Origin: Isosphaeraceae bacterium EP7
GTDB lineage: Bacteria; Planctomycetota; Planctomycetia; Isosphaerales; Isosphaeraceae
Direction: 5' to 3'
Assembly: GCA_038400315.1 (NCBI GenBank)
Contig: CP151667.1
Location: 3,917,174-3,981,173, forward strand
DNA: 64,000 bases
Position numbers and translations under genes: made by a program. The stretch's first letter is position 1; every line of letters starts with the position of its first letter. Below are positions 1 through 64,000 of the stretch, piece by piece. Below the pieces are notes generated by a model that saw only the letters and a program-made list of their open reading frames with translations, searched no databases and was not told the DNA's origin.

Positions 1-168
1 AGCGGGCGGACCCGGATGTACGTCAGCCAGGGGATCGGGGCCAAAGACCCGCTGCGCTACGGCGGCTGCCGCCCCGAGGTCGCCCGGATCGTCCTGCGAG
101 CCTCGGGCATGCCGGCGGCAGGTCGGACGTTGCTCCATGAGCAGCTCGATGAGTCGACGATCTCTTGA
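1..168 (+). CDS. Metallophosphoesterase, C-terminal fragment
   Basis: This is the last 55 codons of a gene that begins before the window and ends with TGA at 166-168. The readable tail contains TRMYVSQGIGAKDPLRYGGC followed by RPEVARIVLR. This matches the closing beta strands of calcineurin-like phosphoesterases of the YaeI/UDP-diacylglucosamine hydrolase-like group, which end in a MYVSRGLG...R(F/Y)...PE(I/V) pattern. The metal-binding motifs lie upstream and cannot be seen, so the substrate is unknown. The assignment rests only on tail similarity recalled from the family. Confidence 0.6.
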   Translation, partial: SGRTRMYVSQGIGAKDPLRYGGCRPEVARIVLRASGMPAAGRTLLHEQLDESTIS

Positions 169-219
169 ACCCTGCCGCCGGACCCCCTCCACGCGGGGCC
201 CGGCGCGGTCGTTCCCGCC

Positions 220-1542
220 TCAGACCGTGGGGTAGACCCAAGGGGCCCGATAGTCGCGGCGGAGCAGGGCGTTGGCCTCGTCGTCGCCGATGACCCGCTC
301 TTTCGCGCCGTCCCAGGCCAGGGATCGGCCGAGCTTCATCGAGATGTTGCCGAGGTGGCAGATCGTCGTCGAGACGTGCCCCTCTTCGATGTCGGCGACG
401 GGCCTCGATCGGGCCTCGATCGCCTCCAGGAAGTTCCGCCAGTGGGCGCGGTTGCCCGGGATGATGTTGGCGTCGCCCTCCTCGTGAGGCTTGACCGTCT
501 CGCGGACGAAGTCCATGTGGACTGGCTTGCCGTCGCCTTCGGGGATGAAGTCCCACTCGTCGATGGAAACCTTCAAGGTCCCCTTGTCGCCGTAGAAATT
601 CACGCCCCAGCCGTACTTGGGGTCGTCCTGCTTGCCCCAGGTCCGATGCTCCCAGATGGCGGTCAGGTCGCCGTAGTCGAGCGTGATCGTCTGGGTGTCT
701 GTCGTGTTGGCCTTCCCCTTCTTCTCGACGTAAATCCCGCCGCTGGAGCTGACCGACCTCGGGTAGCGGACGCCCATCAGGTAGCGTGCGGCGTCGAGCA
801 TGTGCACGGCCATGTCGCCGGTGATGCCGCTGCAATATTCGGTGAACTTGCGCCACTGGCGGGGGTGGGTCAGCACGCTGTAGGGACGCATGGGCGCGGG
901 GCCGGTCCACATCTCGTAGTCGAGGTTGGCCGGTGGCGCGGAATCGGGCGGGTTGGCGTCGCCTCGCATGTGCCAGTAGCAGTACGCCTTGACCAGCCCG
1001 ACCTTGCCCAGGTGCCCTTCCTTCAGGAAGTCGCGGGCCTTGACGATGTGCGGCGTGCTCCGGCGCTGGGTGCCCACCTGCACCACCCGCCCGGTGCGCC
1101 TGGCGGCGGCGACCATCGCCTTGCCTTCGTCGACGGTGTGCGAGATCGGCTTCTCGACGTAAACATCGGCCCCCGAATCGACCGCGGCGATCATCGTCAG
1201 GGCGTGCCAGTGGTCGGGCGTCGCCACGATGACGATGTCCAGCTCGCGCGGCTTGAGCATCTCGCGGAAGTCGGCGTAGGTCTTGGGCCGCTTGCCCTGC
1301 GCCGCGTTCATCCGGTCGGCGCTCTCATTGAGCAGGTTCGAGTCGACGTCGCACATCGAGACGACCTCGACGTCGGCCACATCGCGCAGCCGGTCGAGGT
1401 CGTAATTGCCGAACCAGCCGCAGCCGATCACGCCGACCTTGTACTTCTTGCCGGCGACCATCGCCCGAGCCCGGCTTTCCGCCGCGCCCAGCGCCAGACT
1501 CCCCGCCGCCGAAGTCTGAAGGAACCGTCTCCGGTCGATCAT
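220..1542 (-). CDS. Gfo/Idh/MocA family oxidoreductase with Tat signal
   Basis: A 440-residue NAD(P)-dependent oxidoreductase predicted to leave the cytoplasm. Residues 4-27 form a twin-arginine signal (DRRRFLQTSAAG, then an Ala-rich h-region). The Rossmann fold follows with VGVIGCGWFG (G40, G42, G45), and the family EKP motif appears in VYVEKPISH. The C-terminal half is the usual alpha/beta substrate domain with GDMAVHMLD. An ATG six bases upstream (1548) is also in frame, but the GAGG ribosome-binding site lies one base from it and seven from the ATG at 1542, so 1542 is preferred. Such Tat-exported members are very abundant in planctomycetes and usually act on sugars or inositols. The exact substrate cannot be read from the sequence. 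Confidence 0.93.
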   Translation of the reverse strand: MIDRRRFLQTSAAGSLALGAAESRARAMVAGKKYKVGVIGCGWFGNYDLDRLRDVADVEVVSMCDVDSNLLNESADRMNAAQGKRPKTYADFREMLKPRELDIVIVATPDHWHALTMIAAVDSGADVYVEKPISHTVDEGKAMVAAARRTGRVVQVGTQRRSTPHIVKARDFLKEGHLGKVGLVKAYCYWHMRGDANPPDSAPPANLDYEMWTGPAPMRPYSVLTHPRQWRKFTEYCSGITGDMAVHMLDAARYLMGVRYPRSVSSSGGIYVEKKGKANTTDTQTITLDYGDLTAIWEHRTWGKQDDPKYGWGVNFYGDKGTLKVSIDEWDFIPEGDGKPVHMDFVRETVKPHEEGDANIIPGNRAHWRNFLEAIEARSRPVADIEEGHVSTTICHLGNISMKLGRSLAWDGAKERVIGDDEANALLRRDYRAPWVYPTV

Positions 1543-1953
1543 CGTCATGCCTCATCTCAAGGTTGGAGCCGACCCAGGGCGAGTTGGAGTGAAGTCCATC
1601 ACCCTAACGAATCCCGACGTGTCGGCCAAGCCTCCGAAGAGCCGCGTAGGGTGAGTGTCGACCCGTGTACGAGACCCTGTTACGGAACCTGTGGCTCCGG
1701 GATTCGAAGCGACACAGACCCTTTTAATCATTGAAGTTACATATGCTAGGGGCGGTCTCGAGGAGCCGATCCCAGGTGCCTTCCGCAGGGCTAGGTCCAG
1801 GGATTTGATCTCCCGAGTGTTCGATTGATTGCGTGCGGAATCCGATCTTATAAGTTTCATTATGATGTTGAATCGGCCAAGTTACTCTGCAATGATCTGC
1901 AATCCAACCCTCCCGCCAAATTCCGGCATGCTGTCTAAAAAGGAGAATCCTTC
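1543..1953. other. Intergenic region, no gene seen
   Basis: About 410 bases between two divergent genes. I see no convincing ORF or RNA gene. It contains one plausible sigma-70-like promoter facing the lipoprotein gene, given as a separate entry, and a purine-rich ribosome-binding site just before 1954. Confidence 0.5.
1825..1854 (+). promoter_or_regulatory. Candidate sigma-70-like promoter
   Basis: TTGATT (1825-1830) and TATAAG (1849-1854) are separated by 18 bases, about 100 bases upstream of the small lipoprotein gene at 1954 and its DUF1559 neighbour. Both boxes match the bacterial consensus at four or more positions in an otherwise GC-rich region. No experimental support is possible here. 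Confidence 0.4.
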
Positions 1954-2169
1954 ATGCCGAGCCGCGGTTCGCTTCCATTTCGCGGATTGCACGCAGTCTT
2001 GCTTGCGGTCATGGCCGTAGGTCCGATCGGCTTCTTAAGCGGTTGCGGTGGATCCGACGCTCAAACCCACGTTGCGGTCGACAAGGAGAAGGAGGCGACC
2101 GCCTTGAAATCGATGGCCGACTTCTACGCGAAGAAGCAGGGCAAGTCAAAAGGGCGGCCCATTCGCTGA
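1954..2169 (+). CDS. Small secreted lipoprotein
   Basis: A 71-residue protein. It has a basic N-terminus, a hydrophobic stretch (about residues 12-28) and a lipobox-like LSGC with the Cys at position 31, so a lipid-anchored export product is likely. The mature part is only about 40 residues, rich in Lys and Glu ([20 protein letters not shown]). The start is supported by AGGAG eight bases upstream of the ATG. It lies 100 bases before a DUF1559 gene, an arrangement repeated at 15.4-17.0 kb, which suggests that the lipoprotein and the pseudopilin-like protein are made together. No function is known. Confidence 0.75.
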
Positions 2170-2270
2170 GGCCAGCCCGGCGGCACCTCGTTTTCATCAA
2201 TCCGACCTCTCGTCGATCGTCCCTTATTCAACGGTGGGGTCGTTCTCTCCTCCCATTCATAGGATATGTG

Positions 2271-3305
2271 ATGAACCGAAACGTACGACGCGGCTTCACC
2301 CTGATTGAGCTGCTGGTGGTCATCTCCATCATCGCGGTGCTCATCGCATTGCTACTTCCCGCCGTCCAGGCGGCTCGCGAGGCGGCCAGGCGTGCCCAGT
2401 GCATCAACAATCTCAAGCAGGTTGGCCTGGCCATGCATAATTATCACAGCGCAATCGGCTCGTTCCCGATGACCAGCACGACGGCGATCGCCGAACCCGG
2501 CGGCGGGCCGACCAGCTGGGGGACCTGGAGCGCGCACTCCTTGCTTCTGCCCTATCTCGAACAGAAGCCGATCTACGACAACATCAACTTCAACTGGACG
2601 AGCTGGTATGGAACCGGTGGGTTGCAGAACCTCACCGTCTTCACGCTCAAGTTGAATGCCTTCGTCTGCCCCTCCGATGGGTTGACCGGCCAGGAGAACA
2701 CGAACAACTATTTCGGCTCGGTCGGCACGACCTCCGGCTTCATGAACAACGCCGACTCGACCGGGATTTACGCGTTCGGGCGGACTTACGGCATCTCGAA
2801 CATCAGCGACGGGACGTCGAACACGATCGCCTATTCCGAGGCCCTTGTGTCGACCACTCCCGGCACTGCCAAGCAGACCAAGTGGCGTGATGGCCCCGCG
2901 GCTGGAAGCGACGGAGGGGCCGCTTATCGACTCCTCGACGCGACGCAGAACCTGCCGGCCCTCCTGCAAGATTTCCAGACCTGCAACACGAACTTCACGA
3001 CCACGCCCAACTATGGGCAGCGGGGCTACCGCTGGGGCCTGGGCGGCCTGGGCGAGACGCTGTTCCAGACCCTGATCCCGCCGAACTCCACCAACTATCC
3101 CTGGAATTCGTGCCGGCTGGACTGCCCCGGCTGCGGAGCCCTTCAGACCGGCTACTTCAACGCCAGCAGTAACCATCCCGGCGGCGTCAACGTGACGATG
3201 GCCGATGGCAGCGTGAAGTTCATCAAGTCGACCGTCAACCAGCAGACCTACTGGGCACTCGGCACCAAGGCCGGCGGCGAAGTGATCAGCTCGGACGGCT
3301 ACTAA
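2271..3305 (+). CDS. DUF1559 pseudopilin-like protein
   Basis: A 344-residue member of the large planctomycete DUF1559 family. The N-terminus is a type II/IV pilin-type prepilin peptide ([19 protein letters not shown], then [17 protein letters not shown]). Cleavage is expected after the Gly, with the Phe methylated. The body carries the family's Gly/Asn-rich globular domain, and the C-terminus has the typical [17 protein letters not shown] segment. In-frame sequence is open further upstream, but the ATG at 2271 places the prepilin leader correctly. Such proteins occur in dozens of copies per planctomycete genome and are thought to be surface pseudopilins. A specific role is not known. Confidence 0.95.
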
Positions 3306-3362
3306 GCCTCGCGCGTCCCTGAAAATTGCCTCCCCCTCGTGATTGATGGCGGAGCTCGTTGC

Positions 3363-3407
3363 GGCCCACCCCCGGATCGGCCGATCCGGGGGTGGGCCGT
3401 ACGTTTT
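3363..3407 (+). terminator. Rho-independent terminator after DUF1559 gene
   Basis: An 18-base arm (3363-3380) is followed directly by its exact reverse complement (3381-3398), and a GTACGTTTT tract follows. It lies 58 bases after the DUF1559 stop. It also argues that the next gene starts downstream of this hairpin. Confidence 0.8.
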
Positions 3408-3447
3408 CGCCCCCGGGCCATGCCCGACGAACCCATCACCTTCAACG

Positions 3448-4194
3448 ATGAGAGTTCCGCACGTGTCATCCACTAAAATCGAACCTTCGCCAATCCGGGC
3501 CTGGGCCCTGGCGCTCTTGGCCGGGCTGGTCGCGGGGCTCGCCTCCTGGCTGATCGGGGAGGGCCTGAACGGTCGGATCCAGCCGAGGCTCCTCGCGACC
3601 AACGGTTTCCCCACGCCCGAGGAGGCCCTCGCGGCGGCGAACGCGAGCAAGGCGGCCGTGGCGCTGCAGATGTCCGTCGCCTACGGCACGCTGGGGGCGG
3701 CGTTGGGCCTGACCCTCGGGCTGGCCGGGGGGGGCATGCGTCGCGAAACGCGTTCCGCCGGGGGCGCGGCGGCCATCGGGGCGATCCTCGGAGGCGTCGT
3801 CGGGGCCGTCCTGCCCCAGGCCGTCGTGCCGGTCTATTTCAAGTACTATGACCCGGACAGCGATGACCTCGTCCTGGCGATCCTGACCCTCGGCGGGATC
3901 GCGGGCGCCGTCGGCGCCTCCGCGGGCGCGTCGCTCGGGATGGGCCTCGGCGGACGCGGACGGATCAGCCGGGCCGCCGTCGGTGGCCTGGTCGGGGCCA
4001 TCGCCGGAATCGTCCTCTACGTGGTTGCCGGCACCCTGGCGTTCCCGCTCGACCAGACGACCAAGCCGATCTCCGCGACGTCGGGCTCCAGGCTCGCCGC
4101 CCGACTCCTGGTCGCGCTGTTCGCCGCCGCGGGCGCGACGATGGTCGTCCGGTCAACGCCCAAAGCTCATCCCGTGTCGTTCCAGGATGCCTGA
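3448..4194 (+). CDS. Glycine/alanine-rich integral membrane protein
   Basis: A protein of about 248 residues of unknown function. Five or more hydrophobic segments are visible, e.g. around RAWALALLAGLVAGLASWL, TLGAALGLTLGLAGG, GAILGGVVGAVLPQ, AILTLGGIAGAVGASAGA and GLVGAIAGIVLYVVAG, with many small-residue GxxxG-like patterns. The start is uncertain: the ATG at 3448 and a GTG at 3463 are both in frame, and neither has a strong ribosome-binding site. An upstream ATG at 3343 would read through the terminator hairpin and is rejected. The stop codon lies within a second terminator stem. I do not recognise a named family. Confidence 0.7.
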   Translation: MRVPHVSSTKIEPSPIRAWALALLAGLVAGLASWLIGEGLNGRIQPRLLATNGFPTPEEALAAANASKAAVALQMSVAYGTLGAALGLTLGLAGGGMRRETRSAGGAAAIGAILGGVVGAVLPQAVVPVYFKYYDPDSDDLVLAILTLGGIAGAVGASAGASLGMGLGGRGRISRAAVGGLVGAIAGIVLYVVAGTLAFPLDQTTKPISATSGSRLAARLLVALFAAAGATMVVRSTPKAHPVSFQDA

Positions 4195-4220
4195 GCCGGG
4201 TCGATCTGAAGACCCGGCTC
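4193..4220. terminator. Hairpin terminator between convergent genes
   Basis: GAGCCGGGTC (4193-4202) and GACCCGGCTC (4211-4220) form a perfect 10-bp stem with an 8-base loop. The stem overlaps the stop codon of the membrane protein. It lies between convergent genes and could serve both, although the T-tract is weak. Confidence 0.6.
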
Positions 4221-4281
4221 GTCCCTCGATTTCGAAGAAGGTCCCGGTCGAATCCGGCACGTGGCCGAGCCGGGCCTTCGT

Positions 4282-7200
4282 TCATCGGGGCTGGATGCCG
4301 GGGGCGCGGGCAATGGGCGTGGCCTGGCCGGCACCCGGGCCTTCGAATCGGCGGATGGTCAGGTCGTCGAAGAAGACCTCGCCGAAACCGATCAGGCCGA
4401 GGGTGACGTACAACGGGCCGTCGGCGGGGGCCCGGCGATAGATGGGGACCTCACGCCACTCGGTCACGGCGTCGGTCGTGCGGAACTGCAAGGTCTCGCC
4501 GCCGAGGGAGTCGCGGATGAACAGGCCGCCGGCGCCCGGGGTGACCATCCGGGGCATCTTCACCCAGACCGAGATCCGCGCCAGCTCGCCGGCCTTCATC
4601 TCGATGGACGGGGAGCGAACGGCCGCGGCGGGGAATTCCATCGTCGGGGAGAGCATGTCGCCCGAGATTCCGGTCGCGGGCATCACTCGCAACGCGAGTG
4701 CGTTGCCTTCGCGGCCCGTGCCGGCGGGGATGAGTCTCACGCTCGGCTCGACGTCCTCGTAATTCTTGCCCGCCTGGAGCCAGCTTGCCTTGAAGGCGGC
4801 GGCGTCCTCGAACGTGCCGTCCTGCAACTGGTCCGGGCCGTAATTGGGCTCGTCCATCTTGTCGAGCCAGAGCCAATTCTGGGACAGCAGGTTGAACGAG
4901 AGCAGGGGGGCGCTGGCGACGGGGCTCAGCAGCGGTCCCGGAGGCCTGCGCGGCTTGGGCGGTGGGTTTCGCGTCTTCTTGCGCTGGGTGTCCGACGGAT
5001 CGGGGGGCGGCGAGAGGGCCTTGTTCATGGCGGTGAAGGCCGAATCGAACTGGAGCCGCATCAGGTGCCTGAGGTAGCGGCCGACGCGGCGGGCTTCGCC
5101 CCAGGCCAGGGCGTAGTCCTCGCGTTCCATCGCCTCCCGAGCCGCGCGGATGTGTTCGTCGGCGTCGCTGATGAGCTGGTTGGCCCCCTCGATCGTGTGG
5201 CCGTCGTCGGCCAGTCGACCCTGGACCTCGACCACCCACTCGCGATGGTCTTGCGCCTGCGCGATGGCCATCTGCACGGCCATCGGCCGGACCTGCTCGA
5301 TCGCGGCGGCCAGGCGGCCGGGCATCGACTGGTCGGTGGTGACGAGGATGGTGGCGGTGCCCGAGAACTCGGGCAGGGTGATCCTGATTCCGCCGGGGAC
5401 CTGCTCGCGATCGAGCACCTTGACCTCGCCCGGGCTGATCTCAAAAGCCTGTGAGCTGATCGGGGCGACGACGGTGATGGTCATGTCATTGATGGCCATC
5501 TGCGACGGCTGGAACTGGCTCCCCGCGGCGAAGTCGGCCACCAGCAGCAGGCTCCCCTTTCGGTCCTTGGTCCGCAGCCGGGCAGCCTTGGTCGTGGGCA
5601 GCGGCTTGGCCTCGTCCTGCTTGCGCACGCTGTTGGTCGTGGTGATCACGCCGACGGGGGGGAGCAGGCTCGGCTCGGGGGGATAGGCGTCGAGGATGTC
5701 GATCGGGCCCGCGCGGTCGGCCAGGATCGACTCGAACAGGTCGAGTTCCTCGTTGAGCAACGCCAGCTCGTAGAGCATCATCCGGCCCTGCTCGCGGGTC
5801 AGGTCGGCGTCTCCGCGGAAGACCAGGCCGCGGTAGCCCGACATCAACGCGGCGAACGCGGCCAGCCGGACCTGATCGTGCTGCACCCGGGGCTCGCCCC
5901 AGCCGGGCGGCACGTCGCCCCCCCAGACGGCCGAGCGGACGTCCTTTGAGCCGCTCAGCGGGATGTCGGCGTAGAAGAGGGCCTCGGCATTGTTCAGGGC
6001 GGTCAGGGCGCGTCGGCTTGCCATCGCACGCTGGGCCCAGAAGATCTCCAGCGAGCTGCCCCAGTCGGGGTATCGGTCGCCCAGCAGGTCGAGGCCCTTG
6101 GGCGGCATCGTGTAGGAGGCGTATTCGTCGGCGACGTGACCGGTGGCGAGCGTCACGGGCAGGTCGGTGTTGCGCAGGCCGGTGACCGCGTCGCGAATCC
6201 GGTCGAGCTCGGCGCGCCGCGTCTCGGGGTCTCGGGCCGCGCCGAGCTCGTCGCCCAGGTGCCAGGCGAGAACCTCTCCGGGCGCCGAGAATCCTTTCGC
6301 CGCGGCGACAAGCTCGTCGGCCGTCGGCTGGGCGTCGCCGGAGCCGACGGAGAGCTTGGGGATGATCTTCAGGCCCTTGGCGACGGCCTTGTCGATGAGT
6401 TCCTTGGGGGCGTCGACGGGCACGCGGATCGCGTCGAACCCGGCCCGACGCAGGGCTTCGATGTCGGCGCCTGGGGCGTCGATCGCGGTGAAGAAGTACG
6501 GCTGCCCGTCTCGGGACAGCCGATTGCGCACCATCGAGACGCCGGCCGGAACATCCTCGTCGGCGACGTCGCCCGCGGCGGCGGCCTCGGGAGTCCGCGC
6601 CGGCCTGGTCGGGGCGGGAGTCGCCCCCTCGGGCACGGGGCTGACGCTCAGCTCGTCCAGGAAGACGTCGGTCTGACCCTGGCCCGAGTAGACGTTGAGG
6701 ATCAGGGCCTCCAGGTAGGCCCCTTCCAGCGGGACCGTGCGGTGGGTCGCCGTGCGCCTGATCTGGACCTGACGCCTGACCTCGTCGGGGAAGTTCTCGA
6801 TGACCAGGCGCTGCCAGCGGTCGGTGTTCTCGTAGATCGTGCCCGGGACCATGATGAAGTAGGGGCGGCCCTCCTCGTCCAGGTCCTTGGGCAGGATAAC
6901 CTTCGCCAGCAGCCGCGTGCCCGGCTTGCTGGCTCGCACGTAGAGCTGGACGCCCAACTTCGGCCCGATGAGGGCGTGCGGCAGCGGGTAGCTGAAGTAG
7001 AAGTTGCTGCCCAGGCCCGCGTTGAACGTGATGCGCTCGGACGACTTGCCGTCGTGCGCCGCGCGGCCGGTGCGCTCGTGGGCCTGCAGGGCGATGCTGG
7101 CGTCGGAGGTCTCCTGCGTCCAGGCGATCTCGTCGCCCTCGAACCCGTCGCGCAGGGTGACCCCCGGTGGGGCATCGGCGTCGATCTCATCGGCGTCGTC

Positions 7201-7284
7201 GGCGGTGGCGAAGGCCACGCCCAGGATGCACGCCATGATCGATAATGCGAGGGCTGCAGATCGGAACGGATGTGGCGCCACCAT
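4282..7284 (-). CDS. Large exported protein with glycoside-hydrolase-like barrel
   Basis: A 1000-residue protein with a Sec signal peptide (residues 1-27, ending near AFA). The start is supported by AGGAGG ten bases upstream. Residues about 40-215 look like a beta-sandwich carbohydrate-binding domain (GFEGDEIAWTQE... ending DVFLDELSVSP). Residues about 235-560 resemble a TIM-barrel hydrolase (YFFTAIDAPGADIEALRRAG, AWHLGDELG). Residues about 560-760 are linker and helical. The last 170 residues form a second sandwich-like domain (DGTFEDAAAFKASWLQAGKN... ending EVFFDDLTIRR). The layout suggests a periplasmic or surface protein acting on glycans. I cannot assign a GH family or identify the catalytic pair with certainty. 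Confidence 0.8.
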   Translation of the reverse strand: MVAPHPFRSAALALSIMACILGVAFATADDADEIDADAPPGVTLRDGFEGDEIAWTQETSDASIALQAHERTGRAAHDGKSSERITFNAGLGSNFYFSYPLPHALIGPKLGVQLYVRASKPGTRLLAKVILPKDLDEEGRPYFIMVPGTIYENTDRWQRLVIENFPDEVRRQVQIRRTATHRTVPLEGAYLEALILNVYSGQGQTDVFLDELSVSPVPEGATPAPTRPARTPEAAAAGDVADEDVPAGVSMVRNRLSRDGQPYFFTAIDAPGADIEALRRAGFDAIRVPVDAPKELIDKAVAKGLKIIPKLSVGSGDAQPTADELVAAAKGFSAPGEVLAWHLGDELGAARDPETRRAELDRIRDAVTGLRNTDLPVTLATGHVADEYASYTMPPKGLDLLGDRYPDWGSSLEIFWAQRAMASRRALTALNNAEALFYADIPLSGSKDVRSAVWGGDVPPGWGEPRVQHDQVRLAAFAALMSGYRGLVFRGDADLTREQGRMMLYELALLNEELDLFESILADRAGPIDILDAYPPEPSLLPPVGVITTTNSVRKQDEAKPLPTTKAARLRTKDRKGSLLLVADFAAGSQFQPSQMAINDMTITVVAPISSQAFEISPGEVKVLDREQVPGGIRITLPEFSGTATILVTTDQSMPGRLAAAIEQVRPMAVQMAIAQAQDHREWVVEVQGRLADDGHTIEGANQLISDADEHIRAAREAMEREDYALAWGEARRVGRYLRHLMRLQFDSAFTAMNKALSPPPDPSDTQRKKTRNPPPKPRRPPGPLLSPVASAPLLSFNLLSQNWLWLDKMDEPNYGPDQLQDGTFEDAAAFKASWLQAGKNYEDVEPSVRLIPAGTGREGNALALRVMPATGISGDMLSPTMEFPAAAVRSPSIEMKAGELARISVWVKMPRMVTPGAGGLFIRDSLGGETLQFRTTDAVTEWREVPIYRRAPADGPLYVTLGLIGFGEVFFDDLTIRRFEGPGAGQATPIARAPGIQPR

Positions 7285-7495
7285 AGGTCATCGACCTCCT
7301 TGTCGACTCGCCTCCTCCGGGCCCTGACGCGATTCCGAGATCGCCCCCGCCGAGGCGACGGCACTCTACCCACGCCCCAGACATGCGCGAAGGTCAACCC
7401 CGGCTCGACCTCGCCGCCCCGCGGGCGTTAGACTTGCCCACCCGGCCGCTTCGACGCGGCGTTTTCATGAGCCAGACCAAACGGAACCAGCGAGC

Positions 7496-10264
7496 ATGTC
7501 GACCGAGGCCGCGCCAGCGAAGAAGAGCCGGGGCGTGGCCGGCCAGGTCCCCGCGGGCTTGCACCAGGCCCAAGCGGTCGACTGGGTGAGCGACGCCGGC
7601 CTGATGGGCCTCTTCCTCATCTTGACCTGCCTGCTCGGGGCCTTTCCGCTGAAGGACACCGACTTCTGGTGGCACCTGCGCACCGGCGACCTGATCCGCG
7701 GCGGGGCCCCCATTCCTCGCGTGGATGATTACACCTACACCGTCGCCGGCACCCCCTGGATCGACCTCCACTGGCTGTTCCAGCTCGGTCTGAGCTGGGG
7801 CTACAACTACGGCGGGGTGACGCTCCTGAACGTGATCAAGTGCGGGATCACCGCCCTGGCGGTCTTCCTGCTCGTGACGTCCAGGCGACGAGGCCTGCCC
7901 CTCTGGGTGACGCTGCTGGCCTGGCTGCCGGCGCTCTACGTGCTCAGCGGACGCATGTACATCCGGCCCGAGACGCTCTCGCTCCTGTTCCTGTCGGTCT
8001 ACGTGGCCGTGCTGATGCGCTGGGATCGAAGGCCGAAGCTGGCGTTCGCCCTCATCCCGACCCAGATCCTCTGGGTGAATAGCCAGGGCCTGTTCATCCT
8101 GGGGCCCGTCCTGCTCGTCTTCGCCCTGGTCGACGCCCTGCTCAGGCCCGGCTCGCTGGACGAGGCGAAGCTCCCCTGGTGGAAGACGATCGCCTCGGTC
8201 ACCGTCGGCGTAGGCCTGGCCTGCCTGGTCAACCCTTATGGCCTGGCCGGGGCCCTTTACCCGCTGACGCTTTTCTTCGGGACAATGAGCAACCCCATCT
8301 TCTCGAGGACCATCGGCGAGCTGGAATCGATTCCGTCGTTCATCGCCAAAAATGGGCTCACCAATAGTCCGCCGCTGATCGTCCACCTGGCGACGATCGT
8401 GGTGGGCGCGCTCAGCTTCCTGGTCCCGATTTTCTGGCTCGCCTGGACACGCGTCCGCGACCGCTCGCTGAACAAGGCGATGGCCAAGGTCAATGACCTG
8501 GGGCCGACCGCCAAGAAGCCGAAGAAGGCCCCGCGCAAGGGGGCCGAGGCCGTTGCGTCGTGGCGGCTCAGCCCGTTCCGGTTCCTGCTCTACGTCGCGT
8601 TCAGTGCCCTCAGCCTCCAGGCATCGCGCAATACCCACCAGTTCGCCGCGATGGTCGGCAGCCTCACCGCCTGGAACTTCGCCGAGTGGGCCTCGGCCGT
8701 CACGGCGAGGCGTGCACGGCTGGGCCTCGGAACTTCTGCGACCGTCCCGCGCATCTTCGTCGCGGGCCTGCTCGCCCTGGCCATCGGCCTGGTGGGTTCG
8801 GGCGTGCTGCATCGGTGGTCGGGCGAGGGCCGCACGGTGGCCCTGGGCGAGGAGCCCCTCTGGTTCCCGCACGAGGCGGTCAAGTTCGCCGGCGGCGACG
8901 GCATGCCCGGCAAGTTCCTGGCCTATCACATCGGCCATCCGTCGCTTTATGAGTACTACTTCGCACCGGAGAAGAAGGTCTTCGCCGACGCAAGGCTCGA
9001 GGTGATGGGGGCCGAGCACTACGGCAAATACGTCGAGTTGCAGTCGCTGATCACGGGCAACAAGCCGGCCTGGCAGGGAGAAATGGCCGCCGCCGGATTG
9101 CCCGTCGTGCTCGTCGACCACGAGAACAACTCGCAGGTTGGCGCCACGCTCAATGGCCAGGGGGGGTACCGCTGCGTCTGGTTCGACCCGATCGCCGCGG
9201 TCTATGTCCACTCCTCGGTCTCCGGCAAGCCCGCCGTCGACTTCGCCGCTCGCCACTTCCGGCCCAGTCCCGAGACGACCCCCAACGGGGTCGAAGCCCT
9301 CCGCGCGTCGGCCCGCGCCCTGCGATATCACGCCTCGGCGATGCTGGAGCAGGGGAGGGGCGGCCCGGCCAGGCCCCTGATCCTGCTGGGGCTAGACTAC
9401 GCCCGACGCATCGTCGAGGCCGACCCGTCGAACGTCGAGGGCTGGAAGCAACTAGCCTTGCTCGAAGTCATCCGCAATCCCGTCCCCCCCTCATCCCGCA
9501 TCTCTCGCTCCCGCTTCAGGTTCGATCCTCTGATTGACCTCGGTTCGGCGCGGGTCATCTACCTGCTCAACAAGACGCTGGAACGGACCGGTGACGAGTT
9601 CACCCCTCTGTTCACGCTCGCCGGCACCGCGCTGGGCCGCAATATGAACGAGACCGGCCTGGACGCCGCTGAGCGACTACTGAAGCTCACACCGATCAAC
9701 CCCACCCAGCGCAACTCACAGCAGTCCCTCAAGCCCAGCCTGAGCCAGGTCCGCGCGTCGATGGGCCCCGAGCCGTCACTGACCTGGAGCAACCTCGGCC
9801 AGCTCGACGGGCTGGTCAGCGACCTGCTCGATCGGGGCCGGATCGCCGCCGCGGCCGATGTCCTTGAGCGTGCCGATCGACCCGAGGCCCGCCCCTGGGA
9901 TCGGGCCGATCAGGCCGCCTCGCTTCGGCTTGCTCTCGGAGACCCGGCCGGCGCCCGCGCCCTCTGGCTCTCGGCCGTCGGCAACACGCGTCCGGCCCTG
10001 CTCCTCGCACGCGTGGGCGCCACCTATTATGTGGAAGGGAACCTCGAAGGGGCCAAGCTCGCCTTCGCCGAGGCGCTCACCAACGAGCCGAGGCTCTTCG
10101 ACGCCGCCTACGGGCTGGCCCTCGTCGAGCAGGACAACGGCCACGCAGGCCCCGCCGTGGACGCGGCCAGGCTCGCTGTCGAGGTCGCGCCGGATGACAC
10201 CGCACGCCGGGCCGCCTATCAGATTCAGGAGCTGGCCGGGCCCTTCGGCTCGCCCTTGAAATGA
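7496..10264 (+). CDS. Polytopic membrane protein with C-terminal TPR region
   Basis: A 922-residue protein. The first about 450 residues hold around ten membrane segments. Near the N-terminus is DTDFWWHLRTGDLI followed by YTYTVAGTPWIDLHWLFQ, a signature seen in a family of glycosyltransferase-like (GT-C-like) membrane proteins of unknown substrate. Residues about 450-610 form a soluble loop. From about residue 610 the chain is helical with TPR-like spacing (ARRIVEADPSNVEGWKQLA, GRIAAAADVLERAD, LAFAEALTNEPRLFDAAYGLALVEQDNGH). A role in envelope polysaccharide or protein glycosylation is inferred only from fold resemblance. It is transcribed divergently from the exported protein at 4.3-7.3 kb. 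Confidence 0.75.
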   Translation: MSTEAAPAKKSRGVAGQVPAGLHQAQAVDWVSDAGLMGLFLILTCLLGAFPLKDTDFWWHLRTGDLIRGGAPIPRVDDYTYTVAGTPWIDLHWLFQLGLSWGYNYGGVTLLNVIKCGITALAVFLLVTSRRRGLPLWVTLLAWLPALYVLSGRMYIRPETLSLLFLSVYVAVLMRWDRRPKLAFALIPTQILWVNSQGLFILGPVLLVFALVDALLRPGSLDEAKLPWWKTIASVTVGVGLACLVNPYGLAGALYPLTLFFGTMSNPIFSRTIGELESIPSFIAKNGLTNSPPLIVHLATIVVGALSFLVPIFWLAWTRVRDRSLNKAMAKVNDLGPTAKKPKKAPRKGAEAVASWRLSPFRFLLYVAFSALSLQASRNTHQFAAMVGSLTAWNFAEWASAVTARRARLGLGTSATVPRIFVAGLLALAIGLVGSGVLHRWSGEGRTVALGEEPLWFPHEAVKFAGGDGMPGKFLAYHIGHPSLYEYYFAPEKKVFADARLEVMGAEHYGKYVELQSLITGNKPAWQGEMAAAGLPVVLVDHENNSQVGATLNGQGGYRCVWFDPIAAVYVHSSVSGKPAVDFAARHFRPSPETTPNGVEALRASARALRYHASAMLEQGRGGPARPLILLGLDYARRIVEADPSNVEGWKQLALLEVIRNPVPPSSRISRSRFRFDPLIDLGSARVIYLLNKTLERTGDEFTPLFTLAGTALGRNMNETGLDAAERLLKLTPINPTQRNSQQSLKPSLSQVRASMGPEPSLTWSNLGQLDGLVSDLLDRGRIAAAADVLERADRPEARPWDRADQAASLRLALGDPAGARALWLSAVGNTRPALLLARVGATYYVEGNLEGAKLAFAEALTNEPRLFDAAYGLALVEQDNGHAGPAVDAARLAVEVAPDDTARRAAYQIQELAGPFGSPLK

Positions 10265-10296
10265 TCGTTCGACGATCGGCTGCCCCCGGTCGCGGC

Positions 10297-10325
10297 TTGT
10301 GGCCCGTCTATCCCTGCGCTATGAT
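10297..10325 (+). promoter_or_regulatory. Candidate promoter of cysK
   Basis: TTGTGG (10297-10302) and TATGAT (10320-10325) are spaced by 17 bases, about 115 bases before the cysK start. The spacing is ideal and the -10 box matches the consensus at five of six positions. Confidence 0.4.
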
Positions 10326-10440
10326 ACGTGCTTCACCTGGGAAGACGACTTTCCCGATCATCAATCTGATTTGAACTCAGTCATCCGGTCGGACGTATGG
10401 CTTTGCCCCGACGCGGCCGGACTTTTATGGGAGTGTTTGT

Positions 10441-11406
10441 ATGGCCATCGGCGAATGGACTCGGGGGCGAATTTATGATGACATCACGCAAACCGTCGGG
10501 AATACCCCGCTGATCCGCCTGCGTCGGGTGACCGCCGGTTGTGTCGCCGATGTCGTCGCCAAGGTCGAGAGCTTCAACCCGCTCTGGTCGGTCAAGGACC
10601 GGATCGGCGTGGCGATGATCGACGCGGCCGAGGCCGAGGGCAAGATCAAGCCCGACACCATCATCGTCGAGCCGACCAGCGGCAACACCGGCATCGGCCT
10701 GGCCTTCACCTGCGCCGCCCGCGGCTACCGCCTGATGGTCACCATGCCCGAGAGCATGAGCCTGGAACGGCGCAGGCTGCTGAAGGCCTTCGGCGCCGAG
10801 ATCGTGCTGACCCCCGCCGCCGAGGGGATGCCCGGCGCCGTCCGCCGCGCCGAGGAGATCGCCAAGACGACCCCCAACGTCTTCATCCCCCAGCAGTTCA
10901 AGAACCCGGCCAACCCCGAAATCCACCGCAAGACGACCGCCGAGGAGATCTGGCGAGACACCGAAGGCAAGGTCGACATCCTCGTCTGCGGAGTCGGCAC
11001 CGGCGGCACCATCACTGGCTGCGGCGAGGTCTTGAAGGGGCGCAAGCCCGGTGTCCAGGTCATCGCCATCGAGCCCACCAACTCCCCGGTCATCACCCAG
11101 ACCCGCAGCCACCAGCCGATCAAGCCCGGCCCGCATAAGCTGCAAGGCATCGGTGCCGGCTTCATCCCCGACAACCTGAACACCTCGATCATCGACGAGG
11201 TCATCCAGATCCGCGACGAGGATGCCTTCGAGACCTCCCGCCGCCTGGCGAAGGAAGAAGGGCTGCTCGTCGGCATCTCCTGCGGCGCCGCGACCTTCGG
11301 AGCCCTCTCCGTTGCCCGCCGCCCCGAGAACGCCGGCAAGCTCATCGTCGTCGTCCTGCCCGACCTCGGCGAGCGCTACCTCTCGACCCCGCTCTACCCC
11401 GAATAA
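10441..11406 (+). CDS. cysK: Cysteine synthase A
   Basis: A 321-residue O-acetylserine sulfhydrylase, the PLP enzyme that makes cysteine from O-acetylserine and sulfide in the cytoplasm. The PLP lysine is K52 in NPLWSVKDR. The substrate loop [12 protein letters not shown] follows, then the phosphate-binding [15 protein letters not shown], and the C-terminal GISCGAA Ser/Cys site. Length and motif order are those of the CysK/CysM family. The next gene is a JAMM peptidase. This recalls the actinobacterial mec+/cysO/cysM arrangement, but no ThiS-like sulfur carrier is visible here, so ordinary sulfide-dependent synthesis is the default. Confidence 0.95.
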
Positions 11407-11434
11407 CCCCGGCCGAGATGCCAACACTCACTCC

Positions 11435-11470
11435 CGGAAGCCGAGCCCCGTGCTCGGCTTCCGTCGATTT
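11435..11470 (+). terminator. Hairpin terminator after cysK
   Basis: CGGAAGCCGAGC (11435-11446) and GCTCGGCTTCCG (11452-11463) form a 12-bp stem with a 5-base loop, followed by TCGATTT. It separates cysK from the downstream JAMM gene by termination or attenuation. Confidence 0.65.
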
Positions 11471-11488
11471 CGCCTCGGACCATCCCGC

Positions 11489-11923
11489 ATGAGCCACGAC
11501 CCGCCCGCCGCGACCACCCCGGCCCCGCTCCTCATCCCCGAGAATCACCTCCGGGCGATGATCGACCACTGCAAGGCGGTCGCTCCGCACGAGGCCTGCG
11601 GCCTCCTCTCCGGCGTCGCCCCCCTGATCTCGGCCTTCCACCCCCTGAACAACATCAAGGCCAGCGAGACCCGCTACCTCGCCGACCCCGCCGACCTCAT
11701 CCGCGCCGTCGAAGCGATCCGCCTGGCGAAAACCGAAATCCTCGCCATCTACCACTCGCATCCCCGATCACCCGCCATCCCCAGCAAGGTCGATCTGGCC
11801 GAGAACTATTACGACGACGTCCCTCGGATCATCGTCTCCCTGATGGGCGACACCCTCGACGTCCGCACCTGGCGTCTCTGGCCCGACCGCTACGCCGAAC
11901 TCCCCTGGGCCGTCGCCCCCTGA
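11489..11923 (+). CDS. JAMM/MPN+ metallopeptidase (Mov34/MPN/PAD-1 family)
   Basis: A 144-residue single-domain zinc peptidase. The JAMM site is complete: E35 in the helix PHEACGLLSG, then YHSHP with H89 and H91, and D102, giving the HxHx10D spacing. Stand-alone bacterial members remove small ubiquitin-like sulfur carriers from adducts. The best studied is Mec+, which releases cysteine from CysO-cysteine. Its position directly after cysK supports a link to cysteine metabolism, but no carrier protein gene is nearby, so the substrate is inferred. A longer reading frame upstream is open; the ATG at 11489 gives the family's usual length. Confidence 0.88.
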   Translation: MSHDPPAATTPAPLLIPENHLRAMIDHCKAVAPHEACGLLSGVAPLISAFHPLNNIKASETRYLADPADLIRAVEAIRLAKTEILAIYHSHPRSPAIPSKVDLAENYYDDVPRIIVSLMGDTLDVRTWRLWPDRYAELPWAVAP

Positions 11924-12001
11924 GAATGTCTGACACTCACCGTCGGAATAGACCGCCGATTCGATCCGCCATGGCCGAGAATCGATTGGTGAGCGCGATT
12001 G

Positions 12002-12367
12002 TCATCCGGTGTCGGCGACAGTTTGCGGCTGCTTCTCAGACCAGGGTCGCCCGCTCCAGTATCGCAGCTCGATCGTCTCACCCTCGATTGGGTAATTGGC
12101 ATCGCTGGCGGGCTCCTCCGTAACCCAAGCGTCTCCGATCTCACCGGGGATGGTCAGGATTGCGATGACCGACCTATCGTTGATGAGGTTGTCGACGAAT
12201 CGACGGACGGCCACGGTCTGTGCCAGCCCTGAGATCGAAGCCAAAATGTCGGCGTGAGTGTGCCAGGAATAGCCGTCGAAGCCCAACGTCAGGTCGCCAT
12301 CGCGATCGGCGAAAATCAGGAACCGCAAGCGGCCGTCCGGACTGACATGATCTTCGAGGTTTTGCAT
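12002..12367 (-). CDS. Hypothetical protein
   Basis: A 121-residue protein that I do not recognise. The start at 12367 is set by AGGAAG six bases upstream; an ATG 33 bases further up lacks such a site. The sequence is mixed alpha/beta (RLRFLIFADRDGDLTLGFDG, SVIAILTIPGEIGDAWVTEE) without signal peptide or membrane segments. It lies 51 bases after the thioredoxin-fold gene on the same strand and may be co-transcribed with it. Confidence 0.6.
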   Translation of the reverse strand: MQNLEDHVSPDGRLRFLIFADRDGDLTLGFDGYSWHTHADILASISGLAQTVAVRRFVDNLINDRSVIAILTIPGEIGDAWVTEEPASDANYPIEGETIELRYWSGRPWSEKQPQTVADTG

Positions 12368-12418
12368 AAGGTTCTTCCTGTCAGTGTGCTCCCGAGCCAA
12401 TTCGCTGGGGCTCCGAGT

Positions 12419-13585
12419 CTATGGGGTCCGTCCCTGTTCCATCGCTTTCAGAAGTGTCTCGACCGCCTCGTCGAGGTTCTCATCGGAAACCTTCTTGAAG
12501 CGAATCACTCCCTCGGCGTCGAGAACATAGATGGTCGGGAAGTCAACGACGCCCCACCTCGTGGAGATCGGGCCTTCCGACCCACCGTCTGCCCAGCAGC
12601 GCCAGGTGATCTCGCCGGACTCAATCGACTTCCGCAGCGTCTCCTTGCCCTCGTCGGTGTTGACGCTCAGCAGCACGAACGGCTTTGCTTTCAGTTGCTC
12701 GATCAATTTCCTCTCATGGGGGTACATCGCCCGACAGGGGCCGCACCAGTTGCCCGAGAAGGTCAGGACCACGACCTTGCCCCTATGTTCGCCCAGCGTG
12801 AACCGCTTCCCATCAACATCCTCGCCGTCGATCTCGGGTGCAACGTCCCCGATCTTCAGTTGCCGCAGCTCGGACAATTCGCCCTCGGCTAGCTCGGCAA
12901 GCGACCTCTCACCGTATCTGACGGTGCCATACTCCGAGATGGCAAGTTCGAGCAGCGTGATCGCTTCCGCCTCGAGCGTCTCCGAGTTCTTACGCCGCAC
13001 GGCCGCGATCCTGTCCTTACCTCGGGACCGCTCGAAGCCTGGGAGCCAGTCGGGGTTCTCCCGCAGCCTTCGCACCATATGGGCCTGGTACTTCAAGGAC
13101 TGAGCCAGGGCATGGCAGGCGAGTCCCTTCGCTGTCCGGCTTGGATTCCGGTCCATGACGGTGCGAATGAGGCCCTCGGCGGCTGGGAGGTGGAATAAGG
13201 GGAAGAGCTTCTGGCAGACATCTCCCATCCTCTCGTCCGCGACGTAGTCGCGTGCCATCATTCGAATCGCTCGCTCCGACCGATCCGATGGACCCGCCCC
13301 GGCCGTCTTGATGACCAGGATCAGGGCATCGAGCGCCGTGGGATCGTCGGGATGATCCCGGGCCAACTCCAGTGCTCGATCCGCATTCACAACCACCCGT
13401 GCATTGAACTCATTATCAACTCTTCGCCTCTCGACTTCCGTCTTGGCCTCGGGCCACTCCCTCTGAAATTGTTCCGACACCCCTTTCTGTAAGTCCCGGA
13501 TCGATTCCAACTGTTCCTTGGGAGATTGCGGCCCTGGTAGCTCCGAGGCCGCAAAGACCAGCAACCCCAGCACCAGAGGAATCAT
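12419..13585 (-). CDS. Exported TlpA/ResA-like thioredoxin-fold protein
   Basis: A 388-residue protein with a short N-terminal signal (MIPLVLGLLVFAASELPGP). The first about 240 residues are helical and have no recognised domain. Residues about 245-388 are an AhpC/TSA-Redoxin type thioredoxin fold: IGDVAPEIDGEDVDGKRFTL, the redox site W280-C281-G-P-C284, the cis-Pro segment VVDFPTIYVLD, and the tail EGVIRFKK. Such planctomycete proteins are thought to act as thiol-disulfide oxidoreductases outside the cytoplasm. The start 39 bases inside the longest open frame is preferred because it begins the signal peptide and is preceded by GGAG at proper spacing. Confidence 0.87.
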   Translation of the reverse strand: MIPLVLGLLVFAASELPGPQSPKEQLESIRDLQKGVSEQFQREWPEAKTEVERRRVDNEFNARVVVNADRALELARDHPDDPTALDALILVIKTAGAGPSDRSERAIRMMARDYVADERMGDVCQKLFPLFHLPAAEGLIRTVMDRNPSRTAKGLACHALAQSLKYQAHMVRRLRENPDWLPGFERSRGKDRIAAVRRKNSETLEAEAITLLELAISEYGTVRYGERSLAELAEGELSELRQLKIGDVAPEIDGEDVDGKRFTLGEHRGKVVVLTFSGNWCGPCRAMYPHERKLIEQLKAKPFVLLSVNTDEGKETLRKSIESGEITWRCWADGGSEGPISTRWGVVDFPTIYVLDAEGVIRFKKVSDENLDEAVETLLKAMEQGRTP

Positions 13586-14056
13586 CGGGTGAACTCCGTG
13601 GACTTGAGAGACAGCCAACGACAAAAGTCAGACGTCAATGACGTATGTAACAGGAGAGACAGTTAGGCGGCAAGGGCACACCGGCGGCGATTGGCGCCAG
13701 CACGAATCGCTCGATCGCGGGGTGGCATGGGTGATTGATCCGATCAGTTCACCCTCAACTCGATTGGCTGCGGGCCGAGGATGAGCAAGAGCGACGAGGC
13801 ACGAATCACGGGATCCGACGAGGTAAATGCCGGATCTCAGTGAGTTCGCCTCCCGGCTTCCGGCGGATCTTCGAGGGATGATCCACCGGCGCGACTCCCA
13901 GATTCGCCGCCGTGCTGACAAGCCGTTCCAGGTACGCTGATCCGCCTTCTGGCGACCACGCCCCGATCATGAGCCGGTTGAATCGGCGACCCCGGGCGAC
14001 TAGACTCTGAACCCCGACCGCTTTTCGAATCTCTTCAGCGAGGCCGACGCCCAGCT
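13586..14056. other. Intergenic region with one doubtful small ORF
   Basis: About 470 bases between the thioredoxin-fold gene and ndk. On the minus strand, 13806-13970 reads as a 54-residue ORF (MIGAWSPEGGSAYLERLVST then AANLGVAPVDHPSK...). Its composition looks protein-like, but I cannot place it in a family, and it may be a remnant of a decayed gene. No RNA gene is seen. Confidence 0.35.
13806..13970 (-). CDS. Possible small ORF or gene remnant
   Basis: 54 codons from ATG at 13968-13970 to TGA. It is soluble, with no signal or membrane segment, and the ribosome-binding site is weak. It is reported only because its residue usage resembles coding sequence more than the surroundings do. It could equally be the tail of a dead gene. 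Confidence 0.22.
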   Translation of the reverse strand: MIGAWSPEGGSAYLERLVSTAANLGVAPVDHPSKIRRKPGGELTEIRHLPRRIP

Positions 14057-14512
14057 ATGCAGCGCACCCTGATCATCCTCAAGCCCGACAGTGTCCAGCG
14101 CCGGCTCGTCGGCCCGATTCTCTCCCGGTTCGAAGCCAAGGGGCTCCGCATCGCCGCCCTGAAGCTCATCCAGGTTGACCGCCCCCTGGGCGAGAAGCAC
14201 TATGCCGAGCACGCCGGCAAGCCCTTCTTCGATGGGCTGATCGACTTCATCACCGACGGGCCCGTCGTCGTCGGCGTCCTGGTCGGCAACGAGGCCATCG
14301 CCGTCGTCCGCGCGATGCTGGGCGCCACCAATGGCACCGCCGCCGCCCCGGGCACCATCCGCGGCGACTTTTCCATCAGCAAGCAGAACAACCTCGTCCA
14401 CGGCAGCGACAGCGTCGAGAGCTCCGTGCGCGAGATCGCCCTCTGGTTCAAGGCCGAGGAACTCGTCGATTACGAGATCGCCGGCAGCCAGTGGGTCTTC
14501 GACGGGGCCTGA
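14057..14512 (+). CDS. ndk: Nucleoside diphosphate kinase
   Basis: A 151-residue enzyme that transfers the gamma-phosphate of ATP to other nucleoside diphosphates. The catalytic His is H115 in NNLVHGSDSVESS, the family signature. The N-terminus MQRTLIILKPDSVQRRLVG and the RPLGEKHYAEHAGKPFF loop are typical. Length is that of bacterial Ndk. A small membrane protein gene starts four bases after its stop, so the two are probably one transcript. Confidence 0.97.
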   Translation: MQRTLIILKPDSVQRRLVGPILSRFEAKGLRIAALKLIQVDRPLGEKHYAEHAGKPFFDGLIDFITDGPVVVGVLVGNEAIAVVRAMLGATNGTAAAPGTIRGDFSISKQNNLVHGSDSVESSVREIALWFKAEELVDYEIAGSQWVFDGA

Positions 14513-14516
14513 CCCG

Positions 14517-14834
14517 ATGCCCCCGAATCCGCGCAAGATCATCTTCCCGAACCCCTTCTACGTGGTGCTGCTGATCGCCAGCACGCTCTTCACGCTGACG
14601 GTGTTCGCGTACCTGATCGGCCCGTCCGTCGCCCGCCAGGCCCTTGAAAAAGGGCCCGGCGGAGGTGGCCCCGGTCCCACCTCCAAGGCCGTCACCGCCT
14701 GGCTCGACCGCAACGGCCCTTATCTTCTGGCCGCCGAATTCGCCCTCATGCTCGTCTCGGCCCTCCTCGCAATGGGCTTCGACCACCGCTTTCCAGAAAA
14801 GCCGGGCGGCAAGGCTGCCGATCAAGGCAGCTAG
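14517..14834 (+). CDS. Small two-span membrane protein
   Basis: A 105-residue protein with two hydrophobic segments, residues about 13-34 (FYVVLLIASTLFTLTVFAYLI) and about 69-86 (YLLAAEFALMLVSALLAMGF), joined by a Gly-rich loop. It begins four bases after ndk, so co-transcription is likely. I do not recognise a family. Similar short membrane proteins accompany housekeeping genes in planctomycetes, but no function follows from that. Confidence 0.65.
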   Translation: MPPNPRKIIFPNPFYVVLLIASTLFTLTVFAYLIGPSVARQALEKGPGGGGPGPTSKAVTAWLDRNGPYLLAAEFALMLVSALLAMGFDHRFPEKPGGKAADQGS

Positions 14835-15403
14835 AGTGTTTCTCGCGCAGGTGGCGATCACGATTGGGGGCATCCCCCGGGCTGGTCGCGAGCAAGGAGG
14901 CGACCTCCTGCGAGATCGGGCAGCGGCGCCATCTCAAGCGAGTCTCACGTCACAGCCGCATGATCCTCGGCTGCCACTCCCCGGTTCGGGGCTCGACTCG
15001 ACCCGGACGTCCCGGATTCGTATTCAGCACGCGGTGCGATAGGCCGGCCACGATGAGCCGAGAAGACGGGACACCAGGGAGAAGTCCCTCTCGTCATTCA
15101 CCGGCCGCGTCAACCGGATTGCGCGGCTCGGCCCTCGTCCTCTCCCGGGCGAATGGAGACGCCGCCGGTACGCTCTTGTCATCCTTAAAATCTTGAAGAA
15201 CAGTGGATTACGTTCTTGGTGATGGTCCGCATCGCTCTCTTGTCCGCTCATCAATCTTCGGCTCTGTGGATCGATCAGGTCGCCCCGATCTTTGCGGTGA
15301 ATTCCTTTGGATTTCATCGGTTATTCATATTGCTGCGTTAGCATGCGAGGTACCAGGCAGGTAAGTCCTGCGGTTCCTCGTACCCCGTGGGAGGGCATCC
15401 CTA
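14835..15403. other. Intergenic region, no gene seen
   Basis: About 570 bases with only short overlapping ORFs of mixed composition. No tRNA, hairpin terminator with T-tract or clear promoter was found. A GGGAGGG ribosome-binding site lies at its right end before the GTG start at 15404. Confidence 0.45.
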
Positions 15404-15862
15404 GTGAGTCGATCCTCATCGCGCGTCGCCGGCGCCCGGCTGGCGGCGTTGTCAACGGTCGTGGCGTCCCTCATGGCCTGCCAGTCCGGTTGTGGCGAGG
15501 GGGAAGGCCCGAAGCTTGACGTGCCGACCTATCCCGCCTCGGGGAAGGTCCTGCGGGCTAACGGCTCTCCATTGCCCGGTGGGATCGTCGTACTGGTGCC
15601 CCCAGACCCCAAAAGTCCGAAGGCCACGGGGCCGATCGCGAGTGACGGTACGTTCAACTTGAATACCGACGGCATCGCGCCAGGCGCTCCGGCAGGCGAT
15701 TACAAAGTCCGGATTGAACTTGATCCGGAGGCAGACATGAGCGTCTTCGGGACGAAGCGTGGGCTGCCGTTCCCGGCCAAATACGCCAAGGAATCCACCT
15801 CCGGCCTCACCGCCACCATCCAGGCCGCTGGGGTGAACGAGTTCACATTCGCGCTCAAGTGA
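15404..15862 (+). CDS. Secreted lipoprotein, carboxypeptidase-regulatory/transthyretin-like
   Basis: A 152-residue protein starting at GTG, with GGGAGGG just upstream. It has an N-terminal hydrophobic stretch and Cys at 26 and 30 ([11 protein letters not shown]), so lipid modification is likely. The mature part reads as a beta-sandwich of the type common in planctomycete lipoproteins ([45 protein letters not shown]). It is followed after 68 bases by a DUF1559 gene, the same pairing as at 2 kb. Binding or structural roles at the cell surface are inferred. Confidence 0.8.
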
Positions 15863-15930
15863 TTCGTCCTACCCGGCATCCGCGTCAACCACGCCTCAAT
15901 CCCCCCCGTCCGTTCGAGAGAACTCAATCC

Positions 15931-17043
15931 ATGAGTCGTTCGATCTTCAAGGGCGCCCGGCGCCCCGGTTTCACGCTGATTGAATTGCTGGTGGTGATCT
16001 CGATCATCGCCGTTCTGATCGCGCTGCTGCTGCCGGCCGTCCAGTCGGCACGCGAGGCCGCACGGCGCATTCAGTGCACGAACAATATGAAGCAAATCGG
16101 CCTGGCGATGCACAATTACGAGAGCACCAACAGCACGCTTCCCCCCTCCGGCCAGGGGACGAACTTCGCCAACAGCCCCCCGACGACCATCTTCGACGAG
16201 CCGGGCCTCTTCGTCCGATTGCTCCCCTTCCTCGAGAACAGCGTCATCAGCAACGCTTACAATTTCAACCTGCCGTATACTCACACCTCGGGCTCGAACA
16301 AGACGGCCTGCGGCACGTCCATCGGCGCCTATCTATGCCCGTCGTCGGTTCGCGAGCCCAACGGCGGCCTCGACGCCCTCGACCCGGCCGAGGCCTCGCT
16401 CACCGGGAACCTCCGGATCGGCTACGGCGTCCAGGACTACGGTGCGCCCTGCTACACCGATATCAGCGCCACTGGACTCACTGGTGGAGTTGGGTCGACC
16501 GCCATCACGCCGTACCGGAACAACCCCGACCGGGCCGACGGCCTCCTCAAGGTCAGCCAGACCAGGCTCTCCGAGTGCACGGACGGCCTTTCCAACACGC
16601 TCGCGGTGGCCGAGGATGCCGGCCGCGATGCCCGCTATATTGCAAACACCCAGTTCGCCAACGGCAACAGCTCCGCCGTCATTAAAATTGCGGATCGCGA
16701 TCAGTATTTCGACGCCGGCCTTCCCCGCCGTTTCTGGCGCTGGGCCGAGGCCGACGGCGCCTTCGGTGTCTCTGGCTCGATCAACAACAACAAGTCGAAG
16801 ATCAGCCTGGGCCGCTACTCGACGTCGTACCCGACCCCCGGCGTCGATCCCACCGACGGCATCAACAAGGTCAACAACAACGCGGCCAACAACGACGAGA
16901 TCTTCAGCTTCCACCCCGGCGGGGCGAACGCCCTCTTCGGCGACGGGAGCGTGAAATACCTCAAGGAGACGACCAACGTCGTCATCCTGCGGGGCCTGGT
17001 CACGCCCAAGGGCGGCGAGGTCATCTCGGCCGACTCCTACTGA
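15931..17043 (+). CDS. DUF1559 pseudopilin-like protein
   Basis: A 370-residue paralogue of the protein at 2271-3305. The prepilin-type leader ([20 protein letters not shown], then [17 protein letters not shown]) starts about ten residues after the ATG at 15931. The body contains the conserved [18 protein letters not shown] segment, and the tail has [20 protein letters not shown]. It is probably exported and assembled in the envelope by a type II/IV pilus-like machine. It differs from the first copy mainly in Asn-rich loops. Confidence 0.94.
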
Positions 17044-19811
<2,768 letters not shown>

Positions 19812-19941
19812 TCGCGACTTGGAGAGATTGAGGAACGACCTCTTGCAATCGCCGAAGTCGCCCCTATACTGTCCCTTGTCAGTCGCGTCCAACAGACACG
19901 CGACGCAGCGAACGGGCCGAGCGAAGGCCGTTTGCTCTTGG

Positions 19942-20016
19942 GCGGGAGTAGCTCAGGGGTAGAGCACCACGTTGCCAACGTGGTTGTCGTGGGTTCAAAT
20001 CCCATCTCCCGCTCCA
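19942..20016 (+). tRNA. tRNA-Gly (GCC)
   Basis: The acceptor stem GCGGGAG pairs with CTCCCGC. The D-arm is GCTC...GAGC, the anticodon stem CCACG/CGTGG with loop TTGCCAA puts GCC at 19974-19976, and the T-arm is GTGGG/CCCAT with TTCAAAT. The discriminator T is followed by an encoded CCA at 20014-20016. All arms pair. Confidence 0.97.
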
Positions 20017-20121
20017 TTTTCTTTCTCTTCCATCAAGGGCCGTCGGCGATCGCTCGAACGCTCGGGTGCGTGATGGCGGGATCGAGCCGTAGCGGCCCAT
20101 CCGCCAGAGGGAACGCCCGCG

Positions 20122-21645
20122 ATGAGCACCGGCGAGCACGAGCACGAGACTGCGGTCTCGGCCGAAGATCCTCGCATCGAGTCCGAGGAGCAGGGCAGCG
20201 GGGCCACTACGGCCACCGAAGAAGCCCCTGCCAAGCGTAAGCTCGATCTGGACGTTCAGATCAGCGACGCCGGGCCTTGCAAGAAGCACCTGAAGGTGGC
20301 CATCCCTCGGGCCGACGTCGACAAGGAGTTCGACGAGTCCTTCGGGACCATGAAGCGTCAGGCGCAGGTCCCCGGCTTCCGGCCCGGCCGTGCCCCGCGT
20401 CAGTTGGTCGAGAAGCGCTTCCGCAAGGAAGTCTCTGGCCAGGTCAAGTCGAACCTGCTCATGGCCTGCCTTGAGCAGCTCGACACCGACTATAAGCTGA
20501 AGCCGATCACGTCGCCTCAGCTTGACGTCGAGGCCATCGAGATCCCCGAGACGGGGCCGATGCTCTTCGAGCTGGATATCGAAGTCCAGCCCGAGTTCTC
20601 GCTGCCAGCCTACAAGGCCCTCTCGGTCAAGCGGCCCGTCCGCCAGGTCACCGAGGCCGACATCGACGGTCAGGTGCAGGCGTTCCTGGAACGCTATGCC
20701 CAGCTCGTCCCCAAGCTTGAGGGTGGCGCCGAGGTTGGCGACTATGTCACGGCCAATCTGAACTTCCACCTCGACGGCAAGACGCTCAACGAGGTCAAGG
20801 AAGTCCAGTTCCGCCTCTATCCCGAGCTGCGGTTCCAGGATGGCGTCGTCCCCGACGCCGCCGGTGCCCTGGCCGGAGTGAAGGCCGACGAGAGCCGCGA
20901 GACGACCGCCATCATCGGCTCGTCGTCCCCCAGCCCCGAGCTGCGTGGCAAGACCATCGCCGTGACCTTCCAGGTCCTCGACCTGAAGCGTCTGCGGCTC
21001 CCCGAGGTCGACGCCGCCTTCTTCGAAATGACGGGCTTCGACGACCTGGCCGACCTCCGCGAAGCCCTCAAGGGCATGCTCGGTCGCCGCTACGAATTCC
21101 AGGCCCGCCAGGATGTCCGCAAGCAGATCCTCGATGCCCTGGTCTCCGAGACCAACTTCGAGCTGCCCATCGACCTCGTCGGCCGCCAGGAACGCGGGAC
21201 CGTCCGCCGGATGGTCGCCGAGCTGCGTGACAGCGGCCTCTCCGAGTCGCAGATCCGCGCCCGCGAGGCCGAGATCCGCGCCAACGCTCACGAGAGCACG
21301 CTGCGGAGCCTGAAGGAATTCTTCATCCTCTCGCAGATCGCCGAGGTCGAAGAGGTGAAGGTCGAGGAAGCCGATTTCGAGCAGGAAATCGAGGCGATGG
21401 CCGCCAGGACGGATGAGAGCCCCAGGCGCATCCGTGCCCGGATCGAGAAGGAAAACCTGGCCGACTCGCTGGCCACGCAGATCCTCGAACGCAAGACCAT
21501 CGACCGCATCCTCGAGTTCACCAAGGTCGAAGACGTTCCCCTCGTCCTCGAGGAACGCGACGTCGAGACCCTCGACGAGGCGGCCGTGGCCGCCCCGCTG
21601 GAATCCCCCGAGACAACCCCCGAGCCGACCGAAGGCCAGGGTTGA
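20122..21645 (+). CDS. tig: Trigger factor
   Basis: A 507-residue ribosome-associated chaperone and peptidyl-prolyl isomerase. After an acidic 45-residue N-terminal extension comes the ribosome-binding domain with the signature GFRPGRAPRQLVEKRF. It is followed by the FKBP-type PPIase domain (AQLVPKLEGGAEVGDYVTANL) and the long helical arm domain (VRKQILDALVSETNFELPIDLV). The N-terminal extension and the acidic C-terminal tail make it longer than the E. coli protein (432 residues). It precedes clpP, as in many bacteria, linking nascent-chain folding with Clp proteolysis. Confidence 0.95.
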   Translation: MSTGEHEHETAVSAEDPRIESEEQGSGATTATEEAPAKRKLDLDVQISDAGPCKKHLKVAIPRADVDKEFDESFGTMKRQAQVPGFRPGRAPRQLVEKRFRKEVSGQVKSNLLMACLEQLDTDYKLKPITSPQLDVEAIEIPETGPMLFELDIEVQPEFSLPAYKALSVKRPVRQVTEADIDGQVQAFLERYAQLVPKLEGGAEVGDYVTANLNFHLDGKTLNEVKEVQFRLYPELRFQDGVVPDAAGALAGVKADESRETTAIIGSSSPSPELRGKTIAVTFQVLDLKRLRLPEVDAAFFEMTGFDDLADLREALKGMLGRRYEFQARQDVRKQILDALVSETNFELPIDLVGRQERGTVRRMVAELRDSGLSESQIRAREAEIRANAHESTLRSLKEFFILSQIAEVEEVKVEEADFEQEIEAMAARTDESPRRIRARIEKENLADSLATQILERKTIDRILEFTKVEDVPLVLEERDVETLDEAAVAAPLESPETTPEPTEGQG

Positions 21646-21721
21646 GCCAGGGAAGGCAATCAGGGCCGTGACCTCACGGCCTGAGTGTTCCGAGCGTCTG
21701 CCCCTCTTCCACTCGTCCAGT

Positions 21722-21751
21722 ACCCCCCGGCGCCGCGCGGCGCCCGGGGGT
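21722..21751 (+). terminator. GC-rich hairpin between tig and clpP1
   Basis: ACCCCCCGGCGCC and GGCGCCCGGGGGT face each other around GCGC. There is no T-tract. It lies only 22 bases before the clpP1 start, so it could terminate, attenuate or mask translation initiation. Confidence 0.45.
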
Positions 21752-21773
21752 CGCGCCCCGGAGGATGTCGCCG

Positions 21774-22424
21774 ATGTTCGACCAGCATCCGCTCGCCAGC
21801 CCCACGATCCAGCGCTATAAAGACTATGCGCGCCAGCGCCAGATGACCCTCGGCGACTTGCTCCTGGAGAACCGGATCATCTTCCTCGAAGGTGTGATCC
21901 GCGACGACTCGGCCAACGCCACGGTCATGAAGCTGCTCTACCTGCAATTCGAGAATCGATCGCAGGGTATCTCCTTCTACATCAACAGCCCGGGCGGCAG
22001 CGTCAGCGCCACCCTGGCCATTTACGACACGATGCAGTTCATCGACTGCCCGATCGCCACCTATTGCATTGGCATGGCGGCCTCCGGCGGTGCGGTGCTG
22101 CTGGCCGGCGGTGCCAAGGGCAAGCGGTACTCGCTGCCGCACTCCAAGATCATGATCCACCAGCCCTATGGGCAGGTCGGCGGCCAGATCTCCGACATCG
22201 AGATCCAGGCCCGCGAGATCATGGACAACAAGCGGATCATCAACGAGATCCTCGCCAAGCACACCGGCCAGCCCTTCGACGTCGTGGCCCGCGACACCGA
22301 GCGCGACCGCTACCTCACGGCGATCCAGGCCAAGGAATACGGCGTCGTCGACGAGGTGGTCGGCCACATCCCCAGCTCGGCCGTCGCCGGCGGAGCCGGA
22401 GAGGCGGCCAAGCCCAGCGCCTGA
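21774..22424 (+). CDS. clpP: ATP-dependent Clp protease proteolytic subunit, first copy
   Basis: A 216-residue serine protease that forms the barrel of the ClpXP/ClpAP complexes. The catalytic triad is S104 (GMAASGGAVLL), H129 (KIMIHQPYG) and the Asp of RDTERDRYL. Residues 69-75 (YINSPGG) form the oxyanion region. The start at 21774 is chosen because GGAGG (21760-21764) is nine bases away; the in-frame ATG at 21765 directly abuts it. It differs from the usual MAASMGA by a Gly after the serine. A second clpP follows at 22545, and no clpX is seen downstream in this window. Confidence 0.95.
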   Translation: MFDQHPLASPTIQRYKDYARQRQMTLGDLLLENRIIFLEGVIRDDSANATVMKLLYLQFENRSQGISFYINSPGGSVSATLAIYDTMQFIDCPIATYCIGMAASGGAVLLAGGAKGKRYSLPHSKIMIHQPYGQVGGQISDIEIQAREIMDNKRIINEILAKHTGQPFDVVARDTERDRYLTAIQAKEYGVVDEVVGHIPSSAVAGGAGEAAKPSA

Positions 22425-22544
22425 CCGATTACGAAACGAACCCGAGAACATCGCCGCCGCCGCGTACCGGCCCATATGCCGGCGCGGCGGCCCTCACAAG
22501 ATCCGCGGCCTGCGCCCGACGCCCCACCCCGAGGACCTCAGCTC

Positions 22545-23156
22545 ATGGCACTGATCCCCATCGTGATCGAGCGGAGCGGTCGCGAAGAGCGGGCGATGGA
22601 CATCTACTCGCGCCTGCTCCAGGACCGCATCATCATCCTCGGCACGGCCATCGACGACCACGTCTCCAACTCGATCGTCGCCCAGATGCTCGTGCTTGCC
22701 CACCAGGATGCCAAGGCCGACATCCACCTCTACATCAACAGCCCGGGCGGCAGCGTCACCGCCGGCCTGGCCATCTACGACACGATGCAGTGGGTCCCCT
22801 GCGACGTGGCCACCTACTGCATCGGCCAGTGCGCCAGCATGGGCTCGCTGCTGCTGGCCGCCGGAGCCAAGGGCAAGCGCAACGCCCTGCCGCACGGACG
22901 GATCATGATCCACCAGCCGCTTGCCGGCATGGAAGGCACGGCGACGGAGATCCTGATCCACGCCGAAGAGTTCATGCGGATGAAGAAGCAGCTCAACGGG
23001 ATCTACCAGAAGCACACCGGCCAGACCCTCGAGAAGCTCGAGGCCGACACCGACCGCGACCGCTTCATGTCCCCCGAGGAGGCCCGTGACTACGGCCTCA
23101 TCGATAGCGTGGTCGACCGCGAGCCCCCGGTCACCCTAAATAAAGACGCCATCTGA
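22545..23156 (+). CDS. clpP: ATP-dependent Clp protease proteolytic subunit, second copy
   Basis: A 203-residue ClpP with catalytic S98 ([11 protein letters not shown]), H123 ([10 protein letters not shown]) and the Asp of DTDRDRFMS. It is about 120 bases downstream of the first copy on the same strand and clearly paralogous, but the N-termini differ (this one begins [20 protein letters not shown]). Two unequal ClpP subunits often assemble into mixed tetradecamers in other bacteria, and that is a reasonable inference here. The gene is followed by a terminator at 23192-23230, so the tig-clpP-clpP unit ends here. Confidence 0.95.
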
Positions 23157-23191
23157 GCCAGGTTGCCCCGCTCGGACGCGACAATCAACAC

Positions 23192-23230
23192 CGGCCCTCG
23201 ACTCCCGCTTGATGCGAGGGTCGAGGGCCG
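23192..23230 (+). terminator. Terminator after second clpP
   Basis: CGGCCCTCGAC (23192-23202) and GTCGAGGGCCG (23220-23230) form an 11-bp stem, with further partial pairing inside. The run after it is TCTGCGTTGT, a weak T-tract. Position 36 bases after the stop supports termination of the tig-clpP operon. Confidence 0.65.
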
Positions 23231-23382
23231 TCTGCGTTGTGTCCATGGCAACCAGAATCGTCGAGAATTCGCGGGATGGAACCTCACGATGGGCGACTTT
23301 CAGAACTCGCCCCGATCGGCCTTGACGGTTCCCGCGAAAACCGTAGTCTATCCCTTGTACCCCGGGTCACCGAGGTACGGAC

Positions 23383-23457
23383 CGGGGCGTAGCGCAGTTT
23401 GGCTAGCGCGCTAGACTGGGGGTCTAGAGGTCGTGGGTTCAAATCCCGCCGCCCCGA
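23383..23457 (+). tRNA. tRNA-Pro (GGG)
   Basis: The acceptor CGGGGCG pairs with CGCCCCG. The D-arm is GCGC...GCGC, the anticodon stem CTAGA/TCTAG with loop CTGGGGG gives GGG at 23418-23420, and the T-arm is GTGGG/CCCGC around TTCAAAT. The discriminator is A. CCA is not encoded, unlike in the tRNA-Gly gene. Confidence 0.96.
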
Positions 23458-23479
23458 TTCTGTGCAAGATGTTCACGTT

Positions 23480-23515
23480 AAAGGGCTTGCGGCCGTGTGC
23501 CGCGAGCCCTTTTTC
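23480..23515 (+). terminator. Rho-independent terminator after tRNA-Pro
   Basis: AAAGGGCTTGCGGC and GCCGCGAGCCCTTT pair with one mismatch around a short loop and are followed directly by a T-rich tract (TTTTTCTTT). This is a textbook terminator for the tRNA transcript. Confidence 0.85.
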
Positions 23516-23997
23516 TTTGCGCCGTGTGACTCATGACACAATTCTGACACAGAGTTGCGGTTGTATTGGTCCTGGGTCGGCCCGAATCTCGGCCACTCAA
23601 TCTACGGTCTCCGCGTCTCGACGTCGTCCGTAAGTCATCAAGGACGGCAAGAATCGATCCTCTTTTCCTTCCGTGTCGGCTGGCGTCGCTGGCGGTGAGA
23701 GACGCTCGCGCTCGGGGCCTTCGACCGTTACACTTCGAGGCATGAGTCCTCCGCTTCGCACCGAGTTCGACTCCATCGACTTCCTCGTCGTCACCCCGCG
23801 CACCCGCAACTGTTCCCTCATCGCAACTTCACCCAGACGTTGAGAAGTCGCCCGACGTCTCTCGGCCTGTCGCGGAAGTGGCGTTTGCCTTCTTGCCCGG
23901 GTTCGATCCGGGGCTGTGGGATGAGACTTCTCATCAACGAACGGCGGGGTCGTCCTCGCGGCCGGACTGCCGGGCGAATCGGGTTGGAGTGACGACC
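23516..23997. other. Intergenic region between tRNA-Pro and aldo/keto reductase
   Basis: About 480 bases with no clear gene. A 33-codon plus-strand ORF starting near 23741 (MSPPLRTEFDSIDFLVVTPR...) may be a scrap of a decayed gene. The position directly after a tRNA is a common integration site, but I found no second copy of the tRNA 3' end in the window. Confidence 0.4.
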
Positions 23998-24993
23998 ATG
24001 GAGTTGGCAACCCTGGGCGAGACCGGCCGGGTCCTCTCGCGGATCGGGCTGGGGCTGGCGGCCCTGGGTCGCCCCGGTTACATCAACCTGGGGCACGCGA
24101 GCGACCTCCGGGGCGACCACGATGTCCCGGCGATGGAGTCGCGAGCATTTTCTGTCCTCGACGCCGCGCATGCGGGCGGGGTCCGCTACTTTGACGCCGC
24201 CCGTTCCTACGGCCGGGCCGAGGAGTTCCTGGCCGGATGGCTGGCCACGCGGCGGATTGCCCCCGCCGCGGTGACGGTCGGGTCGAAGTGGGGCTACACC
24301 TACACCGCGGGCTGGCGGGTCGAGGCCGAGCGGCACGAGGTCAAGGACCACTCGCTCGGCAACCTGCGTCGTCAGGTGGTCGAGAGTCGGGGCCTGCTGG
24401 GGGGGCACCTGGACCTGTATCAGGTCCACTCGGCTACGCCCGGCAGCGGCGTGCTGGATGATGACGCCGTGCTGGAGGAATTGGCCCGGCTGAAGGGGGA
24501 CGGCCTGCGGATCGGACTGTCGCTGTCCGGCCCCGGGCAGTCCGAGACGCTGCGGCGGGCGATGGCCGTGGAGGTCGGGGGCCGGCGGCTGTTCGACGCC
24601 GTCCAGGCCACCTGGAACCTGCTGGAGCCCTCGGCCGGGCCAGCACTCGCCGAGGCGCACGCGGCCGGGATGGGCGTCATCGTCAAGGAGGCGCTGGCCA
24701 ACGGTCGGCTGACGCCGCGGAACGACGACCCGGACTTCGCGTCCAGGCGGCGGGTGCTCGAAGCGGAGTCGTCCCGACTGGGTGCAAGCCTGGACTCCCT
24801 GGCCATGGCCGCCGCGCTGGCCAACCCCTGGGCCGACGTCGTCCTCAGCGGGGCGACCACGGCGGAACAACTCGCCTCGAACCTGGGAGCGTTGGCGGTC
24901 GTGTGGGATGACCGGGCCGGCGAACGAGTCCGTCAGTTGGCCGAATGCCCGGAAGAGTACTGGGCCACACGCTCCAGGCTGCCGTGGAATTGA
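23998..24993 (+). CDS. Aldo/keto reductase
   Basis: A 331-residue NADPH-dependent carbonyl reductase with a TIM-barrel fold. The catalytic tetrad can be read: Asp and Tyr in YFDAARSYGRAEE, Lys in GSKWGY, His in YQVHSA. The C-terminal cofactor-binding part has SLAMAAALANPWADVVLSGA. GGAGTG precedes the ATG at 23998; a longer frame upstream has no such support. The substrate cannot be told. A GC-rich hairpin follows the stop. Confidence 0.9.
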   Translation: MELATLGETGRVLSRIGLGLAALGRPGYINLGHASDLRGDHDVPAMESRAFSVLDAAHAGGVRYFDAARSYGRAEEFLAGWLATRRIAPAAVTVGSKWGYTYTAGWRVEAERHEVKDHSLGNLRRQVVESRGLLGGHLDLYQVHSATPGSGVLDDDAVLEELARLKGDGLRIGLSLSGPGQSETLRRAMAVEVGGRRLFDAVQATWNLLEPSAGPALAEAHAAGMGVIVKEALANGRLTPRNDDPDFASRRRVLEAESSRLGASLDSLAMAAALANPWADVVLSGATTAEQLASNLGALAVVWDDRAGERVRQLAECPEEYWATRSRLPWN

Positions 24994-25006
24994 GCGGAGA
25001 CCTCCG

Positions 25007-25036
25007 GGGTCCGCCGAGCTTCCTGGCGGCGGACCC
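25007..25036 (+). terminator. Hairpin after aldo/keto reductase gene
   Basis: GGGTCCGCCG (25007-25016) and CGGCGGACCC (25027-25036) form a perfect 10-bp stem with a 10-base loop, 14 bases after the stop. There is no T-tract. Confidence 0.5.
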
Positions 25037-25115
25037 GGAAATGGACGCGGTCCAGCGATAAGGCCTCGGTGCCCTATCAAATCGCCCGCGAAGGCTTCAC
25101 TCGGGAGATCGGACC

Positions 25116-25883
25116 TTGACGAAGTCGAGGAGGCGCGATGTCGAGCAGGTGGCGGAGACCGGCGGGCGGGGTGTTCGCCCGAAGTTCGTAGAGCTCCGCG
25201 CTTGGTACGAACTGGGCAGGCTGAATCCGGCCGGGCCCGGAGAGCTCGCCGCGGGGGCGCGTAAACTCGGGCTCGCGCGCGAGATCGGCCCGGCGACGCT
25301 GCGCAAGGCGAGGCAGTTTGCTCGCACCTATTCGGCCTCCGAGTTGGAGGCATTGCTGGCCCAACGCACCGGGCGCGGCAAGGCCCTGCGCTGGTGCCAC
25401 GTCCGCGAGCTCGTCGCCGTCGAGGACCGCGGGGTCCGGGCCGAACTGGAGCGTCAGGTCGCCTCCCGGGGCTGGTCGGTCCGCGAGCTCCGCGAAGAGA
25501 TCCGCCGGGCCAGGGGGGGCGGACGGGGGTCCGAGGGGGGACGCAAGCATCGCCGGCCGGCGTCCGCCGAGGCCGGCCTCGCGCGGGTCATCGAGACGTG
25601 CGAGGCCTGGCTCCGGTTCCGGGAGACGGTCGTGGCAGTCGAGAAGGTCGGGCTGCTCGCCATGCTAGGCGAGGCCGCGGTGGCCGATCCCGGCGAGTCG
25701 CTCCTCGATCGGATGAGGTCCGCCGAGAGGGTACTCGCGAAAGTCGCCTTCGAGGCACGCACCCTAGGGGGCGTGATTGAGGCTCATCGGACTTCGGCCG
25801 AGGCCTCGATCGTGAAGCGAGCCGCCTCGGAAAAGGCGGAGGCTAGGCGACGGAAGAGGGCCGCCGGAGCCGGGAAGTCTTGA
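25116..25883 (+). CDS. DUF1016 N-terminal-like protein
   Basis: A 255-residue basic protein. The only start with a ribosome-binding site is TTG at 25116, preceded by GGGAG. Residues about 20-130 resemble the winged-helix-like N-terminal domain of DUF1016/YhcG nucleases: a helix LRKARQFARTYSASELEALL, then LRWCHVRELVAVEDRGVRAE and the hallmark GWSVRELREEI. The C-terminal nuclease domain of DUF1016 is absent. A long helical, Arg/Ala-rich tail follows. DNA binding is plausible but inferred. It opens the DUF1257/DUF2997/AAA cassette, separated from it by about 140 bases. Confidence 0.55.
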   Translation: MTKSRRRDVEQVAETGGRGVRPKFVELRAWYELGRLNPAGPGELAAGARKLGLAREIGPATLRKARQFARTYSASELEALLAQRTGRGKALRWCHVRELVAVEDRGVRAELERQVASRGWSVRELREEIRRARGGGRGSEGGRKHRRPASAEAGLARVIETCEAWLRFRETVVAVEKVGLLAMLGEAAVADPGESLLDRMRSAERVLAKVAFEARTLGGVIEAHRTSAEASIVKRAASEKAEARRRKRAAGAGKS

Positions 25884-26025
25884 CGGACGATCACCGCCCA
25901 GTGCAGTCCGGGATCGAGGCCGCCGCTTAAATTCGGGGCGTTTCCCGTCATCAATCGGTGAAGCCGGATGCCTAGCATCCGACTCTCCCCGATCCCGATG
26001 TGAGACCACCCCGGAGCACCGCCGC

Positions 26026-26394
26026 ATGAGCCACGTCGTCACCGTCCAGGCCGAGGTCCGCGACCCGGTCGCCGTCGCCGCCTCCTGCCGCAGGCTCGGG
26101 CTGCCCGAGCCCGTCCGCGGCACCGCCCACCTGTTCGAGCGTCCCGCCGCCGGGCTGCTCGTCCGCCTGCCCGGCTGGCTCTACCCCTTGGTCGTCCAAC
26201 CCGAGGACGGGCGGCTGGAGTACGACCACTACGAGGGCCGCTGGGGCGACCCCGCCCAGCTCGGCCGCTTCCTCCAGGCCTACGCCCTGGAGAAGGCCAC
26301 CCTGGAGGCACGCAAACGCGGCCACTCCGTGCTCGAGACCCACCTGGCCGACAGCTCCGTCCGGCTGTCCATCCGCGTGGGGGCCGGCTCATGA
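26026..26394 (+). CDS. DUF1257 (Ycf35-like) protein
   Basis: A 122-residue protein beginning MSHVVTVQAEVRD, the standard opening of DUF1257. It has the conserved EYDHYEGRWGDPAQLGRFLQ block and the AYALEKATLEARKRGHSVLE helix. The stop overlaps the start of the DUF2997 gene by four bases (ATGA), so translation is probably coupled. The pair is found next to a Ycf46-like AAA ATPase in cyanobacteria, planctomycetes and some phages. The joint function is unknown. Confidence 0.85.
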   Translation: MSHVVTVQAEVRDPVAVAASCRRLGLPEPVRGTAHLFERPAAGLLVRLPGWLYPLVVQPEDGRLEYDHYEGRWGDPAQLGRFLQAYALEKATLEARKRGHSVLETHLADSSVRLSIRVGAGS

Positions 26395-26585
26395 CCCGCT
26401 ACATCGAGGTCACCGTCGACCCCCTCGGGCGCACGACGGTGCGCACCGCGGGCTTCGCCGGGCCGTCCTGCCGCGAGGCCTCGCGGTTCGTCGAGGCGGC
26501 CCTGGGCACGGCCACCGCCGAGGTGCTCACCGCCGAATTCCACCGGACGCAGCAGGCCGACCAGCCGCTGCGGCAGTCCAGCTGA
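26391..26585 (+). CDS. DUF2997 protein
   Basis: A 64-residue protein (MTRYIEVTVDPLGRTTVRTA, then GFAGPSCREASRFVEAALGT) matching the short DUF2997 family in length and in the opening beta-hairpin (I-x-V-x-V-x-P-x-G) with the GPSC.EAS.F.E..LG helix. Its ATG overlaps the DUF1257 stop. It is most likely a subunit or cofactor of the neighbouring AAA protein, by context only. Confidence 0.82.
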   Translation: MTRYIEVTVDPLGRTTVRTAGFAGPSCREASRFVEAALGTATAEVLTAEFHRTQQADQPLRQSS

Positions 26586-26647
26586 ACTCGGCCACGTCCC
26601 ACCCTCGCCTCAATACCCCCATCTCCACATCACCGAGGAGTCTTTCC

Positions 26648-28144
26648 ATGACGCTCTCCGAGCGCCTGTCCGAGTACGTGCGCGCCTGCTTCACCGGCCT
26701 CTGGGTCCGCTCCCGCGAGCACGCCGACGCCCTGGCCGAGATCGCCGCGATGTGCCGCGACAACGGCTGGTCCCTGGCCACCTGGGACGTCGAGCATGGG
26801 CTGAGCGTCGCCGGCCAGCCCGACGCACCGGCCGGCATGGCCGCCGATCCCCTGGCCGCCGTCCGCGCGATGGCCGCCCTGGCCACCCCCGGCGGCACGG
26901 CGCTGCTGGTGCTCGTCAACTTCCACCGCTTCCTCGCCTCCGCCGAGGTCGCCCAGGCCCTCGACGCCCAGGTCCACGCCGGCAGGCAGTCCCGCACCTT
27001 CGCCGTCATCCTGGCGCCGGTCGTCCAGCTGCCCGCCGAGCTGGAGACGCTCTTCGCCGTCGTCGACCACGAGCTGCCCGGCCGCGACCAGCTGGGGGCC
27101 ATCGCCCGCGGGGTGGCCACCGAGCCCGGCGAGCTGCCCGACGGCGACGGCCTGGCCGCCGTGCTCGACGCGGCGGCGGGGCTGACGCGGCTGGAGGCGG
27201 AGAACGCCTTCAGCCTGTCGCTGGTCCGCCACGGCCGCCTGGCCCCCGAGGTCCTCTGGGAGCTGAAGGCCGCCTCGCTGGGGGCCTCGGGCCTGCTGTC
27301 GCTGCACCGCGGCGAGGGGTCGTTCGCCGACCTGGGCGGCCTGGACGCCCTGAAGCAGTTCTGCTCGCGGTCGCTGCGGCGGGGCGTGGGCCACGCGGAG
27401 GCCCTGCCGCGGGGCGTGCTGCTGCTGGGGGTGCCGGGCACGGGCAAGAGCGCCTTCGCCCGCGCCCTGGGCAACGAGACCGGCCGGCCGACGCTGACCC
27501 TCGACGTCGGGTCGCTGATGGGCTCGCTCGTCGGCCAGACCGAGGCGCAGGTGCGTCAGGCGTTGCAGGTCGCCGACGCGATGGCGCCGTGCATCCTCTT
27601 CTGCGACGAGCTGGAGAAGGGGCTGGCCGGCGTCGGCTCCGGCTCGCGCTCCGACGGCGGCGTCTCGGCGCGGCTCTTCGGCACGCTGCTGACCTGGATG
27701 GCCGACCGCAGGAGCGACGTCTACTTCGTCGGCACGGCCAACGACATCTCGGCGCTGCCGCCGGAGTTCGCCCGCGCCGAGCGGCTCGACGCGGTCTACT
27801 TCCTCGACCTGCCCGGGGCCGCCGAGAAGGAGGCGATCTGGCGGATGTACGCGGGCCGCTTCGGCCTCGACCCCGGGCAGCCGCGGCCCTCCGACCGCGA
27901 CTGGACCGGGGCGGAGATCCGGGCGTGCTGCCGCCTGGCGGCGTTGCTGGAGGTGCCGCTGGCCGAGGCGGCGGCCAGCATCGTGCCGGTGGCCACCACC
28001 GCGGGCGAGTCGATCGAGCGGCTGCGGTCCTGGGCCGCCGGGCGCTGCCTGTCCGCCGACCGCCCCGGCCTCTACACCCGGGCCATCGCGGCCCCGGGTC
28101 GCACCGGCCGCGGCATCCGCCGCGCCGACCCGTCGTCCAACTGA
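26648..28144 (+). CDS. Ycf46-like AAA+ ATPase
   Basis: A 498-residue ATPase. Residues 1-230 form the N-terminal domain seen in Ycf46 proteins (an RLSEYVRACFTGLWVRSREH opening, a degenerate NTPase-like region). The AAA+ core starts with GVPGTGKS, where K267 binds ATP phosphate. Walker B follows in ILFCDELEKGL, and the second-region features include VYFVGTANDISALPPEFARA. The C-terminal lid is about residues 390-480. Cyanobacterial Ycf46 has been linked to photosynthetic regulation, but the family also occurs in non-photosynthetic bacteria and phages. It is the motor of this small cassette, whose role is not known. Confidence 0.87.
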   Translation: MTLSERLSEYVRACFTGLWVRSREHADALAEIAAMCRDNGWSLATWDVEHGLSVAGQPDAPAGMAADPLAAVRAMAALATPGGTALLVLVNFHRFLASAEVAQALDAQVHAGRQSRTFAVILAPVVQLPAELETLFAVVDHELPGRDQLGAIARGVATEPGELPDGDGLAAVLDAAAGLTRLEAENAFSLSLVRHGRLAPEVLWELKAASLGASGLLSLHRGEGSFADLGGLDALKQFCSRSLRRGVGHAEALPRGVLLLGVPGTGKSAFARALGNETGRPTLTLDVGSLMGSLVGQTEAQVRQALQVADAMAPCILFCDELEKGLAGVGSGSRSDGGVSARLFGTLLTWMADRRSDVYFVGTANDISALPPEFARAERLDAVYFLDLPGAAEKEAIWRMYAGRFGLDPGQPRPSDRDWTGAEIRACCRLAALLEVPLAEAAASIVPVATTAGESIERLRSWAAGRCLSADRPGLYTRAIAAPGRTGRGIRRADPSSN

Positions 28145-28261
28145 CCCCGAAGTCCCTTCCTTCAGGACGGGTCCCGTTCGATCGCATCAACCCCACCCCC
28201 GCCACCCGGGGCGCTCGGCCCGCACGCCGATTGCCCCTCCACATCACCAGGACAAGCACCC

Positions 28262-29242
28262 ATGACCACGATGATCGACGATGTCAGGACCCAAGCACGG
28301 CCATCGGCCGCCGCCCCCGCGGCCGAGCGGCTGCGCGCCACCATGGCCGCCGCCCGCGTCTCGTTCACCTGGATGGGCACCCGCAAGGCCCTCTCCGCCG
28401 ACCAGAACGCACGCGCCGCGGAGGCCTTCGGCGCCGAGGGACGGTCGCTGTCCGCCGGCAAGAAGCTCCTCGACACCGGCCACGAGGCCTTCCGCGCCGT
28501 CACCGCCATCCGCGGCCGCATCGACGCCTACTGGAAGGGCGTCTCGCTGCCGTTCCCCGAGCCCGGCGTGCGGCTCGTCCGCCACGCCGACCTGGAGGAC
28601 TTCGCCGCCGCGATGGCCGCCTCCAGAGCCGAGCTCGACGCCGCGGTGGCCGCCCTCGACCGCCGCTACGCCGGCCTGGTCGCCGCCGCCCGGTTGCGGC
28701 TGGGCACGCTCTTCGACGCGGCCGACTACCCGGCCTCGCTGGCCGGCCTGTTCGCCGTGGAGTGGTCGTTCCCCTCCGTCGAGCCGCCGGAGTACCTCGC
28801 CGGGCTCTGCCCGGGGCTCTACGAGGCCGAGCGGGCCCGCGCCTCGGCGCGGTTCGAGGAGGCGGTGCAGCTGGCCGAGCGGGCCTTCGCCGAGGAGTTC
28901 GCCCGCCTGGTGGAGCACCTCTGCGAGCGGCTGGAGGGCCGCGACGGGTCGGGCCAACCCAAGGTCTTCCGCGACTCGGCGGTGGAGGGCCTGTCGGCGT
29001 TCTTCGGCCGATTCCGGGCGCTGAATGTCAGCTCCGACGCCCAGCTGGAGGAGCTCGTCGCCCGGGCCCAGCGGCTCGTCGGCGGCGTCTCGGCGCAGGA
29101 CCTGCGCGACGGCGACGGCCTGCGTCGGCGCGTGGCCGAGGGCCTGGGGCGGGTGGGCCAGGGCCTCGACGGGCTGCTGGCGGACCGGCCGCGGCGGCGG
29201 ATCGTCCGGTCGACCGCGTCCTCGGCGACGGGGGAGGCGTGA
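28262..29242 (+). CDS. Conserved helical protein of the AAA cassette
   Basis: A 326-residue mostly helical protein without membrane segments. Conserved-looking blocks are WMGTRKALSADQNARAAEAF, SLSAGKKLLDTGHEAFRAVT, SLPFPEPGVRLVR, and PKVFRDSAVEGLSAFFGRFR. It has the look of a family that recurs beside Ycf46-like ATPases in planctomycetes, with some similarity in type to phage DUF3150 proteins, which I cannot confirm. Its stop overlaps the next start (TGATG), indicating coupled translation. No function is assigned. Confidence 0.7.
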   Translation: MTTMIDDVRTQARPSAAAPAAERLRATMAAARVSFTWMGTRKALSADQNARAAEAFGAEGRSLSAGKKLLDTGHEAFRAVTAIRGRIDAYWKGVSLPFPEPGVRLVRHADLEDFAAAMAASRAELDAAVAALDRRYAGLVAAARLRLGTLFDAADYPASLAGLFAVEWSFPSVEPPEYLAGLCPGLYEAERARASARFEEAVQLAERAFAEEFARLVEHLCERLEGRDGSGQPKVFRDSAVEGLSAFFGRFRALNVSSDAQLEELVARAQRLVGGVSAQDLRDGDGLRRRVAEGLGRVGQGLDGLLADRPRRRIVRSTASSATGEA

Positions 29243-29487
29243 TGGACCTGATCATCTCGCCCGGGGGAATCATCCGGGCCGTGTACGCCGAGGCCATTCC
29301 CCTGGAGGCCCTGGGCCCCGTGCAGATCCGCAGGGCGAGCCATGTCGAGCCCGACGGCGCGGGTCGGTGGTGGGCCGACCTGGGCCCGGCCGCCGGCCCG
29401 GTGCTCGGGCCGTTCGCGACTCGCAGTGAGGCGCTTCGCGCCGAACTCGACTGGCTCGGCCGCCACTGGCCGCCGGGTCCGAGGTAG
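29242..29487 (+). CDS. Small conserved protein of the AAA cassette
   Basis: An 81-residue protein starting one base inside the preceding stop. It has the pattern ISPGGIIRAVYAEAIPLEAL, then RRASHVEPDGAGRWWADLGP and LGPFATRSEALRAELDWL. It reads as a compact alpha/beta domain that recurs in planctomycete genomes in the same setting. No catalytic motif is visible. Confidence 0.7.
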   Translation: MDLIISPGGIIRAVYAEAIPLEALGPVQIRRASHVEPDGAGRWWADLGPAAGPVLGPFATRSEALRAELDWLGRHWPPGPR

Positions 29488-29538
29488 CCCCCTGCGTTGA
29501 TGGCGACCCGAAATCCACCGACAAATTGGAGGCCGATG

Positions 29539-29742
29539 ATGCAGCGAAGAGCGGCCGTTCCACCCCGCCCGGACGGCCCGTGCCGGATTGTCCCGTGCCC
29601 GATGTGCGGCTCGTCGCGCGAGCTGCCCCTCGATGCGTCGGGCCGTCCGGCCCTGGCCGAGTGCATCCCCTGCGACCTGCTCTTCGAGCCCCGGGTCCCG
29701 CCGGACGCGAGTCCGGGCCGGGGGCGGCGTCCGGGTGCTTAA
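29539..29742 (+). CDS. Small zinc-ribbon-like protein
   Basis: A 67-residue protein with two CxxC knuckles (CPMCGSS and CIPC, about 20 residues apart), expected to bind one zinc ion. GGAGG lies six bases before the ATG at 29539. Two further in-frame ATGs upstream have worse spacing. It is probably a nucleic-acid- or protein-binding accessory of the cassette. Confidence 0.55.
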   Translation: MQRRAAVPPRPDGPCRIVPCPMCGSSRELPLDASGRPALAECIPCDLLFEPRVPPDASPGRGRRPGA

Positions 29743-29924
29743 CGTTAATCGGCGATCGTCCCGCCCCGTGCGAGGACACTCGCCCCTCCTCCCGAGGAGG
29801 ATCCCATCGATCCCGACCCCCTCGATCGGCCCGGGCCGGCTTGCCGATCGATGGGCGGCGGCAACCCCCGGACGGCTCCGGCCATATCCGACCCCGACAC
29901 CCCCCTGCGGAGGACCGATGAGCG

Positions 29925-30527
29925 ATGAGTGCGCGGATGAAGCTGAACGTGGCCTACCTCAACGGCTGCCTGCTCATGGCGGTCGCGGCCGGCGCCCTGG
30001 CCGGGAGCCCGGCCATCGGCCTGCTGTCGTTCCTGGCCCTCGCGGCCGGCGGCCTGGCCACCGGCGCCATCCGGCCGCGCCGACGTCGCCCCTGGCGTGA
30101 TGGCCGGCCTCCCCGCCGCGGCACTTGCCGCGGCGGGGAGGCCGCCGCCTTTCTTTTAGCCATGCCCCGTCCTCTGCTGCACCGGGGGAGAGTTGCCGGG
30201 CGACATCGAAGGGCCCTCATGATGGCCGAGCGGTCGAACAGCGACGGGTTCAACGCGAACGACCTGCTCCTCAAGGGCTCCGCCGACTGGCTCTCGGGGC
30301 AGAAAGTGCCGGACATCGACAGGCTCGTTCCGCGGGTGGAAGAAGCGACGCGGGCGTACCGGGCGTGCAGGAGCGGCTCGACGCCTCCCATGAGGCTTCT
30401 GGTCAGTCTTGCGACGACGGCCAAGGCGAGCCGGGGAAGCCGAAAGGTGGCCGATCGAATCCATCCGGCTTGCCGGAAGCCTGAGCGTCGGATGGGCCGA
30501 ATCGTCGTGCGAGTTCTGGGTCCTTGA
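29925..30527 (+). CDS. Small membrane protein; frame runs on through a terminator
   Basis: The first about 50 residues (MSARMKLNVAYLNGCLLMAV followed by AAGALAGSPAIGLLSFLALA) form one or two membrane segments ending in a basic IRPRRRR motif, which looks like a complete small protein of the cassette. The frame then stays open to 30527, but positions 30106-30157 hold a very strong terminator hairpin. A TGA at 30098-30100 is in another frame. The likely reading is a frameshift near 30090 that removed the natural stop, or a read-through ORF of no meaning. GGAGG precedes the start by 11 bases. Confidence 0.45.
   Translation: MSARMKLNVAYLNGCLLMAVAAGALAGSPAIGLLSFLALAAGGLATGAIRPRRRRPWRDGRPPRRGTCRGGEAAAFLLAMPRPLLHRGRVAGRHRRALMMAERSNSDGFNANDLLLKGSADWLSGQKVPDIDRLVPRVEEATRAYRACRSGSTPPMRLLVSLATTAKASRGSRKVADRIHPACRKPERRMGRIVVRVLGP
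30106..30157 (+). terminator. Strong Rho-independent terminator
   Basis: A 17-base arm (30106-30122) and its exact complement (30127-30143) form a stem closed by the tetraloop ACTT. GCCGCC and then TTTCTTTT follow. It ends the DUF1257/DUF2997/AAA cassette. It lies inside an open reading frame, which is unusual. Confidence 0.85.
30222..30484 (+). pseudogene. Possible frameshifted small gene
   Basis: Reading from the ATG at 30222 gives MAERSNSDGFNANDLLLKGS, then ADWLSGQKVPDIDRLVPRVE and EATRAYRAC. A switch of frame near 30373 continues as QERLDASHEASGQSCDDGQG and ends in PEA at a TGA. The two halves together resemble one soluble, helical protein of about 87 residues. The spacing of its helices is reminiscent of exodeoxyribonuclease VII small subunits, but the similarity is too weak to name it. 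It may be a decayed gene or a sequencing error. Confidence 0.3.
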
Positions 30528-30552
30528 CTCATGATTGATTGATCGCACAATG
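30524..30552 (+). promoter_or_regulatory. Candidate promoter of the TerB operon
   Basis: TTGACT (30524-30529), a 17-base spacer and ACAATG (30547-30552) lie 55 bases before the TerB gene start. The -35 box is near consensus and the -10 box is weak. It sits just after the preceding open frame ends. Confidence 0.35.
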
Positions 30553-30606
30553 GGATCCCGCCCGCTGAATCCGAACCCCCTGCCGAAGAACGGGCCGAGT
30601 TGACGC

Positions 30607-33302
30607 ATGCCGAACGTCCCCGCGGGCCCGATCCCGGAATCCCTGTCGGCCGCCCTCCTGGATTTCCCCTGGATCCAGGCGATCTCCGCCGCGGAAGCCT
30701 CGCTCTGCCTGATCGGTCTGGCGGTCGTGATCGGTGTCTTCGTCTGGGCGTTCAGGACCCAGCCCATCCCCTCGCCCCCTTCATCCGGGCGATCGGGCGG
30801 CGCGGAAGGACCGGATCGCTTCGTCTGGCCGCGGCCGCGCGAAGAGGATTTGTCGCCGTCGCCGAGTTCTCTCCGAGATCCGGGCTTCGTTGGCGAGTCG
30901 AGTCCACCCTCCTCTCGCGGTGATTCCGGCCGGACGAGCGTCGACGGCCGTGGGGAGGATCTGCCGGGCCGGGTCGACTCCGGGCTTCCTCGGACGCGTC
31001 CGGGTTCCCCGATTTCTCCCGATCCGGACGACTTCGTCGTGCGGGCCGAGCGGCCATCGCGTCAATGGGCTCCATCGACCCCGATCGAGCTCTCGGAGAC
31101 GGAGGATGCCTTCGACTCTCCCGTCCCCGCGCCGCCGCCGCCGACATCGCCGAACGTCATGTCGATCAGCCTCGACCCGTCGCGTCTCCTCTCGGGCCTG
31201 ACTCGCCACGTCCCCGTTTCGCCCCCGCAGATCCTCACCTGGCGAGGCAGGGGAGAGACGATCCACGTCGGCCGTTACGCGATCCGAGATCCGCTCGTGT
31301 ATACGTCCGGAGGCAGGGGGAAGCACGACGAAGCGTCCTGCATCGACCTTGCCCTGAAGGTCGGCAAGCCCGTGGTCGAGCCGCGGGGGAGCCTCGGATA
31401 CTGGCCGAAATACGCCCACATCACCGCCGATCAGCGGGCCAATTACCTCCAGTGGCTCGCCGGCGGCAGGTCGGGGCCTCTCGACGACATCGGCTATGCA
31501 TTCCTCTTCTTCTACGGCCTGGAGCGGCGATTGCTCGTCGACGGGGAGGACCTCAGCCTCGTCGCCAAGGAGGCCGTCCGATTGCTGGAGACCTACACAT
31601 TCTCCGGGTCGTTCGACGGCTACCTGAGCCGCTTCCTCTCCTACTCGCTTGCCAAGGTCGACATCGGCACGCTCAAGGAGGCCTGGTTCCGGGCCGTGTT
31701 CGAGAGGACCCGATCCCGGAAGGACGAGCAGCACCTCGCGGTCGGGCTCGCCTGGCTGTTCAAGCAGCAGCGGCCGCTCCCCTCCGCCTGGGCCTTCCGG
31801 CTCGCCAAGCTCGACCCCCGGTCGCCGCGGAGCGTGGTCCTGGACCGACTGCCCGACCAGTTCGGCTTCCTCTTCAGCAAACGCTACGCCGAGCAGTTCG
31901 GCGACGGCCTGAAGCTGCGCGTCGCCAAGCGGGATCGCGAGGTCTCCTATCAACTGGCCAGCCCGTCCCTGCACGAGATCCTCGGCGCCCGCCGCGGCCT
32001 GGAGCCGGTCCGCGTGCCCAACGTCCTGGGGATCCAGAGCCAGTTCGCGCCGCTTGCGAAGATCTGGACGGCGTGCATCGAGGAGCTGAAGCCGCTGAGC
32101 CGGGTCATGGCGAGGGGAGTCGAGGTTGCGACTCGCGCCGCGTACGACGCCCTGCCGGAGGGCCTCAAGTCGGACCCGAGCATCCGGATAGGCTGCGGTG
32201 GGAGGCGATCGCCTCGAGTCATGCAGGGGAGGACGGGACGGTCATCGTCGAGGTCGGTCCGCTCGCGGACATCCACGGGATCGAGCCGCGGCCGAGGCTG
32301 ACGGCCAAGCAGAGCGAGTCGCTCGCCGCCACGGCACACGAGGTCGGCTTCGTCATCGAGCCCGACTTCCGGGTCGACGGCAGGCCCTACGGCCGGGACG
32401 ACCTCGTGGCACTCTTCCGGCCCGAGGAGGAGCCCGCACTGCCGGCCGATGGCAAATACGCCGCCGCGGCCCTGATGCTCGAGCTGGGCATGTCCATCGC
32501 CGCCGCCGACGGCGAGATCGAGGAGGATGAGGTGGACCACATCGCGAGCTTCCTGGAGTCCCAGTTCCTGCTCGACCCGCCCGATGTCCGAAGGCTGGAG
32601 GCGCTCAAGCGGGTCTTCCTAGGTCGGCACCCGTCGATCGGCGGGATCGGCAAGAGGCTCAAGGCCACCCTGGACGCAGGCCAGCTCGAGTCGGTCGGCG
32701 AATTCCTCGTCGGCGTCGCGGCCTCCAACGGAGCGATCGACAAGAAGGAAGTCGCCGCCCTCCGCTCCGCCTATCGGGCCCTTGGCATCGCGGCGGGTGT
32801 CCTCGATCGCACGCTCGAGGAATACAGCAGGAGCCTCAAGGAGCCGGTGGAGGTCGTGCCCGCGACGGGGCCGTCGGCCGGCGGGGAGGCGATCCCGCCC
32901 AGGCCGTCGACCGCGGCGAAGGCGGGATTCATGCTCGACCCGTCGGTCCTCGAACGACTCATGCGGGAGACGGAGCAAGTCGCGAAGCTCCTGGCCGAGG
33001 CGATCCCCGGGGACGAGCCCGACGACCCTCCTCCGGCGCCGATCGCCACCATTCCACCCGCGGCAGACCCGCGTCTCGACGGGCTCGAGGCCCGGCACGC
33101 ATCGGCTCTCTCCGAACTGATTGGCCGCCCTTCCTGGACGCCCGACGAGTTCGAGGAGGTCGTCCGTCGCCATTCCCTCATGCCCTCGGGGGCCATGGAC
33201 GGGATCAACGATTGGGCCTATGATCGCTTCGATGACCCCATCCTCGAGGAGGACGGCGGCCGTCTCCTGGTCCGCATCGGACTCCTGGCGGGGGAAAAAT
33301 GA
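30607..33302 (+). CDS. TerB_N/TerB_C domain protein, interrupted by a frameshift
   Basis: Translation from 30607 gives one membrane segment (residues about 29-50), a Pro/Ser-rich linker, then a TerB_N domain (about 200-400: WRGRGETIHVGRYAIRDPLV, LGYWPKYAHITADQRANYLQ, GYAFLFFYGLERRLL). That frame ends at 32301. The neighbouring frame, entered near 32190, continues with RLRWEAIASSHAGEDG, a TerB-like helical domain (AAAALMLELGMSIAAADGEI) and a TerB_C domain (FEEVVRRHSLMPSGAMDGIN) to 33302. One missing base explains both halves. TerB_N/TerB_C proteins belong to Ter stress and defence modules and often accompany ATPases and helicases. The stop overlaps the next start (ATGA). The protein is probably membrane-anchored with a cytoplasmic body. 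Confidence 0.8.
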
Positions 33303-34627
33303 GCAGCCCGATCAAGCCTCGCGAACGTGACGCCATCCTGACATCGCTCCGGGCGGGGGTCGTCCCGCGCATCGGCCTGCGTCACCTGCAGGTGGGGCGG
33401 CGGGACGAGGTGGCGGCCGTCCTGGACGACCTGGGGCGGGTCGAGCAGGGCGGGGCCTCGGTCCGCTTCGTCATCGGCAAGTACGGGGCCGGGAAGAGCT
33501 TCTTCCTCAACCTCGCCCGGGCCGTCGCCCTCGAGAGGAAGTTCGTCGTCGCCCAGGCCGACGTCACCACCGAGCGGCGCATCCACGGCTCGGGGGGGCA
33601 GGCCCGCGGCCTCTACGCCGAGCTGATGCGGAGCCTCTCGACCCGCGCGAAGCCCGAGGGCGGCGCGATGCCGAATATCGTCGAGCGGTGGGTCGCCGAT
33701 GTCGACCACGAATGCCGCTCTGCGGGCGGCGCCGACCCGGATGTCGCGCGGGCCATCGAGGACCGCCTGAAGCCCCTGCAGGAGCTCGTCAGCGGCTACG
33801 ACTTCGCCGCCGTCGTCGCCAAGTACCTCCGAGGCTTCCAGTCGCACGACGAGTCGCTGATGGCCTCGTCGCTGCGTTGGCTCCGGGCCGAGTACCCGAC
33901 GAAGACCGAGGCGCGGGCCGAACTCGGCGTCCGCACGATCATCGACGACGCCCACTTCTACGATCAGCTGAAGCTCTTCGCCGCGTTCACCCGCCTCGCG
34001 GGATTCGCGGGCCTGCTGGTCAACATCGATGAGATGGGGGTCCTCTCGCACCGCCTCAACAATGCCCAGGCGCGGAACGCCAACTACGAGGCGATCCTCC
34101 GCATCGTCAACGACTGCCTGCAGGGCAACGTGTCGGGGATCGGCTTCCTGTTCGGCGGCACCGACACCTTCCTCGAGGACCGACGGCGGGGCATGGCGAG
34201 CTACGAAGCCCTCGGGACCCGGCTCGCGGCGAACGCCTTCGCACGCGACGGCCTGAAGGACTTCTCCGGGCCGGTGATCAGGCTGCCGAACCTGGCCCCC
34301 GAGGACCTGTTCGTCCTGCTCCACAACATCCGGGACGTCTTCTCGCTCAGCGACCCGGCCAGGCACCTCATCGACGAGGAGGGGATCAAGGCCTTCATGG
34401 CCCATTGCGAGACGACCCTCGGCGCGGACTTCTTCCTGACGCCCCGCGATGCGGTGAAGGCCTTCGTCGGCCTGCTCTCCGTCCTCGAGCAGAATCCCGG
34501 GGCCGACTGGCGGCCGCTGCTCTCGGGCACCGCCGTCGAGCGGACGCCCGACCCGGAGGTCGAGCCGGTCGCGACGGATGTCGGGCGACCGAAGGGCGAC
34601 GACGACCTGGCGACCTTCCAACTCTAG
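33299..34627 (+). CDS. BrxD-like ATP-binding protein (DUF2791-type P-loop)
   Basis: A 442-residue ATPase with Walker A GKYGAGKS (K66) and Walker B ending VNIDE (D244-E245). Other family-like blocks are PRERDAILTSLRAGVVPRIG at the N-terminus, FVVAQADVTTERRIHG, and FLFGGTDTFLEDRRRGMASY. This is the architecture of BrxD, the ATPase of type 2 (Pgl) BREX systems, where it sits before the helicase BrxHI exactly as here. No pglX, pglZ, brxC or pglW is present in the window, so this is a BREX-like pair rather than a BREX locus. It is translationally coupled to the TerB gene. Confidence 0.82.
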   Translation: MSSPIKPRERDAILTSLRAGVVPRIGLRHLQVGRRDEVAAVLDDLGRVEQGGASVRFVIGKYGAGKSFFLNLARAVALERKFVVAQADVTTERRIHGSGGQARGLYAELMRSLSTRAKPEGGAMPNIVERWVADVDHECRSAGGADPDVARAIEDRLKPLQELVSGYDFAAVVAKYLRGFQSHDESLMASSLRWLRAEYPTKTEARAELGVRTIIDDAHFYDQLKLFAAFTRLAGFAGLLVNIDEMGVLSHRLNNAQARNANYEAILRIVNDCLQGNVSGIGFLFGGTDTFLEDRRRGMASYEALGTRLAANAFARDGLKDFSGPVIRLPNLAPEDLFVLLHNIRDVFSLSDPARHLIDEEGIKAFMAHCETTLGADFFLTPRDAVKAFVGLLSVLEQNPGADWRPLLSGTAVERTPDPEVEPVATDVGRPKGDDDLATFQL

Positions 34628-34631
34628 GGCC

Positions 34632-36926
34632 ATGAGCAACCAAGACGTCCCCTCAGGCAAGCCGGCGGCGTTCTCGCGACTGCACCCAAAGGTCCAGGAG
34701 TCGCTCTACCGGATGCGCTGGACGAAACTCCGGCAGATCCAGGTGGAGGCCATCCACGAGATGCTCGACGGCGACGGCGACCTCGTCATCTCCGCCAACA
34801 CCGCCGCCGGCAAGACCGAGGCGGCCTTCCTGCCGATCCTCTCGCGGATCGTCGACGACCATCTCGGCGGCGTCAGGGCCGTCTACGCGGGCCCGCTCAA
34901 GGCCCTCATCAACGACCAGTTCCTGAGGCTCGAGCGGCTCTGCGAGCTGGCCGAGGTCCCGGTCCACAAGTGGCACGGCGACGTCGGCAAGTCGGCACGG
35001 AAGCGGCTCCTCGAGCGGCCGTCGGGGATCCTCCTGATCACCCCGGAGTCGATCGAGTCGCTGTTCATCAACCACCCGCATCGACTGGCGACGCTCTTCC
35101 CCAGGCTCGAGTTCTTCGTCATCGACGAGGCCCATTCGTTCCTGGGCAATGAGCGGGGGGCGCACCTGCGGAGCCTGATGACCCGCCTGGGCGAGAAGAG
35201 CGGGGTGCCGGTGCGGCGGATCGGACTGTCCGCGACCCTCGGCGACACCGCCGCCGCGATGCGGTGGCTGAGGCCGAACGATCCCGCGAGGGTCCGGCTC
35301 CTGGTCGACAAAACGCGGAAGGCCATCCGCCTGAAGCTGTCGGGATACCTGCGTCCGCTCAAGGAAAACGCGGGACTCTCACCCGCCGGTCCGATGGACG
35401 AGTCACTCCCCGTCGACGACCCCCTCCTGGCCGACGTCTTCGAGGCCTTCCGGGGGAAGTCGGCCCTAATCTTCGCGAATCGCAAGGATCGCATCGAATA
35501 CTACGCGGACCTCGCCGGCCGAACGGCCGAGCGTCGCGGCCTGCCGAACCCCTTCCGCGTCCACCACGGGTCGCTGTCCAAGGGGGAGCGGGAGGAGACC
35601 GAGGATGCCCTCCGCGCGGGCAAGTCCGTCGCCACCTTCTGCTCCAGCACGCTCGAGATGGGCATCGACGTCGGCAGCGTCAAATCGGTCGGACAGATCG
35701 GGCCCCCCTGGTCGGTCGGCTCGCTGTCCCAGCGGCTCGGGCGCAGCGGCCGCGGGGACGGCGAATCGTCGGAGATCCGGATCTACGTCGAGGACGACTT
35801 CCCGGGCCCGGATGCGTCGCTCCTGGACCGCATCTTCCCCGACCTCCTCCAATCGATCGCGATGACGGAGCTCATGCTCGCCGGGTGGTGCGAGCCGCCC
35901 GAGGTGGATCGCCTCCACCTGTCCACCCTCGTGCAGCAGATCATGAGCACGATCGCCGAGTCGGGGGGCGGCAGGGCCGATAGCCTCCATGCCTCGCTCA
36001 TCGCGAGCGGCGCCTTCCCGGCCGTGGACGGGCCGACGTTCGTCCGGGTCCTGAGGAGCATGGGGAAGGCCGACCTAATCGAGCAGACGCCCGAGGGGCT
36101 CCTGATCCTGGGCATCGCCGGCGAGCGGATCGTCCGCAGCCGCGACTTCTACATGGCCTTCACCGTCCCCGAGGATTACCGGGTCATCGACCGGGGGCGG
36201 CACGTCGGCAACATCAGCCCGATCATGGACCCGCGGATCGACGGTTACATCATCCTCGCCGGCCGACGCTGGATCGTCCTGCAAGTCGACCGGGATCGGA
36301 AGGAGATCCTCGTCGAGCGGTCGCCCGGCGGCAAGGCGCCGTCCTTCTCGGGAGGGGGAGGGCAGGACATCCACCCCAGGGTCCGCGAGGAGATGAGGTC
36401 GCTCCTGTTCCGGGACGACGTCCCGTCGTATCTCGACCCGTCCGCCAGGGAGATGCTCGAGAGGGCCCGATCTTCGGCGAGGGAAGCCGGACTCGACCAT
36501 CGCGCGTTCGTCGAGGACGGCCCGGACATCGTCTGGTTCACCTGGACCGGCTCGCGGATCCACCGCACCCTGATCGGCCTGGGGTGCCACATCCTGGGCC
36601 TTAAGATCGGGGAGGACGACGACGTCGCGATGACGTTCTCGAAGTCGACCGAGCATGACATCCGGGCAGCCTACGCGGGACTCATGCACGAGTCACCCGA
36701 CGTCGAGCAGCTGGCGTCGAAGTATCCGGGGCGTGCCATCGAAAAGTATGAACCATTCCTCTCGGACGATCTCCAGTCGCTCGTCTTCGCGAGCCATTGC
36801 CTCGACATGGGAGGGGCCCTCCGCCTGATTGCATCGCTCGGCGAGCCGGAGGGATCGGGAAAGGGGATCGGCCAAATTGTCGGGAATCCGAGCAGGTTAC
36901 GCGAGCTTCCCGCGCCGCCAGGATAG
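34632..36926 (+). CDS. BrxHI/Lhr-like superfamily II DEAH-box helicase
   Basis: A 764-residue helicase. Motif I is SANTAAGKTEAAF with K61-T62, motif II is DEAH (D165 to H168), motif III is GLSATLGD, and motif VI is SQRLGRSGRG. The C-terminal region after about residue 430 is the Lhr-type winged-helix and accessory domain. It begins four bases after the BrxD-like gene, as brxHI follows brxD in type 2 BREX. A role in DNA translocation or unwinding during defence against foreign DNA is inferred from this context. Confidence 0.88.
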   Translation: MSNQDVPSGKPAAFSRLHPKVQESLYRMRWTKLRQIQVEAIHEMLDGDGDLVISANTAAGKTEAAFLPILSRIVDDHLGGVRAVYAGPLKALINDQFLRLERLCELAEVPVHKWHGDVGKSARKRLLERPSGILLITPESIESLFINHPHRLATLFPRLEFFVIDEAHSFLGNERGAHLRSLMTRLGEKSGVPVRRIGLSATLGDTAAAMRWLRPNDPARVRLLVDKTRKAIRLKLSGYLRPLKENAGLSPAGPMDESLPVDDPLLADVFEAFRGKSALIFANRKDRIEYYADLAGRTAERRGLPNPFRVHHGSLSKGEREETEDALRAGKSVATFCSSTLEMGIDVGSVKSVGQIGPPWSVGSLSQRLGRSGRGDGESSEIRIYVEDDFPGPDASLLDRIFPDLLQSIAMTELMLAGWCEPPEVDRLHLSTLVQQIMSTIAESGGGRADSLHASLIASGAFPAVDGPTFVRVLRSMGKADLIEQTPEGLLILGIAGERIVRSRDFYMAFTVPEDYRVIDRGRHVGNISPIMDPRIDGYIILAGRRWIVLQVDRDRKEILVERSPGGKAPSFSGGGGQDIHPRVREEMRSLLFRDDVPSYLDPSAREMLERARSSAREAGLDHRAFVEDGPDIVWFTWTGSRIHRTLIGLGCHILGLKIGEDDDVAMTFSKSTEHDIRAAYAGLMHESPDVEQLASKYPGRAIEKYEPFLSDDLQSLVFASHCLDMGGALRLIASLGEPEGSGKGIGQIVGNPSRLRELPAPPG

Positions 36927-36954
36927 GACTGACTCAATCGCGTGATGTCAGTCC
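36926..36954 (+). terminator. Hairpin at the end of the helicase gene
   Basis: GGACTGAC (36926-36933) and GTCAGTCC (36947-36954) pair perfectly around 13 bases. The left arm begins at the last base of the helicase stop codon. There is no T-tract. It overlaps the start of the recombinase remnant. Confidence 0.4.
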
Positions 36955-37397
36955 TGGTCGCGCGAAACGCTCCCTGCCTGCGGCTGACCATCGACTTCCT
37001 CGACGCCGTCGCCGAAGACGAGGCCAGGAGGATTGCGACAAGGAACAGGGAGGCGCTCGCCGCCTACCGCCCGGACATGCGGGTGACAAAACGGGTCAGG
37101 GCGTTGCACCCAAATGGCGTGCCGGCAGAGGTCGTCGCCTGCATGCTCGGCGCCTCACTGCCGCAGTGCCGCAACCTCTCCCAGGAGGCACGCGAGGCGG
37201 GGGTGGCCCACCGCAGAAACGCCGAGGAGGCCTACCGAGACAACGCCGGCTGGATGGCCGAGCTGCGGGCCCAGGGCCTCAGCCAGGCCGCCATCGCCAA
37301 ACGCCTCAACGACGAGGGGCACACGACGCGTAGGGGCAAGGCGTGGGGGCAGGTCCAAGTCGGCAGGGTGCTCAGGAGGGCGCAGGACGCAACATGA
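36945..37397 (+). pseudogene. Serine recombinase, 5'-truncated
   Basis: 150 codons. The sequence opens in the middle of a resolvase catalytic domain: LTIDFLDAVAEDEARRIATR matches the long E-helix segment that normally follows about 100 missing N-terminal residues, including the catalytic Ser. A recombinase helix-turn-helix end is present twice over (VRALHPNGVPAEVVACMLGA and LSQAAIAKRLNDEGHTTRRG). Without the catalytic part it cannot recombine DNA. It could be a free DNA-binding fragment, but decay is the simpler view. It marks a former mobile element at the edge of the defence block. Confidence 0.65.
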
Positions 37398-37419
37398 TAT
37401 TGGATAATTTACAGCACAT

Positions 37420-37439
37420 AAAGGCGCTTATGCGCCTTT
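37420..37439. terminator. Short hairpin terminator
   Basis: AAAGGCGC (37420-37427), loop TTAT, GCGCCTTT (37432-37439). The stem ends in a T-rich side in both directions, so it may serve either the recombinase remnant or the HNH gene on the other strand. Confidence 0.55.
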
Positions 37440-37596
37440 CGCTCGGGCGGATCATCCTTCATGCCGCATAATCGACACGAGTCCAACCAAATAAACATAA
37501 TTAAAATGCTCAGATTCATGATATCTGCTTGGTCGTAACTGGTCGGGATCCGACGGCGATTACATTGGGCATTGATCTCGGACTGTGGCGACGGAT

Positions 37597-38778
37597 TCAG
37601 CTTCGCCAATGATCCCAGGCCCAACTTATGGCCTCCGGGTGGGGTTTCTTCTCCAGATGCTCGAGAGAGTGGTTGGGCACCCCGAGCCGAGCGGCATCCG
37701 GGCCCGTCTCGCGAAATTTGATGCAGAACGTCGTCGGCTCGATGGCGAAATGGCCCAGGTCGAAGGCCCGATGATGCGTTGCGCACAGCACGATCCCATT
37801 CCTCGGGTCGTCCGACCCGTTGGCTTTCTTGGGTCGAAGGTGTGCCGCGTCGAGCAGCTCGACGACATCGAAGCCGCAGACGACGCACTTCGGGCCGTAA
37901 CGCTGGAGGACGCGGAACTTGAACCGCTGCTGGCCTTCGCGGGCGGGGACCACACGCGTCTTGCGGGACGCATCGTCGATCAGTTGGAAAGGTCCCTCCG
38001 GGATCGAGTCCGCTTCCGTCGTGGTGATGATCGCTGCCGGCTGTTCCTCGAAGCTCACGAGGAACGAACCGCATTCGTCGTCCCAGGCCTCGATCCTACC
38101 GAGTCGGACGTCGCGCGTGGCGGCATTCGGCGAGGGATAGCTGATCACGAAAACGGGCAGGCCGAGGCGGCCGGCCGCCTTCGTGGCCTCGACCTCGGCC
38201 CGGTCACGTCCGTCGCCCCTCCGGGTGCTCGGGTAGTGATAGATGATGCAGTTTTCGGCGAGGTCATCCGCATAGGACCGACCCGTGTGGAGTAAGCCCA
38301 CGGTCACGCCATCGCGGGCAGGGCCGACGGACCCCGTGACGACCTTATTGACCCAGATCCCTTGGGCACCGCCGAAGATGCCGAGCTCGCGGAGGATAGA
38401 GGGAGCGACTCTCAACGGTCCTCCGGCTTCTGACAGGCTCGACCACATCCCACGGCGCCGCTCGCGTTCTTGCACGATCGCCTCGGCCACGACGCCAACT
38501 CCCGGGGTCCGCCTCACGACGTCGAAGCCGAGGCGACGTAGGGCCGAATTGGCCTGCCCGTGAGCTTCGCCTCCGCTGAATTCGTCGGGCCGGAGGAAAT
38601 GCCCCGCCGAGTGGCGGAAGGCGAGCCCAATCGCGGCCTTGGGAGGGTAGCGTCTGCCGTCGTGGACCAGCTCATAAACGGTGGGTTCCCCGAAGGGATG
38701 CTCGGCTCCAGCATCGAGCTCGGCGAGGGCGAGGAGGACATGCTCGCGGGTCAGATTTTCGGGGATGGCCCTGGGCAT
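37597..38778 (-). CDS. HNH endonuclease with McrA-like N-terminal domain
   Basis: A 393-residue protein. The N-terminal about 90 residues (NLTREHVLLALAELDAGAEH, YELVHDGRRYPPKAAIGLAF, DEFSGGEAHGQANSALRRLG) match the head domain found in ScoMcrA-like type IV restriction enzymes. Residues about 110-270 form an alpha/beta region with GIWVNKVVTGSVGPARDGVT that may be an SRA-like base-recognition module; this is uncertain. The C-terminus is an HNH nuclease (CVVCGFDVVELLDAAHLRP, then NGIVLCATHHRAFD). The likely role is cutting modified foreign DNA. It lies between the BrxD/helicase block and the Roc/caspase cluster. Confidence 0.85.
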   Translation of the reverse strand: MPRAIPENLTREHVLLALAELDAGAEHPFGEPTVYELVHDGRRYPPKAAIGLAFRHSAGHFLRPDEFSGGEAHGQANSALRRLGFDVVRRTPGVGVVAEAIVQERERRRGMWSSLSEAGGPLRVAPSILRELGIFGGAQGIWVNKVVTGSVGPARDGVTVGLLHTGRSYADDLAENCIIYHYPSTRRGDGRDRAEVEATKAAGRLGLPVFVISYPSPNAATRDVRLGRIEAWDDECGSFLVSFEEQPAAIITTTEADSIPEGPFQLIDDASRKTRVVPAREGQQRFKFRVLQRYGPKCVVCGFDVVELLDAAHLRPKKANGSDDPRNGIVLCATHHRAFDLGHFAIEPTTFCIKFRETGPDAARLGVPNHSLEHLEKKPHPEAISWAWDHWRS

Positions 38779-39022
38779 GAGTTGTCGCCTCTGCTCCTGG
38801 CAACGATCGTAGGAGCGTGACGATTAGCACCGCAACGCAACGCTCCATGACGAGCTGCGAGACGAAGGTAACCACCGGAGTCCCCCCGGTCGATGGGCAG
38901 CCCACGGCGGGTGAGAAGGCCTGGCTTCCAGATCGGCCCGGCCCGTTCGGTCCGACGGCCACGGGCATCCTTTTGCGGAAAAGATTCGGCAGGTCTCGGC
39001 TCGAGCGATCACGACACAGCTT

Positions 39023-39320
39023 TCAGATTTCGACGACTCGACCCCGCTTCCTCCGCAAGATATCCACGATGTAGAGCTCGCACGCGGCCTTGCTCACCAG
39101 GTTGCCCTGCGATAAATATTGGCCGACTGCCTGCTCGTCCAGGTGACGGTTCTCGAGGAGGCGTAGCAGCACGCGGTTGCACGCCAGCTTGAGCTGGCAG
39201 TCATAGTGCTGTTTGAGGGCGACCTACGCATGGAGGTCACGCGGATGGTGACCTCGGAATCCCAGAGGCGAGGACTGACGCTGAAGAGCTTGCAGTCGCT
39301 GCCGTTCGCATTATCGACCC
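39023..39320 (-). pseudogene. Decayed gene fragment of unknown family
   Basis: Read from the minus strand, codons ending at the TGA 39023-39025 give QHYDCQLKLACNRVLLRLLE, then NRHLDEQAVGQYLSQGNLVS and ACELYIVDILRKRGRVVEI, clearly protein-like. Upstream, a different frame carries SDCKLFSVSPRLWDSEVTIR. The frames must have been joined by an indel near 39225, and no start codon remains. I cannot name the family. Confidence 0.4.
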
Positions 39321-39322
39321 AT

Positions 39323-39547
39323 GCGTCTGAGTTCAGAGTTGAGCGTCGGGGTTGAAGTCAAGTACCCGATTGATGAGCTGATCGATCTTCCTCCCGGTCT
39401 GGTCCCGGCCGGCTTGGCGGACGATCTCCACGGCCCTCAATCGGTGATCGCCCCTCGGAAGATCGGCCGAGTTGATGCCGAGCTCTTGCGCGATCTGGGC
39501 GAGTTGCCCCTCGGTCAGGTCGGCCACAGCATCGTGCAGAAGGCGTG
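39323..39547 (-). repeat. EAD-coding direct repeat, copy 1
   Basis: 225 bases at the 3' end of the Roc-COR gene that are about 90 percent identical to 44111-44330 in the caspase gene, same orientation. The likeness extends a few bases past the stop codon, so a DNA duplication or gene conversion made the pair. Copy 2 lacks five bases near 44187/44188. Confidence 0.85.
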
Positions 39548-41636
39548 CGTCCGACCTCGCCCGTCCTTCGCTCGTCGGGCCGCTCTCGGAAACCACAACA
39601 TCGCCTCGCTTCTTTCTGGGGATCGCCTCGCGATCACCTGCCTGCTTCCCTCGACGAGGCGTCCCCGGGCGGCGCGGCTTGCCGGCTCGCAGGTCGGTCC
39701 ACGCCGGCCGGATCGCCTGCCCCGGGCTCAAGGTCTCCACCCTCCGGAGGAGCTCCTCGATGATTATCCGGCCCTTCTCGCCCCAGGCGCTGAAGACGAT
39801 GGTGCCCGCCGCGCTTGGGCCGTCCGGCGTTATGGTCGAGTCGAGGCGGACCACCGTGTCCGCCTCCGGGTCGCGGAAGCAGCAGCCGTAGCGCCAGTAG
39901 TCGGCGGTGTCCCCGCTTGCCTCACCCAGCATGGCAAGGAGGCTGCGGAGCAACCCGTCGTGCAGGAAGCGAAACTCCACCCGGGCCGCCACCTCGGCGG
40001 ACCCCGGGTCGCGTAATCGAATGTTGGGGTTGTTCAGTTGAAACTGGGCCAGCGTGGGCAGGTGGTCCGGCGCCACGTACTCCCACTCCCGGTCGTGCGT
40101 CGGGCCAGTCATACGGAAGCGGAAGCAGATGCCGCAGCCGAGCATCATGTCGATGAAACGCGCCTGATCACCGAGGCTGTGCCCCTTCTCGTCCCAGAGC
40201 CAGATCCCCAGATCGTCGCAGGTAAACCGGCCGCCACTGCGACGAAGCCGATTCACGCATCGGTCGCGGTGGAGCACCGCGTAGATCGCCTCCAGGGCCC
40301 AGCCCTGGTCGAGCAGGATCTCGCCTCGGAACAGGCCCGGTCGGTAGAAGAGGAATCCCGTGCGATGGAGGTAATCGGCCAGCGCCTTGGGGTCGCTCAC
40401 GTCTCCCCGGCCCGCCTCGCAGAGCTCGACGAATCTGGCCCAGGGGACGGTGCGATATTCTCCCTCCGCCGGTTTCCTGTCCTGGTCGGCGGCGAGCCAA
40501 TCACGCAATCGGTCGCGGACGCGTACCCGCCCCGCCCCGATCTTCAGCGGGGGGCGTACTTTGATCAGGTACTCCAGCGCCGACTTGAGGTAGGGCTTGA
40601 GCCGATCCAGCCCGTCGCCCTTCTTGGAGCTGGCCTGGATCACGTAGGCCCGCTTGAAGTCGGCGTAGGCGTCCTGCTCGACCCTGCCCAGCTCGGCGGT
40701 GGGGTCGTCGAAATGGCTCTGGACGATGATCACGGGGGCGTCGACGCCCGCGACCGATCGGACGAAGTCGAGCCAGTAGGCGAGCGGGCGGTTGCGCATC
40801 GCGAGCCCGTCGTGCACGACGGCGCCGGTTTCCATCTCCGGGTGCCAGAGGATGACGTAGAGGGCGTGCTTCTGGAGGAAGAGGGCGTGGGTCCCGTGGT
40901 AGACGTCCTGGCCGCCGAAGTCCCAGATGCCCAGGTGGACGGACCTGGTGTCGTCGACGCTCAGGGGGAATCGTTCGATCTCGACACCATGGGTGCTCTC
41001 GATCGAGGGATCGAAGGCCTTGCCGCACAGGCGGCGTCGCAGCTGGGTCTTGCCCGCACCGCCATTGCCGAGCAGGAACAGCTTGACCACGTCGTCGTCG
41101 CCCGCCGCGAAGTCGGCGTCGGCGTAATGGGCCCGCACCTCGTCGCGAACGTTCTCAAGCTCGCCGCCGTACACTCCCTCATCGAGGTCGTCGAAGTGGC
41201 ATCCCTGCAAATAAAGCTGGTCTAACTGGTCAAGGAGCGGTCGAACACTCGAGAAACTCCGCAGGCTTGGGCACCCATGCAGGTTCAGTAACGTCAAGTT
41301 GGTCAGCTCGGACAGCGACGAGATGTCTGCGAGCCGATCGCACCCGCCCAGGTCCAGCGAGGTCAGCCCGGTCAGACCGGTCAACGCAGAAATGTTCTCG
41401 AGCTGCTTGCACCCGCTCAGGTCCAGCGAGGTCAGGCCGGTCAGCCCGGACAGAGCCGAGATGTCCGCGAGCCGCCTGCACCAGCCCAGGCCCAGCGAGG
41501 TCAGACTCGCGAGTTCTTCAATCTGTTCCGGCAACACATCCAGCCCCAAGGCGCACAATTCGAGCCTGAGAGATCCATTCACACGGGCCGCCGCGATTAG
41601 GCGACGGGCTTCGGCCATGGCTTTGTCAGGCGACAT
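39333..41636 (-). CDS. LRR-Roc-COR GTPase with C-terminal effector-associated domain
   Basis: 767 residues from the ATG at 41636. Leucine-rich repeats occupy about 30-150 (LTSLDLSGCKQLENISALTG units, about 23 residues each). A Roc GTPase follows with P-loop GNGGAGKT (K196), switch II-like DFGGQDVYHGTHALFL, and QSHFDD in the guanine-specificity position. COR-like and winged-helix regions span about 330-620 (VRDRLRDWLAADQD, WALEAIYAVLHRDRC). The last about 72 residues (ARLLHDAVADLTEGQLAQIA, then QELGINSADLPRGDH) are an EAD shared with the caspase at 44.0-45.2 kb. The start lies 23 bases from an IS1380 element, and the frame upstream matches the membrane fragment beyond it, so the true protein was probably longer. 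Confidence 0.88.
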   Translation of the reverse strand: MSPDKAMAEARRLIAAARVNGSLRLELCALGLDVLPEQIEELASLTSLGLGWCRRLADISALSGLTGLTSLDLSGCKQLENISALTGLTGLTSLDLGGCDRLADISSLSELTNLTLLNLHGCPSLRSFSSVRPLLDQLDQLYLQGCHFDDLDEGVYGGELENVRDEVRAHYADADFAAGDDDVVKLFLLGNGGAGKTQLRRRLCGKAFDPSIESTHGVEIERFPLSVDDTRSVHLGIWDFGGQDVYHGTHALFLQKHALYVILWHPEMETGAVVHDGLAMRNRPLAYWLDFVRSVAGVDAPVIIVQSHFDDPTAELGRVEQDAYADFKRAYVIQASSKKGDGLDRLKPYLKSALEYLIKVRPPLKIGAGRVRVRDRLRDWLAADQDRKPAEGEYRTVPWARFVELCEAGRGDVSDPKALADYLHRTGFLFYRPGLFRGEILLDQGWALEAIYAVLHRDRCVNRLRRSGGRFTCDDLGIWLWDEKGHSLGDQARFIDMMLGCGICFRFRMTGPTHDREWEYVAPDHLPTLAQFQLNNPNIRLRDPGSAEVAARVEFRFLHDGLLRSLLAMLGEASGDTADYWRYGCCFRDPEADTVVRLDSTITPDGPSAAGTIVFSAWGEKGRIIIEELLRRVETLSPGQAIRPAWTDLRAGKPRRPGTPRRGKQAGDREAIPRKKRGDVVVSESGPTSEGRARSDARLLHDAVADLTEGQLAQIAQELGINSADLPRGDHRLRAVEIVRQAGRDQTGRKIDQLINRVLDFNPDAQL

Positions 41637-41652
41637 CGAGGGGCCCACCAAT

Positions 41653-41658
41653 TCAACC
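41653..41658. repeat. Target-site duplication, left copy
   Basis: TCAACC directly before the IS1380-family element; the same six bases follow the element at 43365-43370. IS1380 elements usually give 4-5 bp, so the true duplication may be slightly shorter. Confidence 0.55.
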
Positions 41659-43364
41659 CCGGATTTCCCAGATGAACCCCTGAGCATGGCACAGGACTTG
41701 CGCGAACCTCCCTGGTTTTCCTGGGTATTCGCTCTCTTCCTGCCGTCATGACAGGAGCTTCTGATGGGTGACTGCCAAACCGAACCGCTCCGACCCCAGT
41801 TCGACCGCCGCCTCCGCCTCGAATTCCACGGGGCCAAGGTGACCAGCGATGCCGGCCTGCTGGCCTACCGCGAACTCGACGACGCCCTCCAGCTCACCGA
41901 CTCGGCCGCCGACGAGCTGCACGACACACGGACCGGCCGGAACACACGCCACGGCCTCGCGGCCCTCTTGCGTCAGTCCCTCTTCAGCCGCCTGGCCGGC
42001 TACGAGGATCTCAACGACGCCGAGCGATTGCGCGTCGATCCCGCGATGCGCACCGTGGTCGGAGGTCGCGCCAAAGACCATCCCGCCGCCTCGACCAGCG
42101 AGATCGGCCGGTTCGAGACCGAGACGCTCACGACTCGCGAGAACCTGAACCGGCTGATGGACCTGTCAGGCGAGTGGATCAATCGCGCGCACCAGAACCG
42201 CAAGCTCACCCGGATCGTCCTCGACATGGACAGCTCGGTGAGCGAGACCTACGGCCAGCAGCAGGGCGCCGCCTACAACGGCCACTTCGGCTGCACCTGC
42301 TACCATCCCCTGTTCGTGTTCAACCAGTTCGGCGACCTGGAGCGCGTCATGCTCCGGCGGGGCAATCAGCACAGCGCCAAGTTCTGGCGGCGGGTGCTCC
42401 TGCCGGTGATCGCCCGCTACCGCGAGTTGAAGATCCCCAGGTTCTTTCGAGGCGATGCCGCGTTCGCCTCGCCCAAGCTGTTCCGGCTCTTGGAAGCGGA
42501 GAGTTACTGGTACGCGATCCGTCTGAAGGCCAATGCCGTTCTGGAGCGACAGATCGCCCACCTGATGAGGCGACCCGTGGGCCGCCCCCCGAAGAAGCCG
42601 AGAGTGATCTACCACAGCTTCCGCTACCAGGCGAAGTCGTGGGATCGCTCGCGTCGGGTGGTGGCCAAGATCGAATGGCACGCGGGCGAGTTGTTCCCGC
42701 GGGTCGGCTTCGTGGTCACCAACCTGAGGCGGAGCCCGAAGCGGGTGATCAAGTTCTACAACGGCCGCGGCACGGCCGAGCAGTGGATCAAGGAGGGCAA
42801 GAATGCGCTGAAGTGGACGCGGCTGTCGTGCCGCCGGTTCAAGGACAACCAGGTGCGGCTCCAGTTGTTCGCCCTGGCCTACAACCTGGGGAACTTCCTG
42901 CGCCAGCTGGCGCTGCCTCGTGAAGTGAAGCACTGGAGCTTGACGACATTGCGTGAGAAGCTGGTCAAGATCGGGGCCAAGGTTGTCCACCACGCCAAGG
43001 CGGTGACGTTCCAGCTGGCGGAGGTGGCGGTGCCGCGTGCGTTGTTCGCAGCGATCTTGGTCCGGATCGGTCGGCTGCGAGCCAGCCCCCAGCCGGCCTG
43101 GGAGTGATCTGGTCAGATCGTGGAGGCGGGTTCGTAACGATGAGGGCGGAGACGGTACGCCCATGAGTCTTCGAGCGAGGGCACAAAGGCCGTCGCAGAA
43201 GCTCGAGGGCGTGCTCGGGAGGCGCGATGAGGCTCAAATCCATCGGTCAAATCCGGAGGCGAGTTGACCGAGCCCATCCGGCATGCTGGAATTGGTTCGT
43301 GGGGCACCATCGAGGGGGCCAAACCGGCTGGTCTCATCGGTCATCTGGGAAATGTCGGTTTAGG
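41659..43364 (+). mobile_element. IS1380-family insertion sequence
   Basis: About 1.7 kb, the usual size. Both ends carry ATTTCCCAGATGA in inverted orientation (41663-41675 and 43340-43352) inside longer imperfect repeats; the outermost bases are CC on both sides. One intact transposase gene is inside. It is flanked by TCAACC repeats, and it splits an open reading frame that continues on both sides. Confidence 0.82.
41764..43107 (+). CDS. IS1380-family transposase
   Basis: A 447-residue DDE transposase, apparently intact. The family signature is strong: VLDMDSSVSETYGQQQGAAY, then NGHFGCTCYHPLFVFNQFGD, with the first Asp in DMDS, the second in RFFRGDAAFA and the Glu in GTAEQWIKEGK. Length is normal. 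It is transcribed opposite to the genes it interrupts. About 257 bases separate its stop from the right end of the element. Confidence 0.95.
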   Translation: MGDCQTEPLRPQFDRRLRLEFHGAKVTSDAGLLAYRELDDALQLTDSAADELHDTRTGRNTRHGLAALLRQSLFSRLAGYEDLNDAERLRVDPAMRTVVGGRAKDHPAASTSEIGRFETETLTTRENLNRLMDLSGEWINRAHQNRKLTRIVLDMDSSVSETYGQQQGAAYNGHFGCTCYHPLFVFNQFGDLERVMLRRGNQHSAKFWRRVLLPVIARYRELKIPRFFRGDAAFASPKLFRLLEAESYWYAIRLKANAVLERQIAHLMRRPVGRPPKKPRVIYHSFRYQAKSWDRSRRVVAKIEWHAGELFPRVGFVVTNLRRSPKRVIKFYNGRGTAEQWIKEGKNALKWTRLSCRRFKDNQVRLQLFALAYNLGNFLRQLALPREVKHWSLTTLREKLVKIGAKVVHHAKAVTFQLAEVAVPRALFAAILVRIGRLRASPQPAWE

Positions 43365-43882
43365 TCAACCCGCGATAGCGCTCGGATCATGAATGTGCAT
43401 GCCAACGTCAGGAGCAACTGAGGGAAGGTAAAGATCATTGTGAAAAAGAGCTTCAGACTGAGGTCTTCGGGGAGATATCGCCCCAGGATATACAACGGGA
43501 GGATTGGTATTGAAAGGAAGAGAGAGGTCGAGAACGTCGCATTCGGGAACATCCGTCCAAACGCGATAAAAATGAGGAGGATCATCGAACCGATGGACAC
43601 GAATTTGACGACGAACGGTGCATGTCGCCAGTGATGCCCCGTCAGGGAATAGAGCCCGAGCAGGACGAAATTCATCATCCCGATGACCCCAAAATCCATT
43701 CCAAAATATTCGAAACCGAAGAGTGACCATGGCTGGAAGATCTTCTGGATCCAGATGTATTCCATGAGGATGACCACTACGGCGATAAGCAGAGCCGTTA
43801 GTCGAATAAACTGGATTTGTCGAATTCTAGAACGAGCATTGATAAATGTCGGGAAGTATCGTCGAAATGTGGGCCGTTCCAT
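43334..43882 (-). CDS. Five-span membrane protein, C-terminus cut by IS1380
   Basis: 182 residues. Five membrane segments can be read, centred on LTALLIAVVVILMEYIWI, DFGVIGMMNFVLLGLYSL, FVSIGSMILLIFIAFGRMF, SLFLSIPILPLYILGRYL and LFFTMIFTFPQLLLTLACTF. The last about ten codons (beginning DLNRHFP) come from the IS right end, so the stop is foreign. With the IS and one TCAACC copy removed, the frame continues ALSRV-ELVGPS-MSPDK into the Roc-COR gene, giving a 945-residue membrane-LRR-Roc-COR-EAD protein. Whether the parts were once one protein or two abutting genes is not certain. GAAGG precedes the ATG by eight bases. Confidence 0.72.
   Translation of the reverse strand: MERPTFRRYFPTFINARSRIRQIQFIRLTALLIAVVVILMEYIWIQKIFQPWSLFGFEYFGMDFGVIGMMNFVLLGLYSLTGHHWRHAPFVVKFVSIGSMILLIFIAFGRMFPNATFSTSLFLSIPILPLYILGRYLPEDLSLKLFFTMIFTFPQLLLTLACTFMIRALSRVDLNRHFPDDR
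43365..43370. repeat. Target-site duplication, right copy
   Basis: TCAACC directly after the IS1380-family element, matching 41653-41658. Confidence 0.55.
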
Positions 43883-44022
43883 AATTGGACCTTCGACCTT
43901 CTGCCTGCAAGGCGAAGCCGACGCCGTCCCGTCGAGAATGCCCAAAAGACAACGGGGTTCCAGCTGACTTGCGCCAGCTGCAGGCCTTGCCCGTTGTGAG
44001 ACCGGGAGTTGGTGAATATCGG

Positions 44023-45231
44023 TCAACCTATGATCCGCGAGATTTTGGGCAAGCCGATCGACGAAACTCGGGGCATGCCCCCGAAATTGGCAGGGCTCAC
44101 TTCGCCCCGGGCGTCCGAGTTCAGAGGAGGGCGTCGGGGTTGAATCTGCGTACCCGATTGATGAGCTGATCGATCTTCCCCCCGGTCCAGGCCGGCACGA
44201 CGGACGATCTCCACGGCCCTCGATCGGTGATCGCCCCTCGGAAGATCGGCAGGGTTGATGCCGAGCTCTTGCGCGATCTGGGCGAGTTGCCCCTCGGTCA
44301 GGTCGGCCACGGCATCGATCAGAAGGCGTGGATCGGGCGCGTGAAGAAGCGGAAGCGATCGGGATCCTGCCTGGGGAATATTCGCCGGCTGCGGGACGGG
44401 GCCCGCCCAGTCGAGTCCCTTGGGCAAGAGCTCCCCGCCCGCGTAGAACGCGAGCGGAAAGTTAATCGTCAGCTGGGAGGTGTCCAGGATTGGGATTTGG
44501 TCACCCCGCGCACGCTTCGGCACCGACTGGCTAATCCAATGAAGGACGTCGAGGAAATAGGCCCGGCCGTCTCGTTGCCGACACCCGTACCCGGCGAGCG
44601 CCTCAAGGAGAGCCTCGGTAAAGACGCTGTAGTGCTTGCCGAACCAGGACTTCTGGTCCCTTCCGCAGCTCGAAATAAAGGCTCGCCCGTTCATGCCCCC
44701 TAGCTCGGAATAGTCGGGCAGAAAAGGGCCGTCGACGAAGGAGGAATCACGCGTGCTTCCCTTCGAGGCCTGCCCGACGGAGGAGATCCCCCCTGCGTGG
44801 CAGCAATCGAGCAGGACGAGCACGCCTTTCGCCGGGATCCTCCGGATTTTCTCGCAGAACTCGGCGTCCGTGATGGCGGTGCGCGCGAAATCGTCGGGAT
44901 CGAATCCCTCCGGCAATAGGTAGTACTGACCGACGTCCGCCCGCTTGCCCCCGTGACCCGAGTAGTAGACGATCGCGATCGACTCCTCATCCCTGCAGCA
45001 ACGCTCCGCGAGGTCGTCCAGCGCAGCGAGGATGTTCTCCCGCGTGGGACGGTCTGTCGCCGATACCGCGCCTCCGACCAGCACCCGGACCTGACCGGCC
45101 GGATAGCCGCATCTCCGGGAATCCATCAGGAGGTTCGCCACCGCCTTCGCATCGCCGATCGTCACCGGCAGATCGTCACCGACCCCGATAATGACTGCGT
45201 GCCCTTGCATGAAACATCGAGGGCTTGCCAT
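44023..45231 (-). CDS. Caspase-like peptidase with frameshifted C-terminal EAD
   Basis: 402 residues from the ATG at 45231. It has a peptidase C14 domain (about 5-245) with the catalytic dyad intact: H93 in YYSGHGGKR and C144 in LLDCCHAGG. Strand 1 is QGHAVIIGVGDDLPVTIGDA. After a linker comes the EAD (RLLIDAVADLTEGQLAQIAQ, then ELGINPADLPRGDH), nearly identical to that of the Roc GTPase. Five bases are missing at 44187/44188 relative to the other copy, so the last helix is read out of frame and the stop moves from 44121 to 44023. EADs recruit effectors by like-with-like contacts, which makes this the predicted effector of the GTPase. The gene lies between the kinase-like gene and the membrane-GTPase gene. 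Confidence 0.88.
   Translation of the reverse strand: MASPRCFMQGHAVIIGVGDDLPVTIGDAKAVANLLMDSRRCGYPAGQVRVLVGGAVSATDRPTRENILAALDDLAERCCRDEESIAIVYYSGHGGKRADVGQYYLLPEGFDPDDFARTAITDAEFCEKIRRIPAKGVLVLLDCCHAGGISSVGQASKGSTRDSSFVDGPFLPDYSELGGMNGRAFISSCGRDQKSWFGKHYSVFTEALLEALAGYGCRQRDGRAYFLDVLHWISQSVPKRARGDQIPILDTSQLTINFPLAFYAGGELLPKGLDWAGPVPQPANIPQAGSRSLPLLHAPDPRLLIDAVADLTEGQLAQIAQELGINPADLPRGDHRSRAVEIVRRAGLDRGEDRSAHQSGTQIQPRRPPLNSDARGEVSPANFGGMPRVSSIGLPKISRIIG
44111..44330 (-). repeat. EAD-coding direct repeat, copy 2
   Basis: 220 bases in the caspase gene matching 39323-39547. The copies differ by scattered substitutions and a 5-base gap that breaks the reading frame here. Confidence 0.85.
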
Positions 45232-45390
45232 GGGATGTCCACCGTGACCGGAGAAAAAGGCCACCAGACGCCCTCGGGGACGCCGGGCGGAGATGTACGA
45301 GGCTTCGATGCACCGAGGGTGACGCTTGCCCGGGGCTGCCGATACGCGAGATGGTCGTGCGAGACCGGCCCGTGGGTCGTAGCCGTGGCA

Positions 45391-46565
45391 TCAAGCCCCC
45401 GCTCGGATCTCTCGATGGAGCGAGGCGAGGAGTCTCAATCCTTCGCCGAAGTAGACGAATGCCGCCCTGGGATTGGACGGCTTATTGGGCCTGCTCTCGA
45501 GCCGGCCCGGCGGGAGGCCCAGCAGGTTGGTTGCCAGGGACAGATGATAGCGCATCTTCCATGTCGAGTCCCTGGGTCTCGCCAGCTTGGAGGGGGGGGA
45601 TCTTCCGCGAATTGTCGCAGGCGGGCCTCGATGATGCCGATCCCGTCGCGAATCTCCCCGGGGATATCCAGGCGATAACGCAGGGTCCAGGGCGTGGACG
45701 ATGTATTGAGCTCGTAATCTCGAAGTCGATCCGCCTTCTCCACGGCCCAGGTCACCATCAAGTAATGCGAGATCTTCGCGATATCGAACACGTAGTCGCC
45801 GTCGCCCCACTCCTTCGGGTCGATGAGCTTGACCCGGACGAGCGATCCCTCCGGCCGGAGAAGGATGTTCTCGGGGTTAGGATCGCCATGCACGAAGGTC
45901 GCAAAAGCGGGCAGAAAGCGATGGGAGATGCGGTCCCAGTCGTCACGCAGCCCCTCGGCGAGTTCCGAGAATGGGGGGACGGGTTCGTCATTGATGAGCC
46001 CGGGACGATTCAGCAATCCGAACAGCGCGGCTTGATCGGGGTCCGAAGGGCCCGACGGACCGCTTGCGAATCCCTCGAGACGCTCGAGCCGTCCGAGGTT
46101 AATGCGCCTCACGTCCGGCAGGATCGGCACCTCGGGGCGGGCGGCCGAGCTGGCATAAGCGGCGAGTAGCAGGTCCAGTGCGGCGTTCAGGAAGCGAGCG
46201 ACCGACGCCCCGTCATCCTGATGCTTCACGAGCAGTTCCGCCATGTTCCCGAAGCCGCGAAAATGCTGCATGATATAAGCGAACGGGGGCTCATCGTCCT
46301 TGATGGCATAGATCGTGGGCAGGGCGGCCCTCAGCTCCGGGGTCAGGTCCTCCCGGATCGCGGCACGACGGAGCATCTTCGCCTCGCGGACCAGCTTCGG
46401 ATCGCCCTGATACTTCACGACGAATCGGAGCGGGTGGCTCACGAATTCGACCTTGTCGGCCGTGCTCCCCGAGGCCGGCGAGTGGTGCTCGAAGCTCTCA
46501 TCGAGCGCGTCGACGAGCAGGCCCTCTCTTAATGCCTCGGTCACCATTGCTCGCAGGATCGTCAT
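45391..46565 (-). CDS. APH-like phosphotransferase, frameshifted at a C8 tract
   Basis: From the ATG at 46565 the frame encodes a protein-kinase-like fold of the aminoglycoside phosphotransferase type: a Lys in FVSHPLRFVVKYQGD, the catalytic loop H226-G-D228 in FVHGDPNPEN, and a metal-binding Asp in KLIDPKEWGDGDYVFDIAKI. Near 45592-45599 eight Gs (C8 on the coding strand) break the frame. In the next frame the protein continues sensibly (KLARPRDSTWKMRYHLSLAT, NLLGLPPGRLES, FVYFGEGLRLLASLHREI) to a stop at 45391. C9 would restore it. This may be a phase-variable tract, a mutation or a sequencing error. The start lies 29 bases from an ISAzo13-type element, so the N-terminus or promoter may have been replaced. 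It is upstream of the caspase on the same strand. Confidence 0.7.
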
Positions 46566-46680
46566 CTGCTGCGGCGTCAGGTCCGAGCCGGACTTAGGAG
46601 TCGGGCAGAAATAACCTGACGGATTTTGCTTCTTGTTGTGGTGTGAGCAGCAATGGTCCGCTTCAGGGGCAGGTTGGGCG

Positions 46681-46971
46681 TCACAACCCGACCCGGACGA
46701 ACGGATACCAGAGGCCCCGTACCACAATCGGCCCCATATTGGTGCGGACGTGGTTTTCCTCCAGGTCGGTGTACTTCACGCCCTGGATGACCTTGAGCGA
46801 GCCGTGGTCCGATGGCAGATAGTCGGCATAGCCGAATAACCGGATGATGCCAAAGGCGTCGTCGAGGTCGTATGCGGTGACGCCGAAACCGAGTGGCCCG
46901 TTGCGACCGGGTGGGACAATCCAGAACGCGGTCAGAAGTTCCGTAACCACGGGAATTGTCCCGCCGCCCAT
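46681..46971 (-). CDS. Small hypothetical protein inside the ISAzo13-type element
   Basis: A 96-residue protein that looks real: LLTAFWIVPPGRNGPLGFGV, TAYDLDDAFGIIRLFGYADY, LEENHVRTNMGPIVVRGLWY. I recall similar short proteins, ending MGPIVVRG.WYP, as widespread hypotheticals. It is soluble and has no known motif. Being located between the transposase and the left end of the element, it would be a passenger gene. The start is uncertain; a GTG eight codons downstream is also possible. Confidence 0.6.
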   Translation of the reverse strand: MGGGTIPVVTELLTAFWIVPPGRNGPLGFGVTAYDLDDAFGIIRLFGYADYLPSDHGSLKVIQGVKYTDLEENHVRTNMGPIVVRGLWYPFVRVGL

Positions 46972-47111
46972 AGACCAACCTCAGCGAACCGGCCCGCCGA
47001 GCGAGTTGATAATATCAGGAATCTCAGCGATGAACTGCCCCACCATCATGCGTATGCCCTGCCTGCCACTGGCCGGTCCCGAGGCCCTTGCATTGGCCCG
47101 CCGTTCCCTTG

Positions 47112-48347
47112 CTACTTACGACCCTTCTCCGGTGAGATCGTGTAGTTCCACTCCCCGTGGAAGTCGTCCTTCTTGATCCTCACCGCTGCGAGTTGCTCGT
47201 CACTCACCTTGATCCCGACCCCGTACGGGCTGTTGTCCAACTCCGCTTGGATCTTCAGCCCTGCCTCGTTCCGGGTGTTGCCGATCAGGTTGACGATCAC
47301 GCCCAGGCTTCGCAGCGGCCTGCCTCGCCAGTTCTGGGTGATGTGGCAGAACATCCGGTGCTCGATCTTGTTCCACTTGCTCGTCCCCGGCGGGAAGTGG
47401 CACACCTTGATCCTCAGGCCGATCGCATCGGCCAACTCCTGGGCGGCGACCTTCCACAGGCGGAGGCGGTTGCCGTTGCTCCCGCCCCCGTCGGCGGTGA
47501 CCAGCAGTTCCTTGGCTTTCGGGTAGACCTTCGAGCCCATGTTGGCCCACCACCGCCGCAATGACTCGGTGGCGAAGTAGGCGGTGTCGTGGTCGATCCC
47601 GACGCTGACCCAGCCCTCGTTGGCCGTCATGTCGTAGACGCCGTAGGGGATCGCCTTGCCCAACTCCTTGTCCATGAAGTCGTGCGTCCCGACCTCTTCG
47701 GGGCGGCCCTCGGGCTGATACTCCCTGCCCCCGTTCTTGAAATCCCCGACCAATTCCTTCTTCTTCGTGTCCACCGAGACGACGGGCTGGCCCCGTCTCT
47801 GGAACCGGCATACTTGGGCGTTGATGTACTCGAACTGGGCGTTCCGATCGGGGTGCGATGCTCCTTCACGGGTCTTCCGGTTGGACTGCAAGCTGTAGTT
47901 GAGTCGCCGTAGCAGAACGGCCACGGTCCGATAGCCGACACTGTGACCTTGCCCTTTCAACTCTTCGGCGAGTCTGCGGGTGCTCTTGCAGGTCCATCGC
48001 AACGGGGATTGGGGATCACCCCGGGTGACGGGATCGACAAGGGATTCCAAATCCCCCAAGAGCGAGGCGTCGTGTTGAGTGGCCGTCTTTCGACCTCCAC
48101 CCCCACGACGGACACGGCCATGTGGGATCTCCAGGGGATCGGGTGAGACGCCCGCTTCGAGTTCACGAATCCCCAGGTCGATCGTGTTGTGCGAGAGTCC
48201 GGTAGCCGAGACGACGGCGGATACGCCGCCCCATCCGATCTCGATAGCTTCGGCGGCAGCCCAGTTCCGCCGCATCCTCTCATTCATGAGAGGAAGGAGC
48301 AGGTCGAACTTGCGTCGGAGGTGTTCGACTACAATGGGGTCCGGCAT
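47112..48347 (-). CDS. ISAzo13-family transposase
   Basis: A 411-residue DDE transposase. Typical blocks are WGGVSAVVSATGLSHNTIDL (N-terminal HTH), ASHPDRNAQFEYIN, VVSVDTKKKELVGDFKNGGR with the first Asp, VTADGGGSNGNRLRLW with the second, and HFPPGTSKWNKIEHRMFCHI with the Glu. Full length and no internal stop. It faces the same direction as the kinase/caspase/GTPase genes, so transcripts from it could run into them. Confidence 0.94.
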   Translation of the reverse strand: MPDPIVVEHLRRKFDLLLPLMNERMRRNWAAAEAIEIGWGGVSAVVSATGLSHNTIDLGIRELEAGVSPDPLEIPHGRVRRGGGGRKTATQHDASLLGDLESLVDPVTRGDPQSPLRWTCKSTRRLAEELKGQGHSVGYRTVAVLLRRLNYSLQSNRKTREGASHPDRNAQFEYINAQVCRFQRRGQPVVSVDTKKKELVGDFKNGGREYQPEGRPEEVGTHDFMDKELGKAIPYGVYDMTANEGWVSVGIDHDTAYFATESLRRWWANMGSKVYPKAKELLVTADGGGSNGNRLRLWKVAAQELADAIGLRIKVCHFPPGTSKWNKIEHRMFCHITQNWRGRPLRSLGVIVNLIGNTRNEAGLKIQAELDNSPYGVGIKVSDEQLAAVRIKKDDFHGEWNYTISPEKGRK

Positions 48348-48499
48348 ACCGTCAGCAAAACGCTCGGGGCCAAATCTGTCAAGTTATTACTGCCCGATTC
48401 CTAACGAAGGACGTCGAGCTGCTCGGCACCAAGTGCCGGCACTTGGTGGGCGGCCGCCCTTTTGCGTCGAGGAGGCGGGCCACCTGAACCGCTCCGCCT

Positions 48500-49391
48500 C
48501 CCCCTCGACCGGCAAAGCGATACGGCCTCCAGAAGGTCTGCCGGGTCTTCGGCCTGGCCTGGTCCACCGCCTACTACCTCAAGGCCCGTGAGGCCGTGCC
48601 GCCGGAGCAGAGGCCCGTGCCCGGGAAGAGGGGCTCGGCCGGGGCCGCCACCGACGCCGCCATGGTCGTCCACATCCGCAGGGTCCTGGCCGACTCGCCC
48701 TTCCTCGGCGAGGGCTACCGCAAGGTCTGGGCTCGCCTCCGCCAGCAGGGCATCCGCACCGCCCCCGAGCGGGTCCGAAGGTTGATGCGGGAGCACCAAC
48801 CTCCAGGCTCCCCGCCGGGGGGCAACGCCCACGGCCCGAAGGCCCACGACGGCACGATCACCACCGAGACGCCGGATGAGATGTGGGGCACCGTCATGAC
48901 GACCACCGTCACCACCGGCGAGGGACTGGCCCACGTCTTCGAGGCCGTCGATCACTGCACCTGCGAGTGCGTCGGGCTCCACGCCGCCAAGGGTAGCAAT
49001 CGCTTCGAGGCCCTGAAGCCGCTGAGGCAGGGGTGCGTGAGCACTTCGGCCACTTCGAGGCGAAGGCCGCCGAGGGGCTGGCCATCCGGCATGACCACGG
49101 CAGCAACTACCTCAGCGACGACTTCCAGCGGGAGTTGCGGTCCCGGGCATTACCAGCTCGCCGAGTTTCCTGCGGGAGCCGGAGGGGAACGGCTGTGCCG
49201 AGCGGTTCATCCGGACGCTCAAAGAGCAACTGCTCTGGGTGCGGGCCTTCGCCACGGTGTCGGAACTGGTCGAGGCGTTGCGTGAGTTCAAGCGGACCTA
49301 CAACGACCTATGGCTGATCGGTCGTCACGGTCATCGGACGCCCAGCCAGGTCAGGCGAGACATGGTAAATGGCAAGTCGGCAGCGGCGTGA
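48500..49391 (+). pseudogene. IS3-family transposase OrfB remnant
   Basis: The pieces read YGLQKVCRVFGLAWSTAYYL, then LGEGYRKVWARLRQQGIRTA and EAVDHCTCECVGLHAAKGSN in one frame; HFEAKAAEGLAIRHDHGSNY in a second; and GNGCAERFIRTLKEQLLWVR with the tail HRTPSQVRRDMVNG in a third. These are the DDE core and the C-terminus of IS3-type OrfB. At least two indels (near 49030 and 49150) break it, and OrfA is missing, so it is dead. Confidence 0.82.
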
Positions 49392-49586
49392 GTAGCATCA
49401 AGTCCCCGTCCAGAGAATCCCAAGGGCGATACATTCCTCCGACCGAAGGACGTGCCAGATTTTGCTTGAACGGCGAGGCTGGGTCAATTCCAATGCGTGT
49501 TAATCCGAGCGGGGTAATTCCAGATCGATCTCAATCTCCTACGTCACCTCTCCTTCGCCCGATCGAACTCCTGAGAAAGCAACTCC

Positions 49587-52500
49587 ATGAGTCGGAAAAT
49601 CTTCGCGCTGCTGGTAGGCATCGATAAATACACGAGTCCGATCCCCAAGCTTGACGGTTGCGTCAACGATATCGAAGCTTTCGGGGCCTACCTCTCGGGG
49701 CGGACCGATCAAAATGAGGACGTCTCGTTAGATCTGCGTCAACTTAATAATGATAAGGCCACGCGAGCTGCCGTGATCGACGGATTCCGCGACCACTTGG
49801 GAAAGGCAAAGAAAGGCGATATCGCACTCTTCTACTACAGCGGCCACGGCTCGCGCGAGCAGGCTCCCGAAGAGTTCTGGAAGATAGAGCCGGATCACAT
49901 GGACGAGACCATCGTCCTCTTCGACTCCCGCGATCCCGATAAGTACGACCTAGCCGACAAGGAGCTGGCTCGGTTGATCGAGGAGGTCGCCGATAACGGC
50001 CCGCACGTCGCCGTGATCCTCGATTGCTGCCACTCCGGATCGGGCACCCGAGACCTCGGCACGGTCGCCCGCCTCGCCCCGACCGACCGTCGCCCGAGGC
50101 CCATCTCGACGTTCCTCGCGGGCGCGGGCGAGTCGAAGACCATCAAAGGGGGCGACTCGGGCTGGGGGGTGTCGGGCGGGCGGCATGTCCTCCTCGCGGC
50201 CTGCAGATCCGACGAACTGGCAAAGGAATGTTCCGGCAACGGCAAGCATCGAGGGGCGTTCTCGTTCTCCCTCTGCGAGGCTCTCAAGAGCGCGGCAGGG
50301 ACACCGACCTATCGCGACCTATTCTCCCGAGCCAAGTCGCTGGTCTCGGGCCAGGTAAAGGACCAGTCGCCCCAGTTGGAAGCCACCCGCGCCGACGACC
50401 TCGACGCCGTCTTTCTGGACGGGGCATTTCGGCCCTCGCCGGCTACTTTCACCGCGAAGTTCGCCAAGGGCCGCTGGGTAATCAACGGCGGCGAGGCGAA
50501 CGGCATCCCGCCTCTCGCCGGGGGTGAGACGACTCAGCTAGCGTTCTTCCACTTCGACGCCCCCGAGGCCGACCTCCTTGCCATGGACAAGGCCGTCGCG
50601 ACGGCCAGGGTTGACGCCGTCCTCCCGGCTTCCTGTCTGCTCACGATAGAAGACGGGAAAAGCCTCGCCGCCTCGGAGACATTCAAGGCCATTATCATCA
50701 GCCTGCCGACGCCCCGGACCGGCGTCGTCCTCATAGGCGACACGGCAGGGGTCACACTCATCCGCGATGCAATCTCCAAATCATCGGTTGCCAAGAAACC
50801 CTCCCCGTTCATCCGCGAGGCGTCGGACGGAGAGGCTCCCGAGTTCCGGCTGACGGCCAGCGACGGCCGGTTCGTCATCACGCGGCCGGAGGACGAAAGA
50901 CCCCTCGTAGCCGAGATCGAGGGGATCGATGAGTCAGGCGTCGAACTCGCGGTCAGACGGCTCGAACACATGGCGAGGTGGACGCAAACCTTGCGGCTTG
51001 CCAATTCTGCCAGCTCGATCGGGCCGGATGACGTCAAGCTCAGCTTCATAATTGACGGCGATGAGTGGAAGGGCTCAGACATCCGGATCGAATACCGGCC
51101 CGACGCTGGCGGCACGCCGGTCGCGCCAACGTTCCAAGTCAGCATGACCAATCTGACGAAAAAAACCTTGTACTGCGGTCTGCTCGACCTCACCCAACGC
51201 TACAGGATCTCGGCCGAGATGCTCCCCGCGGGCTCAGTCAAGCTAGAAGCGGGCCAGACCGTGTGGGCTAATGATGGCCAGCCGATCACCGCCAGCGTCC
51301 CCGACGAGGTCTACGAGAACGGGGTCATCGAGTACAAGGATTGGCTCAAACTGATCGTCTGCACCCAGGATTTCGACCCTCGCCTCCTCGAACTCCCGAC
51401 TCTCGACACGCCCCGGTTCCGAGATGAACAAACCAGAGCCCTGTCCCGCAACGGGAGCTTGAACCAGCTGATGGAGAAGATCGCCACGCGTGAACTGCTC
51501 CCCGCCCCCGCTGCGCAGATCGACGACTGGCAGGCGACGAGCGTCGGGTTCACCACCGTCCGCCCCCTGGCGTCCACGCCCTTGCCTGGGACCGGCAAGG
51601 CTGCCAGCCTTGCCGGAGGCGTGACCCTCGATGGCCACTCCGGCCTCAAGGCCAACGCGAAGCTGACGACGACGAGCCTGTCGACTCGCGACCTGGGCAG
51701 CCTCACTCTGCCCCGGATCCTACTCGACGACCCGGCCGTCGTCCGACCCTGGACCTTCACAGCTAGTCGGGGAACCGACCCTGGCCTAGGCGTCTTGGAA
51801 CTGACCGAGGTGGAAAACCCCGAGGTCATAACCCCGGAGAACCCACTTCGGGTCAATGTTCCCCTAGCGATCGGGGCGGAAGAGCACGTGCTCCCCATCG
51901 CCTTTGACGGCGAATTCTTCCTCCCGCTGGGCGGGGTCGAGCGGCGGGACGCGGGCTCAACAGTGATTTCCATCGATCGCCTGCCACCGCCGCTGGCCGA
52001 CGGCCGATCGCTCGGCGGCGCGATCAAGATCTTTTTTCAGAAGATCGTGGGCGAGACGGTCGGGATCGAAACCCCGTACCCAGTCTTCGGCGTCGCCAAC
52101 GTGGACCCCGATGCCGCCGTCGAAGCGATCCGCGATCCCGATGAGGTCCGCGCCCGGGTCCAGAGGGCCAGCCGGATCGTACTCTTCGTCCACGGGATCA
52201 TCGGCGAGACGTCGACGATGGTCCCCAGCGTTCGACTTGCTAAGCTGCCTGGCCAGACCCCGGTGGCCAGCCTTTACGACGTGGTCCTCACCTACGACTA
52301 CGAGAACCTCAACACCACCATCGCAGACAACGGCCGCCTGCTCAAGCAGCGGCTGGAGGCGTGCGGTATCACGCCGGGGAACGGCCGGGTGATCGACATC
52401 GTGGCTCACTCGATGGGCGGCCTGGTCTCTCGCTGGTTCATAGAGAAGGAAGGGGGCAATCAGGTCGTCCGGAGGCTCATCATGCTGGGCACTCCTAACG

Positions 52501-53030
52501 ACGGCTCCCCCTGGCCGCAGGTGACGAACTGGGCGACCATGGCCATCGCGCTAGGGCTTAACCACCTAACGGTGATCCCGTGGCCGTCCGCAGTGCTAGG
52601 CGCCCTACAGAAGTCGGCGGAGAGCCCGACAAATGCCCTGAACGAGATGATTCGCGGATCGAAGGTCCTCGCGGACCTCTCGGCCGCCGACGACCCAGGC
52701 ATCCCTTACGTGATGCTCGCCGGCAACACGTCGCTGATCCCCGAGGCGACTCAGGAGCCTGCCTCTGGACTGGGGAGTCGGCTGTCTCGCCTCTTCTCGC
52801 GGCTCACCTCGCCTGCATTCCTCCACGACGTGGCCAACCCCTTCTTCCTCAACATGGAGAACGACGTCGCGGTGTCGGTCACGAGCATGCGGAACATCTT
52901 AAATGCCCGCAAGCCGGTTTACGACGTACGCCCGGTCGCATGCGATCACCTGAGCTACTTCAAAGACCCCGCCGGCCTCAAGGCACTGGCAACCGTCCTG
53001 GCCGAGGGCTTCGGGCCCGACGCCCCATAA
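49587..53030 (+). CDS. Caspase-lipase fusion protein
   Basis: 1147 residues. Residues 1-285 are a peptidase C14 domain with an intact dyad, H87 (FYYSGHGSREQ) and C148 (VILDCCHSGSG), and strand 1 KIFALLVGIDKYTSPIPKLD. Residues about 285-860 are beta-rich (FTAKFAKGRWVINGG, LAVRRLEHMARWTQTLRLAN, FQVSMTNLTKKTLYCGLLDL, VLPIAFDGEFFLPLGG). Residues about 860-1147 are an alpha/beta hydrolase with oxyanion strand RIVLFVHGIIGE and nucleophile S942 in DIVAHSMGGLVSRW. This tail is of the PGAP1/DUF676 lipase type. There is no signal peptide, so it acts in the cytoplasm. It is paralogous over its whole length to the end of the giant protein at 55.3 kb onward. A membrane-damaging effector released or triggered by proteolysis is the inferred role. 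Confidence 0.88.
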   Translation: MSRKIFALLVGIDKYTSPIPKLDGCVNDIEAFGAYLSGRTDQNEDVSLDLRQLNNDKATRAAVIDGFRDHLGKAKKGDIALFYYSGHGSREQAPEEFWKIEPDHMDETIVLFDSRDPDKYDLADKELARLIEEVADNGPHVAVILDCCHSGSGTRDLGTVARLAPTDRRPRPISTFLAGAGESKTIKGGDSGWGVSGGRHVLLAACRSDELAKECSGNGKHRGAFSFSLCEALKSAAGTPTYRDLFSRAKSLVSGQVKDQSPQLEATRADDLDAVFLDGAFRPSPATFTAKFAKGRWVINGGEANGIPPLAGGETTQLAFFHFDAPEADLLAMDKAVATARVDAVLPASCLLTIEDGKSLAASETFKAIIISLPTPRTGVVLIGDTAGVTLIRDAISKSSVAKKPSPFIREASDGEAPEFRLTASDGRFVITRPEDERPLVAEIEGIDESGVELAVRRLEHMARWTQTLRLANSASSIGPDDVKLSFIIDGDEWKGSDIRIEYRPDAGGTPVAPTFQVSMTNLTKKTLYCGLLDLTQRYRISAEMLPAGSVKLEAGQTVWANDGQPITASVPDEVYENGVIEYKDWLKLIVCTQDFDPRLLELPTLDTPRFRDEQTRALSRNGSLNQLMEKIATRELLPAPAAQIDDWQATSVGFTTVRPLASTPLPGTGKAASLAGGVTLDGHSGLKANAKLTTTSLSTRDLGSLTLPRILLDDPAVVRPWTFTASRGTDPGLGVLELTEVENPEVITPENPLRVNVPLAIGAEEHVLPIAFDGEFFLPLGGVERRDAGSTVISIDRLPPPLADGRSLGGAIKIFFQKIVGETVGIETPYPVFGVANVDPDAAVEAIRDPDEVRARVQRASRIVLFVHGIIGETSTMVPSVRLAKLPGQTPVASLYDVVLTYDYENLNTTIADNGRLLKQRLEACGITPGNGRVIDIVAHSMGGLVSRWFIEKEGGNQVVRRLIMLGTPNDGSPWPQVTNWATMAIALGLNHLTVIPWPSAVLGALQKSAESPTNALNEMIRGSKVLADLSAADDPGIPYVMLAGNTSLIPEATQEPASGLGSRLSRLFSRLTSPAFLHDVANPFFLNMENDVAVSVTSMRNILNARKPVYDVRPVACDHLSYFKDPAGLKALATVLAEGFGPDAP

Positions 53031-53058
53031 TTTTCCAGTGACGGTCGGACTTCCACGG

Positions 53059-53093
53059 TCATCAGCCCGATCTTTCCCCGATCGGGCTGATGA
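53059..53093 (+). terminator. Hairpin between caspase-lipase and CHAT genes
   Basis: TCATCAGCCCGATC (53059-53072) and GATCGGGCTGATGA (53080-53093) pair perfectly around a 7-base loop. There is no T-tract. It may reduce read-through into the CHAT gene. Confidence 0.6.
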
Positions 53094-53143
53094 TCCCTCG
53101 CCCCCAACAGGCGGCACACCTCCGAGATCATTCGAACGTATTC

Positions 53144-55297
53144 ATGAAGACAATCACATTCTGGATCGGACCGAAAGCGGGCGATCCCGCGGCCTACCCT
53201 CTGGAGATGCGTTATGATAATGGCCTGGTGAAGAAAGCCACCCTCGTTGCCTCCGAAGTCACCAACGAAGGCGTCCTGAAATCCCCCGGATCCTGGAGAG
53301 GCCGCGAGCTGGGAGGCGAGGACTCCCCGGACCCGGGTGCAACCCATCAGAATAAAGAATTCGCCCGATGGCTCTACGACCTCATCTTCCGGGGAGATAT
53401 TGCGGCGGAATGGAACCGGATGTACGGCGATGGGGAGCTCGAGCGGTGCCGGTTCATCCTCGAAATCGAGCCCGATGAATTGCGGGGGCTTCGCCTGGAA
53501 CAGATGGGACGTACGCCGATCTTCCCGGCCCGCCTCACGAACTGTTCGCTGGTCCGAGGCAAACGCTTTAGTGAGGGAACGACCCCGTTTCGCGACGGAA
53601 CCATCCGGATCCTCGTGATTGTCGGCTCGAAAGAACGCGATGAGAGCGTGCTCGCCGAGCAGGAACTGGAGGCGCTCCAGAAAGTCATCGCGGAGGCGAT
53701 CGATGGGCCGGATCTGAGGATCATCCAGCAAGGCAGTCGCGAGGAAATCGCGGCCCAATATCTCCGGTTCAAGCCCCAGATCCTTCATTTCATCGGCCAC
53801 GGTCAGCTCGACGAGGAGGGGCAACCATACCTGGTCCTCTACGACAAGACATTGAAGATCAATCATCGTTGGTCGCTCGTAGACATCGACGGCGACCTCG
53901 GAAAGCATTCCCCCGCCTTCGTCTTCCTCAATGCCTGCCACACGGTCGATGCGGCGGGGAAGGTGCTCGACGCCGCCGGGAAATCGGATAATCGGAGGGC
54001 GATTGGGTCGATCTCGGATTGGTTCCTCACCCGGTTTCGCGCCAGGGCTGTCCTCGGGATGCACGCTGCGGTCCGGGGTGATGCGGCCGGCCAGCTTGCC
54101 GGTGCCCTGTACCGGGCGATCCTCGATGGCGAACCGATGGACGTCGCCCTGACGACGGCACGCAACAAGATCGACCAGCTCAAGGGGAACGATCCGAATC
54201 GGGGCTGGGACTGGGCAATCCCCTATCTACGCGTGGCCGTGCTGCCGGATCAGGTGCTCCGCAATGCCGCTAGCGTCCAGCTCTGCGTGCAACAGGCGGA
54301 CATGGTCGCTGCCTTCAAGGATAATTTCCTGTCCATCGACCGCGTCGACGAGCGTGGATGGTTCCTGGAAGCGATCCAGTTCGAGCCGAATAGTTCCAAG
54401 CTAGTCATGGTCCGGGGAGAGAAGCTAGTCGGCAAGACGGACATGATCCGCTGTTGCCTGATGTCGGCCGCGAGGCGAAGCCGGCTGATCAAGCACGTCG
54501 AGCTCGACCCGAAGCGGGGCGAATCTTTCCTCAGTATCCTCAGACTCCTCTGCGAGGGAGAGGATGACACGCTTGTATCAAAGCCGCTCCCGGGGCGTGC
54601 GATGGCGAAGTTCTATCAAGTCCTGAACTGCGTTCTCGACGGCAATAATCCGCGAGACGCGCAGCGGCTCGCCGGATATCCCACGACGGCCGAATGGATG
54701 CGCGATGGTGTGCTCCGGCAACTCCCGAGGAATGGAGGCGACCAAGAGCAGGTAGAACTCCTCTTCTCGGCATTCCGCGAGTCGCTACTCGAAGTCCCCC
54801 ACGCCGCCCGGGAGGACCTCGCCGCCAAGCTCCGGGAGCAAGGCGATGAGGAGGCTGCCGGGCGTGTCGACGACGATACTCGCCCTTTCCTCCTCGTCCT
54901 CGACCCGGTCTCCCTGTCCGGGATCAACTCCGACACCTACTCGAAGTTCCTGGTCCCCTATCTCTTCAAGCCATTCGCGCTCGGCAAGCTGCCGGGCCTC
55001 GTCTTCGCCATGGCTCTCCAGGGGGAAGACTACAAGACCCTGACCGAACGGATGAACTTGAAGCCGAATCCGATCGACGTCCAGCAGATCGAGGCCGAGA
55101 AGTTGGTGCCGCTGGCTACGGATTACCTCCGAAGGCTCTGCTCACTTCCTGAAAATCTGGCTAAGGAGGTCGACCACGAGGGCTGGAAGGTGATGACAGA
55201 GGGTTTCGCGGCTTCTCTGAAGAAGAAGTCGGCGAGATGGAGCCCTTGGATGCTTAAGTCACTGGCCGGCCCTTATATCGGAGAATCGTTGAAGTGA
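53144..55297 (+). CDS. CHAT-domain peptidase fused to an ATPase-like region
   Basis: 717 residues. Residues about 85-385 form a CHAT domain: RCRFILEIEPDELRGLRLEQ at the start, catalytic H219 (LHFIGHGQLDEEG), C265 (FVFLNACHTVDAAG), and RARAVLGMHAAVRGDAAGQL after them. Residues about 400-717 look like an AAA/STAND-type NTPase with a degenerate P-loop (R-G-E-K-L-V-G-K431-T432) and a Walker B-like LLVLDPVSL near residue 586. The start at 53144 is the first ATG that begins the fold. The stop overlaps the GTG of the giant gene (GTGA), so the two are translationally coupled and probably form one complex. CHAT proteases are caspase relatives that cleave and activate partner proteins, so the caspase-lipase is a natural target by context. 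Confidence 0.85.
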   Translation: MKTITFWIGPKAGDPAAYPLEMRYDNGLVKKATLVASEVTNEGVLKSPGSWRGRELGGEDSPDPGATHQNKEFARWLYDLIFRGDIAAEWNRMYGDGELERCRFILEIEPDELRGLRLEQMGRTPIFPARLTNCSLVRGKRFSEGTTPFRDGTIRILVIVGSKERDESVLAEQELEALQKVIAEAIDGPDLRIIQQGSREEIAAQYLRFKPQILHFIGHGQLDEEGQPYLVLYDKTLKINHRWSLVDIDGDLGKHSPAFVFLNACHTVDAAGKVLDAAGKSDNRRAIGSISDWFLTRFRARAVLGMHAAVRGDAAGQLAGALYRAILDGEPMDVALTTARNKIDQLKGNDPNRGWDWAIPYLRVAVLPDQVLRNAASVQLCVQQADMVAAFKDNFLSIDRVDERGWFLEAIQFEPNSSKLVMVRGEKLVGKTDMIRCCLMSAARRSRLIKHVELDPKRGESFLSILRLLCEGEDDTLVSKPLPGRAMAKFYQVLNCVLDGNNPRDAQRLAGYPTTAEWMRDGVLRQLPRNGGDQEQVELLFSAFRESLLEVPHAAREDLAAKLREQGDEEAAGRVDDDTRPFLLVLDPVSLSGINSDTYSKFLVPYLFKPFALGKLPGLVFAMALQGEDYKTLTERMNLKPNPIDVQQIEAEKLVPLATDYLRRLCSLPENLAKEVDHEGWKVMTEGFAASLKKKSARWSPWMLKSLAGPYIGESLK

Positions 55298-58200
55298 GCA
55301 ATCCGAGCAACCCGATTGGGCGTGTCCTGGAGATGCTTCTGAGCGGCGCGACGCCTTCGGAGATCACGGTCAAGTCGACCTCCGAGACGGACCCCGTGTC
55401 CGAGCGGAAGCTGCTGCGCCGCTGCGCGGTGGCCCGGCGTTTCGATAAGGAGCTCGCCGGAATCCTGGCCGAGTTGCCGACGCCTCTCCCAGATAACGTC
55501 CTTTTCGACCGCCTGACAAGCAACCCCCTGGTGGAGCGAGATCCCAATCGGAAGGATTTCTATCGGATCGATCCGGAAGCCATTGAATTGCTGATCATGG
55601 AGTGGGACGAGGGGAGGAACCTCTTGAGTCCGCTGAGGCGGAGGCTGGCGGCATACCACCGCGAGCCGTCGCATCCAGACCCGATCGAGGAGCTCTACCA
55701 GCTCGCGCGCTTCGACACCGCCGGGGCCGAGTCACGCTTCGAAGAGCTATTCAGCGAGGCCGAGGAGGGGCCGGACCTCGCCCGTTGCGCCGAGCTCATC
55801 GGCATATTCTCCGATCTCTCCCCAATCCCGGAATCGCTCCGGAAGTCGATCGAGGCCCGCCGGGCGAGGCTCAACGCGCGTTCGTTCTGGCAGGACGAGT
55901 TCTACCAGACTGGTAGCTACCTGGAACGCGAGAAGCTGAACGCCGACCTGGGACGCCTGATGGCGGGCGACGGCCTCGCGGGCCGGACCTACCAGATCCA
56001 CGCCCCGGGTGGCACGGGCAAGACCATGTTCGTCCGATGGTCGATCTCGCGATGGTGCGTCGAACGGCGGATTCCATGCGCCCGGATCGACTTCGACTTC
56101 GCCAACTCCGGGGAGCTGGCCTCGCGTCCGGAAGCCCTCGCGCTTGCGATCGCGGCACAATGGAATGGGCAGATCCCCGGCGAGCCACTGGTCAATCTGA
56201 TCGGCCGGTTATCCGGGCCGTCCCAGAGTGGCTCGTCCAGCCCTTTGGCCGAGCTAGCTAATGTGCTGACACTCCCCGACGGGGTCAATGCGTTGGTCGT
56301 ACTCGACACGCTGGAAGAGGTTCTGATTCCGCACCGGCCGCGACTCCTTGAGATACTCCGACATTTGAAGGTTCTCTGCGAGGAATCGCCGGGGAGACGA
56401 GTGCGGGTAATGCTGGCCGGGCGATACGACCTGGCGGAAAAGCTGGAACCGGAAGAGTTCGCGGTACTCGGCACCGAGCCGATCCAAGCGGAGATCTCGC
56501 CGTTCGATGAGCGAGAGTCCCGCGTGTATCTTACCGAGATCCGCGGCTTGTCAGGGGCCGACCGTTACCAGGCCGATCGGGTAGCGGCCGCCATCGAGCG
56601 TTCGCGAGGCAACCCGCTCAAGCTCCGGCTCTTCTCCGAAATCCTGATCGGCGAGCCCTCGCTCTCCGGCGACGACATCCGCGCGAATCTCTCGGTCGAG
56701 GTGGAATATCTAATCCGCCGCGTCGTCCTCCGGATCGGCGAAAACGAGCGAGACCCCGAGACCGGCCAGATCGGCGAGCTTCAAAAACAACTGCGCTGGG
56801 TCCTGCGGTACGGAGTCGTCCCCCGGAAACTCACGCTCGAATTCCTTCAGTCAGGCCCGATCCGGGAACGGATCGAGCGTGAGGCGACGGGGGAGAAGTC
56901 GGAAGATAGGCCGGAGAAGGGCTTGGAGAATCTCCGGTCCGACGCTCCCGCGTTCCCCCGCGCAGCGACCGTACCCATCTTCCAGGATCTCTGGGAAGAG
57001 CTCCGTAAATATGCAGGAGGATCATCCTGGGTGCGGGTGGCCTCGGAGGCCGGCGAGGCCGATGCGTTGGTCTTCACGCCGGATGTGCTCAACCCGATGC
57101 GTGCCCTGCTCATGGAGCAGGAGCATAACTTATTCGCAACGCTCCACCTCGAGGCCCTCGAATATTTCCGGGCGGAGGCCGAGGACGCCCGGAAACATGG
57201 CCGGGGCGACCGGGTCCGGTGGCTCCGCGAGGTCGTCTATCACGACTTCCAGCGCCGGGGCGAGGCGGCGGGCCCGGCCTGGCGTGACCTGATCTCGTCG
57301 GAGGAATTTCGCGACGACCCAGCCGGTCGCGAAATCCTGGCCGACGATGTGACCGGTCGCGCATACGTCATGGATGACGACCCTCCTCGCCCGCATATGC
57401 GGAAAGACGGGTCATGGACGATCTCCCCGGAAATCCTCTCTCTTGCCTATTACCACAAGGCCCGGGCCCTCGCCGACCTCGCCCGGTTGGGGCCCGGCAA
57501 CACCCGCCGCAGGTGGAACGACGCGAGCAACGCCTTCAAACGGCACGAGAAGGCCGCTGACCTCCTGACTGATCCAGTTGCCGAGCCCGATCCCCAGGCC
57601 GTCAGCCTGCTCGAGGCTGTGATCCAGGCCAATGCCGACGGAGGGGACGGCGACTTTGCGCTGGCCACGCTCCAATCGCTCCGGTACGCGAAGAATTCCG
57701 AAATCACGATCGAGGCGTTGCGAGAGCTGGCCCACCTTCTCGTGTTCCGGAACGACCCCGACGCAGAAGGTGTCCTGCGAGAGCTGATCGACCGGACTCC
57801 CGAGGGTGTCGACCGGCCAACCGATCTCCGGAATCGCGAGGCTTTGGCCCGCCGGCAACTCGCCTTCGACCAACTGGCGGACGCTCTGGTGACGTCCGTC
57901 GACGCGTACGAGCGGTCCCACCAGCTCGGCCCGGGCTCGGAGGAGTTCGAGGCCAGGTTCGACCTGCTCAGCCGCGAGATCCTGCTCCGATCGGGCCAAC
58001 CAGAAGAGGTCTTCAGCCCTCGGCAAATCCTCGTCGGCGGACTTACGACGCCTCGAGTTGTCCCCCTGGCCTGGGAACCCGCCACAGGCTTCTTGAAGGC
58101 CGAGGCGAGGCTGAGTCAGCTCGACCCGAAGCGGGCCCTGGACGCCCACCGCGAAGCTCGAAAGTCTGGACGGAACGATCTCCGGAAGAAATCCGGGTAT

Positions 58201-61200
58201 CTAGACCTCCTCCCCCGAAAGCCCGAGGAGCGGGAACAGAGGGCCCGGATCTCGCTGGCCTTGATGGACCTCGACCGATCGCTACAGGAACTCTCCACCT
58301 CCGGCGTGGAGTGGCTGCGTCTCGCCAAGCCCGCGAACCGCGAGGGTGCAAGGCGGGTTCTCGCCGCGCAAGCCTCGATAACGCTCCATCAGATCGGCGA
58401 TCTCAACGGGGCCGGCTCGCTGCTCGCCCTGTCCCTGCCGGCCGACGAGGAGGACCCTGGCAAGTCCGAGTCCTCACTCCGGATCGCCCTCCTCCGAGCC
58501 GGGCTTGCGGCGCGGCTCGGCGATTTGGAGAAAGCCCGCGCCCTCTTCGACGAGATGGTCACGAGGACGCAATTGTCGCCGCCCCGGTTTCGCGTCCTCG
58601 CCGCCCTCTCCGCGCTGGAGTTCGCCGAGTCCCTCGCTCCTCGGCCCTACTTCGAAGTCCTGATCGGCTCGCTCGCCGAGGTGAATCCGCACCACGCCCG
58701 CCTCGCCATGCTCGGTGGTCTCGATCGTTGCCCGCCCTTCGTCGACCTCCCCCCTCATCTCGTGTCGAGATTCCTGGGCACGCTACCGGATCTCGACGAT
58801 GTCATCCTGGCGCCGCGCGATCGCGCGATCCTGGGCCTGCTCGGCGTCGAGGCGCTGCGGGTAGTCGGGGGCGTGGACCAAGCGGTGGCAGTGCTCGATC
58901 GGGCTCGCGAGGGGCTCCTCGGCGGAGAGGTTGCGAAGTCCCGCGAGGAACGGAACATCTACCCGCTCCTCGCCCTGCTGCGGGCCGAGGACCGCCTCGG
59001 CCGACCGATCGACGCTTGCCGACGCGGCTCGGAATTGCTGCCTTCCTTCTCGGCCTCGTTCTACGGTCCCTCAGAGCTGCTCCTCGTCGCGATGGTCTGG
59101 GTCGAGCAGGCGGAGCGAGCCTTGCTCGCATCGCACGAGGAGGCGGACAAGGCGGCGGACGAGGCCATCGCCGAGTCGAGGCGACGCCTCGAAAACTCGC
59201 AATTTCCGGGGGCGAGGTCGCTTATGGCACGCCTCCTCCACGTACGCGCCAAGGTCGCCTTGCGGCGAGGGTTCGCCGATGATGCGGCCCGCTCTCGCGA
59301 GAATGCCCGGGACCTGGAGAGGTCGCTCGGCATACCGACCGCCTCGTCATCGGTCAGCTCCGATAAGTTTTCCCTCAAAGAGACGGATGAGGCCGTCTTG
59401 GTGCCTCCACCTCCACTATTGCCGACACACCCGGCCCTCGCGATCGACGTGGGATGGAAGGTAGGAGATGGTCTCTCGGTCGCGACGCGACCGCCGTCGG
59501 CACCCGGCCGCAACGTCGTTCACGGTTTCCGATTCCTGGAAGAGCGGGGGCTCGGGAGGGACCCGACGCCCGTCGACGCCGTTGCGTCCGTCCCAATGTG
59601 GCCACTGACGGCATTCGTCAGGGAGTGGCAACAGCTCGCCGTCGAGATGACCTCGCTGCTGATGCCGCCGAACACGCTCGCGGAGCTCGATACGTTCGCG
59701 AGTCGCGGCGACAATCCCGTCGACCTCCGGATCTCTATCGACGACCCGAACCTGTGCCAGTTCCCCTGGGAATTCCTCCGCAGACCGGACGGCGACCGCG
59801 CATTCCTCTCCCAGACTTCCGGAATCCGCCATCTCCATCGATCGACCGGGCCAGGCGAGACCGATCGGACGACGATCCGATGGCTCCAAGCCGTGCTCGG
59901 ACAGATGTTCGACCGCGGCCTTCTGGTCGACGGGCAGGATGGCGCGAGGCTCCGCAACGCTCTCCGATCGTTCCAATCGCAGCAAGGGCTGGAAACCACC
60001 GGCACGGCCGATGCGACGACTAGGTGGGCGCTCGACCGCGCCTGGCGACTGAGCCGCAATCAGCCGCCCCGCTCCGTGCTCCTTATCGCCGCCGACTCGC
60101 AGGATTCTTATTCGACCCTGGTGCCCTTCAAAGAGGCGATCCGGAGGATCTACCGGTTGGCCGGCTACGAGGTCACAGTTGTTTCGAGCCGGGGTCCCGA
60201 CCTCTCGGAGGTTCGGGAACTCCTCCGGGACAAGCCGCTCAGCTATATCCAGATCAGAGCCCCGCTCGCCGCGGTCTCATCGATCGGCATCTGCTTCTCT
60301 CTCTCCCTGCCGGACCAGCCATCCACGAAATTGAACACGCTGACGTCACGCGACATCGACGAATTCCTGAAAGGGCTCCCCGAGTCCGACCTGAAACCGG
60401 TCGTAATCCTCAACCCGCCGCTGCCGTCCTCCCCGTTCGAGGCGGCCCTTCAGCTCTTCCTTAAGAACGCTTTCGCCTCGGAACTGTTCTGTTTGGGCAA
60501 CGCGCCGGTCATCCTCGCGACGGGGTTAGAAGGCCTGGACTTGCCCAGTGACTTCCTCGAAGACCTGATCCGGAACGCGGCTCAAGGGATGTCGGTGGGT
60601 GACATCCTGGGGATGATCCGCCGGAGTTCCAGCACCGGCGAGAATCGTCCGCGCGATATTGGGGCGCCGCTGTTTTCCATCGGGACCGCGCTCTTCACCC
60701 GCGATCCCGACTCACGCGTCCCGGGGGCCGAGTCCGGCGTGTCGAATGTCTCGGGAGTGAACCTCGAAGTCGCGTGGGAGGTCAAGGCGGCGGCCCGGCC
60801 TGAGTTCGTCTCACGGACCGTTTATGCCTTGCTGGTCGGGATCGACGAGTATCCCCATCCGAACCCCAAGCTTCGGGGATGCGTCAACGACATCGATGTC
60901 TTCGCGGATTATCTGGGCGAGCGCGGTGGCGAATCGCAGGGCGTCGCGATAGAGATCAGGAAGCTGACGAACGCAGAAGCGACCCGCGACGCGGTCATCC
61001 GAGGCTTCCGCGAGCATCTGGCCCGGGCCGGGTCGGGCGACGTCGCCCTATTCTATTTCAGCGGGCAGGGCTCCCAGGAGCAGTCCCCCGAGGAGTTCTG
61101 GAAGATCGAGCCGGATCACCTCGACGAGACCCTCGTCTGCGTCGACAGCCGGACCCCGGGAAGCTGGGACCTCGCCGACAAGGAGATCGCCAAGCTGATC

Positions 61201-64000
61201 GGCGAGCTGGCCGCGAAGGGGCCGCATGTTGCCGTGATCCTCGACTGTTGCCATTCGGGCTCGGGGACTCGCGCGATCGAGTCGGTCGTCCGACGTGCGC
61301 CGACCGACCTCCGGCGTCGGCCGATCGAGTCTTTCCTTGTCTCTCTCCAGGAAGTCGAGGTGGCGAGCCGCGACGTGGGCGCGGGACGGTACGCCTCACC
61401 CGAGGGGCGGCACGTCCTGTTCGCGGCCTGCCGCCCCGACGAGGAAGCGAAGGAATTCTTCGGCGACGGCAAGTATCGCGGTGCTTTCTCCTACTTCCTC
61501 GTCGAGGCGTTGAAGGCCGCTGGTGGGGTTCCCACCTACCGCAACCTGTTGGACCGCGTCAGGTCACTGGTCTCCAGCCAAGTGACGAACCAGTCGCCCC
61601 AATTGGAAGCCACCCGCCCCGATGACCTCGACGCCATCTTCCTCGACGGCACGATCCTTCCCTCGTCGGCCCAGTTTGTCGCCTCGTGGAAGGCTGGCCG
61701 ATGGACGCTCAACGGCGGCTCGGCTCACGGGCTTCCCTCGCCGCACGGCAGCGACGCCGCGCGGTTCGCCCTGTTCCAATTCGACGCCGGCCCCGAAGAG
61801 CTTCGCGACCCGTCACGGGCATTGGCCACAGCCGCCGTTGTTGAGGTCTCTCTCGCCTTTAGCCGGATCGAGGTCGAGGGCGGGGTTACGCTCGACCGAT
61901 CCAGAGTCTTCAAAGCCTCGATCATCAGCCTCCCGATGCCCCAAATCGCGGTCTCCCTGCAAGGGGACGACGAAGCCCTCGGCCTCATCCGCAAGGCCTT
62001 GGCGACGTCCTCGCCCGAAGGGATGGCGTCCCCCTTCATCCGCGAGGCCGGCCCGGGCGAGCCGGCCGAGTTCTGCCTCGTTGCTCAAGCGGGAAGCTTC
62101 GAGATCACCCGCCCCGATAATACTCGGCCGATCGTCGCGCCGATCGACGACAAGGATCCGGCGAGTGCCCAACTCACCGTGGCCAGGCTGGAGCACATCG
62201 CTCGATGGACCCTGACCGCGAGGCTGAGCAACCCCGCCAGTTCAATCCAGCCGAGCGATGTCAAAATCACGGTCCTTTTCGATAGCAAGGAAGTCGCCGG
62301 GCGTGAGATCCGGCTCGAATACAGGGACCTGAATGGTCGGCTTGTTGGTCCCCAGTTCCAGATCTCCATCACGAATAATTCCCATCGCCGGCTCTACTGC
62401 TGCCTGCTCGATCTGACTCAGGGATACAAGGTCTTCGCCGGCCTCTTCCGCGCCGGCTGCATCCAGCTCGACCCCGGGCAAACTGTCTGGGCGAGCGACG
62501 GTAAACCGATCTCGGCCAACATCCCCGATGCGGATTGGTCTCAGGGGATTATCGAGTACAAGGACTTGCTCAAGCTGATCGTCTGCACCCAGGAATTCGA
62601 CGCGAGCCTCCTGGAGCAGCCCTCGCTCCTCGATTTGGCAACTCGAAGTATGAGGCCATCGAATCGAAGCATGAGGCAATCGATCGGCCTCCTCGGATCT
62701 CTGAATGGCATCCTCAAAAAAGTCCAGACGCGGGAGCTGAATGCCTCACCCACCGTATCTACCCTCGACGACTGGCAGACGTCCGAGCTCACATTCACGA
62801 CCGTCCGACCGTTGGACAAGGCCAGCGTCCCGGGCCCCGGCCAATCCGAGGCCTTGACCAATGGCGTCCTTCTCAATGGGCATCCCAAGCTTCGGGCCGA
62901 TGCACGACTCTCCACCGAAGCTCTCGCCTCTCGCGACCTGGGCAGCGTCAATCTGCCCCGCCTCCTCGTCGAGGACCCCGCTGTCTGCGTGCCGTTTTCT
63001 GCCCCCGGGACGTTTGGCGGCCCGGGGCTCAGCGTCCTGGAACTGACCGGCGTGGAAGACTCGCGACATGTCACCCACGAGTCGCCACTCCGGCTGACTT
63101 TCCCCCTGGCCCTAAAGCGGAATGAGCATGTGATCGCCGTTGCCTTCGACGGCGAATTCTTCCTCCCGATCGGCCGCGACGAGGTCCGCTCCCAGACCTC
63201 CACGACAGTAGCAATCGATCGGCTCCCTCCGACGCTGGCCGACGGGCGATCGCTCGGTGGCGCCATCAAGATCTTCTTGGAAAAGGTGGTCGATCGCGCG
63301 GAGCTCCCCGCTCCGACGCGATCGATTTTCTCCGTCGCCGTAGCGTCCAACGGGGTCGTCACCACGATCGGCAATCATGCGGAAGTCAGCGACCGAGTCG
63401 CGAAGTCCGCCCGCGTCCTGCTGCTCATCCCCGGCTTCATCGGCGACGTTCGGGATATGGCATCGGCCGTCCAATTCGCCAGGCTCGCTGATGGAACAAC
63501 TCTAGCGTCCCGATACGACGCGGTGCTGACCTTCGACGTCGAAGGTGGAGACGCGGGCATCGAGCAGAATGCCAAGAACCTCCGGGAATGCCTGGAGTTG
63601 GTCGGGTTGGGAGTTGGGCACGGGAAGCAACTTGACATCGTGGCCCATTCCACCGGCGGCCTGATCGCCCGGTGGTTCATCGAACGCGAGGGTGGCCCCG
63701 CTGTGGCCAGCCGGCTCGTTATGCTGGGCACACCCAACGCCGGCCTAACCTGGCCAGGCCCGCGAGACTGGTCGACCCTCGCCCTCGCGTTTGGGTTCAA
63801 TCAGTTCACCAAGATTGCCTGGCCCGCCCCGGTCATCGCGCAATTGGCGGCGCTCGGCCCGAATTCCTCCGCAGTCCTTAGGGATAGCCTTGCCGGTTCT
63901 CCCATCCTCGCCGAACTGGCGAAGGGGGGCGAGCCCGACATCCCCTACGCCGTGCTCGCCGGTCAGTCATCGATCCTCCCGATGGCATTCAATTCGAGTG
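55294..64000 (+). CDS. Giant STAND-like NTPase / pseudo-CHAT / pseudo-caspase / lipase protein, 3' end outside window
   Basis: Open from GTG 55294 to the window end, 2902 codons with no stop. The order is: N-terminal helical part (1-225); STAND/AAA NTPase with Walker A PGGTGKT (K243), Walker B ALVVLDTLEE (D338), and AGRYD (377-379); long helical TPR-like region (about 500-1440); CHAT-like domain (about 1465-1800) with FPWEFLRRPDGDRAFL, but RAP and NPP where His and Cys should be, and a peptidoglycan-binding_1-like insert (about 1530-1585, LVDGQDGARLRNALRSFQ); a C14 caspase domain (about 1842-2130) with Q1925 replacing the catalytic His (FYFSGQGSQEQ) while C1986 is kept; the beta region; and a lipase with S2786 (DIVAHSTGGLIARW). 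No signal peptide is seen. It looks like a sensor scaffold built on a copy of the caspase-lipase. Confidence 0.85.
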   Translation, partial: MSNPSNPIGRVLEMLLSGATPSEITVKSTSETDPVSERKLLRRCAVARRFDKELAGILAELPTPLPDNVLFDRLTSNPLVERDPNRKDFYRIDPEAIELLIMEWDEGRNLLSPLRRRLAAYHREPSHPDPIEELYQLARFDTAGAESRFEELFSEAEEGPDLARCAELIGIFSDLSPIPESLRKSIEARRARLNARSFWQDEFYQTGSYLEREKLNADLGRLMAGDGLAGRTYQIHAPGGTGKTMFVRWSISRWCVERRIPCARIDFDFANSGELASRPEALALAIAAQWNGQIPGEPLVNLIGRLSGPSQSGSSSPLAELANVLTLPDGVNALVVLDTLEEVLIPHRPRLLEILRHLKVLCEESPGRRVRVMLAGRYDLAEKLEPEEFAVLGTEPIQAEISPFDERESRVYLTEIRGLSGADRYQADRVAAAIERSRGNPLKLRLFSEILIGEPSLSGDDIRANLSVEVEYLIRRVVLRIGENERDPETGQIGELQKQLRWVLRYGVVPRKLTLEFLQSGPIRERIEREATGEKSEDRPEKGLENLRSDAPAFPRAATVPIFQDLWEELRKYAGGSSWVRVASEAGEADALVFTPDVLNPMRALLMEQEHNLFATLHLEALEYFRAEAEDARKHGRGDRVRWLREVVYHDFQRRGEAAGPAWRDLISSEEFRDDPAGREILADDVTGRAYVMDDDPPRPHMRKDGSWTISPEILSLAYYHKARALADLARLGPGNTRRRWNDASNAFKRHEKAADLLTDPVAEPDPQAVSLLEAVIQANADGGDGDFALATLQSLRYAKNSEITIEALRELAHLLVFRNDPDAEGVLRELIDRTPEGVDRPTDLRNREALARRQLAFDQLADALVTSVDAYERSHQLGPGSEEFEARFDLLSREILLRSGQPEEVFSPRQILVGGLTTPRVVPLAWEPATGFLKAEARLSQLDPKRALDAHREARKSGRNDLRKKSGYLDLLPRKPEEREQRARISLALMDLDRSLQELSTSGVEWLRLAKPANREGARRVLAAQASITLHQIGDLNGAGSLLALSLPADEEDPGKSESSLRIALLRAGLAARLGDLEKARALFDEMVTRTQLSPPRFRVLAALSALEFAESLAPRPYFEVLIGSLAEVNPHHARLAMLGGLDRCPPFVDLPPHLVSRFLGTLPDLDDVILAPRDRAILGLLGVEALRVVGGVDQAVAVLDRAREGLLGGEVAKSREERNIYPLLALLRAEDRLGRPIDACRRGSELLPSFSASFYGPSELLLVAMVWVEQAERALLASHEEADKAADEAIAESRRRLENSQFPGARSLMARLLHVRAKVALRRGFADDAARSRENARDLERSLGIPTASSSVSSDKFSLKETDEAVLVPPPPLLPTHPALAIDVGWKVGDGLSVATRPPSAPGRNVVHGFRFLEERGLGRDPTPVDAVASVPMWPLTAFVREWQQLAVEMTSLLMPPNTLAELDTFASRGDNPVDLRISIDDPNLCQFPWEFLRRPDGDRAFLSQTSGIRHLHRSTGPGETDRTTIRWLQAVLGQMFDRGLLVDGQDGARLRNALRSFQSQQGLETTGTADATTRWALDRAWRLSRNQPPRSVLLIAADSQDSYSTLVPFKEAIRRIYRLAGYEVTVVSSRGPDLSEVRELLRDKPLSYIQIRAPLAAVSSIGICFSLSLPDQPSTKLNTLTSRDIDEFLKGLPESDLKPVVILNPPLPSSPFEAALQLFLKNAFASELFCLGNAPVILATGLEGLDLPSDFLEDLIRNAAQGMSVGDILGMIRRSSSTGENRPRDIGAPLFSIGTALFTRDPDSRVPGAESGVSNVSGVNLEVAWEVKAAARPEFVSRTVYALLVGIDEYPHPNPKLRGCVNDIDVFADYLGERGGESQGVAIEIRKLTNAEATRDAVIRGFREHLARAGSGDVALFYFSGQGSQEQSPEEFWKIEPDHLDETLVCVDSRTPGSWDLADKEIAKLIGELAAKGPHVAVILDCCHSGSGTRAIESVVRRAPTDLRRRPIESFLVSLQEVEVASRDVGAGRYASPEGRHVLFAACRPDEEAKEFFGDGKYRGAFSYFLVEALKAAGGVPTYRNLLDRVRSLVSSQVTNQSPQLEATRPDDLDAIFLDGTILPSSAQFVASWKAGRWTLNGGSAHGLPSPHGSDAARFALFQFDAGPEELRDPSRALATAAVVEVSLAFSRIEVEGGVTLDRSRVFKASIISLPMPQIAVSLQGDDEALGLIRKALATSSPEGMASPFIREAGPGEPAEFCLVAQAGSFEITRPDNTRPIVAPIDDKDPASAQLTVARLEHIARWTLTARLSNPASSIQPSDVKITVLFDSKEVAGREIRLEYRDLNGRLVGPQFQISITNNSHRRLYCCLLDLTQGYKVFAGLFRAGCIQLDPGQTVWASDGKPISANIPDADWSQGIIEYKDLLKLIVCTQEFDASLLEQPSLLDLATRSMRPSNRSMRQSIGLLGSLNGILKKVQTRELNASPTVSTLDDWQTSELTFTTVRPLDKASVPGPGQSEALTNGVLLNGHPKLRADARLSTEALASRDLGSVNLPRLLVEDPAVCVPFSAPGTFGGPGLSVLELTGVEDSRHVTHESPLRLTFPLALKRNEHVIAVAFDGEFFLPIGRDEVRSQTSTTVAIDRLPPTLADGRSLGGAIKIFLEKVVDRAELPAPTRSIFSVAVASNGVVTTIGNHAEVSDRVAKSARVLLLIPGFIGDVRDMASAVQFARLADGTTLASRYDAVLTFDVEGGDAGIEQNAKNLRECLELVGLGVGHGKQLDIVAHSTGGLIARWFIEREGGPAVASRLVMLGTPNAGLTWPGPRDWSTLALAFGFNQFTKIAWPAPVIAQLAALGPNSSAVLRDSLAGSPILAELAKGGEPDIPYAVLAGQSSILPMAFNSS
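62643..62684 (+). repeat. Two-unit 21-bp tandem repeat inside the giant gene
   Basis: Two adjacent 21-base units (62643-62663 and 62664-62684) differ at three positions and encode RSMRPSN and RSMRQSI. The insertion keeps the frame and lies in a loop of the beta region that is shorter in the caspase-lipase paralogue. Confidence 0.7.

What the first reader, a model, noticed from the sequence alone, without database searches (positions are those of the whole stretch)
25116..30157. DUF1257/DUF2997/Ycf46-like AAA cassette downstream of tRNA-Pro
Seven or so small genes, several with overlapping starts and stops, end at a very strong terminator. The same gene set occurs in phages and cyanobacteria. 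Codon usage here is extremely GC-rich compared with the flanks. Position after a tRNA suggests a mobile or formerly mobile unit, though I found no second att copy.
Basis: partly seen in the sequence, partly recalled or inferred. Interest (0 to 1): 0.5.

Follow-up and report, generated by a model that had tools for sequence, protein, structure and literature searches.

The report
Modular AAA cassette in defence island
A seven-gene planctomycete cassette built around a protein-remodelling motor sits next to a known anti-phage system in a 98 kb element at a tRNA gene; in related bacteria the same core carries either a ubiquitin-like tagging module or a DNA-clamp module, which suggests an undescribed conflict system, though no function has been tested.

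Summary
DUF1257-like, DUF2997, AAA, 326-aa, 81-aa, Zn-ribbon-like and small membrane genes (window 26026 to about 30157) end at a strong terminator. The DUF1016_N-like gene at 25116 is not part of the set.

The mobile hunch is right for the surroundings. The tRNA-Pro 3' half recurs exactly (45 bp) 98.4 kb away, 58 kb past the window end, with a tyrosine recombinase about 35 bp from it. No relative kept the flanks, so an empty site could not be tested. The cassette is cargo of this island, 0.45 kb from a Shango anti-phage system.

New here: in related planctomycetes the core is patchy and often multicopy. A ubiquitin-like module (Ubl, E2-like with Cys-rich tail, JAB, E1) or a divergent DNA sliding clamp follows it: 11 and 20 of 41 loci, never both. 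In 23 cassette-bearing genomes both genes lie only in cassettes (11 of 11 E2-like, 19 of 19 clamps); modules changed at least four times on the AAA tree. DISARM DrmD lies nearby far more often than chance.

I read it as a Cdc48-like segregase core with exchangeable targeting modules, acting in conflict with mobile elements. The window copy has neither module. Biochemistry is inferred.

The parts
23383..23457 (+). tRNA-Pro (GGG); its 3' 45 bp (23413-23457) form one end (attL) of the island
   Evidence: ARAGORN; exact 45-bp repeat at G000:C1:4039040-4039084, not a tRNA gene
26026..26394 (+). DUF1257-like (Ycf35-like) small protein, 122 aa, first cassette gene
   Evidence: no Pfam hit itself, but 20 of the 27 members of its alignment match PF06868 at E<=0.1, best 6.2e-26; AF2 model pLDDT 90; conserved position
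26391..26585 (+). DUF2997 protein, 64 aa, overlaps previous gene
   Evidence: PF11211 E 1.1e-12
26648..28144 (+). AAA ATPase, 498 aa, Ycf46/Cdc48-like; GVPGTGKS, CILFCDE and GTAND present (motif names recalled)
   Evidence: PF00004 E 2.3e-25; phrog_8638 E 1.5e-80; best PDB matches Cdc48/p97; motifs
28262..29242 (+). 326-aa helical protein, DUF3150-like
   Evidence: 30% identity, E 1e-17, to annotated DUF3150 protein of a Ca. Manganitrophus plasmid; alignment A1; low-confidence helical model
29242..29487 (+). 81-aa cassette protein (RASHVEP motif)
   Evidence: conserved after the 326-aa gene; on plasmids only in 3 Ca. Manganitrophus records, each beside the DUF3150-like match
29536..29742 (+). 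Zn-ribbon-like small protein (c10/c6 position)
   Evidence: matches cassette c10 profile, 32 bits over half of it; relatives
29925..30092 (+). 56-aa small membrane protein; last gene of clamp-type cassettes; the frame runs on past the terminator
   Evidence: homologues at the 3' end of cassettes: L068 E 1.7e-13, L066, L067, L062, L072, L079 and others; in two Ubl-type loci (L085, L090) weak matches lie between Ubl and E2-like genes
30105..30157 (+). intrinsic terminator closing the cassette
   Evidence: fold -52 kcal/mol, z -6.6; pattern scan
30607..36926 (+). neighbour, not part: Shango anti-phage system (SngA split over two frames, SngB, SngC)
   Evidence: PADLOC SngA 8.6e-26 and 2.4e-35, SngB 4.9e-161, SngC 2.4e-231

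Best explanation
The cassette is the core of a modular protein-remodelling system that lives in defence islands. Shown: a conserved gene order DUF1257, DUF2997, AAA, 326-aa (DUF3150-like), 81-aa, small c6/c10 protein, in clamp-type copies often closed by a small membrane protein; a downstream slot that holds either a complete ubiquitin-like conjugation module or a divergent beta-clamp module (often with c7 and, in some, a PD-(D/E)XK nuclease); changes between these modules on the AAA tree; patchy, multicopy distribution; several broken copies; close association with DrmD and, in the window, Shango; and, in the window, cargo status in a tRNA-Pro island. Inferred: the Cdc48-like AAA hexamer pulls apart or unfolds target proteins; DUF1257, DUF2997 and the helical 326-aa protein are its adaptors; the exchangeable module marks the targets, either by a covalent Ubl tag (removed by JAB) or by a DNA-bound clamp, probably on replication or other nucleoprotein complexes of invading elements. 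The window copy is an intact core with neither module: it works with its own small proteins or host factors, or it is a recently orphaned core.
For: Gene maps of 74 loci and the window. Module counts in the 41 of 67 loci with a 326-aa gene at least half covered: Ubl 11, clamp 20, both 0, neither 10 (two of these keep c7), Fisher p 1.6e-4, not corrected for relatedness. Whole-genome searches of 23 genomes chosen for having the cassette: E2-like gene 11 places, all in cassettes; divergent clamp 19 strong places, all in cassettes, while ten other places, presumably ordinary DnaN, match at about 45 bits or less. At least 4 changes between modules on the AAA tree, quick method. JAMM motif in 11 of 11 JAB rows and the GVGA(I/V)GRQ site in 12 of 12 E1 rows; E2-like protein with invariant HPH and Cys, then 12 invariant and 8 nearly invariant Cys; clamp by PDB profile, 7rzm E 6.4e-8. 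AAA closest to Cdc48/p97 among solved structures; GxGK[ST] in 65 of 65 AAA rows, in 17 of them as SPPGCGKS. DrmD: 8 strong hits in 11 genomes, 5 within 13 kb of a cassette, 0.12 expected. Shango beside the window copy. Island ends. A Bacillus plasmid joins ThiF and Prok-E2_D (both over their Pfam cut-offs, PRTRC models below theirs) with AAA, DUF1257, DUF2997 within 12 kb.
Against: No experiment; PADLOC has no model hitting the 326-aa, 81-aa, DUF1257-like, DUF2997, clamp or E2-like proteins. The window genome has no clamp or E2-like match (its Ubl, JAB and E1 genes were not searched for genome-wide), so its own copy says nothing about targeting. The E2 label rests on motifs and context; no Pfam model and no E2 structure matched. 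Cyanobacteria and plastids keep Ycf35/Ycf46, which speaks for a housekeeping role of the wider family. One phage locus has the AAA-DUF1257-DUF2997 genes within 3 kb of DnaB, so the core may serve elements rather than fight them. Module exclusivity partly follows lineage: all Isosphaeraceae loci with a clamp or Ubl module have the clamp type.
Confidence: 0.5

Rival explanations
1. Element-serving replication or assembly factor. The core is a mobile-element protein chaperone (helping replication initiation, clamp handling or virion and plasmid functions), and the bacterial copies are cargo or remnants of such elements.
For: Of four phage loci viewed, Rhizobium L338C has AAA, DUF1257 and DUF2997, with DnaB and DNA polymerase I genes within 5 kb, Aeromonas HJ05 has all three, Rhodobacter RcMenchie AAA and DUF2997, Mycobacterium Firecracker only the AAA; two plasmid copies have toprim and helicase genes within 8 kb, and an AAA on a Treponema plasmid lies among phage-baseplate-like genes; the window island seems to have its own polymerase- and primase-like genes (read from translations only); clamp and nuclease partners fit replication.
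Against: 326-aa and 81-aa proteins gave no phage match; copies in one-contig genomes (G238, G024, G181, G069, G152) lie on the chromosome-sized contig; Ubl-E2-JAB-E1 and DrmD links fit conflict better.
Confidence: 0.25
2. Housekeeping chaperone for a metal or redox cofactor, as may hold for Ycf46/Ycf35 in cyanobacteria: the AAA core loads or repairs an iron-sulfur or radical enzyme.
For: DUF2997-Ycf35-ferredoxin cluster in Synechocystis (passage); radical-SAM/4Fe-4S proteins near the AAA in Paenarthrobacter, Bacillus and Treponema plasmids.
Against: None of the recurrent planctomycete neighbour families that I scanned is a ferredoxin or radical-SAM protein, but these were not searched for by profile there; patchy multicopy distribution in defence islands is unlike housekeeping.
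Confidence: 0.15
3. Decayed orphan: the window copy lost its clamp module and is no longer functional, kept only by hitch-hiking in the island.
For: The small membrane gene, elsewhere often placed after clamp or c7, lies 182 bp after the Zn-ribbon gene in the window; no clamp or E2-like gene anywhere in the genome; other copies are visibly broken (L063, L065, L066, L070, L081, L090); neighbouring SngA is split; the membrane frame lacks a stop before the terminator.
Against: All six other frames are intact and AAA motifs present; loci of much the same form exist elsewhere (L066, L067, and L069 without c10), so the short form may be stable, though L066 is itself broken.
Confidence: 0.3

Closest known systems
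Cyanobacterial/plastid Ycf46, Ycf35 (DUF1257), DUF2997 set
   Same: AAA of the same broad family, DUF1257 and DUF2997 partners; DUF2997-Ycf35-fed7 cluster in Synechocystis; all three on a Geminocystis plasmid
   Different: no 326-aa, 81-aa, Ubl or clamp partner in the passages and the one plasmid region seen; the Synechocystis set has a ferredoxin
Bacterial ubiquitin-like systems (operon types of Iyer 2006; BilABCD; PRTRC)
   Same: relatives of the window cassette carry Ubl, E2-like, JAB and E1 genes; Iyer type 6d has the same four kinds (passages); ThiF and Prok-E2_D near AAA on a Bacillus plasmid
   Different: the Iyer 2006 main text holds no 'AAA'; here the module is one of two exchangeable add-ons to an AAA core and its E2-like protein has a Cys-rich tail; the window copy has none of it
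Cdc48/p97 segregase
   Same: AAA domain most like Cdc48/p97 among solved structures
   Different: best stretches cover only residues 224-442; one AAA domain, small bacterial partners
DUF3150 proteins
   Same: 326-aa protein aligns over about three quarters with an annotated DUF3150 protein
   Different: window protein itself does not reach the Pfam model
DISARM and Shango
   Same: neighbours in defence islands
   Different: no cassette protein matches their PADLOC models

Membership tests
DUF2997 (PF11211) | profile match over gathering score | tested here: met
   48 bits, cut-off 24.1
DUF1257/Ycf35 (PF06868) | profile match over gathering score | tested here: inconclusive
   window protein none; 20 of 27 alignment members match at E<=0.1
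Ycf46-type AAA | AAA module with Walker A, Walker B and sensor residues | tested here: met
   orthology with cyanobacterial Ycf46 itself was not tested
DUF3150 (PF11348) | profile match | tested here: inconclusive
   window none; 1 of 32 aligned members matches, E 1e-8; tblastn link E 1e-17
Bacterial Ubl conjugation system | Ubl, E1, E2 (and JAB) in the operon | tested here: not met
   absent from the window locus; E2-like absent from G000; present in 11 of 41 related loci
PRTRC system | PRTRC ThiF and protein B models | tested here: not met
   tested on relatives, as the window has no such gene: planctomycete E1 (L083) only 33.8 bits against cut-off 144.75, E2-like no match
tRNA-integrated genomic island | direct repeat of tRNA 3' end at both ends | tested here: met
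   45 bp exact
tRNA-integrated genomic island | integrase beside one end | tested here: met
   tyrosine recombinase PF00589 E 2.5e-17, gene 120426-121832 of the extended coordinates
tRNA-integrated genomic island | empty site in a relative | tested here: inconclusive
   no conserved flanks at tRNA-Pro in 20 relatives
known PADLOC defence system | model matches of the system's core genes | tested here: not met
   window AAA hits only AAA-domain stretches of IetA, TRIP13 and PDC-S01 models; 326-aa, 81-aa, DUF1257-like, DUF2997 none

The most novel reading that the evidence does not exclude
A bacterial Cdc48-like segregase core with interchangeable target-marking modules, a covalent ubiquitin-like tag in some copies and a DNA sliding clamp in others, used against mobile elements. 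It would be a bacterial parallel to eukaryotic ubiquitin- and PCNA-directed p97 extraction from chromatin.
Probability: 0.25. Interest if true: 0.88.

Novelty: new variant of a known kind. Interest (0 to 1): 0.62.

Why it matters
It gives DUF1257, DUF2997 and DUF3150-like proteins, which under those names have almost no literature in the held library, a testable common setting. It joins a p97-like motor to full Ubl cascades in bacteria, which bears on where ubiquitin-p97 coupling came from. The swap between Ubl and clamp modules on one core makes the idea of a shared targeting logic directly testable. The associations with DrmD and Shango mark it as a candidate defence system that the PADLOC version used here does not hold.

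Tried and rejected
Cassette itself as a mobile unit: no att or recombinase of its own was found; rejected in favour of island cargo. Phage gene after the AAA as the 326-aa counterpart: hhalign probability 0.1%, rejected. High GC as a sign of import: rejected, GC excess is general. Empty-site test: no synteny. Structure of the 326-aa protein: pLDDT 51, not used for a fold search. DUF1257 model: no PDB match at E<=0.001; one viral match, A0A7S5REL3 at 5.2e-05, unnamed. IMG/VR scan with the AAA: two candidate stretches, neither confirmed. c7, E2-like and clamp on plasmids: no match. An early 'TM' profile drifted and labelled 81-aa genes as TM; redone. The strict Walker A pattern was in 48 of 65 AAA rows; the other 17 read SPPGCGKS. 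The DrmD threshold (299 bits) was chosen after seeing the list; at 200 bits or more it is 5 of 11 near a cassette, and the model also matches in all 14 control genomes at E<=0.001. The label Cas1 for neighbours of L063, L069 and L079 is my reading of the sequence, not a profile match.
Full report
WHAT IS THERE. The window holds seven cassette genes on the + strand between 26026 and the terminator at about 30105-30157: a DUF1257-like protein, DUF2997, an AAA ATPase of 498 aa, a 326-aa protein, an 81-aa protein, a Zn-ribbon-like protein and a small membrane protein. DUF2997 is over its Pfam cut-off. The AAA matches PHROG family 8638 along nearly its whole length and, among solved structures, Cdc48/p97 best. 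The terminator is far more stable than shuffles. GC is 74.8% against about 65% on both sides. The DUF1016_N-like gene at 25116 is not part of the set: none of the 60 relative loci searched holds a homologue.

ISLAND. ARAGORN places tRNA-Pro(GGG) at 23383-23457. Its 3' end recurs once more in the genome, as an exact 45-bp repeat at G000:C1:4039040-4039084, which is not a tRNA gene. The two copies span 98.4 kb; the far one lies 58 kb beyond the window. A 468-aa tyrosine recombinase ends the island on the right, about 35 bp from the repeat, followed inward by small HTH-like, repressor-like, primase-like and polymerase-like genes (my reading of the translations; only the recombinase was tested by a profile). 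Twenty relatives share no flank genes at tRNA-Pro apart from scattered weaker matches, so no empty site could be shown. The cassette starts 2.6 kb inside the left end, and 0.45 kb after its terminator comes a Shango system, SngA (split over two frames), SngB and SngC, then an HNH protein and two caspase-like proteins.

DISTRIBUTION. In the order (45 genomes) a listed match above 50% identity to the AAA, fragments at contig ends included, is in 20. Of the other 25, three (G308, G326, G328) have near-full-length matches at 32-35% identity, two none, the rest weaker matches mostly to the AAA domain. At least five genomes hold two to four copies. Within genus g226 four genomes have it and two lack it. 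In 294 genomes of the phylum, 44 have DUF2997 and one has seven copies. I fetched 60 regions, plus 10 from the search for related loci, four of which are the same places (L126, L127, L128, L135). The core order DUF1257, DUF2997, AAA, 326-aa, 81-aa holds in Isosphaeraceae and in families f2 and f3, with exceptions such as L096 and L099; in other planctomycetes the order is mostly AAA, DUF1257, DUF2997, with the 81-aa gene behind it in three loci (L108, L112, L117) and no 326-aa gene found.

MODULES. Behind the core comes one of two modules. Type A: Ubl (ThiS-like, PF02597 E 3.2e-6), an E2-like protein with an invariant HPH and Cys followed by 12 invariant and 8 nearly invariant Cys, a JAB-like protein with a full JAMM motif (Pfam Prok-JAB only E 0.006, PADLOC JAB 6.1e-6) and a ThiF/E1-like protein (E 1e-24). 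The E2 label rests on these motifs and on context; no Pfam model and no E2 structure matched. Type B: a divergent beta sliding clamp (PDB profile E 6.4e-8), often c7, and in a few loci a PD-(D/E)XK nuclease. Of 67 loci, 41 have a 326-aa gene at least half covered: 11 are type A, 20 type B, none both, 10 neither (p 1.6e-4 by Fisher, relatedness not removed). c7 and the nuclease are not exclusive to type B (L130, L132; L080 and L092 have c7 without a clamp). Searching 23 whole genomes, chosen because they hold the cassette, the E2-like gene occurs at 11 places, all in cassettes (two of them mapped), and the divergent clamp at 19, all in cassettes; genomes without the cassette were not searched. 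On the AAA tree (quick method, 65 rows) the A and B labels need at least 4 changes, and one genome, G238, holds six A and one B copies. So the modules belong to the core but are exchanged.

THE WINDOW COPY. It has neither module, and neither the clamp nor the E2-like gene is anywhere in its genome. The small membrane protein, which in relatives follows the clamp or c7 (L062, L068, L072, L073, L079, L089, L094, L095), comes here 182 bp after the Zn-ribbon gene, much as in L066 and L067. In two Ubl-type loci weak matches to it lie between Ubl and E2-like genes (L085, L090). The simplest reading is a loss of the middle module; a stable short form is possible.

DEFENCE LINK. DrmD of DISARM matches at 299 bits or more at 8 places in 11 genomes; 5 lie within 13 kb of a cassette where 0.12 are expected (threshold set after seeing the list, 5 of 11 at 200 bits or more; genomes chosen for having DUF2997). 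A Cas1-like gene, by my reading, lies near three Isosphaeraceae copies. Several copies are broken: clamp in pieces (L063, L070, L081), AAA split (L066, L081, L090), 326-aa split (L065); sequencing errors are not excluded.

WIDER FAMILY. The 326-aa protein is related to DUF3150 (E 1e-17), although the window protein itself misses the Pfam model. A Ca. Manganitrophus plasmid carries AAA, DUF1257, DUF2997, DUF3150 and an 81-aa homologue in a row. Of four phage loci viewed, two have AAA, DUF1257 and DUF2997, one AAA and DUF2997, one the AAA alone; the gene after the AAA in three of them is unrelated to the 326-aa one. A Bacillus plasmid has ThiF and Prok-E2_D, PRTRC-like but below the PRTRC cut-offs, upstream of AAA, DUF1257, DUF2997, an independent hint of a Ubl link. 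The 725 plasmids matched by the AAA are mostly AAA-domain matches: 6 cover 80% or more of it. Paenarthrobacter, Bacillus and Treponema plasmids have radical-SAM-like 4Fe-4S proteins nearby, and Synechocystis has DUF2997-ycf35-fed7 (passage), which keeps a cofactor role open.

HOW IT MAY WORK. Inference from parts: the AAA ring remodels proteins, the small partners adapt it, and the exchangeable module marks the target by a Ubl tag or a DNA clamp. Defence against mobile elements is the likeliest purpose from the neighbours. None of this is tested.

PRINT. In the held PMC library, DUF1257 or DUF2997 appear in 3 papers, DUF3150 in none; Ycf46/Ycf35 appear in 48, of which 20 were listed, mostly plastid genome papers. 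I saw passages only of PMC4284462, PMC5940233, PMC7824862, PMC1779556 and PMC11354881. Iyer 2006 (PMC1779556) lists Ubl operons without 'AAA' in its main text. The listings of searches showed no report of this cassette; only listings were seen, and subscription papers are mostly not covered. Functions of Shango, DISARM, JAMM and p97 are from general knowledge.

Noticed in passing
L084:5613-8947 and L081/L135 (DUF1257 region): A large serine recombinase gene sits in the DUF1257 gene: a partial copy, then a complete DUF1257 copy just before the recombinase, and a short C-terminal remnant after it, as if the element brings a replacement gene. L067 has the partial plus complete DUF1257 without a recombinase.
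   Followed up: partly
window 30607-33302: SngA of the neighbouring Shango system is split over two reading frames; SngB and SngC are each one open frame.
   Followed up: partly
window 44023-45264 and 49587-53030: Two caspase-like genes in the same island (PADLOC caspase), with transposase-like genes around.
   Followed up: no
island coordinates about 100935-108951 (beyond the window): A MoxR-like AAA gene followed by large unknown genes, perhaps another conflict system; read from translations only.
   Followed up: no
L078: A serine recombinase gene follows the AAA where the 326-aa gene would be expected.
   Followed up: no
window 30249-30374: Downstream part of the read-through frame resembles an Acinetobacter-type exonuclease VII small subunit model (39.4 bits, cut-off 40).
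   Followed up: no
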